A DNA stretch of 37,644 nucleotides, taken from positions 1 to 37,644 of the forward strand of contig JAJYIT010000042.1 of assembly GCA_021789975.1 (NCBI GenBank). The letters are read 5' to 3'. Below are positions 1 through 37,644 of this stretch, piece after piece; positions within the stretch are counted from its first letter, which is position 1, and each line of letters begins with the position of its first letter. The notes under the pieces were generated by a model, which saw nothing but the letters and a program-made list of their open reading frames with translations, made no database searches and was not told where the DNA came from. The position numbers and the translations under genes were made by a program. The stretch comes from Bacteroidota bacterium (GTDB lineage: Bacteria; Bacteroidota; Ignavibacteria; Kryptoniales; JAKASW01).

Positions 1-44
1 CGGAGGGCAAAGACGATCTGCTGCTCTGTGAATCGTTTCTTCAT
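1..44 (-). CDS. IS3-family transposase OrfA, N-terminal fragment at window edge
   Basis: The minus strand from the ATG at 44-42 reads MKKRFTEQQIVFAL and then leaves the window. The KKRFTEQQI start is characteristic of OrfA of IS3-family elements, which carries a helix-turn-helix that binds the inverted repeat and is normally joined to OrfB by programmed frameshifting. Only about 14 residues are visible, so the subgroup cannot be assigned. It differs from the OrfA start at the right edge of the window, so the two edges carry different elements. Confidence 0.7.
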   Translation of the reverse strand, partial: MKKRFTEQQIVFAL

Positions 45-122
45 GTCCCGTGATCTCCATTCTGTTCGTGAAAATTTACTCACTTTTTCTCTCTCAAAAT
101 GGACCAAGATACGGGGGGCACA
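1..122 (-). mobile_element. Left-edge IS3-family insertion sequence (5' end only)
   Basis: The minus strand from 44 begins an OrfA-type transposase and runs out of the window. Reading outward, the likely element tip is at 122, where the minus strand reads TGTGCCCCCCGTATCTTGG. The TG start followed by a C-rich run is usual for IS3-family left ends. The tip falls inside the propeller-protein fragment that follows, suggesting that this insertion broke that gene. The other end, the inverted-repeat match and the target duplication lie outside the window, so the exact boundary is inferred. Confidence 0.6.
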
Positions 123-367
123 ACCGTGATAGAGGAGGTTCTCACCCAGGTGTTACCACTATCTTTGGAGTAATATATCCCAGAATCTTTTCCTACAACA
201 ACGTAACCAGAATGCGTAATCGCCAGACTTTGAACGGACCCCACGAATGGAACGTCGTGCTGTTCCCAGAAGTCCCGCCCGAAAAGAGCAACCGGGAATA
301 ATAAAAAGAGTAAGGAAATAAGTAACATCGTTCTCGTTTTTTGGTTTCTCCTTTGAGAGTCCCCCAT
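123..367 (-). pseudogene. Secreted propeller (BNR/sialidase-like repeat) protein, N-terminal fragment cut by IS
   Basis: The reading frame opens at 367 (or, giving a cleaner signal peptide, at the ATG at 328: MLLISLLFLLFPVALFG) and continues with a segment typical of secreted beta-propeller proteins: VGSVQSLAITHSGYVVVG followed by GIYYSKDSGNTW. The GIYYSKDSGNTW block matches the S-x-D-x-G-x-T-W 'Asp-box' repeat of BNR/sialidase-like propellers. After about residue 77 the homologous pattern stops and the frame runs into the IS tip, ending at a stop at 80-82. Such proteins usually have hundreds of residues and many repeats, so this is a remnant. No good ribosome binding site is visible for either start. 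Confidence 0.55.
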
Positions 368-559
368 AACGTCAACCGAATTGATCGTGCGGGGATTGGT
401 TTAACGGTGTGAAATAGTCTATGAAGGGATTGTTGCAGGGGCCTTGAATTGCGGCTGGAGTCGCATCCACAAAAAGCCCCTACGCTGCTCTCGGACAATT
501 CCATCAGATCGCCAGACCTAACGCACTCCCCAGCCAATGCAAACGCAGGGGCAAATGCT

Positions 560-1459
560 TTAGCAGTTGCCCGCATTATTCTTGGCTGGAGTATAATGTC
601 CTGCCTTCAGGGAACTGATAAATGAAATCCCGGCCTTCACCTGGACGGTATCGTTTCCAGGCTCATTGAAATACAGAAAAGCTCCGGCCTTTTTTCCTGA
701 ATCATGTTCGGTCATCTTAGCCGGCACTATCTCTGTCCCTTTCCAAGTTCCGCAAGATGTAAATGGTTTATTGAATACGGCATAAAAATAGACCGTGTAT
801 GCTGAGCCGTCATTCCATCCTCCGCGGATCCTGCTGTAACCGTCGACTGAAGTGTCGGACAAAATTTGGACCTGCGAGCCGACAAATTGTTGTGCTTCCC
901 TGAAATTCGGTATCGGCTCCTCGCCGAGGAACGAGCCTGGGTCGATCTTTACCCCGCCTTTCCCGGCCTTTCTGAATATGATCCGATAGTAGGACACGCG
1001 CTCAGCGGCGGTTATCTCAACTCTTGTGTCCCACTTTTTCAGATCCACGCTGTAATATCCTACGGGTGCCACTTCATTCGTGCGAAGCGAAGACTGGTAA
1101 ATGGAATTGAAATCTCCCATGAACGGCATGAGCGAAATGTTTCCATATTTCGGCCCGCCGCCCGTGCCGCTCACATGCACCTGGCTGAATCCGAAGACCG
1201 GCACTGTCGTATCGGCGACATAGCCGCTGTTCGAATGAAGGCTGCAATCCCGACCCGGCTTTACCATTCCAAACGGACAGCATGGTCCGACGAATACGTT
1301 TCCGCCTCCCCGTGTACCGATGAACGGACCGACAAACTTGTTAAGCGCCTGAGCCCTACCCGCCATAGGAACAAAGACCAGACCCAAGAGTGCGGTTAAG
1401 AAAATGCGAGCTGCTACTCTGGGCAAAGTATGATAATTTTGCAGTTTCACTCGGGACAC
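560..1459 (-). pseudogene. GH92 alpha-mannosidase, N-terminal domain only (truncated)
   Basis: The product starts with a signal peptide (LTALLGLVFVPMAGRAQ) and continues with the GH92 N-terminal beta-sandwich signature: FVGPFIGTRGGGNVFVGPCCPFGMVKPGRD, given here by its key residues near positions 42-71, then GFSQVHVSGTGG and VGYYSVDL. GH92 enzymes are Ca-dependent exo-alpha-mannosidases of about 700-800 residues; this one has 299. Similarity runs to VQVKAGISFIS, where the catalytic (alpha/alpha)6 domain should begin, and the frame stops about 20 residues later. I find no continuation in the other two frames down to 370, so this looks like a deletion or rearrangement rather than a simple frameshift. 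The start is GTG. It lies 21 nt after the permease stop and may still be transcribed, but it lacks catalytic residues. Confidence 0.75.
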
Positions 1460-1480
1460 CCCGGTTGTTTTACAGACAAA

Positions 1481-2803
1481 TTATGATCTGGCGGGGCTGT
1501 TCTTGAAAGACGGTACACGCCCCTTCAACCCGTAGTAACCAATATACAAATAACATATCACAGGGATAAAGAAGGCATGCTTTATTCCTATGTTGTCCGC
1601 GATTATTCCCTGTATCACCGGGATAATCGCACCGCCGACGATCGCCATGCAGAGTATTCCAGATGCCTGGCTCGTATGTTTTCCCAGGCCGTGTACGGAA
1701 AGAGCGAAGATCGTCGGAAACATTACAGAGTTAAAGAGTCCGACCATGAGTATCGACCACATCGCGACATATCCTGTACTGAGCATTGATATGACGACGA
1801 GGAGTATCGCCACTGCGGCATTGAACGCGAGCATTTTGGCGGGTTCTATTCTCCTCTGGAGACCTGAGCCAACGAACCTTCCTATCATCGCGCCTCCCCA
1901 ATAAAAGGCGACAAACTTTCCGGCCTCGGAGGCCGGCATGGAAAGAATACTGTGACTGCCGAAGTAATTGACAAGAAAGCTTCCTATCGATGCCTCCGCT
2001 CCGACGTACACAAATATTCCGATAGCGCCAAGATAAAGGTGTCTATACCCCCACGCACTCTTGTGGAGACTGTCGTAGCCCTCTCCCGCCGCAGGGTCCC
2101 GGTTCGTCTTGATGTCGGGGAGTTTCAATACGGCAAACACGCCTGCTATTATAAAGAGGATCACGGCAAGACCGACATAAGGGATCTGGACAGAGCGCGC
2201 CTCGGCGAGCTTATACAGGCTCAGCTGGTGAGGGGTCATTTTCTGCAGCTGCCCGGCCGGTAGGACGGCAAATGAAAGTATGAGAAGCGAACCGAGATAA
2301 GGAGCGACAGTCGTTCCGAGCGAATCGAAAGCCTGTGTCAGCGTCAATCTGCTCGATGCGGTCTCAGGTTTTCCAAGGACGGTGACATAAGGGTTCGCCG
2401 ACACCTGCAGGAAAGTGAATCCCGAGGCAAGGATGAAAAGGGCCAGCAGGAAAATTGCATATACTCCGAGGCTCGCCGCCGGAAAGAATGCCAGGCAACC
2501 GATCCCCGCTGTCGTAAGGCCGATGATGATTCCCTTCTTGTACCCGAGCTTTCCCACGATCCGCCCTGCCGGCAATGAGACCAGCAGATAAGCGAGACGA
2601 AAGCAAAACTGAACAAGCATCGCCTGCGCATAGTTCAGGGAAAATATCGCTTTCAGATGAGGAATAAGGATATCGTTCATGCATGTGATGAAACCGAGCA
2701 TGAAGAATAGAGAAGTGATCGTCGCAAGCGCGGACGAATAATTTGCGCTCGAACCGTTACTCGCCAAATCAAGCCCGACAGTCTCTGCTGCTTCATTTGC
2801 CAT
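1481..2803 (-). CDS. fucP: FucP/GluP-type sugar:H+ symporter (MFS)
   Basis: This inner-membrane permease of about 440 residues belongs to the fucose/glucose/galactose family of the major facilitator superfamily and is expected to import a monosaccharide with protons. Roughly twelve hydrophobic segments are visible. The family motif [14 protein letters not shown], followed by [18 protein letters not shown], is strongly conserved in FucP and GluP proteins. The early segment [19 protein letters not shown] is also diagnostic. I place the start at 2803 (MANEAAETV) because AAGGAG lies about 9 nt upstream of it; the frame is open to 2821. It follows the GH3 gene by 36 nt and is likely to be in the same operon. 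Family homology does not fix the sugar, so fucP is a family label rather than a substrate claim. Confidence 0.85.
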
Positions 2804-2839
2804 AATAGGTGCTCCTTGCATTGAGTTTATGCCGCGACT

Positions 2840-5164
2840 TTATTCGACGGTGATATTCTTGTCGAGCTTGATATCTTTCGAAGACGAGCCGATCTGGATT
2901 TCATATCTACCCGGCTCCACTACATAATTTCTCTTCTTAAGACTGTACTCCCTGAGCGACACGATTGCCAGCGGGATGGTTACTCTCGTTGTCACGCCTC
3001 TCCTGATTTGCACACGTTCGAAACCCTCCAGCGACTTCAGCGGGTGATATCCTTTTGCTGTCAGGTCCTTGACATAAAGCTGCACAACCTCATCTCCATC
3101 CATATCGCCGGTATTGGTAACGTTCACCGAGACGTTCAGTGTATCGCCAGGTCTTGCGGTACTCATGCTCAGAGCCATGTCCGAGTATTTGAACGACGTG
3201 TAACTCAGGCCGTATCCGAACGGATAGATCGGTGTTCCCGTGAAATAGCGATAGGTTCTGTTTTTCATGCTGTAATCTGTGAATAGCGGGAGTTGCTTAG
3301 TGGAGCGGTAGAACGTCACGGGAAGTCTTCCAGCGGGATCGTACTTGCCGAATAGAACGTTAGCAACGGCGAGTCCGCCTTCCTCGCCGGGATACCAAGC
3401 CTGGACGATTGCCGACAGGTGTTCTGCCTCCCATCTCAGGGCAATTGCGCTCCCGCTGCAGTTCACAAAGATGACCGGCTTGCCTGTTGCATAGAGAGCT
3501 CTGACTAAATTCTCCTGCGGAGCTGGCAATCCGATTCGCGTCCGGTCGCCTCCCAGAAAACCCTGGTAAGGAACCGGGTGCTGCTCTCTTTCGAGTGTTG
3601 CATCCAGTCCACCTGCGTAGATGACGACGTCCGCCGACTTTGCAGCAGCAACGGCTGAGTCGGTCATTTCTGGAGTCGGTTTGTTAGAGTTATCATCCTT
3701 TAGCGCAAGGGAAGATCCGAAGTCATATGTCACCTGAACATCCTTGCCAGCAACCTCTTTAATGCCTTCCAGAATCGTTACTACGCTCGAGGGTGTACCA
3801 TCATAGTTACCGAGAAGCATGGCCTTCGCATTCGCGTTCGGGCCAATGACGGCGATGCGTCTGATCTTATCCCGATTTAGAGGAAGAACGCCGTTATTTT
3901 TCAAAAGAACGATCGATTCCTGTGCAACCTTTAATGCGAGTGCGCGATCCTCTGGAGTATTGTTGTCGGCCATCGTGATCTTCGACCACTGCACCATGGA
4001 TGGTGGATCGAACAGACCGAGTTCGAACCTCGCTGCGAGAGTGAGGCTTATTGCTCTATCAATCTCTTTTTCCGTGACCAATCCCTCTTTCACCGCCTTC
4101 GCAAGCACGACATAATCCCGGTCCGGATATCGACCTTCACCTGTATTTGTTATGGCACCGGAGAACAGGTCGCAGCCGGCCTTCAGCGCTGCGGCAACTG
4201 CATCTTCGGGTGTCTGCACATATTTGTGGTGCGACCAGATGTCGATAATCGCTCCGCCATCGGAGACAACAAAACCTTTAAAGCCCCAGCGGTCGCGAAG
4301 AATATCGGTTAGGAGGAACGGGTTAGCACAATTAGGTATACCATAGAGAGCATTGTAAGAACCCATAACCGAACCGGCATCTCCTTTCTCGATGTCGGCC
4401 TGGAAAGCGGGCAGATAGGTGTCGTAAAGGTCCAGTTTGGGTGGAGTGGCATTGAAGACATGTCGAAGAGGTTCCGGTCCGCTATATACGGCAAAATGTT
4501 TTGCACACGCCAAAGCTTTGACGTACTTTGGATTGTCGCCCTGCAATCCCCGGATGTAAGCCACAGACATTTGGGACGTCAGAAACGGGTCTTCGCCGTA
4601 AGTCTCCTGCCCGCGGCCCCAGCGGGGGTCCCGGACGATGTTGATGTTGGGAGCGTACAGGCTAATTCCCTCGTGCATGATACAACTTCCGCTGTGCTTG
4701 CCGGCGTAGTCGTTAAAGTGTGCGCGAGCTTCGGTAGCAATGATCCCCGCTTCTTTATGGATCAACTCAGGATTCCACGTTGCGCCCATGCCGATAACTT
4801 GAGGAAAGACCGTGGCGTAGCCGAGGCGTGCCACATATCCGTGAATGCCTTCGTTCCTGTAACTGTATGCAGGGATACCCAAACGCGGGATTGGAGCGGC
4901 GTCAGCAAGGAGCTGCGAAATCTTTTCGGCGAGCGACATCCTGCGTATCAGATCATCCACACGTGCACCAAGCGGCTCGGAAGGATCCTTCCAAACATCG
5001 GGACCTGACATCACAGGTATCTTCAGCGCGGCGGGATCATATTTGCCGATGATCTTAACTGCTTCCGATTCAGAAGTGGAATTGACTCTTGCGACAGATG
5101 ATCGTGCAAGCGCGACTCCGACAAAGAAAACAAAAACGAACGCCAGATGTGAAGTTGGCTTCAT
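2840..5164 (-). CDS. GH3 beta-xylosidase/beta-glucosidase, secreted or periplasmic
   Basis: This is a 774-residue glycoside hydrolase family 3 enzyme with the usual order: signal peptide (KPTSHLAFVFVFFVGVALA), TIM-barrel domain, alpha/beta sandwich domain and C-terminal fibronectin-III-like domain (about residues 660-770). The SYRNEGIHG segment, NINIVRDPRWGRGQETYGED and the closing GDRTRIGLPAPQ resemble the fungal/plant beta-xylosidase branch more than BglX. The nucleophile is Asp302 in GFVVSDGGA. The acid/base Glu probably lies in the DATLEREQ segment near 521-528. The start at 5164 is chosen because GGAAAGG lies about 10 nt upstream and a signal peptide follows directly; the frame is open to 5206. 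The substrate (xylose, arabinose or glucose at non-reducing ends) is uncertain. Confidence 0.88.
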   Translation of the reverse strand: MKPTSHLAFVFVFFVGVALARSSVARVNSTSESEAVKIIGKYDPAALKIPVMSGPDVWKDPSEPLGARVDDLIRRMSLAEKISQLLADAAPIPRLGIPAYSYRNEGIHGYVARLGYATVFPQVIGMGATWNPELIHKEAGIIATEARAHFNDYAGKHSGSCIMHEGISLYAPNINIVRDPRWGRGQETYGEDPFLTSQMSVAYIRGLQGDNPKYVKALACAKHFAVYSGPEPLRHVFNATPPKLDLYDTYLPAFQADIEKGDAGSVMGSYNALYGIPNCANPFLLTDILRDRWGFKGFVVSDGGAIIDIWSHHKYVQTPEDAVAAALKAGCDLFSGAITNTGEGRYPDRDYVVLAKAVKEGLVTEKEIDRAISLTLAARFELGLFDPPSMVQWSKITMADNNTPEDRALALKVAQESIVLLKNNGVLPLNRDKIRRIAVIGPNANAKAMLLGNYDGTPSSVVTILEGIKEVAGKDVQVTYDFGSSLALKDDNSNKPTPEMTDSAVAAAKSADVVIYAGGLDATLEREQHPVPYQGFLGGDRTRIGLPAPQENLVRALYATGKPVIFVNCSGSAIALRWEAEHLSAIVQAWYPGEEGGLAVANVLFGKYDPAGRLPVTFYRSTKQLPLFTDYSMKNRTYRYFTGTPIYPFGYGLSYTSFKYSDMALSMSTARPGDTLNVSVNVTNTGDMDGDEVVQLYVKDLTAKGYHPLKSLEGFERVQIRRGVTTRVTIPLAIVSLREYSLKKRNYVVEPGRYEIQIGSSSKDIKLDKNITVE

Positions 5165-5206
5165 GTATCGTTTACCTTTCCGGGAAATTTTAGAACAGCT
5201 ATTCAA

Positions 5207-5650
5207 AATGTCTGAATGTCCAACGGGATGCCACCTGGCATTATTTCAGGAGTGCCATCTTGAGTATTTGTCGTTCACCGTGGTTTTGAAGAACACTGAA
5301 GTATACACCTGGATTCACAGTGAATGAACCGGTTCCCCCGATTGCAACTGTGTCAAAGTTCAGCATCGTTCCACCTTTCAAGACAAAGCTCGGAGCAGCA
5401 AAATATATTATTATTCCGTGTTTGCCATGCGCGACATTCTGTGTCCCTGCCCCGGTGAAAACAAACTGGGAAAGGTTTGACGGGCTGCTCTTCCCTATGT
5501 ATGCACTGTCCACAACAGCCAAATTCCCCTTGAACTCCCAGACCCCTAATATACCCGAGCCGGTTGAGAGCGAAAGCAAACAAGAAGTTCGACTGCTCTG
5601 TTGACGGCACCATTATTGGGACACCTTTCTGTCTCAAAGCGAAAATGGAT
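5207..5650. other. Weakly coding interval between GH3 and GH79 genes
   Basis: This interval of about 440 bp holds only the doubtful 112-codon minus-strand frame at 5241-5579. A small inverted repeat, ATGCCA-CC-TGGCAT, lies at 5228-5241 just after the stop of that frame. I see no T-tract that would make it an intrinsic terminator. No tRNA or promoter is recognisable. Confidence 0.4.
5241..5579 (-). CDS. Small ORF with a T9SS-tail-like C-terminus, possibly a remnant
   Basis: The frame encodes up to 112 residues from a TTG codon and has no good start or ribosome binding site. Its last part, GVYFSVLQNHGERQILKMALLK (positions about 91-112), has the spacing of the GVYFYxL...KMLLLK end of T9SS sorting domains in this window, but the upstream YPNPFNP block is missing. 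The middle is hydrophobic and glycine-rich with beta-strand character (FVFTGAGTQNVAHGKHGI). It could be the end of a decayed secreted protein whose N-terminus was lost, or a short diverged cargo. I do not recognise a function. Confidence 0.35.
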   Translation of the reverse strand: MLSLSTGSGILGVWEFKGNLAVVDSAYIGKSSPSNLSQFVFTGAGTQNVAHGKHGIIIYFAAPSFVLKGGTMLNFDTVAIGGTGSFTVNPGVYFSVLQNHGERQILKMALLK

Positions 5651-7669
5651 CTATTTAAGAAAGAGCATTCGTCTTGTCAAAAGATTGTTTGACTGTTTCA
5701 AAGTGTAGAAATAAATCCCGGACGCGTGTCCGGCAGCATTGAAAACAGTCTCATGATTTCCCGCCCCCTGCCAGGAATCTATTAAAGTCGCTACCTCTTG
5801 TCCCAAGACATCATAGACTTTCAAGGTCACCAACCCATCCCCTGGAAGAAAATATGTAATCGACGTCAATGGATTGAAAGGATTCGGATAGTTCTGGAAA
5901 AGTGCAAACTGGTTTACAATTTCAGCGAAGTTGTCGATCCCGTCAATACCGATCCCTGTCGTAAATGAGTCGGGGAAAGAGTAATTGCTCGTGAATACGC
6001 TGTTCGACGCACTTACGTGCCAGTAGTACTTTGTGTTTGCCACAAGAGGCGTTGACAAATGAACAGAAGTATCATTCTCTATAGAGTCGAAGACGACACT
6101 TGCAAAGGCGAAATCCGCCGCGATTTGCAGCTCGTAGGCTGTCGCTTCACTCGATGAAGTCCATGTTAAAGTACCTCTTCGCGGGACGCCCGACGAACCG
6201 CTTGGTTTCAAAGGGGTCGGAGCGTTGATGGACATTATCGTGCCGCCTATCTTCACAACGGCAGCGCAAGTTGAGGGCACCCTCACATAGTATTGACCGC
6301 CGGCTATCGAATCTACCAGCGACCATTTGCCCTGCCAGGAACCGGTGTCGGCGATGACCGCACCACCTAAAGTCATACCCGAAGTGGCAGTAGGATTTCC
6401 ATCCGGCGTTTTCATGTACATTACAACTGCGTACGGTGACAGCCCGGCACCGGAAATTGCCATCTCTGCATCCTTGGCTCCTGTACCATGTTCTTTGTTG
6501 ATGACAGTGACGTAAAGACTGTCCGAATTACCGGTCGCGTAGGCTGTTAGGTTGAGGCCGTTCGGGTTCGACATCGCGATGGAATCCAGGCTGCCTTGCG
6601 CACCTACCTCAAAGGCTTTGATGCCGTATGCGATTGGGTAGACCTGCCAATTGCCATATGAGTCGGTGTAAACAATCCCGTTATAATTTGATAGACCGGT
6701 GTGGACCCCAATTCCCGAACATCCATGAGAGGCCCACCAATACATGAAATCGAGAATCCACAATGCTGAGGCGAAGCCGTTGCTCCCGCCCAGCACGTTA
6801 CCACCGGTATAGCTATTTGCTTCGGTAAGTCGATAAGGAAAACCATCTGCTAATGCAGTGATGCCAACAGTGTTGTAGTATGAAGAGTACTTCGAGCTAA
6901 GCCATGTCGGCGACAACATGCCATCGACCATTTGTTGGGCCGTCATCCCCTTTGAAGTTCCCCCGACGTAGTCGTGGGAGAAAATCGCTTTCACACTGCC
7001 GGACCCCCTTTCAGCGTTGGCAAAACTTTGTGCCCAAGACTGACCACCTGTACCGTTATCCGGCCCGCCAAACTTCGCACCGGGCACTGAATCCAGTATT
7101 GTTGCGGCGAATCTCTGCCACTTCGCAAGGTAAGTTGAGTAATTTGTTATTTCTGGGTCACCGTTATTGTAGAGGTTCGGTTCATTCCCGATTGCAAAGG
7201 CGTAAAGATATTCCCCGTAGTTGTCCCAGATATGCTTTGCGATTATAGCATCCTGAACTGAATCGCCGTTTTCCAGCCGAAGCGAATAAATCACATCATT
7301 CAAGCCTGCGGCTCTTATGAATCTGAAAAATGCATCGATGTCCTGCTTCGATGGGATGTAAGTTGTGTTATTCGGACCAGCCGTGTTGGTATCCGCGTAC
7401 GTTCCGCCCATCCTGAAATACTTTATGCCCAACTGCCGAAATATATTCAGAAGCTGCGTGCTTGTGGAATCGAAAACATGATAGTCTCCATTGGGGACCA
7501 AAGCCGATGGTCCGAAGCTCACACCGATAAAATGCGATGGGATGGCAAGCCCGGGAGTCTTCGTGTTGACATTCAACGAAACTGGCGACTGCGCAAGTAA
7601 AACCGAACAGAAAAGAAATTGACTGTAGAGTATCCCCGCCCAAATGCCATGACTGGTGAGAACCTTCAT
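5651..7669 (-). CDS. GH79-like glycosidase with Fn3-like domain and T9SS tail (paralogue 1)
   Basis: This 672-residue secreted protein begins with a signal peptide (MKVLTSHGIWAGILYSQFL... ending near LLAQS). The catalytic TIM barrel resembles clan GH-A family 79, which contains beta-glucuronidases, 4-O-methyl-glucuronidases and heparanase. The acid/base is Glu163 in FAIGNEPNLY and the nucleophile is Glu283 in YRLTEANSY. A GH79-type C-terminal beta-sandwich follows (YVTVINKEHGTGA to VPSTCAAVVKIGG). Next comes a fibronectin-III-like domain (about 495-570), then a T9SS type A sorting domain with QNYPNPFNP. The start at 7669 is preceded by AAAGGA at 8 nt; the frame is open to 7726. It is a tandem paralogue of the next gene, which lacks the Fn3-like domain. 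The substrate is inferred from family only. Confidence 0.8.
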   Translation of the reverse strand: MKVLTSHGIWAGILYSQFLFCSVLLAQSPVSLNVNTKTPGLAIPSHFIGVSFGPSALVPNGDYHVFDSTSTQLLNIFRQLGIKYFRMGGTYADTNTAGPNNTTYIPSKQDIDAFFRFIRAAGLNDVIYSLRLENGDSVQDAIIAKHIWDNYGEYLYAFAIGNEPNLYNNGDPEITNYSTYLAKWQRFAATILDSVPGAKFGGPDNGTGGQSWAQSFANAERGSGSVKAIFSHDYVGGTSKGMTAQQMVDGMLSPTWLSSKYSSYYNTVGITALADGFPYRLTEANSYTGGNVLGGSNGFASALWILDFMYWWASHGCSGIGVHTGLSNYNGIVYTDSYGNWQVYPIAYGIKAFEVGAQGSLDSIAMSNPNGLNLTAYATGNSDSLYVTVINKEHGTGAKDAEMAISGAGLSPYAVVMYMKTPDGNPTATSGMTLGGAVIADTGSWQGKWSLVDSIAGGQYYVRVPSTCAAVVKIGGTIMSINAPTPLKPSGSSGVPRRGTLTWTSSSEATAYELQIAADFAFASVVFDSIENDTSVHLSTPLVANTKYYWHVSASNSVFTSNYSFPDSFTTGIGIDGIDNFAEIVNQFALFQNYPNPFNPLTSITYFLPGDGLVTLKVYDVLGQEVATLIDSWQGAGNHETVFNAAGHASGIYFYTLKQSNNLLTRRMLFLK

Positions 7670-7762
7670 TTCAGGAATCCTTTCGAAACATGATCTCCGA
7701 CCGACATAGGACTCGGACGTGATCACAGCCTGAGCCCTATATAATTGGGAAAACCGATGGAG

Positions 7763-9445
7763 TTACTTGAGCAACAACATCTTCTTCGTCATGATGTTGG
7801 AACCTTGCTGCAAAGTATAGAAGTAGACTCCGCTGGCAAATCTATCCATTCGCACGCTGTAAGTAAACTCGCCAATCGGCTTGTATCCCTGATCGACCAC
7901 TTTGACCAGCTGACCAAACACATTGTAAACCTTTAAACTCATAAGCCCGGATTGTTTCAGACTTACGGTGACTTGTGTGGACGCATTGAAGGGGTTAGGA
8001 TAATTCTGATATAGTGAAAACCCGCTGGACGGCTTGTAGCGCGTGGAAGCAGCGCTCCCCGCCTCGGCTAGTTTGACAATAGCGGCTGAAGAACCGGGTA
8101 CTCTCACCAAGCAACCAGAAGAGTTTGCGGAATCGAGCAAGATCCATTTCCCTTGCCATGGACCATTGTTTGTGATGCTCGCCCCACCTAAGGTCACTCC
8201 ACTCGTGGCACCTATGTCGTCATTTGGAGCTACAAGGTACATTACACTATCTGCCGACCCAGTTACTTTTATGGTAACATTCGCATCACGAACACCGGTG
8301 CCGTACTCCCTGTTAATGATCGTAATAAACAGAGTGCGTGTCGAATCGGTCACTGCATAAGCAGTTAGATCTAAAGTGTCTGGATTACCAATCACTACAG
8401 AATCGATTGTGCCATGACCTCCTACATCGAACGCTCTGATGCCATAAGCTATGGGATAGACCTGGAGGTTCCCGTCGGAATCCTGATAAACTGTCCCATT
8501 ATACTTCCACTGGTACGTGTGAAAATTCACCCCTGCACAACCGTGGATTGCCCACCAGTGAGCATAATCCAATGCGAAGAGAGCGGTCGCGAAAGAGTTG
8601 TTCCCGCCCCAAACTCCAGGGTTACCGGCGACATAGCTATTTGATTCAGTGAGCCGGTACGGCAATCCAACATTCGATATAATGGCATATTGCTTCGGAT
8701 AGTTTATCGTGTCCCACTTCGTAGAAAGCATGTTGTCGATAAGCTGTTGAGGGGTTTTACCAGTAGAGACTCCGCCGACGTAGTAGTGCGAGAAGATATT
8801 TGTTAGAATACCAGATCCTGATTGTGCCTGGGAAAATTGCGGGTCCCAACTCCACCCACCTGTCCCGACATCTGGTCCACCAAATTTCGCACCCGGTACG
8901 GAGTCAATTACCACTTCGGCGAACCTCTCCCATTTTGCAAGCCAAGTCGGGTAGCCGGTTATCTCCGGGTCCATCTTACCATAAAGGTTTGGTTCATTTC
9001 CGATAGCAAAACATTGCAGGTACTGCCTGTAATTATCCAAAATGTATCTAGCTATCGATGCATCTTGCGCGGAGTCTCCATTAGCCAGCCTCAGTGAATA
9101 AATAACCTTCAGATCTGCTGCTCTCGCAAATCCGAATAGAGAGTCTATGGCCTGACGTGAAGGTGTTGCAGTGGTGTCAACCGAATCTCCACCGATTCGC
9201 AGATTCCTGATTGCGAGATTTTTGAAAAGTGTGAGCAGCTGGGTATCTGTCGAATCAAAGAGATAACCGTTTACACCAGCGTTATTGTTAATCAATGTGG
9301 CAGTCTCAAAACTCAAGCCTAGAAAATCATGAGGTACTGCTTTTATTCGAGCATCGGGGTAAACGTTCAGGGTCACTGGCGATTGCGCATTCGAACCGGC
9401 ACTGAAGAGAAAGAAGGAACATACAGAACATAGTATGAGCTTCAT
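7763..9445 (-). CDS. GH79-like glycosidase with T9SS tail (paralogue 2)
   Basis: This 560-residue protein has a signal peptide (KLILCSVCSFFLFSAGSNAQ), a TIM barrel and a beta-sandwich like its downstream paralogue. The acid/base is Glu151 in FAIGNEPNLYG and the nucleophile is Glu267 in YRLTESNSY. Segments such as DSVPGAKFGGPD, SLRLxNGDS and QVYPIAYGI are shared with paralogue 1, so the two arose by duplication. The sorting tail (NYPNPFNASTQ to KKMLLLK) follows the sandwich directly. An AAGGGAAGAG sequence lies about 10 nt before the ATG. It is 93 nt upstream of paralogue 1 and 33 nt downstream of the GH3 gene. It probably removes uronic acid from side chains at the cell surface; linkage and methylation preference cannot be read from sequence. 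Confidence 0.82.
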   Translation of the reverse strand: MKLILCSVCSFFLFSAGSNAQSPVTLNVYPDARIKAVPHDFLGLSFETATLINNNAGVNGYLFDSTDTQLLTLFKNLAIRNLRIGGDSVDTTATPSRQAIDSLFGFARAADLKVIYSLRLANGDSAQDASIARYILDNYRQYLQCFAIGNEPNLYGKMDPEITGYPTWLAKWERFAEVVIDSVPGAKFGGPDVGTGGWSWDPQFSQAQSGSGILTNIFSHYYVGGVSTGKTPQQLIDNMLSTKWDTINYPKQYAIISNVGLPYRLTESNSYVAGNPGVWGGNNSFATALFALDYAHWWAIHGCAGVNFHTYQWKYNGTVYQDSDGNLQVYPIAYGIRAFDVGGHGTIDSVVIGNPDTLDLTAYAVTDSTRTLFITIINREYGTGVRDANVTIKVTGSADSVMYLVAPNDDIGATSGVTLGGASITNNGPWQGKWILLDSANSSGCLVRVPGSSAAIVKLAEAGSAASTRYKPSSGFSLYQNYPNPFNASTQVTVSLKQSGLMSLKVYNVFGQLVKVVDQGYKPIGEFTYSVRMDRFASGVYFYTLQQGSNIMTKKMLLLK

Positions 9446-9478
9446 CTGTAAAGTCTCTTCCCTTGTCTAAAGAAAATG

Positions 9479-11812
9479 TCAGAATGATCTCTGGATTGAT
9501 ACGGGGCCGCTGAGTTTCAGAGTTCGCGGAATTCTTACGGACTTGGAAATAAGGTTCACCGAGCTTCCGCCGACCATAATCTCAAGCGGACCTGATTCTA
9601 CCACACGTTTCATGTCGACGTTGATGAAGGAAAGGTCGTAAGCTGTCAACGTGAATATTGCGGTCTTGGTTTGACCCGGCATCAAACTAATCCTCTTAAA
9701 CCCCGCAAGCTGCTCAACCGGTCTCGTGACAGATGCGCAGGGCTCGCGATAATATAGCTCTGCTACTTCGGCCCCACTCCGTCTTCCGACGTTTGTCACG
9801 TCGACAGAAACCACGAACTGATCAACGACACTCGGATCGGCGTCTACCTTGAGGTTTGAGAACTTGAACTGAGTGTAGCTGAGCCCGTAACCAAATGGGA
9901 ATAGAGGTGTCCATGGAACGTCGATGTACTTTGAAGTGAAGTGCTCCGGTGACGGGGGGCGTCCTGTATTCATGTGGTTATAATAAATTGGAACTTGTCC
10001 CACTGTCCTAGGGAAAGTAACAGGAAGCTTTCCACTTGGGTTGTAATCGCCGAACAACACATCTGCGATCGCGCCGCCTGCCTCGGTGCCAAGAAACCAC
10101 GTTTCAAGGATCGCAGGCACGTGTACAGCTGACCAATCGATTGAGAGCGGCCGTCCGTTCATTAGAACTTCTATTACGGGTTTGCCAAGGTGAACCAGAT
10201 CTTCCGCAAGATTGTGCTGAACGCCCGGGAGATCAATATGAGCTCTTGACTCAGCTTCCCCGGTCATGTTCCATCTTTCACCAATAGCAAGGACAATTAC
10301 ATCAGCTTCTTTCCCAATCTGGATCGCACGATCGAAACCGGCCGTGGAAGTATCATTAACTCCACAACCCTCAGCATACATGACTTTTGTTGATGGCGAC
10401 AGTTTTGATTCTATTCCGTCCAGCAATGTAATAACGGGCCCCGGCCTTCCTTTACAGTGCCAACATCCAAGCATGTCCTCTTTACTGTTTGCAAGCGGAC
10501 CTATAACTGCTATAGATTTCACATCCTTGCTGAGTGGTAAGACGCCCCCTTTGTTTTTCAATAAGACAATGGCCTCTCTTGCTTCCTGTCGGGCGAGCTT
10601 CAAGTTTTGAGGCAGCATGAGACTCGACTTAGCCTTTCCGATGTTTACGTAAGGATGTTCGAAGAGACCGAGTTTGAACTTGAGTCTTAGGATTCGCCTG
10701 ACAGCGTCGTTTATGAAGTGCATCGGCACCTTTCCTTCCCTGACGAGTTTCTCGAGATTGTCATGGTAAGGACCCATCATATCCATATCGACACCAGCAG
10801 TTACCGCTTTCAGAGCCGCTTCAGCCGAATCACATGCAACTCCCTGGTTGATCAGCTCACTGATCGCTTGCCAGTCGCTCACGACAAATCCCTTGAAGCC
10901 CCATTCACCCTTCAAGATGCCTCTTATAGTAAATGGATTTGCTGAAGCTGGGACACCATCAAGATCGTCAAATGCACTCATTACTGTTCCCGCACCAGCA
11001 TCAACTGCTGCTTCGAACGGAGGGAGGTACACATCGCGAAGCGTCCGCTCCGAAACTTCCGCCGTATTGTAATCCCGACCTCCCTCTGCCGCACCATAAG
11101 CGACAAAGTGTTTTGCACACGCCAGTAATGCGCTGTTCGACCCAAGCTTCGGTCCCTGATATCCTTCCACCTGAGCTTGAGCCATGACCATTCCAAGATA
11201 TGGATCCTCACCGGCGCCTTCGGCAATCCTTCCCCACCTGGGATCTCTCGCAATGTCCACCATCGGGGAAAATGTCCATCGGACGCCTTGAGAATAGGCT
11301 TCCTCGGCGGCCACAGAGTCACATTCCCTAACCAGGTTCGGGTCCCAGGTGCTTGCCTCAGCGAGCGGAATCGGAAATATCGTGGAGAAGCCATGAATCA
11401 CATCCATTCCAAACAGAATTGGGATACCAAGCCTGGACTTCTGAACCGCTGTTCTCTGCAGAGAATCGATAACAGAAGGAGAAGTGATGCTGAGAAAGGA
11501 TCCAACTCTTCCTTCCCTTACAAGCTCTGCTTTGCCAGGAGTTCTTGAGTTGAACTGACACATCTGGCCAATCTTTTCCTTTAAAGTCATCTGGCTGAGA
11601 AGGTCCTCGTCTCGTGATACAATAGAAAGCCGAGGGTTCATGTAATCTTTGTTAACTTGCCCTTTCTGTGGATTCTTTGATCTCGCAGCACACGTTGATG
11701 TCAAAGAAAAAATTAGAGCTAGGAGAAAAGCGAAGATACCTCTGCGACTCTTCAATTCCATAGCGAACATTTTATGCATGGCACGTGTCATAGTATTTAA
11801 GTGAGTGTACAT
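9479..11812 (-). CDS. bglX: GH3 beta-glucosidase, BglX-like
   Basis: The enzyme is of BglX type and normally hydrolyses terminal beta-glucosides in the periplasm. Recognisable segments are DLLSQMTLKEKIGQM, PILFGMDVIHGFSTIFPIPL, RDPRWGRIAEGAGEDPYL and CAKHFVAYGAAEGGRDYN. The nucleophile is Asp313 in GFVVSDWQAI. The acid/base Glu is expected in GEAESRAHIDLPG. The alpha/beta sandwich and a C-terminal Fn3-like domain are complete. The start is uncertain: Met codons lie at 11812, 11791, 11779, 11770 and 11761 and none has a clear ribosome binding site. The last, MELKSRRGIFAFLLALIFS, gives the best signal peptide. It differs from the other GH3 here, so the two probably act on different sugars. Confidence 0.88.
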   Translation of the reverse strand: MYTHLNTMTRAMHKMFAMELKSRRGIFAFLLALIFSLTSTCAARSKNPQKGQVNKDYMNPRLSIVSRDEDLLSQMTLKEKIGQMCQFNSRTPGKAELVREGRVGSFLSITSPSVIDSLQRTAVQKSRLGIPILFGMDVIHGFSTIFPIPLAEASTWDPNLVRECDSVAAEEAYSQGVRWTFSPMVDIARDPRWGRIAEGAGEDPYLGMVMAQAQVEGYQGPKLGSNSALLACAKHFVAYGAAEGGRDYNTAEVSERTLRDVYLPPFEAAVDAGAGTVMSAFDDLDGVPASANPFTIRGILKGEWGFKGFVVSDWQAISELINQGVACDSAEAALKAVTAGVDMDMMGPYHDNLEKLVREGKVPMHFINDAVRRILRLKFKLGLFEHPYVNIGKAKSSLMLPQNLKLARQEAREAIVLLKNKGGVLPLSKDVKSIAVIGPLANSKEDMLGCWHCKGRPGPVITLLDGIESKLSPSTKVMYAEGCGVNDTSTAGFDRAIQIGKEADVIVLAIGERWNMTGEAESRAHIDLPGVQHNLAEDLVHLGKPVIEVLMNGRPLSIDWSAVHVPAILETWFLGTEAGGAIADVLFGDYNPSGKLPVTFPRTVGQVPIYYNHMNTGRPPSPEHFTSKYIDVPWTPLFPFGYGLSYTQFKFSNLKVDADPSVVDQFVVSVDVTNVGRRSGAEVAELYYREPCASVTRPVEQLAGFKRISLMPGQTKTAIFTLTAYDLSFINVDMKRVVESGPLEIMVGGSSVNLISKSVRIPRTLKLSGPVSIQRSF

Positions 11813-11891
11813 GTGAATGACTTTGGTATAAAAAGCTTAACGCCTTAGCGAAGTTCGTTTCATTCGATTACGTACATATTTCGGAATCTCA

Positions 11892-13292
11892 CTAATGCTT
11901 TTTCTTTTCAGGCGGAATATAGGGCAATGCTTGGGTGCCTCGCGGGCCAAGAGGAGCGGGACGCGGCAGCGTTACGGACGGAGGATATGTTAGGTGCACT
12001 GGATCTAGCTTAGAATGCAAGGTGTCAGGAACTGGAATAACCAATGGAGCATTTGGAGTCTGACTGAAGTCAAAGCAATCGGCCATGTCATTCGCACGTC
12101 CATCACGGGGTGTCAATGACTTTATATTCCACCTCACTTCTACAAATTTCAGCACTGAAGTAAGATCGTACGTATAATGGGACACATAATTGTGTTTCGC
12201 ATATGGTGAAATGACAATCATTGGAACACGTGGGCCGTAACCGTAAGCATCGACCTCTGGCGGCGGCACATGATCGTAAAAACCGCCGTAATCATCCCAA
12301 CACAGAAAAATGACAGCATTCTTCCAGTAGGGACTCTGCATCACAGCGTTGATTAATCGTGTCACATACCACATCCCTTGTTGCAAGGGCTCCGGCGGAT
12401 GTTCACTATCTTGAAAATCAGGAATGAGCCATGACACCTGCGGTAATGTACCATCTTTCAAATCACGATAGAACTCAGATTGTTCTACGAGATGGCCCAT
12501 CATTTTGGGATTGTCGCGGATCTCCTTGAATCCGGGCATCGGATTCCAAATAGTGAATGTATGGGGATTGGGGTAAGCAAGATTCGACGTATGAGCATTT
12601 ATCCTTGCCGCGTCCGGAGGTGAAGGTTGAGTCTCGACATAATACTTCCATGTTATCCCCTTACCCGAAAATCTGTGGACGATCGAAATGAAGCTGAAGC
12701 CGTCATCGTCGTCCATGACCCTTTTCAGTGCCTGGAGGGTGCCGACATTGTTAAGTTCACCCGATTGCGCAGCCACGGTGAAGACGTGATTAGGGGAGCT
12801 ACCCGTCATCTCTGACGAGAAAAAACGGTCGCATAACGTAAAAGCGTGAGCATATTCCCAGTAGTTCGGGATGTCACTCTCGTCATAGAACCCCATCGTG
12901 TAGGGACTTCCTTCGGCCCATACGAAACCGTCCATCCTACCGTTATCGTAGCAAGCGTGTGCCTGTTCCCAGCTATGGTCCAGGTCAATAAGTGGTTGGC
13001 GGTAAGGCATGTGGAAAGGCTTGACGGACGGCCTTCCACCGGGCATCTTCGGCAAACAAGTGGCAGGAGGTATACCATCTGCCCCAGGAAATGTGCCAAA
13101 GTAATTATCGAAGGAGTGGTTCTCCTGGATGATCCAGATTACGTGCTCAATCTTGTCAATTCCAGGATCTCTTCCCGTCTTGCTTTGATCTGACTTTGAC
13201 GGGTGCGCGCAAGAGGATCCAACGAACGCAATTATTGTCAGAACAAACGCAATGATCATTGAACGAATATACCACTTTATTGGTACTATCAT
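11892..13292 (-). CDS. Phospholipase C/acid phosphatase family phosphoesterase, lipoprotein (A)
   Basis: This 466-residue protein belongs to the phosphoesterase family (Pfam PF04185) that contains bacterial phospholipases C, plant non-specific phospholipases C and AcpA acid phosphatases. The N-terminus is a lipoprotein signal ending in IIAFVGSSC (Cys28). Family motifs are [19 protein letters not shown] (Glu57), GSSPNHVF and [14 protein letters not shown] with the metal-binding DD pair. It ends with a Pro/Lys-rich stretch. AAGGAGAG lies about 10 nt upstream of the ATG. A paralogue sits two genes upstream, with one T9SS protein between them. Whether it cleaves a phosphodiester or a phosphomonoester cannot be decided from sequence; the DD form resembles AcpA-type members. 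Confidence 0.82.
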
Positions 13293-13357
13293 ATTCCACT
13301 TACTCTCCTTTCGGTTGATTCCTTTTGAAGGTTCTCGCTCCTATACAATTAACATCT

Positions 13358-14920
13358 TCACCGCAAGAGGAGCATCTTGCGTGTTGAGTTGAAGCCTCCC
13401 GTGCTCAGAACATAGAAATATACTCCGGTTGCAAGACTGCCTGCATCAAAGGTAGCTCGGTAAAAGCCTGGTCCCACCTGTTCATTGACAAGTGTGGCAA
13501 TGTCCTCACCGAGTATGTTGAAGACCTTCAGGGTTACCACTTCTGCTTTCGGAATATTATACTCGATTACAGTAGACGGATTAAAAGGATTTGGATAGTT
13601 TTGACAGAGAGCGAACTTATCGGGTATCTCATTCGATTGTTCAACAATTCCGAGTAATCCAGTACCTGTCGTGAACGAATCAACAGACGAGTAAGGGCTG
13701 GTGAAGGCGCTGTTGGATGCAGCGACACGCCAGTAATACTTAGTGGACGCAGCAAGTGGTGTCGATAATCGCAAACTCGTGTCAGGCACTGTAGTATCCG
13801 CCGCAACTTTCGAGAAAGCAGTATCATCGGCGACTTGCAAATGATACTCTGTCGCTCCTGGTGTCGGGTTCCATGACATGGTCACGTCTCGGGGAACGGC
13901 AGAGTACCTGCCGAGAGAAAGGAGTGCTGGTACTGCAAGTGGACCATACCTCACACCGATAGAGTCGAAAAACTGCTGCGTCATTGGTTCTTGTGCCGCA
14001 CCTCCCCAAATTAGTAGGTATCTAATCCCCTTCAGTTCCGTCACCTCTGCACAGTCATACGCATTCTGTGCAGTTGTCCCGTTTCCGCCAGAACCGAGAC
14101 TCACTTGAGGAATGAAATCAGTCCCGCCGTTGAACTGAGCGATAAGGGTGTCGAGTGCATTCGTATATCCTGTGGTAGTTCCGGACCTTGCTGAGGCCTG
14201 CGTTTGGACATTGAGCACGTCCACCTGCTTGAAGATGTCGTAATAGTTCCATTTCTGACCCTCCTTGGACAACATAGAATTGCTAAGTAGTGGTCGCGAG
14301 GTGGGAGAAGTCATGAGCGGCTTCCCATACTTGTCCGCTATCTGTTTTGCCGAATCCATAATCATCAAGGTTGTGTCGAAGTTCCACGTATACTCGGGTT
14401 CGAAATTCGGCTCATAGTCGTAATTCAGCCATGCAACATCAGCGTTTAACAAACTATCGCTTGCAATTGCCGCTCGCAATGAATCTAAGGTTGTCAACCC
14501 TGCGACGCCGGCAATTATATCGTTATCGGGAAACGCTTGTCGCAGTTGCGCAACGACATTGTGGAGATTTGGAATTTGGCCAGTACCTTGTCCGACACTG
14601 ATATAAAACTTGTCTTTGGGACTCATGTACTGACTGTTTGCCGCAAAGAAGTTGACCATCTTGGGCACCGAGCTGTAGATGGTCCACACATAGTTGAGAG
14701 AATCCAAATTGTAAGTTCCTTGGGGAGGTTTTCCGATTTCATGAGGATAAGACGACGCAAATTTGCCGGGCACAGTCGCACGGCTTTTTATGTCATTACC
14801 ACCCTGTTCCTGAGCCAGCAGCCTTTGGCTCTCGAAAATCACCAGCGAAAAGAGCGGGACTACTATAATAATGCCACGAATCTTGTGGAGAAGCAGGTGT
14901 ACCATTTTGTTCGATTTCAT
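13358..14920 (-). CDS. T9SS-exported putative TIM-barrel protein of unknown family
   Basis: This 520-residue protein has an N-terminal signal segment (IRGIIIVVPLFSLVIFESQRLLA), an unassigned domain of about 300 residues, an Fn3-like domain (about 345-420) and a T9SS sorting tail (QNYPNPFNPST to KMLLLR). The unassigned domain alternates strand and helix patterns as a beta/alpha barrel would. It carries VAWLNYDYEPN near 162-172, which recalls the DxDxE strand of GH18-like barrels with Asn in the first position. FYISVGQGTG, PLMTSPTSRPL and LNVQTQ are other candidate strand ends. I do not recognise the family. A GAGGGAAT sequence lies in the 10-nt gap after the upstream phosphoesterase gene, indicating tight co-expression with it. 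Confidence 0.75.
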   Translation of the reverse strand: MKSNKMVHLLLHKIRGIIIVVPLFSLVIFESQRLLAQEQGGNDIKSRATVPGKFASSYPHEIGKPPQGTYNLDSLNYVWTIYSSVPKMVNFFAANSQYMSPKDKFYISVGQGTGQIPNLHNVVAQLRQAFPDNDIIAGVAGLTTLDSLRAAIASDSLLNADVAWLNYDYEPNFEPEYTWNFDTTLMIMDSAKQIADKYGKPLMTSPTSRPLLSNSMLSKEGQKWNYYDIFKQVDVLNVQTQASARSGTTTGYTNALDTLIAQFNGGTDFIPQVSLGSGGNGTTAQNAYDCAEVTELKGIRYLLIWGGAAQEPMTQQFFDSIGVRYGPLAVPALLSLGRYSAVPRDVTMSWNPTPGATEYHLQVADDTAFSKVAADTTVPDTSLRLSTPLAASTKYYWRVAASNSAFTSPYSSVDSFTTGTGLLGIVEQSNEIPDKFALCQNYPNPFNPSTVIEYNIPKAEVVTLKVFNILGEDIATLVNEQVGPGFYRATFDAGSLATGVYFYVLSTGGFNSTRKMLLLR

Positions 14921-14930
14921 ATTCCCTCAT

Positions 14931-16364
14931 TTAGTTTCCATAATGTTTTCCAGGATAAGGCTGGAGAATCAACGGGGGTCTTGGAGGCTGCGAGAAGTCG
15001 AAGTCTTTCACGAGATTTCCGAGGAGCGGTTCATCTTCGCGCACATCCGGCCGCGAGTCGGGCCGCCCGTCAGTTTTCGGATTGAGTCTCTGTCCGCTTA
15101 AGAAATCATCTTCGATGAACTTCAGATACGCATCAAAGCTGAGAATCCGGTGATCGATGTACCCCTTCCTTGCATACGGGCTTATGACGATTCCCGGAAC
15201 ACGGAGCCCGTAACCAAGTGAATCGACATGCGGCGGGACAACGTTATCATAAAAACCACCGAAGTCATCCCATGATAGGAAGATCGCCGTGCTAATCCAA
15301 TCCGGACTTCTCATAACCGCATTTATGATTCGAGTGACGTAGGCCTGGCCCACACTTACCCGTGCAGTGGGGTGTTCACTATCACGGCCGTTGGGGATCA
15401 TCCAACATACAGATGGCAGGGATCCAGACTTAGCCGCTCTGAAAAATTCATCAATTGTTTGAATGTTCTTAATCTGCTTGTCCTGATGGACATCTGTAAA
15501 TCCTGGAAGGACATTCCAAATCTGATCGACCCGAAGCCACAAGGGATTCATTGTCGAGCTCTTCGGTACAAAATTGGCTGAATCCACTTTTGCACCCTCG
15601 TCCAGATAACAAGCCCAAGAGACACCCGCCTTGTGCAAAAGGTAAGTAATATCAGTCCATGCAAATGGGGTAGGGCACCTCTTATTCCGATACCTCGGTT
15701 CGAACGTACCCACGCACGACATCGGATCTCCCGGTGTCTTCGTTATCGCACTCCACGCAGATACCATAAACAGATGAGAGGGGTAACTCCATGACTCTAT
15801 AGGTTCGAACATGTGATCCTGGAGGACGAAATCTTTGGCGTAAGTCCAGTAATTCGGTATTTCGCGCTGGTCGTGGTAGCCCATAACATCGATGTATGCG
15901 TAGGTCAGGTTCGGGTCATAGAATTTCCACTTCTTCCTGCGTAGCATTCCTCTGCGCGGTTTACCGAGCGCCTCTTTGATGAAGCCATCCATTTTCCCCC
16001 GATCTATATCGGCTATCTGGTCAGCATTGTTATGCGGTCCCCCATAATTAACGTCGCTCGTATCGTGGTACGGACGCGCCATCTTCCCAGTCTTCGGATC
16101 GGGTACAGCCACTGTTGGGATTCCATTTCTCATAGGAATTCCGTCCGCGCCGGGGAACGTTCCGAAGTAACTATCGAACGACCTGTTCTCTTGCATAATT
16201 ATCACAACATGTTTGATCTTGTGAATCCCTTTAAGGGATACTGCGGAGCCTCCATACTTGTTAAGAACAGGTCGAACTTTTCCGAAAGTGTACCGGTTCG
16301 CGCAAAAGAACATCCACAAAGCTACCGGAAGGATTATCGTTAGTTTTGGAGGTCTAATCTTCAT
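14931..16364 (-). CDS. Phospholipase C/acid phosphatase family phosphoesterase (B)
   Basis: This is the second member of the same phosphoesterase family, 477 residues from the preferred start. Motifs are [20 protein letters not shown] (Glu59), [11 protein letters not shown] and [15 protein letters not shown], and [12 protein letters not shown] is also typical. The N-terminus ([19 protein letters not shown]) is a signal or anchor segment without a convincing lipobox, unlike copy A. A Lys/Arg-rich insert ([15 protein letters not shown]) and a longer central region distinguish it from A, so this is an old duplication. The start at 16364 has GGAG 8 nt upstream; the frame opens at 16379, three bases after the GH2 stop, so translation is probably coupled to the GH2 gene. 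Confidence 0.82.
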
Positions 16365-16382
16365 TTTCGATATCTCCATATT

Positions 16383-19300
16383 TCACTGTATGTTAAGTCC
16401 TTCGACAATTACCTTTGGCCTCTCGCCACGAGTATCGTCATTGTTTAGTCTCATTCTTATCGTCCGCTGCTCCCCGGGCAGAAGTGTTATGAAATTGTCA
16501 CTGAAGATCACGGGCAAAATTCGCCTGCTGTCCTTGTTCCCGACGACTTTTAGTTTAACGATCGGAGCAGCGTATTCTGTTTCGTTTCTTAATGTCGTTG
16601 TCAAAACCCAATTGTTACCTTTGCGGGAAGATACAGTATGGATGAAAAGTCTGATTTTGGGGATTTTGAGAATAAGTTTCATGTTGCCTTCTTTGACCTG
16701 GCGCCAGTAAAGATTCCTCGAAATGTTTTTTCCCCCTCTTTCCAACCTCAGCTCAACAACATAGACCTTACTGACTGAGTCCGGCTGCACAAATCTGAAA
16801 ACGTTTATGACGCTATCCTCTGGACAATCGATATAGGACTTTTCCTCCTTCAACACAGCTTCTCCGTCAAGATTCTTTATCTCCATGATGGCATTTAGTC
16901 CCGATCCGTTTTTGACGCTATAATTAACCACCTCAATGCTATCTGTCACCGGATTCCATTCGATATGCAATGGCTGACACCCCTCTTTGCATCCGAAATA
17001 ACCTGCCGTTGGGTCAAGGTAATAATCGTAAGTTTGGAATGTCAAACAGGGCCAAGCCGGGTGACTCATCCATATCAAGAGCCCCATCCTATTCTCGGCC
17101 TGCGCCTCAAACATGGCTCGGTACCCACAGTACTCTATGTAGTCGGCAAGCCAAAGCCACTCTCTCAAACTGTCAACCCTGCCAAAGCGATCTTCAATAG
17201 TCTTATTGAATGAAGCACCGTTCTGGGAGCCGCCGAGGACAAAATCATGAATCCCCCACATGTTACTCTGGGGCCACATACCTTTTTTCGGCATCATTCT
17301 CTTGAGACTCGCGTAAGAGACTATTGCAGGCATGCCCATTTCACTGTGAAGTCTCTTCGTTGCCCTGTACTCGAAATAAAACCGCGTTGGCATAAGCCCG
17401 TATGGACCCCGCCCGCTCACGGGGCCCTCGGCGGAGTTCGGAATGTATTTTACGCCTGGATCCAGCTCGGCAAGCAATTTCGGCATGGCCTCTTCAAGCG
17501 GTTTAGGAGGGTAACCTTCGTTCCTGCCGACGAAAAGCGCAACACAAGGATAGTTGCGTATCCGCTCCACATAATCGTGCATGTTTTTTATGAACATTTT
17601 TACATGCTTGGGGTTAGGGCCGTCGTTAGGGTTTGCGAGCCAGAAATCCTGCCATACCATGATGCCATACTTATCGCAAGCCTTGTAGAAAGCCATGTTT
17701 GCTGTCTGTCCGACCCAGTTGCGAATCATCGTGAAGTTCATGTCTTTATGAAGACGAACTGCGATGTCATATTCTCTCTTGCGGTAGCGGAGCATTGATT
17801 CTGGAAAGCCCCAGTTCCCGCCGCGCGCGATGAAACGCCTTCCATTAACCCAGATTCTTAAAGCTCCTCCTACCTCAGAATAGGTCAGTTGTCTAACGCC
17901 TACCTTGAGAGACTCTGAATCAGACACACGACCATCCAGGATGAATTCCAATTTCACTTTGTAAAGATTTTGCGCACCATATCCATTGGGCCACCAAAGC
18001 TTTGGATCGTGCAGTTCCAAGTCGGGATTTGTCGTGGGATCGAGGGTTATCGTCTTTGTCGCGTTAGGATTGAGTGACACAGATTTCTCAAATGAAATGT
18101 GGCCGAACTTGCCGCGCAAAACTCCTTCAACACGCCTGTATTCATGATTATGAATCGTCGCCTGTATATGGACGCTTGCAGTTGTCGTATCCGGAACGGG
18201 GACACGGGTCCAGACAAATGGATTCCTGATCGTAACCGGACCACTTACTGACAAATAGACATTATTCCAGATCCCTGTGTCGCGTCCGCGAATTGTGGGA
18301 ATCCAGTCCCATCCGACCGATGCTTCAAATGTCGGATTGTCAGCACCTAACTGACCGCCATTTGCTTGAGTGCTATATCTGTCCGGCTCTTTCGGAAAAC
18401 CGGGTGCAGAGTTCTTTTTTATGAGGACCGCCAGTACATTTTGTCTACCCGGTTGAAGTATGTTTGTGACATCAAACCTCCCTCGCATAAAGGCCCCCTT
18501 TATATTGCCCAAACACCTTCCGTCCAAGTATACTTCGGCTTCCCAGTTAATGCCGTTGAAATTGAGGTACATCCTCCTTCCTTTAAAGGAAGATGGGGGA
18601 ATGAACACGTCCCGGTACCAGAAGTTGGAATAGAAATACGAATCAGAAATCAAAACCTGATTGTCTCCGTAATTCGGATTTGGGATTGCTCCATCATTCA
18701 GGTAACTCGTGAGTATAGTTCCTGGCACGGTGGCGATCAGCCAGCTGTGGTCGTTGAAGTCCGGTTTCGATATCGCATTGCCGTCTCTGTCAACTAATGA
18801 CGCACGCTGAAGGCGCCATGATCCTCCTGCAAGACTCATCCGGCCTTCCGCTTCAACCGGAGCTCTAGGGTGTTGAATTACTTCGGGGCCACCACTACCG
18901 AATACCTCAAGTTGACTTAGAATATATCCCTCTCCGGGAACTGCGGGTTTCGTCATGAGTACTTTCACATATCTTGCCTTCGTCTCCTTTGGCAGTTCAA
19001 TATTCATAAGGTTCCCAAAAGTCACCGGAAGAGCCGCAACTTCTCTCCAATTTCTTGCCTCATCGGAGACATAGATTCCTCCCTCCAAGGCAGCGCGAAC
19101 CCAGAAAAGCTTCACATCATTGATGGAACACAGCGATCCGAGGTCGACATACACCCACTCTTTACCGGATCCTGCGCTCTTCCACGCGTTTGTGAAATGA
19201 TAGGGGCCGCCAATTTTCGCAAAGCGTCCTTTATAATAAAGCCCGAAAATCCCGATGCTCCAGTTTCTGGCATCAGGGGAATTCACGTTGAAACGATAGT

Positions 19301-19952
19301 ACTTGAATTGGACGGTTGTGTCGAGCTTAAATCGGTAGTTGAACACTCGAACGTCCATAGGCGGATGAACCTTTGGTTTTCTTGAAGGTTGATGTCCGGG
19401 TAACCCTCCGCCGCTTGCAGTACCGAGCCTTTGCCAGTGAACGCCATCCTCTGATCCGCTTACGTTTATCATCCAGCGGTTCTCATCTGCGCTATCCAGC
19501 AAAACATGACCTGACAGCGAAATGCTATCAACCTCCGGTATTTGATAATTGCCCGCCATCTCTACCTGCAGCCATGCCGTGGACGAATCTAGAGAAATCT
19601 GCGACGAGTTATGTCTGTCAAGAACCCATTCCCTTTCAATCTTCGGTAGAATCCCCTGCGTACTTGTTGTAGTTACTATCCATCCGGGAAGTGTTGTATC
19701 TATTATCCCATCAGTGACGAGTTCTGCGGTAAGGTTAAAATCGTATGCACTCGATTGGTACACCGGTCTGAATAAAGCCAAGTTCCGGTAATGGGTCGAA
19801 TCAATTCTCATTGATGGAGCGAAATTCTCGGATGGAGCGCCAGGATAGATGCCTACACCCAGAGTGTATTGTTCCAATTGGGGTGCACACCCGTATATGA
19901 GTAGGGCAATTAGGCAAACGGACAGAAAGCGAGTAGGCAATTTAGAAGTCAC
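16383..19952 (-). CDS. GH2 lipoprotein with two discoidin-like domains, exo-beta-glucosaminidase/mannosidase-like
   Basis: This protein of 1189 residues starts with a lipoprotein signal (SVCLIALLIYGC, Cys22). Two F5/8 type C (discoidin)-like domains follow at about 55-245 and 250-352, likely carbohydrate-binding. The GH2 jelly-roll domain (about 375-570: WLIATVPGTILTSYL, NFNGINWEAEVYLDG), an Ig-like domain and the TIM barrel (about 690-1000) come next. The segments GGNWGFPESMLRY and MNFTMIRNWVGQT resemble exo-beta-D-glucosaminidases of the CsxA group. The acid/base is Glu812 in FVGRNEGYP and the nucleophile is probably Glu871 in LHSEMGMP. CsxA itself uses Asp as acid/base, so the substrate may instead be a beta-mannoside or another aminosugar. 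No clear ribosome binding site precedes the ATG. Confidence 0.8.
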   Translation of the reverse strand: MTSKLPTRFLSVCLIALLIYGCAPQLEQYTLGVGIYPGAPSENFAPSMRIDSTHYRNLALFRPVYQSSAYDFNLTAELVTDGIIDTTLPGWIVTTTSTQGILPKIEREWVLDRHNSSQISLDSSTAWLQVEMAGNYQIPEVDSISLSGHVLLDSADENRWMINVSGSEDGVHWQRLGTASGGGLPGHQPSRKPKVHPPMDVRVFNYRFKLDTTVQFKYYRFNVNSPDARNWSIGIFGLYYKGRFAKIGGPYHFTNAWKSAGSGKEWVYVDLGSLCSINDVKLFWVRAALEGGIYVSDEARNWREVAALPVTFGNLMNIELPKETKARYVKVLMTKPAVPGEGYILSQLEVFGSGGPEVIQHPRAPVEAEGRMSLAGGSWRLQRASLVDRDGNAISKPDFNDHSWLIATVPGTILTSYLNDGAIPNPNYGDNQVLISDSYFYSNFWYRDVFIPPSSFKGRRMYLNFNGINWEAEVYLDGRCLGNIKGAFMRGRFDVTNILQPGRQNVLAVLIKKNSAPGFPKEPDRYSTQANGGQLGADNPTFEASVGWDWIPTIRGRDTGIWNNVYLSVSGPVTIRNPFVWTRVPVPDTTTASVHIQATIHNHEYRRVEGVLRGKFGHISFEKSVSLNPNATKTITLDPTTNPDLELHDPKLWWPNGYGAQNLYKVKLEFILDGRVSDSESLKVGVRQLTYSEVGGALRIWVNGRRFIARGGNWGFPESMLRYRKREYDIAVRLHKDMNFTMIRNWVGQTANMAFYKACDKYGIMVWQDFWLANPNDGPNPKHVKMFIKNMHDYVERIRNYPCVALFVGRNEGYPPKPLEEAMPKLLAELDPGVKYIPNSAEGPVSGRGPYGLMPTRFYFEYRATKRLHSEMGMPAIVSYASLKRMMPKKGMWPQSNMWGIHDFVLGGSQNGASFNKTIEDRFGRVDSLREWLWLADYIEYCGYRAMFEAQAENRMGLLIWMSHPAWPCLTFQTYDYYLDPTAGYFGCKEGCQPLHIEWNPVTDSIEVVNYSVKNGSGLNAIMEIKNLDGEAVLKEEKSYIDCPEDSVINVFRFVQPDSVSKVYVVELRLERGGKNISRNLYWRQVKEGNMKLILKIPKIRLFIHTVSSRKGNNWVLTTTLRNETEYAAPIVKLKVVGNKDSRRILPVIFSDNFITLLPGEQRTIRMRLNNDDTRGERPKVIVEGLNIQ

Positions 19953-19998
19953 ACGGTTCCAAAATAAAAGGAGAGGTCGACAACTGAGGAGATTGGTG

Positions 19999-20043
19999 AC
20001 CTTGCGAAGGCAACTAGGCGGGACCTGTACACCTTCGCAAGGT
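19999..20043. repeat. Perfect 12-bp inverted repeat (stem-loop) between beta-helix and GH2 genes
   Basis: ACCTTGCGAAGG at 19999-20010 is exactly complementary to CCTTCGCAAGGT at 20032-20043, with a 21-nt loop. In the minus-strand transcript it lies 9 nt after the beta-helix stop codon and 46 nt before the GH2 start. No T-run follows, so it is not a classical intrinsic terminator. A mRNA-stabilising or partial attenuation role would fit, with the receptor and surface-protein messages kept above those of the downstream enzymes. Confidence 0.7.
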
Positions 20044-20052
20044 GCCTGATTC

Positions 20053-21774
20053 TTACTTGAGAAGAAGCATCTTTTTTGTCATGATATTTGACCCCTGCTT
20101 GAGGGTGTAGAAATAGACCCCGCTAGCGTAGTGGTCCATGTTCACGTTGAATATATAATTACCAGCAGCTCTATAACCATGAGCGACAACATCAACCAAC
20201 TGGCCCAGAACGTTGTAAATACGCAAGCTCATAGCTCCTGATTGATTCAAGCTGACCGAGATATTGGTCGAAGGGTTGAAAGGGTTTGGATAATTCTGAC
20301 TCAGATCAAACTTTGTGGGCACCTGTGGACCATTTCCTTTGATTGCATTGACTCCACCTGCTTCCCATTCTTTCAGTTGAGATGGGAACCAGTTCAGGTC
20401 CCCCAATGCATACTTTCCTGTGCCCGCCATTTGAAGTGAATCATTGGTGTAGGCAAGGTTCTCAGGCACCGGGTAACTCTGTGTGTTCGCCCAATTCCGT
20501 GCAACCGAATTGAAAACGTCGAAGGGAGCAGTACTTGGCTGCCAAAAGAAACCGTGTGTTACGGCGCCCGTCCAATTGGCATCAATGGAATGAATCAGGC
20601 TGTCGACTGCCGGTCCGACTATCGCGTAAGCATACCCCGGGTCCACACTATCATTATTTGTCGCCACAAGGCCGGGCCACGATGTATGATTCGCAAACAT
20701 GGCTGCTGTTTCCACGTTCATCCAAGATGGTTGAACGATTATACCGGGGCCATTACTGGAGGCAGTGTCGCTTAATGCGGCCCAGTTGTCATAGAAAGCC
20801 TTTGGCCAAAAGTAATCATTATTCCGGACAACTACATTCCTTTGGGCTTCAGTCAAGCTATATGGAGGATTTGCAACGGATGTGAGCGAGTCGAACATAA
20901 GAATCGCCGGACCCTGAGCATCGTTAGTGAAAAGGTTCCCTTTCACCTGAGCGCTGTCCGCGCCATGAGCAAATAAACCATAAAAGATATTGTTCTGAAT
21001 GACAGCGTTCGTCGCTTGAGGTAATACAAGTGGTTCTGAGGCGTTCAGGAAAAACGTATTGTGATCAAGAAGGAAATACTTTGCATACTGCAATTCCCCA
21101 ATTATCGAGCGAGCCATGAGGAAAAAGGTATTATTTACGAACTCAGCGGTATCAACGGGGACTCCACTGATTGCCCAGAACCAAGCCAGTCCCTGCCAGC
21201 CAGGCCCATTGCAGTTTCGGACCTCGCAGTTTTTCATGAAAATACTGTTATAGTTGCCGTGCTCCCACATCGCATCTACATTGTTCAAGTCGCTGAATAC
21301 ATCATGATCCAAGATGTATGTAACACTGTCAGCGGACCCGAATGTTATTCGTTGTAGCGCCTTAAGTGAGTCGGGCCGATGCCCCTCAATGTACAAATTC
21401 CTAAGAGTGATTGTGCATGACCCTGTGGGTCGGATAAACTGGGTCGGGGCTGAATTGTTTGCAAGAATAAACGGAGCAATCACAGGAGGATGTCCGGTGA
21501 CCGGATTTGTCTTACCTACGATGGTCAGATTGAAATCGGTGGGGATGTAAGCGGTGATGTAATATGTCGTATCAACAGATCCAGTTTGCTGCAGCACATA
21601 TACACGGTTAGGATTCCTGCCTGCTGCTGTGTCGGCAATGATAACGGTGTTGAGGTTGCCTGGCGGCATAGCCGACACAACGAGCGTGTCAGATCCTTGA
21701 GCCAAGGTCTCAATCGGCGTTGTGAGGAGCGCCGCTGTCGCGATAAGAAGTATCGTGGTAATTGTTGCTTTCAT
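20053..21774 (-). CDS. T9SS-exported parallel beta-helix-like surface protein
   Basis: This 573-residue protein starts with a signal peptide (TILLIATAALLTTPIETLAQ). The central region repeats a short strand pattern typical of right-handed parallel beta-helices: ITLRNLYIEG, SIFMKNCEVRNCNG, AEFVNNTFFLM, FLLDHNTFFLN, AVIQNNIFYGL and AQVKGNLFTND. The QNNIFYG and VKGNLFTN forms are those of pectate-lyase-like folds. It ends in a T9SS sorting domain (QNYPNPFNPSTN to KKMLLLK). An AAGGGAG sequence precedes the ATG by about 8 nt. It directly follows the TonB receptor (48 nt), the place usually held by a SusD-like binding protein, so a surface glycan-binding role is plausible. A polysaccharide lyase or transferase role is the alternative; I see no catalytic signature. 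Confidence 0.78.
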   Translation of the reverse strand: MKATITTILLIATAALLTTPIETLAQGSDTLVVSAMPPGNLNTVIIADTAAGRNPNRVYVLQQTGSVDTTYYITAYIPTDFNLTIVGKTNPVTGHPPVIAPFILANNSAPTQFIRPTGSCTITLRNLYIEGHRPDSLKALQRITFGSADSVTYILDHDVFSDLNNVDAMWEHGNYNSIFMKNCEVRNCNGPGWQGLAWFWAISGVPVDTAEFVNNTFFLMARSIIGELQYAKYFLLDHNTFFLNASEPLVLPQATNAVIQNNIFYGLFAHGADSAQVKGNLFTNDAQGPAILMFDSLTSVANPPYSLTEAQRNVVVRNNDYFWPKAFYDNWAALSDTASSNGPGIIVQPSWMNVETAAMFANHTSWPGLVATNNDSVDPGYAYAIVGPAVDSLIHSIDANWTGAVTHGFFWQPSTAPFDVFNSVARNWANTQSYPVPENLAYTNDSLQMAGTGKYALGDLNWFPSQLKEWEAGGVNAIKGNGPQVPTKFDLSQNYPNPFNPSTNISVSLNQSGAMSLRIYNVLGQLVDVVAHGYRAAGNYIFNVNMDHYASGVYFYTLKQGSNIMTKKMLLLK

Positions 21775-21822
21775 GTTGGTTCTCCCTTCTTTTGATGAGT
21801 TGGAAAATTTGTTTCAATACCA

Positions 21823-24768
21823 CTACTGCAGACTCCACCGAAGACCGAAGTCCGCAGTCATCCCATAATCTTGTTCTGATGTGGGATAGCCTGATCCTTG
21901 GAGTAGATTGACGTCGCTTTCTCCGTTTATATTGTTAAGATTAAAATAGGCCTGCATTCCGGCCCATGGCAGATTCTGTTTGATTGCCAGATCCCATCTC
22001 ACATACTTCGCTTTATTCTGGCGTAGCTCCGGCCAGAAATTTGCGCTGGTGAAGACGTCGGCTTGGTATATCATCGACACAACCACAGAAAAGCCTTTGA
22101 AGTCATAGCCTGCAGAGAGATTCACAATATTATTTGGCTGGTCTACCAGACGCGCTGTGTAAAACGTATCGATGTGCACCGGTATGTACTTGGGAAAACC
22201 ACCGAGAATCGTCAAGGCATACGGGTACTTGGCCCCCGAAAATATATGTGTATAATTTACATCGAACACGAATCCAGTCAAGAGCCCCGGTAAATACCAG
22301 AAATGAGTCTGCCAGTCAAATTCTGTCCCCCAGACGTTAACCCGGAACGGATCATTTATTTTTGTGCTGAGCTCATATCCCTTGGTATATTCAGGAAGAC
22401 CGGGGTACTCGGACGGATCCGTGATGTACGTACTTCCCAATCCAAATATCAAATTATCAATTCGCTTCAGGAAGCCGTCGACTGTAAGCAATCCGATCGA
22501 GTTGTTATAAACCGATAATGCCAAATCGTAATTCTGAGAACGCGCCGGTTTTAGCGCATAGTTGTGCCATGTAACCGTCGACGAAAAGATGTCTATGATC
22601 GGTACGATCGAGGTAAAATCAGGATAAGTAAGAGTGTTCGTGTATGAAGCGCGAACTCCCAGCCACGATAGTGGTTTATAATTCATGCTGATATCAGGGA
22701 GCCAGTATCCGTGGTATTGGTCGATGGTCGTGTCCTGGTACGGATACGGTAGTGGAAAGGTATTACCTCTATAAGCAGTGGGTATCCTAGCAGCCGTGTA
22801 CGACGTCTTGAGCCCCTGATAGCGAACACCGGGAATGATGGTCAATTGAGGACCAATGTTCAGCGTAACCATGGCGTAGGCAGCACTCTCATATTCATTT
22901 CCTGTATAGTTGGTTGCAACTGCATCATAAGTGTTCGGAGTGTATGGACCGCCGGTAAATCCAAACATACCCACGGTGTATTTTTTGATGAGATTCATCA
23001 CCTGGGAAAGAAGGCCAAGATTAGTGCCAGGACCAATGCTGTAATTCCCATTGAGGAAATTCCCGTACCTATAGCTTGGATCTTCAAACATCGCGAATGG
23101 GAAGGGAGCAGACCCGTTTGGGTTGACGTTATACGGCGGCTCCGCCATCCACGGCATGGCTTCAATTATATCCGCACGAAGATTGACCGCGGTCTGGTCA
23201 TAAATATTTCCACTCCCATCAGCAGTGCTGTACCAACGATAAGTGTAACGATACTTTCCACCGAACTTTATTTTCGCCGTTACGAAGTCAGAGATATCGA
23301 AGCTCTTATCTATGTCGATTGAACCCGTAAGATTCCGCTGTTTGTTGTAACTGTTACTGCTGCTAATGCCGTTTAAGAACATGTTGTCAAGATTAGTCAT
23401 TGCTTGACCAGCTTCAGCGATCAAGACCGGATTTTCCCCTGCAGGAACAGTATTCAGGCCGGCAGGGCTTTGTTGGAACGAAAGGCCCCACGATGGCGGC
23501 GAATAATTGTCAGAGTAAGCCTGTGAAAATCTGACGTCTAGGTTGAATGATGAAATGTCTTGCTTGAAATCTAAAAGGTCAACAAGTGTATTCAAGGTGT
23601 TCTGTGACGCTCCAGCCTTATAGATTATGTAGTTGCGGTTTAGATCATAATCTTCCGCCCGGTTTTGTGTGTGGGTATAACCTCTGCTGAAAAAATTCAT
23701 GAAATCAAGTTTTCCCTTGGGCAACCTGTAATCCATTGAGACTGTCGCGTCGTACCGCTGCCTCTGCCTTGGAGTATAAGTTAAAGTGAGGGTTTGAAGT
23801 AGTAACGGATTATAGGCATTGAAGTTCTGAGTTTGCTGTGCATAGCCTGCGCTCAACTGATCGTCCGTAAGATCCACATTTTCGACAACACCCTGTACGA
23901 GAATTCCGAACTTGTTGTCAAAGTAACGATCGCCGATCGCACCCGAGAATTTGTAGTCATTACTGTAGGCGTTCTGAAGGCCATTATATCCGCCCTGCGC
24001 AGAGAGATCTACTTCCGGTGCCCCCGATGGAGTTCGTCTTGCCTCTCTGATTCCGAAGTCTACCACCCCTCCCAAGACTGCAGCATCCATATCGGGCGTA
24101 ACCGTCTTATAAACTTTGATGCTGTTCAGCATATTGGAGGAGATCATGCTCATGTCAACGGCGCGATTACTCGTCGAAGTCGCTGCCATTTGAACTCCAT
24201 CGATCATGACTTCGTTGTATTTCGGTTGAAGGCCGCGAATTGCCACCTCATACCCCTCGCCGCCCGACCGCAGCAAGTAGACACCAGGCAACCTTCCGAC
24301 CGATTCCGCGGCATTGGCGTCAGGTAATGCCTGAATCCGCGCGGCAGAAACAACGTTCACAATATTTTGGGAAGAGAGTTGCTGGTTGATTAAGGCGTTC
24401 TGTCCGCTTGCCTGAGCCGTCACAGTGACCCCTTTGGCCTTCACTCCGACAGCTTGCAGTTCCAGGTCTTCAAGCAGACGGATGCCCGGCTCAACTTTTA
24501 CAGCAACTTCCAGATTCCTGTAACCGATGTAGCTAACGCGCATCGTATAAGGGCCCGGCGGCACATTTGAAATCGAATACCTGCCGTTGAGAGTTGTCGA
24601 CGCACCAAGGCCCGTCCCTTTCAGAAGCACATTCGCACCTGGAAGCGGATCGCCCGTTTTGGCATCTATCACTCTGCCGGAAATAGTGCCTGGGGTCTGC
24701 GCCAGGGCCAGTATCGGCAGACAAAACATAACTGCAACAACAAAACCGGTCGTTTTTTTCACGGACAT
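21823..24768 (-). CDS. TonB-dependent outer-membrane receptor (glycan importer)
   Basis: This 981-residue receptor has a signal peptide (VVAVMFCLPILALAQ). A carboxypeptidase-regulatory-like domain lies at about 25-105 (GTISGRVIDAKTGDPLPGANV, IGYRNLEV). A plug follows at about 115-235 (NVVSAARIQALPDANAAESV, GRLPGVYLLR, YEVAIRGLQPKYNEVMIDGV), then a 22-strand barrel region. The plug form LPDANAAESVGRLPGV is that of the proteobacterial/Caulobacter-type sugar receptors rather than classic SusC. It should import oligosaccharides using TonB energy. The start at 24768 is set by AAGGAAGGAG at 6 nt; the frame is open to 24864. No SusD partner follows. A hairpin lies between the upstream aldolase gene and this one. 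Confidence 0.9.
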   Translation of the reverse strand: MSVKKTTGFVVAVMFCLPILALAQTPGTISGRVIDAKTGDPLPGANVLLKGTGLGASTTLNGRYSISNVPPGPYTMRVSYIGYRNLEVAVKVEPGIRLLEDLELQAVGVKAKGVTVTAQASGQNALINQQLSSQNIVNVVSAARIQALPDANAAESVGRLPGVYLLRSGGEGYEVAIRGLQPKYNEVMIDGVQMAATSTSNRAVDMSMISSNMLNSIKVYKTVTPDMDAAVLGGVVDFGIREARRTPSGAPEVDLSAQGGYNGLQNAYSNDYKFSGAIGDRYFDNKFGILVQGVVENVDLTDDQLSAGYAQQTQNFNAYNPLLLQTLTLTYTPRQRQRYDATVSMDYRLPKGKLDFMNFFSRGYTHTQNRAEDYDLNRNYIIYKAGASQNTLNTLVDLLDFKQDISSFNLDVRFSQAYSDNYSPPSWGLSFQQSPAGLNTVPAGENPVLIAEAGQAMTNLDNMFLNGISSSNSYNKQRNLTGSIDIDKSFDISDFVTAKIKFGGKYRYTYRWYSTADGSGNIYDQTAVNLRADIIEAMPWMAEPPYNVNPNGSAPFPFAMFEDPSYRYGNFLNGNYSIGPGTNLGLLSQVMNLIKKYTVGMFGFTGGPYTPNTYDAVATNYTGNEYESAAYAMVTLNIGPQLTIIPGVRYQGLKTSYTAARIPTAYRGNTFPLPYPYQDTTIDQYHGYWLPDISMNYKPLSWLGVRASYTNTLTYPDFTSIVPIIDIFSSTVTWHNYALKPARSQNYDLALSVYNNSIGLLTVDGFLKRIDNLIFGLGSTYITDPSEYPGLPEYTKGYELSTKINDPFRVNVWGTEFDWQTHFWYLPGLLTGFVFDVNYTHIFSGAKYPYALTILGGFPKYIPVHIDTFYTARLVDQPNNIVNLSAGYDFKGFSVVVSMIYQADVFTSANFWPELRQNKAKYVRWDLAIKQNLPWAGMQAYFNLNNINGESDVNLLQGSGYPTSEQDYGMTADFGLRWSLQ

Positions 24769-24873
24769 TTTGTTCTCCTTCCTTAATGTCAAAAAACTTG
24801 CAGTCCCGATTTGTCCGGGCGTTAGCGAATATCTGAAGTGAGGGTACCTCTGAAGCAGGGGCAAGAAGCGCCG

Positions 24874-24895
24874 AAAAAGTGTGGGCTCACTTTTT
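24874..24895 (-). terminator. Weak hairpin overlapping the aldolase stop codon
   Basis: AAAAAGTG at 24874-24881 is complementary to CACTTTTT at 24888-24895 with a 6-nt loop. In the transcript the 5' arm includes the end of the aldolase coding sequence and its UGA; the 3' arm ends in UUUUU. The stem is A/U-rich, so termination would be partial at best. It would separate the intracellular catabolic genes from the receptor/enzyme block. Confidence 0.4.
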
Positions 24896-25924
24896 GAAAC
24901 TTGAGAAGAACCCTACGCCGTCGTCTCTTTTCTCAACGATGTACTCTATCGCCTGATCTACCGAATATCCTTCATGAATTATCTTGGACAGCGACATCGC
25001 TATTGCTCGCGGATCGTCATCCTGAACAAAGGTCACGTTCCGGCCCACCATCGCGCCGCGAACGTTTGGAGCAGACTTCATTCCGTGCGCGAACGATTTT
25101 ATCGTGTCTACCGGCGATTCTTTAGCCGGACCACCGAGAAGGAGTATAGGAAGTGTAGTCGATCTGGCAACACGCTCGAAATCCTCGTTGTAGGAAAGCT
25201 TCAGCCAAGTGTATAGCGAAGTCTCGCCAAGTGCTGCCGCCGCACCAGCGTCCCGCACAAGCGGCTCAAGATCCGTCCTGAACGCGTAAGCCTTCTCTCT
25301 CCCCTCAACCGTGGCTGGCTCTATGAATGCATACAACCCAAGCCGGCTCAGCTCGGTTATAGCATTCGCGCATTCTCGTATGGTTATCAGTGAGCCGTGA
25401 TCCGACGGTTCCAACCTGTACAGCATCTTCCCCCCGTCCAGATTCATCCTCTTCAGGCTTTGCGCCGTGTAAGAGGTAAATGCATCTTCCATTTCGTGAA
25501 TTGAACCGGCATGTCCACCGCGGTTCATACATCCTATAATTACCTTTTCGTCGAGGAAACTTTTGCCTGTCTTCTCCTTGTAAAGGTAATCAACTATCAG
25601 AATGTCTTCGATCATATCGGTCGTTGCCATGACTCCGTCGAATTCTTCATCGGTAATCACCCGCAAGACGCGACCGAGATACTCATACCTGTCTCCCATG
25701 CCGATTGGATCATTTCGCAGAGCAGTCACTCTTCTTCCTGGATGATCCGCCGCGAGTATTATAAGCTTGCCGTCTCTGGTAAGTTTAGTCCTCCGCTTTC
25801 TTTCTTCAATATGCTTTATGACTTTGTCCCTATGATCAACTCTTGCTTCTGTGATCTTATGAAACAAACTCTTCGGGAAAAAATCCTCCAGCCTGAACTG
25901 ATAATCGGTCGGTTCTTGACCCAT
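24887..25924 (-). CDS. Class I aldolase of the DhnA/LacD/Cgl0159-like (beta/alpha)8 family
   Basis: This cytoplasmic protein of 345 residues resembles the aldolase family that includes LacD, DhnA-type fructose-bisphosphate aldolases and the corynebacterial Cgl0159 protein of an inositol catabolic cluster. Characteristic segments are GKLIILAADHPGRR, DGVMATTDMIEDI, MNRGGHAG and ILLLGGPAKE. The expected reaction is retro-aldol cleavage of a ketose phosphate to a triose phosphate and an aldehyde, which the upstream aldehyde dehydrogenase could oxidise. I cannot assign the Schiff-base lysine with certainty. The start at 25924 (MGQEPTDYQF) has TAGGA at 6 nt; the open frame from 25981 begins only with TTG. 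It lies about 100 nt after galM. Confidence 0.7.
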   Translation of the reverse strand: MGQEPTDYQFRLEDFFPKSLFHKITEARVDHRDKVIKHIEERKRRTKLTRDGKLIILAADHPGRRVTALRNDPIGMGDRYEYLGRVLRVITDEEFDGVMATTDMIEDILIVDYLYKEKTGKSFLDEKVIIGCMNRGGHAGSIHEMEDAFTSYTAQSLKRMNLDGGKMLYRLEPSDHGSLITIRECANAITELSRLGLYAFIEPATVEGREKAYAFRTDLEPLVRDAGAAAALGETSLYTWLKLSYNEDFERVARSTTLPILLLGGPAKESPVDTIKSFAHGMKSAPNVRGAMVGRNVTFVQDDDPRAIAMSLSKIIHEGYSVDQAIEYIVEKRDDGVGFFSSFKK

Positions 25925-26028
25925 ATTATTCCTACGATTTGGTCTTTTCTCTTTTGTTGTGCTTTTCACAAACGATTCCAATCTCTTCGTCTCCTCGGCC
26001 GGCCTTGTAGGTCGTTGACTATCATCTT

Positions 26029-27072
26029 TTAATCCACCCCAAACTGGTAGATTGTTGTTCGCTTGTACGCCTGCCCAGGCCGAAGTACGACCGATGGGAA
26101 CAATTTCACGTTAGGTGCATTCGGGAAATCCTGGCATTCCAGGCATAAACCAGACCTAGGTCGTATCGGGATACCGCCCTTGCCGACCACCTTACCGTCC
26201 AGATAATTTCCGGAATACAGCTGAACCCCGGGTTGATCAGTCAACACTTCCAGGAGCCTGCCTGTGGACGGCTCGTATAGTCTGGCTGCTTGGCGAACGT
26301 TCCCGGTAAAATCATTCAACACAAAGTTCTGATCATAGCCATTTGCCAATTTCAGCTGTTCATAAGAATCGTTTATCCGATCGCCGACAGCCGTGGATTT
26401 CCTGAAGTCCAGCGGCGTATTGGCAACGTTTCTAATTTCACCGGTAGGGACAGACAAATCATCAGTAGGGGTAAAACAGTTCGAATTAATAGCGAGAAAA
26501 TGGTCCAGAATTGTATTCGCCGGCGAACCAGTCAGGTTGAAGTAACCATGGTTGGTCAAATTGACGATTGTCGGCTTGTCAGTCGTAGCTGTGTATTTCA
26601 TCTTGAACTGATTGTCTTTCGTCAACGAATACAATACCTTTACCTGCATGGTCCCAGGGAATCCCTCATCGCCGTCTGGACTGAAGAGAGTAAACTCGAC
26701 CGACGCGTCATCATTCTGATTTACGATGCGTGATTTCCAATAATGCTTATCAAATCCGACTGTACCACCATGCAAATGGTTCCCTTTGCTATTGACCGTC
26801 ACCTGATATTCTTTTCCGTCGATAACGAACTTTCCGTATCTAATCCTATTTGCAAAACGTCCTACGGTAGCCCCCAGATAGAATCTTCCGCCGACATAGT
26901 TACAAAGATCGGCGTGACCAAGCGTCACGTCTGCAGACTTGCCGTCCCGGTCAGGGACTTCAATCCCGGCAATTGCAGCACCGTAGTTAACCAGCGTCAC
27001 CTTCATCATCTTGTCGTTAGTCAGAACAAAAGACTCAAGATTATTTCCGAGTTTCTCGGTGCTTACATTCAT
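26029..27072 (-). CDS. galM: Aldose 1-epimerase (galactose mutarotase)
   Basis: This 347-residue protein interconverts alpha and beta anomers of aldoses such as glucose or galactose. Conserved GalM segments are GATVGRFANRI, NHLHGG, NLTNHGYFNL with the catalytic base-partner His175, NGYDQNF, and LECQDFPNAPN with catalytic Glu312. The usual form of the last motif is LETQxxPDSPN, so this copy is only slightly diverged. There is no signal peptide, so it is cytoplasmic. GGGAG lies 6 nt before the ATG. It sits between kinase and aldolase genes. Retaining and inverting exo-glycosidases release particular anomers, and a mutarotase would feed the isomerase. Confidence 0.9.
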   Translation of the reverse strand: MNVSTEKLGNNLESFVLTNDKMMKVTLVNYGAAIAGIEVPDRDGKSADVTLGHADLCNYVGGRFYLGATVGRFANRIRYGKFVIDGKEYQVTVNSKGNHLHGGTVGFDKHYWKSRIVNQNDDASVEFTLFSPDGDEGFPGTMQVKVLYSLTKDNQFKMKYTATTDKPTIVNLTNHGYFNLTGSPANTILDHFLAINSNCFTPTDDLSVPTGEIRNVANTPLDFRKSTAVGDRINDSYEQLKLANGYDQNFVLNDFTGNVRQAARLYEPSTGRLLEVLTDQPGVQLYSGNYLDGKVVGKGGIPIRPRSGLCLECQDFPNAPNVKLFPSVVLRPGQAYKRTTIYQFGVD

Positions 27073-27163
27073 CTTTTCTCCCGAACCAAACGAATAAACC
27101 TCCCCGCTGCAAGCGGCTGGGAATTCAACCCTGAGTGATTATAGATTGGCCGCTGCCTCTGGG

Positions 27164-28414
27164 TCATACATTAACGCTTTTATGGCGGACCGCCCCCGGA
27201 GCTATGACAACTCTTTTTGTAAGCTTATGGCCCACAAGTCCAGGAAACGAGCGGACAGGTCCGCCAATAATAGGACGGCAGTAATCTATGAACTTCTCCG
27301 TGACGTAATTACCTCTGGCGTTCACGAACTCCGCCGGAAGAAGTTTTTCCGCTATAGCAACATTCTGCAGCGGAACGCTGCCGACATGACAGTGATACTT
27401 CTTTCCCTTTGACCTATCGAGCGTCATCATTACACCGCTTTTCCCATCAAGTGCATACCATACTGCATTCTTACCGACTAGATGTGCTTCCTCCTGATCG
27501 ACAGTGGACACATATTCAATTCCGGTTCGTGCCGCCAGACCGGGTTTCTCACTTCTCGCTCTTAACTTTAACTCTTCGGCGATCTTCGCCGACAAAAATG
27601 CCGCCGCACCGCCGGGCAAACCTCTTCCGAATCCGTCGCGGGAGGCGTCCGCTCTCACCCCTCCGAGATAGTTTCCCTTCTCGTCCTTGAGACCTTCGCT
27701 CACCACTATCACCGCGCGACCGTATTTCCTGTATACCTCTTCGACATCAGTCAAGAATTCTTCCAAGCTGAAAGGTCTTTCAGGTACGTAAATCAGGTTT
27801 GGAGCATCGCCCTTCTTTTCCTCGGCAAGCGCTGCGGAAGCGGCAAGCCATCCTGTATTCCGGCCGAGGGTCTCAATGATTGAAATGGGCGGCGGAAGCG
27901 ATTCGACATCAAGTCCAATCTCTCTTGTCACACTCGCAAAGTATCGGGCAGCGCTGCCGAAACCTGGGCAATGATCGGTATAAGCAAGGTCATTATCTAC
28001 TGTCTTGGGAATTCCTATTGCCATCAACTCATAGCCGGCATTCTGCGCCACTTCGCTTACCTTGTGAGCCGTATGCATCGAGCCGTTGCCTCCAATGTAG
28101 AAGAAATATCTTATGTCATATTTCTGCAGAGTTTCGAGTATGAGTCCGTAATCCTCTTCCTTCATGGTACGGCGACATGAACCCAGTGCGGCACTCGGCT
28201 TATTAAAAACCTGTTTTAGTGTGGAGGGAGTCTCTCTTCCGAGATCTACGAGATCTTCATCGATCATTCCGTTGACACCATGACGAGCGCCGATGATCTT
28301 TCCAATTGTTCCCGATTTTGCGCGCTTTGCTTCTTCGATCACGCCGACCAGACTGCAGTTTATCACCGCGGTCGGTCCTCCACCCTGGGCCACGAGCAAA
28401 TTGCCGCCGGACAT
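27164..28414 (-). CDS. 6-phosphofructokinase-like kinase (PfkA superfamily, PPi-type subgroup)
   Basis: This 416-residue protein of the PfkA superfamily phosphorylates a ketose phosphate, typically fructose 6-phosphate at C1. Recognisable motifs are VAQGGGPTAVIN, FFYIGGNGSMHTA, IGIPKTVDNDL and IETLGRNTGWLAA. Lys137 in PKTVDND is the residue seen in pyrophosphate-dependent enzymes, where ATP enzymes have Gly. The GGNDS of close PPi-type relatives is here GGNGS (Gly111), as in ATP enzymes, so donor specificity is ambiguous. It is cytoplasmic, with AAAGGA about 11 nt upstream. It lies between the isomerase and mutarotase genes and could serve glycolysis or a dedicated pathway such as a ketose other than fructose. 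Confidence 0.85.
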   Translation of the reverse strand: MSGGNLLVAQGGGPTAVINCSLVGVIEEAKRAKSGTIGKIIGARHGVNGMIDEDLVDLGRETPSTLKQVFNKPSAALGSCRRTMKEEDYGLILETLQKYDIRYFFYIGGNGSMHTAHKVSEVAQNAGYELMAIGIPKTVDNDLAYTDHCPGFGSAARYFASVTREIGLDVESLPPPISIIETLGRNTGWLAASAALAEEKKGDAPNLIYVPERPFSLEEFLTDVEEVYRKYGRAVIVVSEGLKDEKGNYLGGVRADASRDGFGRGLPGGAAAFLSAKIAEELKLRARSEKPGLAARTGIEYVSTVDQEEAHLVGKNAVWYALDGKSGVMMTLDRSKGKKYHCHVGSVPLQNVAIAEKLLPAEFVNARGNYVTEKFIDYCRPIIGGPVRSFPGLVGHKLTKRVVIAPGAVRHKSVNV

Positions 28415-28470
28415 CTTAAAGAATTCCTTTCTTCAATTGAGCAATAGATCCAATCACTACAGTCGATGGC

Positions 28471-29904
28471 TTAGCGCGGAACCGCAGAAGACATTGGCTC
28501 CGGCTTTTGCAGATAATCTTTGTACTTCACTGGATTCATCATGCTTATTCCGAGCCACGCGCAGAGCTCATTCACTTCCGTCGTAATGTCCTTATCGACA
28601 TAAGCAAGATGGTGCGGCACAGCGTTTACCAGAAGCGTGTTCATATAATCTTGACTCGATGTCGGCTGGCCGTTTATTCTCAAGTCGTTCATCCAGGAGC
28701 TGCATCCTTTGAAGATGGGCGACTCTCTCTCATAAAACTTCCCATTAGCCAAAAATGCACTGCCATCGTTCTCCATGAATCTTAGTGCTGTAAGTTCAGT
28801 GGGCTTCATCTTCCCTTCTCGCACCGTTCCCATCTTGTCGCGGTTGAAATGATTTGCGAGCCTGAATCCCGATTTGTCAAACCAGCTCTTCGGTATGTTC
28901 CCGCAGTGCCAAATATAGATTGAGTCGCTCTTCTGGTCCCAAGCGGACAAATCCATGAGTACCGTCTCGCGTCCGCTAAGGTATTTCAGAGCCATCATCG
29001 ATATCGCTCCAAGTACATCTGTCTCTGTAGCCGCGACGGTGTTGTGATCTTGCTGGTTAAGCCTGCCGATTGTCGAGCAAACCATAAGTCCTATTTTGCC
29101 AGGAACCTCTGGCCAACATCTGAAACTGACTGCCGATGCATTATGCCTCGCGATAATCTTTTCGAACGCCGCTTCGGCGCCAGCCGATTTCCTTACATCA
29201 GGCTCTGAAGTGTCGACACCACTGCTTTCTTCTATTATGTCGGCCACCTTATTTCCCAATGATCCGTTTCTCATCACTGCTTCATACTCGCCGTAGAACT
29301 CGTCCAACTCAAGCTTTTCGACCCTCACTCCAAAAATCTTCCCGAGCTTCTCCGCGTCGTATTTCAAATCATGATAGCCGAACTCGGTGTCGCCGATTTG
29401 AAGTATCTTAGCATCCCTCAGCTTCTTAATCGCCGCGAGTGCTTTGACCGTCACGTCGAACCGCCTGCCGAACTGTGCAGACTCCGCATCTCCAAATAGC
29501 CACTTGACAGGTTTATCGTAGCCAGGTGCATATCTGCCAGCTATGCTGACATATAGGTTCGTGGCACAGAAGGAATTCAGTGGGAGTGGTCCACTCGACG
29601 TCGTCTCTTCCACAGCCCAAACGGCAAGCCGCGCAGACGATTTGAAGAATGGGAGTATCATGTCACCATCGGCAAAGGAGGAGTTCTGTATCACGACGAA
29701 GTCCACCTTTTTATCTTCCAGTTCTTGTGCGACCGACTGTGCGTCGGCTAGCGTCTCCATTCCTTTGTGTACCGGAATAAAGTCAAATCCCAATTCTGCA
29801 CTTTTCTTTTCTATAACTTTTATGCTACGATTCAACACCGATCTCATATCTCCCTTGAAGATCGGTCTGAATGTGCCCGCCAGCGCTACTTTGAGCTGTT
29901 CCAT
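28471..29904 (-). CDS. L-fucose/L-arabinose isomerase-like protein
   Basis: This 477-residue cytoplasmic protein resembles the L-fucose isomerase family, which converts aldoses to ketoses with a bound divalent metal. Candidate metal ligands are Glu294 in AATETDVLGA, Asp318 in LMDLSAW and a His in VPHHLAYV (431/432); HCGN at 333-336 is also typical. The N-terminal part (LAGTFRPIF, VDFVVIQNSSFADGD) fits the family's N1 domain. It is diverged from true FucI (about 590 residues), so fucose is not assured: L-fucose, L-arabinose, D-altrose-like sugars or sulfoquinovose are possibilities. AAGGGAAG lies about 9 nt before the ATG. It starts 18 nt after the GH2 gene and 56 nt before the kinase. Confidence 0.72.
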   Translation of the reverse strand: MEQLKVALAGTFRPIFKGDMRSVLNRSIKVIEKKSAELGFDFIPVHKGMETLADAQSVAQELEDKKVDFVVIQNSSFADGDMILPFFKSSARLAVWAVEETTSSGPLPLNSFCATNLYVSIAGRYAPGYDKPVKWLFGDAESAQFGRRFDVTVKALAAIKKLRDAKILQIGDTEFGYHDLKYDAEKLGKIFGVRVEKLELDEFYGEYEAVMRNGSLGNKVADIIEESSGVDTSEPDVRKSAGAEAAFEKIIARHNASAVSFRCWPEVPGKIGLMVCSTIGRLNQQDHNTVAATETDVLGAISMMALKYLSGRETVLMDLSAWDQKSDSIYIWHCGNIPKSWFDKSGFRLANHFNRDKMGTVREGKMKPTELTALRFMENDGSAFLANGKFYERESPIFKGCSSWMNDLRINGQPTSSQDYMNTLLVNAVPHHLAYVDKDITTEVNELCAWLGISMMNPVKYKDYLQKPEPMSSAVPR

Positions 29905-29922
29905 GACCTGCTTCCCTTTCGA

Positions 29923-32355
29923 TTAGATGCTAGCTTTAACCGTTTCCGGTTTTTTCACGTAAATTTGGACAAACTGGCTGCCGAGTGACGAGTGATTCGC
30001 AATTACTTTTATAACGCCACCACTACTTGGGACAGATCTTATCCAGACAGCCGCAGCCCCACCGCTTTCTTTCAAGTCGAACGGGTTGTCACCGACCAGA
30101 ATTCCTGGACCTGTGACCATAAACTTCACTTCGCCGCTTCCGTGCAATCTTTGCTCACGAAATTTGTCTACAACTTTAAAAACAAGCCGGGTTGCATCTG
30201 ATCCGTCTCCAATTATCTCATGATCGTCTGCGTCTATTTCAAATCTATCTGAGGTGACATCCGACGAGTACATTTTCGACAGCATCAGCTTGTTGTTTAC
30301 GTAACCATCAATGCGAAGCTCGGGATGGTTAGAGCCGTCGAGATCAAGATCCGTGAAAAATGGAGGATATTTGATATGCGGATAATCGGATGAGTCAGGA
30401 CGGACAACCGAGTGCTCCCGCCCGTCAATATAAATCTCAAGCCTATCACAGTTGGAAAAGATAGCAACATGCTTACCTGGCCCGTTCTGTGTATTAGATC
30501 CGAAGTCCCAATAAAAATCCGGCAGAATGACTGGCGAGATTTCGGGGCTGACTTGCGACATATAAAAAGAAGCGCCCAGTTTAGGAATACGAAATATGTC
30601 CGCGACACCTGGATATTTCACATTTTTATATGCGTTAACAAGACTTCCATATTCGAACGCGCACCAGGCAATTACCCCACAGATGCGGGGATCAGCTGCC
30701 GCACGACTGTGTGCCTGTGCATGCCAGATCGCCTGCTTTTCCTGGACATCGACGGGACCGGCTCGACGATATTTCGCAGTGAAGCCGGTTTTAGGATCAG
30801 CATAATTAAACTGGCCCACAGCTTCGGTGATCAAATACGGGAACCCTTCGACGGGTTTTTCAATCCCGACCCCGCCTTCAGGGCTGGCGTGATAATCATC
30901 GAACGCAAAGACATCCTCGTGCCATTCAGTCTTCCATGTCTTTCTTGAGCCTGAAGTCATGGTACCTGAACTTGGCCTGGAATCGTCCAGAGACCTTGCC
31001 AACGTTTTTGTTTCTTGGTAAAGGTCAACGTCGTTGGCAGACTCATTTACCCTGGTTCCCCAGATAATGATCGAAGGGTGGTTCCTGTCCCGGATCACCA
31101 TACTACCGACATCCCTAAGTAGTTTCTCCTTCCACGCCGCGTCACCAAGGTACCCCCAGCCCGGCACTTCTTCCCAGATCATAAGCCCGAGCTCATCACA
31201 CGCATCAAGGAAAGCCTCACTCTGGGGGTAGTGAGAACAGCGTACCATGTTGCAATGAAAATCACGATGAAGCAACTCTGCATCATGCCGCATAGTCCGG
31301 GCGGGCATAGCAAAACCGACATAGGGAAACAGCTCGTGGCGGTTGAGACCAAATATCTGAAGGCGCTTCCCGTTCAAGAAAAACCCGTTCAGTTCAAATT
31401 TAGCTTCACGGAGTCCGACTCGTACCGTGTAATCGTGCACGGCCTCTCTGCCTACCAGAAGCGTGACAACAACATCATAGAGATGCGGGGAATCCACATC
31501 CCACAGCTCTACGTCGCCTAGATTGGACAGCACAATTTCATGCTGCGACACGCCGGTCTTTCGAAGGACAACTTTCTCCTCGGTCCTCGTCAAAATTCTT
31601 TCTTTCTCCCGCAGTTCTGCCCTCAGTGTCACTTCTCTTGACATCAGCTTCGCGGCGTCGAGAGTACATAGAATATCTATGCGGCGATTCTGACTAAGGA
31701 CATCAACCGGTTTAGCAAAGACATCGCTGATAAATATCTCGGGCACAACCTTAAGAGTGGCAGAACGGACGATGCCGCCCGGTTCAAGGTAGTCGATTCG
31801 TTTTGGGCCCTCAGATGATCCTTCGGGTGGGACGTTGCTCCAATGTGAATCAACCTTGACCGCAAGTAGGTTGTTGGTCTCGTTTACCAGACCAGTTATT
31901 TCATATTCATAGGGCAGGTATCCGCCGAGATGTTCTGGTAAAGCATGTCCGTTTATCTTCGGTGCGATTCCAACCATGGAGCCGTCGAAGTGAATAAACG
32001 CGCGAGTGCTCTTTAAGTCGCCAGGTAGGTCAAAGTGTTTGCGGTAGACCCAAAGATCCTCCCACTCCGATGGCTGCCAATTTTGCCATGATAGTTTTGC
32101 TACGGTATCAGGAAGTGTGACAGGTACAAAATCATGGTCCACAAAACCAGGTTCCATCGCATCGGCTGTATACTTACCGCCGAAGAGCCAGCCCTTGTCT
32201 AGTGAGAACGTGCGGGCGGCCGGGCCTCTACTTGAGCGGGAGAAAATCGTCGAAAGGCGACGTCGCCCCGCGAGTGATAGCGCTGCCGCTCCGGCTGAGG
32301 CAGTCCCGAAGAGTCTGATGAATTCCCTGCGGGAATATCCGGTAGGTACTTTCAA
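29923..32355 (-). CDS. Tat-exported GH2 beta-galactosidase/beta-glucuronidase-like enzyme
   Basis: This 810-residue GH2 enzyme starts with a twin-arginine signal (YSRREFIRLFG, then a hydrophobic Ala-rich core), so it is folded before export to the periplasm. The sugar-binding jelly roll (about 45-205), Ig-like domain and TIM barrel (about 320-590) are present. The acid/base is Glu438 in IWGTRVNESAND and the nucleophile is Glu511 in YLITEAVGQ. FGLNRHELFPYVG is the GH2 barrel entry. Two C-terminal Ig-like domains follow, to PETVKASI. The start is TTG at 32355, forced by the Tat motif; no strong ribosome binding site is visible. It lies 12 nt after the aldehyde dehydrogenase stop. The substrate may be beta-galactoside or beta-glucuronide. 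Confidence 0.83.
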   Translation of the reverse strand: MKVPTGYSRREFIRLFGTASAGAAALSLAGRRRLSTIFSRSSRGPAARTFSLDKGWLFGGKYTADAMEPGFVDHDFVPVTLPDTVAKLSWQNWQPSEWEDLWVYRKHFDLPGDLKSTRAFIHFDGSMVGIAPKINGHALPEHLGGYLPYEYEITGLVNETNNLLAVKVDSHWSNVPPEGSSEGPKRIDYLEPGGIVRSATLKVVPEIFISDVFAKPVDVLSQNRRIDILCTLDAAKLMSREVTLRAELREKERILTRTEEKVVLRKTGVSQHEIVLSNLGDVELWDVDSPHLYDVVVTLLVGREAVHDYTVRVGLREAKFELNGFFLNGKRLQIFGLNRHELFPYVGFAMPARTMRHDAELLHRDFHCNMVRCSHYPQSEAFLDACDELGLMIWEEVPGWGYLGDAAWKEKLLRDVGSMVIRDRNHPSIIIWGTRVNESANDVDLYQETKTLARSLDDSRPSSGTMTSGSRKTWKTEWHEDVFAFDDYHASPEGGVGIEKPVEGFPYLITEAVGQFNYADPKTGFTAKYRRAGPVDVQEKQAIWHAQAHSRAAADPRICGVIAWCAFEYGSLVNAYKNVKYPGVADIFRIPKLGASFYMSQVSPEISPVILPDFYWDFGSNTQNGPGKHVAIFSNCDRLEIYIDGREHSVVRPDSSDYPHIKYPPFFTDLDLDGSNHPELRIDGYVNNKLMLSKMYSSDVTSDRFEIDADDHEIIGDGSDATRLVFKVVDKFREQRLHGSGEVKFMVTGPGILVGDNPFDLKESGGAAAVWIRSVPSSGGVIKVIANHSSLGSQFVQIYVKKPETVKASI

Positions 32356-32367
32356 AGTTGATCTATC

Positions 32368-33837
32368 TTACAACTTGAATATAACTAATTTGAGTTCGGT
32401 CATTTCTTCAATCGCATACTTCAACCCTTCGCGCCCCATGCCGCTTTCTTTCACTCCGCCGTATGGCATGTGATCGACTCGATAACTCGGAACGTCGTTA
32501 ATCAAGACTGCTCCTGCCTTTATCTCGCGTGCGGCCTTCATCGCCTTGCTGAGATCATTCGTGTAAACGCCGGCATTTATTCCGAATCGAGACGAATTTA
32601 GCAACTTTATTGCATCATCAAACGTGTCATATGGCGTAACTGCCACAAGTGGCCCGAAAACTTCCTCATTGAATACTTTCATATCTGGCTTCACGTCTGT
32701 CAATACCGTCGCTGAAATGGCGTTCCCTTCCCGCTCCCCACCTGTCGTTATCTTCGCGCCGTTCTTCTTCGCCTCATCGATCCACTCAAGTATCCGAGTT
32801 ACGTCCTTGTGAGTAATCAATGCCGAAACATCGGTCGTCTCCTCGAATGGGCTCCCGACTTTCAGTTTCCCTACAGCATTCGTCAGCTTTCTCACGAACT
32901 CTTTCTCAATATTCCTCTGTACCAGTATCCTTTGCGTCGAGATACATACCTGGCCGGAATGTGCATAACCACCCTGGACACATCTCGTCACTGACTCGTC
33001 GAGTCTCGAACCGTCGTCTATTATAACCGCGGAGTTCGAGCCGAGCTCAAACGTGAATCTCTTGAATCCGGCCACGTCCCTTATGTGCCTTCCCACTTCA
33101 GGACTGCCGGTGAACGACACCATGACTACTCTCGGATCCTTTACGAGTTGCTCGCCGACAGCCGAACTTCCTGTCACTACATTCATCACGCCCTTCGGCA
33201 CTCCGGCTTGCTCGAAAAGCTCCGCGAGTTTAAGTGCAATGATCGGTGTCGTTGAGGCGGGTTTTAAAACAACTGTGTTCCCGGCTGCAATTGCCGGTCC
33301 CACCTTGTGTGCAACAAGATTCAATGGAGCATTGAACGGCGAAATAGCCGCAATTACTCCTATCGGCTCACGCACCGTGTATGCTAGCCTGCCTGCTCCC
33401 GCAGCTACAGCATCAAGCGGAACCGTCTCTCCATGTATCCTCTTCGCCTCTTCCGCAGCAAACACAAATGTGTCTGCCGCGCGAGCCACCTCCACCCGCG
33501 ACTCCTTGATAACTTTGCTGTTCTCTGACGTGATCGTTCTCGCAAGCTCTTCGCTGTGCTCCGTCATAAGTTCCGCTATTCTCTTCAGAATCGAATACCG
33601 ATGGAATGCGGTCGTCTGCGAGAAGGTCTCATATGCTTTCGCCGCGGCACCTATTGCTGCATCAACTTGGTCAGGTTCTGCAACCGGAACTCGTCCCACG
33701 AGCGAATCATCGTACGGACTCCTTACTTCAAATGTCTTCGGATTCGTTAACCACTCTCCACCGATATACATACGATAACTTTTGTCCTGAATAACTCGTT
33801 CGGTTTCCCTTTTCAACCCGCCAACTTCATTTGCCAT
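32368..33837 (-). CDS. NAD(P)+-dependent aldehyde dehydrogenase (lactaldehyde/succinate-semialdehyde type)
   Basis: This 489-residue enzyme oxidises an aldehyde to its carboxylic acid in the cytoplasm. The catalytic Cys298 lies in SGQVCISTQR, the general base Glu264 in FELGSNSA and the oxyanion Asn169 in SPFNAPLN; SFTGSPEVG is the cofactor loop. The GGYAHSGQVCISTQR form is seen in lactaldehyde dehydrogenases and non-phosphorylating GAPDH-like enzymes. AAGGAG lies 7 nt before the ATG, inside the last codons of the 2-hydroxyacid dehydrogenase gene, which it overlaps by 11 nt, so translation is coupled. In this cluster the likely substrate is the aldehyde produced by the aldolase. Confidence 0.88.
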   Translation of the reverse strand: MANEVGGLKRETERVIQDKSYRMYIGGEWLTNPKTFEVRSPYDDSLVGRVPVAEPDQVDAAIGAAAKAYETFSQTTAFHRYSILKRIAELMTEHSEELARTITSENSKVIKESRVEVARAADTFVFAAEEAKRIHGETVPLDAVAAGAGRLAYTVREPIGVIAAISPFNAPLNLVAHKVGPAIAAGNTVVLKPASTTPIIALKLAELFEQAGVPKGVMNVVTGSSAVGEQLVKDPRVVMVSFTGSPEVGRHIRDVAGFKRFTFELGSNSAVIIDDGSRLDESVTRCVQGGYAHSGQVCISTQRILVQRNIEKEFVRKLTNAVGKLKVGSPFEETTDVSALITHKDVTRILEWIDEAKKNGAKITTGGEREGNAISATVLTDVKPDMKVFNEEVFGPLVAVTPYDTFDDAIKLLNSSRFGINAGVYTNDLSKAMKAAREIKAGAVLINDVPSYRVDHMPYGGVKESGMGREGLKYAIEEMTELKLVIFKL

Positions 33838-34810
33838 TTCGCACTCCTTCTATCATTGGAAGCGGAAAGTTAACATAATTGACCGCCGGAAGTCCCTGCA
33901 ATACCCTGCTTACATCGCCTGCGACAGAATCGATGACCTTCTCCTGTGCCTCCACTGTCAAACCCGCAATGTGCGGGGTAAGTATTACGTTTTCCATGCC
34001 ATTTAGCTCGGACTCCGCAGGTGGCTCCATCTCACGGACATCCAGTCCTGCTCCCGCAATCACTCCTTCTTTCAATGCCCGGATCAAATCCTTTTCAACT
34101 ATCAATTCGCCTCTACCGGTATTAACAATTATTGCGCCTTTTCTCATCTGTCGAAATCTCGAGTAATCCAAAAATCCTCGCGTCTCCTTTGTTAGTGGAA
34201 GATGGCATGAGATGATATCAGAACTCGACAACACTTCATCGAGGCTCTTTAATTCCGCACCAGATTCGGTAACCAAATATTCATAAGGTGACAGGAATCT
34301 GTCGTATGCAAAAACTCTCATGCCGAATGCCTTTGCTCGGAACGCCAGCCTAGCACCCACCTTGCCAAGACCGAGAACGCCCAGTGTTTTCCCGAACAAC
34401 TCGTTACCTACAAACTTGTACCTGTCCCAACCGCCTTTTGCCGTCGAAAAGTGGCCCGCAGGTATCTTCCTGTACAACGACAGGATCAAAGCGAACGCAT
34501 GTTCCGCAGTCGAGATTGAATTTTCATTCGGTGCATAGCACACAACGATGCCATGTTTGCTTGCAGCATCGACGTCAATGTTGTCATATCCAACCCCGGC
34601 CCGACCGATTACCAAGAGTGAGTGCGCAGATTCAAGGAGTTTACCATCTACTTTAGTCTGGTTCCTCACGATTATGGCTCTTGTCTCGCGCACGCGTTTG
34701 GAAAGAGACTCCCGGTCCTTCCAAAGGGTCTCTTCTTTAACCACTTCGTACCTATGCTCGAGACCTTCGATCGCTCCCCCCGATATGTTCTCTGTAATGA
34801 CAATATCCAT
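33827..34810 (-). CDS. D-isomer-specific 2-hydroxyacid dehydrogenase (SerA/SlcC-like)
   Basis: This 327-residue cytoplasmic NAD-dependent enzyme has the Rossmann motif LGLGKVG (about 146-152) and the catalytic Arg233 (NTGRGE), Glu in LDVREMEP (about 260) and His280 (LTPHIAG). The family interconverts 2-hydroxyacids and 2-oxoacids: phosphoglycerate, glycerate, lactate and sulfolactate are known substrates. It lacks the extra ACT domain of many SerA proteins, which argues against serine synthesis. AAGGTAGG lies 6 nt before the ATG, and the regulator stop is only 11 nt upstream. Paired with the aldehyde dehydrogenase, it could oxidise the acid made from the aldolase product. Confidence 0.85.
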   Translation of the reverse strand: MDIVITENISGGAIEGLEHRYEVVKEETLWKDRESLSKRVRETRAIIVRNQTKVDGKLLESAHSLLVIGRAGVGYDNIDVDAASKHGIVVCYAPNENSISTAEHAFALILSLYRKIPAGHFSTAKGGWDRYKFVGNELFGKTLGVLGLGKVGARLAFRAKAFGMRVFAYDRFLSPYEYLVTESGAELKSLDEVLSSSDIISCHLPLTKETRGFLDYSRFRQMRKGAIIVNTGRGELIVEKDLIRALKEGVIAGAGLDVREMEPPAESELNGMENVILTPHIAGLTVEAQEKVIDSVAGDVSRVLQGLPAVNYVNFPLPMIEGVRNGK

Positions 34811-34821
34811 TTTAACCTACC

Positions 34822-35541
34822 TTATTTTGAAAAAGAGCTTCTTACGAACGTTTCAAATTTTGCATCTAGATCAGATTGCGGCAACAGCAGGTCCTTCGTG
34901 TTGAGTAGATGGGTGTGCATCGCCTCCGCTGCTTTATCCGGATCGTGACTCATCAAGGCGGCAACTAATATTTTGTGCTCGGCGATTGTCGTGTTCATCC
35001 TCCCTGGTTTGTGCCCCGAGATGAATCTGATGCGGTGAATCTGACCAAGGAGGTTATTTAGTATCCTTCGTGCTCGGCTGTTCCCGGCCGCAACCATGAT
35101 AAGGTCATGCAACTTCGTATCGGCATCAAAAGAGGCGATGCTGTCCTGTTTTTCTGCAGCGAGGTCGAGCTGTTTCCCTATTTCCTCTAACTGTTCCTGT
35201 TGCTGTTCAGTAATTTTTGACGCTGCCAATCTAGCGCCGGCCGTTTCGAGACAAATGCGAAGTTCAAGAACCTCCTCGATATCTTTTGGTGTTAATTCTG
35301 AGACATATACACCAATGTTGGGCACGATCCTGACGAGATCTTCCTGCTCGAGACGTCGGAGCATTTCACGAATTGGGGTCCTGCTAATTTCGTATTTCTC
35401 CGCCAGTTCCTCTTCCCGAATTGTCTGTCCTGGTTTGAGATGTTGCGAAAATATGTCGGCCTTAAGTGACTGAAAGATCTTTTCTTTCACCTTGATCCGA
35501 CTGGATGCACCCGCTAATTGTTCTTTCAGATTGGTTTTCAT
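34822..35541 (-). CDS. GntR-family regulator, FadR subfamily with FCD domain
   Basis: This 239-residue regulator has a winged helix-turn-helix at about 18-85 (KPGQTIREEELAEKYEISRT, PIREMLRRLEQEDLV) and an all-helical FCD effector domain. The Asp/His metal-site residues of that domain can be seen in KLHDLIMV, AEHKILVA and MHTHLLNT. FCD regulators bind acids and sugar acids such as lactate, gluconate or uronates, which fits a pathway ending in an acid. It is the first gene of the long minus-strand run and probably controls that run and itself. The ribosome binding site is weak (AAGAGA). Confidence 0.9.
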   Translation of the reverse strand: MKTNLKEQLAGASSRIKVKEKIFQSLKADIFSQHLKPGQTIREEELAEKYEISRTPIREMLRRLEQEDLVRIVPNIGVYVSELTPKDIEEVLELRICLETAGARLAASKITEQQQEQLEEIGKQLDLAAEKQDSIASFDADTKLHDLIMVAAGNSRARRILNNLLGQIHRIRFISGHKPGRMNTTIAEHKILVAALMSHDPDKAAEAMHTHLLNTKDLLLPQSDLDAKFETFVRSSFSK

Positions 35542-35955
35542 ATTAAACAGTCTCTTTTGTTAGCTAAGTTTCTCCATTTAGCCTAGATTCCGCCCTTTAA
35601 CGTTGACCTGTCCCCGGTGGCTCGCGCCGATGGTTAAGCTTCGTATCGGTAGTCGTTGTGGTAAGCATACAATAATTTATACAAAAAAGAAGACTGTTAT
35701 CGTTGACAGGCTGATCAGGCAGAACGGCGGTTTCGAATTATACTTAGTGTGAATTCCACAGCTTCGCCACCTCAGTCCCAGTAGAGTGTTTGTCAGCATT
35801 GGCCACGGGCAAAGAATCGCTTCGCGGAAGCCTTGTTGTGACTCTGTAGTACGTCCCGTTGCGTTGCAGTAGGAAGTTGCTCGAAACCTACTTCAAAAAG
35901 GCGTTCAGACGTGCGGCTCGTTCAAAGTATGCCTTGCCTGAAAAATTCTAATTTG
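35542..35955. other. Upstream region of the regulator gene, no gene recognised
   Basis: This 414-bp interval should contain the promoter of the regulator-led operon. Besides the repeat at 35667-35684, AACAGTCT at 35547-35554 is complementary to AGACTGTT at 35691-35698, about 135 bp apart. Their function is unknown. A short hairpin GCTTC-GCG-GAAGC lies near 35820. No tRNA or reading frame is convincing. Confidence 0.4.
35667..35684. promoter_or_regulatory. Candidate operator/promoter box upstream of the GntR regulator
   Basis: The minus strand reads TTGTATAAATTATTGTAT, two TTGTAT units 12 bp apart in an AT-rich stretch about 125 bp before the regulator start. FadR-subfamily regulators often bind short AT-rich TTGTAT or TGGT-type half-sites near their own promoter. 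TATAAATTAT could also act as a -10 region. I see no well-spaced -35 box, so this is tentative. Confidence 0.3.
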
Positions 35956-36315
35956 CTATTCTCGGCGCTCCTCACGGACTGATGTAGCTGGCAAAAAACC
36001 TCGCCTAACAAGGTCTATATCTACAGAATCAATACATTTATGTGCTATGAGTGTTGCGAGCAATTCTATGTTGGCCGAATTAGTTAGGAATTCTTGGAGC
36101 AGGCCCCCAATCCCTGTCGATTCGGAAAAGTTTTGTACGGCTCGGAAGTACTCGTCACGGTTGCTCACAAGATGGTACTGAAGCCCATTCCGCCAAATCG
36201 GTAATGGTGTTCCTATGCGATCGTATAGAAATTTTTCGAAAGTATCACTACGAGTCATTGATCCTTCGTGCTTACTCAATCGAATGTAGGGCAAATACTG
36301 AACGCCCCCTGGCAT
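35956..36315 (-). CDS. Hypothetical protein, 119 residues
   Basis: I do not recognise this protein. Its composition is protein-like: amphipathic helices such as EFLTNSANIELLATLIAHK, and no long low-complexity runs. It has no signal peptide or membrane segment. The start could be 36315 or the ATG at 36258 (MTRSDTFEKF), which has AAGGA just upstream with short spacing. It lies between the locus promoter region and IS debris, so it may be a fragment of a larger gene broken by transposition. Confidence 0.4.
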   Translation of the reverse strand: MPGGVQYLPYIRLSKHEGSMTRSDTFEKFLYDRIGTPLPIWRNGLQYHLVSNRDEYFRAVQNFSESTGIGGLLQEFLTNSANIELLATLIAHKCIDSVDIDLVRRGFLPATSVREERRE

Positions 36316-37044
36316 AGTAGTTTGCTGTATGGCTTCGACATGAACTGATAATTAGCCAAGAGAACTTCCTGCAACCTTTGAATTATCCAGTTATCTCATG
36401 CAGGATCGCATACCAAATATAATACAATCCGTAATTCATGTCAAGGCCGGATTCGATAGCGCGCATTGACTCACAAATAAGATAGGGCTCAAACTGCCAC
36501 AAAATTGATAATGTATAGCTAAATGTGTAAAATTTTTGAGGGTAGGCAAATTGGACTCGCCAAAGGGCGCAGATATCCAGTTGTGTCCCATTTTATAGGT
36601 AATGTCAAAGATAGAATTTACAGATAAGGAGATAACCCCATAAGGGGGTATGGTGTTGATGAAGCGAGTGACAGATCGAAGCAGGATTAACGAAACGATG
36701 TCAGGTGCGAGACATCCAGCACATCAATCGAATGGAGGATATGACCCGATACATCTGATCAATAATTTTTGGGTAAGCATTTTGGCGCAGCCAACGGAAC
36801 TATTCCTGAATATTCGAATGGGATTTCTAAAGGTGTTTCACTCATTCAAGACATATCTCATGCGCGATTATCTGTTGTTCATCGATGGCTTTTGTCAATT
36901 CTAGCGAATGCAGTTTCACTTCTCCCCTTACAGCGTTCGTTATGTGCAATCGGCAGGAAAGGGTTTCTATGAGGATTCCAGGAGCACCTATTGTTATGGT
37001 TCAGCGTAAAATGGAACAATGAGTTAGCTGAATATAGTGAAAGA
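36316..37044. other. Interval without a recognisable gene, adjacent to IS remnant
   Basis: About 730 bp are AT-rich and hold only short frames. The longest, on the plus strand at 36650-36904, follows AAGGAG but at poor spacing and has no recognisable features. CCCC-ATAA-GGGG near 36634-36645 can form a small hairpin. TGGTTCAGCGTAAAATGGAACA from 36997 could be the right inverted repeat of the older IS whose orfB ends at 37045; its partner is not visible. TGTCCCATTTTATAGG near 36585 has similar wording and may be part of another IS end. Confidence 0.35.
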
Positions 37045-37509
37045 TCAGGCAGCATAACTAGCCTCGATGCGATTGAGTTTTACGTGATGTAACTTTTGCT
37101 CACGGATATCTATTTTCTCGTCAGCTCTTCCCTTCAAGAAATCTTCAGAGGTCAAATAAAACAGTGCACCATGGAGTCGTTTCGTATTATAGTACTCGGT
37201 GAAGTCTGCAATCTGCTTTCGTGCGTCTTCAAGCTCGATGAGACCTTTCTCTTTCAAGAACTCCTTGCTCAGTATTTCATGGAACCTTTCGATCTTTCCG
37301 TTTGACTGGGGATGAGCAATTGAAGTCCTGATGTGCTGCAGACCCGCCCCATACAGGAGTAGAGCGAAGTCTTTTAAGACGTACTGAGAGCCATTATCGC
37401 TTTCGAGTCTTGGCTTCTCGGCAGGATACTTTTCTAAGGCTCGCTGAAGTGTTATCTCTACATCATGCTCTTCCATCGAAAGTCTTAATTCGTGGCGCAC
37501 TATGAAACG
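37045..37509 (-). pseudogene. IS3-type transposase OrfB, C-terminal part, cut by a second IS
   Basis: This is the C-terminal half of a DDE (rve) integrase: EKPRLESDNGSQYV carries the second catalytic Asp, and HPQSNGKIERFHEIL carries the catalytic Glu about 35 residues later. FTEYYNTKRLHGAL is the usual tail. The frame continues upstream of the GTG at 37500 as RFI (RFIVRHELRLS) and then meets a stop at 37510-37512, exactly where IS-end-like sequence begins. Whole OrfB proteins have about 270-290 residues and the first catalytic Asp is missing, so it is inactive. Confidence 0.75.
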
Positions 37510-37644
37510 TTAGTTTCTGGACTTGACCCCGGTTTTGCAGACAAGAAGAAAAGCCAGTAACTACAGAAGAATGGTACTGGAATTGGAGACAGAGAAGCAG
37601 CGAAGGAAATACGATCGGCAGCTCAAGCTGGACGCTGTAAATCT
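37510..37644 (+). mobile_element. Right-edge insertion sequence (5' end only), nested in older IS
   Basis: From about 37510 the sequence TTAGTTTCTGGACTTGACCC starts abruptly inside the older orfB and has the look of an IS terminal repeat. It is followed 60 bp later by a plus-strand transposase start. The exact tip (37508-37512) and the target duplication cannot be fixed, because the element leaves the window. Confidence 0.55.
37571..37644 (+). CDS. IS3-type transposase OrfA, N-terminal fragment at window edge
   Basis: The plus strand from the ATG at 37571 reads MVLELETEKQRRKYDRQLKL, then DAVNL, and leaves the window. RRKYDRQLKLDAV is the usual opening of helix-turn-helix OrfA proteins of IS3-like elements (commonly RRKYSxEFKLEAV). 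Only about 24 residues are visible. AGAAGA lies just upstream as a weak ribosome binding site. Confidence 0.6.
   Translation, partial: MVLELETEKQRRKYDRQLKLDAVN

Follow-up and report, generated by a model that had tools for sequence, protein, structure and literature searches.

Introduction

The GH18 chitinases carry the strand-4 motif DxxDxDxE, with the D-x-E pair closing strand 4 and an aromatic residue where strand 8 ends. On strand 6, they have a tyrosine at the place where the family described here has Q-x-Q. The barrel of GH153, found as the C-terminal domain of PgaB, resembles those of GH18, GH20, and GH13 but is without their motifs, and the excerpt of the article used here names D474 as the one probable catalytic residue (PMC5933820). 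GH31 and GH188 are named as sulfoquinovosidase families in an excerpt of one 2026 paper (PMC13372026). As far as excerpts of two further articles describe them, the sulfo-EMP/EMP2 gene sets comprise a FucI-type isomerase (SqvD), a PF00365 kinase (SqiK), a PF01263 mutarotase, an aldolase, and a sulfolactaldehyde dehydrogenase (PMC9594981, PMC12890257).

The window, that is, the whole stretch of DNA analysed, is contig G000:C25 at its full length of 37,644 bases. The gene at 13358-14920 encodes an exported T9SS substrate with a predicted (β/α)8 barrel as its working part. We consider it probable that the barrel represents a new TIM-barrel glycoside hydrolase family, with a putative activity, which serves here as an exported accessory enzyme of a glycan-utilisation locus. 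If right, this would add an uncatalogued glycoside hydrolase family that is patchily spread over archaea and bacteria.

Results

Protein architecture and genomic setting

The minus-strand reading frame is open and starts with ATG (Table 1). The initial annotation had described a T9SS-exported protein, and the C-terminal sorting domain indeed exceeds the type A cut-offs of both Pfam (PF18962, E 5e-7, 30.4 bits vs. 27) and NCBIfam (TIGR04183, E 7e-10, 38.7 bits vs. 23). The proposed Fn3-like module is present though weak, matching PF00041 at E 5.2e-4 with 20.6 bits and not reaching the 25-bit cut-off. The tail was also said to be shared with GH79 enzymes, and we found it in the proteins encoded at 7763-9445, 5651-7726, and 20053-21774, of which the first matches the GH79 C-terminal domain with 25.4 bits, slightly short of the cut-off of 27. 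Together, the Fn3-like part and the tail constitute a shared module, whose best matches within the same genome are 45–55% identical; other own-genome matches to the protein begin at residue 296 or later, among the matches listed. The GC content by codon position (0.512/0.430/0.512) is similar to that of the neighbouring genes, so that the composition shows no sign of a recent foreign origin. The protein at 5651-7726 is a GH79-like paralog with an Fn3-like module and a T9SS tail, about 42% similar to the GH79-like proteins of relatives, and has no GH79 match of its own in Pfam.

Table 1. Features of the barrel gene, its product, and the adjoining genes in the window.
Feature	Position	Strand	Basis
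Exported barrel protein, complete gene, 520 aa	13358..14920	-	ORF reading
Probable Sec signal peptide, hydrophobic N-terminus, residues 1-36	14813..14920	-	Sequence by eye
Predicted TIM-barrel domain, residues 72-326, new family	13943..14707	-	AF2 (pLDDT 86.7, pTM 0.87); relatives
YDYE at the end of strand 4 (residues 167-170), with D168 and E170 as candidate catalytic carboxylates	14411..14422	-	Alignment of 19 members and AF2
P175-E176, loop after strand 4	14393..14398	-	17/19 and 18/19
W224, strand 5-6 loop region	14249..14251	-	19/19
Q239-T-Q241, end of strand 6 and just after	14198..14206	-	Q239 18/19, Q241 17/19
Q272, within strand 7	14105..14107	-	15/19
W305, end of strand 8	14006..14008	-	W in all 9 rows of the window's clade, an aromatic (F, W, or Y) in the remaining 10
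Fn3-like module, about residues 343-418	13667..13894	-	Pfam match below cut-off
T9SS type A sorting domain, residues 441-516	13373..13600	-	Pfam and NCBIfam
PF04185 phosphoesterase, downstream neighbour, 65 bp gap	11892..13292	-	Pfam, E 8.8e-84
PF04185 phosphoesterase, upstream neighbour, 10 bp gap	14931..16379	-	Pfam, E 2.4e-68
Cgl0159-like aldolase, aldose epimerase, PPi-type PFK, SftI/FucI-like isomerase, GH2, aldehyde dehydrogenase, 2-hydroxyacid dehydrogenase, GntR regulator	24887..35541	-	Same directon

As annotated, the gene sits between two phosphoesterases, both of which belong to PF04185. It is part of a run of 20 minus-strand genes extending from a GntR regulator (34822-35541) to an ORF with the GH92 N-terminal domain (560-1459), in which the gaps measure -11 to 100 bp except for one of 444 bp. 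Besides this GH92N ORF, the run contains two GH3, two GH79-like, and two GH2 genes and also encodes a TonB receptor and a sugar transporter. Four relatives of the genus carry, at five loci in all, an orthologous phosphoesterase of about 76% identity; one of them (L270) retains the aldolase (78%), the epimerase (64%), and the kinase (72%), and none of the five has the barrel alongside. With related loci lacking it, the barrel appears to be an addition to a conserved locus. In G399, the same slot adjoining the orthologous phosphoesterase holds another T9SS protein (L060 10823-12343), which shows propeller-like Pfam traces only and for which BLASTP finds no homology to the barrel protein. In G400, the orthologous phosphoesterase (L063 7307-8704) is broken by one in-frame stop.

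Comparison of the middle domain with named families

Residues 40–332 gave nothing usable in Pfam and NCBIfam at E-values up to 10 or in PHROGs at up to 1, and only chance-level matches to PDB sequences. The barrel family is absent from these libraries, which confirms its earlier description as unassigned, and no profile of a non-enzymatic family matched. In Pfam hmmscan at E up to 10, the window domain and 10 family members matched neither GHL10 (PF02638) nor GH18 (PF00704), a search in which HMMER filters may hide very weak matches. No catalytic glycoside hydrolase profile was matched by any family member scanned. A GH31 match was absent in Pfam from the window domain, the 10 members, and 21 window proteins, and none to GH188 was seen in the Pfam and NCBIfam scans, which possibly hold no GH188 model. 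A spherulin-type GH135 barrel, an idea prompted by an excerpt of PMC10640624, was discarded because the members scanned gave no such Pfam match.

Alignment by hhalign gave a probability of 0.6 against the single sequence of E. coli PgaB (residues about 305–672), a single-sequence target with low sensitivity, and of 0.3 against a single ChiA sequence. Against one GHL10 protein the probability was 16.6 (E 0.0015), in register across strands 6–8 and under the usual confidence. Membership in GH18, GH153, or GHL10 is thus not shown by these sequence comparisons, and the resemblance to GH18 suggested by the initial annotation did not translate into a match in any profile test.

Distribution of the family

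We searched overlapping genome samples of the phylum (395), class (391 and 341), order (20), and family (13). With the single sequence, no convincing relative appeared in the phylum (52 of 395 genomes at E ≤ 1 including the own one, best other 0.0069) or in the class (4 of 391 at E ≤ 0.01, own genome included); the order gave two of 20 genomes at E ≤ 1, namely the own one and another at 0.178, and the own genome was the sole match among the 13 of the family. The 13 genomes all belong to one genus, and since 12 of them are without the barrel, the gene is dispensable to this genus. Of the hits in the class, the one that could be named (E 0.005 for one genome) encodes a GHL10 barrel that likewise carries a T9SS tail (PF02638, 4.7e-49). 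Save for a GHL10 barrel, the ORFs at eight weak-hit loci were judged unrelated by eye. Peptide-word scans with the window domain yielded no match in genome_contigs or viral_contigs, and neither did a scan of viral_contigs with the relative L201 or tblastn of plasmids and phages.

Because single-sequence searches returned no convincing relatives, we scanned genome_contigs at the DNA level for three motifs spaced as in a TIM barrel (YD-x-E; D-x3-[VI]-Q-x-Q; Q-x-[ST]). The pattern occurred in 31 stretches, with the frame open through the match in 16. When the whole domain was compared by phmmer, seven of these 16 proved to be relatives (E-values of 2e-27 to 1.9e-6, calculated on this small set, against 0.048 for the next in rank): three from Thermoplasmata, one from a Chloroflexota MAG, one from a ‘bacterium’ MAG, and two from Thaumarchaeota, one of them a Nitrosotalea. 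The remaining 24 stretches are taken as chance matches. A loose version of the pattern hit at least 120 stretches of viral_contigs, and none of the 120 listed matched the family profile.

Profile searches located 14 places in six of the 10 genomes given, the other four having been included as possible centres. In larger samples, matches came from seven of 151 genomes of one Nitrososphaerota family, seeds included, one of 201 in the phylum of the Chloroflexota seed (the seed), two of 250 in the phylum of G692 (the seed and a weak one), one of 194 in the phylum of G688 (the seed), and solely the own genome among 341 of the window's class. The family is rare and patchy, and it is shared by archaea and bacteria. 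In a maximum-likelihood tree, the window member is a lone branch within a clade that includes Thermoplasmata, Chloroflexota, and the ‘bacterium’ MAG (support 100/100). The other clade is made up of the Nitrososphaerota rows. Two rows have long branches, and inside the window's clade the branching order is tentative. Some members have Fn3 or PKD arrays, and in two Nitrososphaerota members of about 870 and 970 aa (L233 and L263) the barrel is set among Fn3 repeats.

Predicted structure and conserved residues

Without relatives, AF2 returned a model with a pLDDT of 41.3, which we left out of the fold search. With eight natural sequences, the model improved to a pLDDT of 86.7 and a pTM of 0.87, showing eight strands alternating with helices. 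Eight sequences are few for AF2, but the model is confident, and the domain is predicted to be a (β/α)8 TIM barrel. The β/α pattern noted earlier from the letters is thereby borne out by structure prediction, with YDYE following strand 4. Strand 4 covers residues 162–167, hence D168 and E170 are located one and three residues beyond it, so that YDYE would lie at the catalytic end of the TIM barrel. This predicted position argues against burial away from the presumed cleft. In the model, Q239 ends strand 6 with Q241 just after it, Q272 lies within strand 7, and W305 closes strand 8 (residues 301–305). D103 and D234 are found just before strands 2 and 6 on the opposite face and are therefore probably structural.

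The family alignment contains 19 members: the window member, the seven pattern hits, and 11 further rows from profile searches. The divergent hits L231, L235, L237, L260, and L265 509-3553 were left out together with re-fetched duplicates. The other 18 members share 18–30% identity with the window member, and four residues are invariant throughout (D103, D168, E170, and W224). Y167, Y169, E176, D234, and Q239 are kept in 18 of the 19 rows, P175, P206, and Q241 in 17, and Q272 in 15. The pattern hits were chosen for YD.E, D...[VI]Q.Q, and Q.[ST], making the conservation of these motifs in them partly one by construction, and the 11 profile rows carry a milder bias. Position 102 is glycine in 18 rows, the window member with lysine being the sole exception.

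The segment WLNYDYEPN (residues 164–172), to which the initial annotation had drawn attention, is real and not due to chance, with D168 and E170 numbered as claimed and invariant in all rows. The weight given to its asparagine as the first position of a ‘DxDxE’ strand did not hold up, as at position 166 the 18 non-window rows vary among L, Y, I, F, T, G, M, V, and A and show neither Asn nor Asp. Apart from this detail, the initial interpretation stands in outline. In the divergent paralogs L235 and L231 (G688 and G689), which have PKD domains, the YDYE segment reads L-E-I-T by eye, and part of the superfamily may therefore not use the YDYE residues.

A probable glycoside hydrolase and the alternatives

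Among PDB entries, Foldseek placed methylenetetrahydrofolate reductase (MTHFR) first at 1.4e-7, PgaB second at 1.6e-7, and a class III chitinase of plant origin third at 6.9e-7. In VIA-align, the best row was the putative chitinase 4wiw (Z 16.8, 3.6 Å, 235 residues), ahead of PgaB (4p7q, Z 16.3, 238 residues), GH164 (Z 15.6), and MTHFR (Z 15.2), and the best rows were mostly glycoside hydrolases. The viral structure library gave mixed barrels. Because the lead in Z over MTHFR is small, the fold supports a glycosidase without proving it.

We favour a glycoside hydrolase as the most likely role, with E170 as the acid and D168 as its partner. D168, E170, and W224 stay invariant despite the low identity to the window member, Q239, Q241, and W305 are placed at C-terminal strand ends with Q272 within strand 7, and the Fn3/PKD arrays of some members are often seen in extracellular enzymes. 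The role is further favoured by the glycoside hydrolase, TonB receptor, and transporter genes in the run of the window and by the GT2 that adjoins relatives in seven of 21 loci, with an eighth at one gene's distance. Against this role, we count the fold, which does not discriminate (MTHFR comes first in Foldseek), the lack of catalytic glycoside hydrolase matches among the members scanned, the hhalign results for PgaB and ChiA, the L-E-I-T reading of two divergent paralogs, the absence of the gene from 12 of the 13 genomes of the family, and the 13 of 21 loci in which neither GT2 nor UDP-sulfoquinovose synthase was found. Following export by Sec, T9SS would carry the protein across the outer membrane, and the Fn3-like module may serve as a spacer. 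The barrel would hydrolyse a glycan at the cleft made by the C-terminal strand ends, with E170 as the likely general acid. D168 would be the likely partner, either as nucleophile or, in the manner of GH18-like D-x-E enzymes, by orienting E170 and the substrate, and W224, Q239, Q241, Q272, and W305 may line a sugar-binding subsite.

A very divergent member of the GH18/GHL10 group, using the strand-4 D-x-E for substrate-assisted chemistry on N-acetylated sugars, seems unlikely to us. Several likenesses would suit it. The predicted TIM barrel is common to both, though not specific to GH18, and chitinases, which we presume from their titles and from general knowledge to be GH18, are numerous among the top VIA-align rows besides 4wiw. 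As in GH18, a D-x-E pair (D168-x-E170) ends strand 4 and an aromatic residue ends strand 8. With GHL10, the window protein shares a secreted barrel with a T9SS tail and weak in-register similarity over strands 6–8, the T9SS-tailed GHL10 protein being the weak hit at E 0.005. There are also differences. Where GH18 has DxDxE, the window protein reads W-L-N-Y-D-Y-E, and the first Asp is missing in 19 of 19 rows, whereas the D-x-E is kept in all; strand 6 has Q-x-Q; and the new barrel is shorter, with about 255 residues. Pfam holds both GH18 and GHL10, yet neither matched the 10 members, and the hhalign probability for GHL10 stays at 16.6.

A non-catalytic carbohydrate-binding barrel, acting as an exported glycan binder in the manner of chitinase-like lectins, we judge quite improbable. 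CHI3L1 and SI-CLP are among the structural neighbours, and the Fn3-and-tail architecture suits a surface binder too, but the D-x-E carboxylate pair is invariant in 19 of 19 rows across bacteria and archaea. The lectin derivatives of GH18 usually lose the acid.

An enzyme of another class, such as a lyase, an esterase-like enzyme, or a phosphodiesterase acting with the flanking phosphoesterases, would fit generic barrels close in fold (MTHFR, a Kemp eliminase scaffold, aldolases) and the gene's place 10 and 65 bp from two PF04185 genes, but appears the least probable, since the positions conserved in at least 15 of the 19 rows include no His and hence show no metal-binding cluster, and the pairing is not obligatory, with orthologous phosphoesterases lacking the barrel and no PF04185-type phosphoesterase in 21 loci of relatives.

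Gene neighbourhoods of the relatives and a speculative link to sulfoquinovose

We inspected 21 stretches with a member, divergent ones included, and counted neighbouring genes by tblastn. In five Nitrososphaerota loci (L243, L247, L261, L262, and L264), one strand carries, in this order, a UDP-sulfoquinovose synthase, a roughly 680-aa secreted protein, a GT2, and the barrel. The Chloroflexota locus L248 has a homologue of the synthase, an RTX-type repeat protein, and a GT2, with the barrel gene convergent, and in L246 the GT2 alone adjoins the barrel gene. The GT2 thus lies directly beside the barrel in seven of the 21 loci, and in an eighth, from the ‘bacterium’ MAG (L197 349-7384, minus strand), the barrel gene, a 1137-aa gene, and the GT2 succeed each other on one strand, the GT2 lying past one intervening gene. 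Neither GT2 nor synthase was found in 13 of the 21 loci; eight of these 13 are under 10 kb, and absence there says little. Being related by descent, the five Nitrososphaerota operons count as about one event; a second event is the Chloroflexota locus, whose barrel belongs to the other clade.

Against the NCBIfam model of UDP-sulfoquinovose synthase (cut-off 575 bits), L243 and L247 score 612 and 609 bits and L248 scores 493, below it. The four GT2s scanned match PgaC_IcaA best in NCBIfam, with 112–140 bits, far short of the cut-off of 422. The secreted protein of about 680 aa, in its L243 copy, shows weak NPCBM/CARDB-like traces only.

In some archaea, the barrel beside a GT2 with PgaC_IcaA as best, far sub-threshold match recalls the gene order of pgaB and its predicted fold agrees with that of the PgaB C-terminal domain. 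From this gene order, a PgaB-like way of working is plausible by analogy for part of the archaeal setting. In those archaeal and Chloroflexota relatives that have a GT2 alongside, the barrel would trim or release the chain made by the GT2, like PgaB beside PgaC. The new family differs by its two strand-4 carboxylates, as opposed to the D474 named for GH153 in the excerpt of PMC5933820. It also differs in showing no hhalign sequence similarity to E. coli PgaB and no fused deacetylase, and in the UDP-sulfoquinovose synthase adjoining the GT2 in five archaeal and one Chloroflexota loci. The window holds no GT2 of PgaC-like kind; there, a barrel of this kind would have joined a glycan-utilisation locus, in which it would act as an accessory enzyme for degradation.

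A bolder proposal, which we consider rather doubtful, would make the family a new class of hydrolases for sulfoquinovose-containing polysaccharides. In this view, the UDP-sulfoquinovose synthase and PgaC-like GT2 next to some archaeal members and the Chloroflexota member would make a sulfonated exopolysaccharide, which these members would edit. From outside, the window member would attack such a polymer, and the directon would burn the freed sugar by means of an SftI-like isomerase, a PFK-family kinase, a class I-type aldolase, a mutarotase-family protein, and an aldehyde dehydrogenase. In its metabolic part (24887-35541), this directon resembles the published sulfo-EMP/EMP2 gene sets as far as excerpts describe them (PMC9594981, PMC12890257).

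We do not accept the directon as proof of sulfoquinovose catabolism. The isomerase has SftI as its sole NCBIfam match (E 5e-45) with 154 bits against a cut-off of 700, shares 30% identity with a plasmid protein that carries an L-fucose isomerase annotation, and resembles generic FucI-like proteins. The kinase and the epimerase exceed the cut-offs for the ordinary PPi-PFK and galactose-1-epimerase subfamilies. A 6-deoxysugar pathway to lactaldehyde fits the directon equally well as sulfoglycolysis, and the sulfoquinovose link in the window is a lead; a sulfoquinovose-glycan substrate is speculative. Within the papers and terms searched, there was no report tying such a barrel to sulfoquinovose, and the new family has the possible substrate context alone in common with the sulfoquinovosidases of GH31 (YihQ) and GH188. 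If true, the proposal would establish a third sulfoquinovosidase-type family beside these two, aimed at polysaccharide. If the main reading as a glycoside hydrolase is right, the family would supply a candidate enzyme freeing sulfonated sugars from polymers instead of lipids, and some Nitrososphaerota would have an operon resembling a synthase-dependent polysaccharide system with a sulfonated sugar.

Near one end of the contig, the GH92 ORF at 560-1459 has only 299 aa and matches the N-terminal domain alone, and near the other end a fragment of an IS3/IS481-type transposase is located at 37045-37500.
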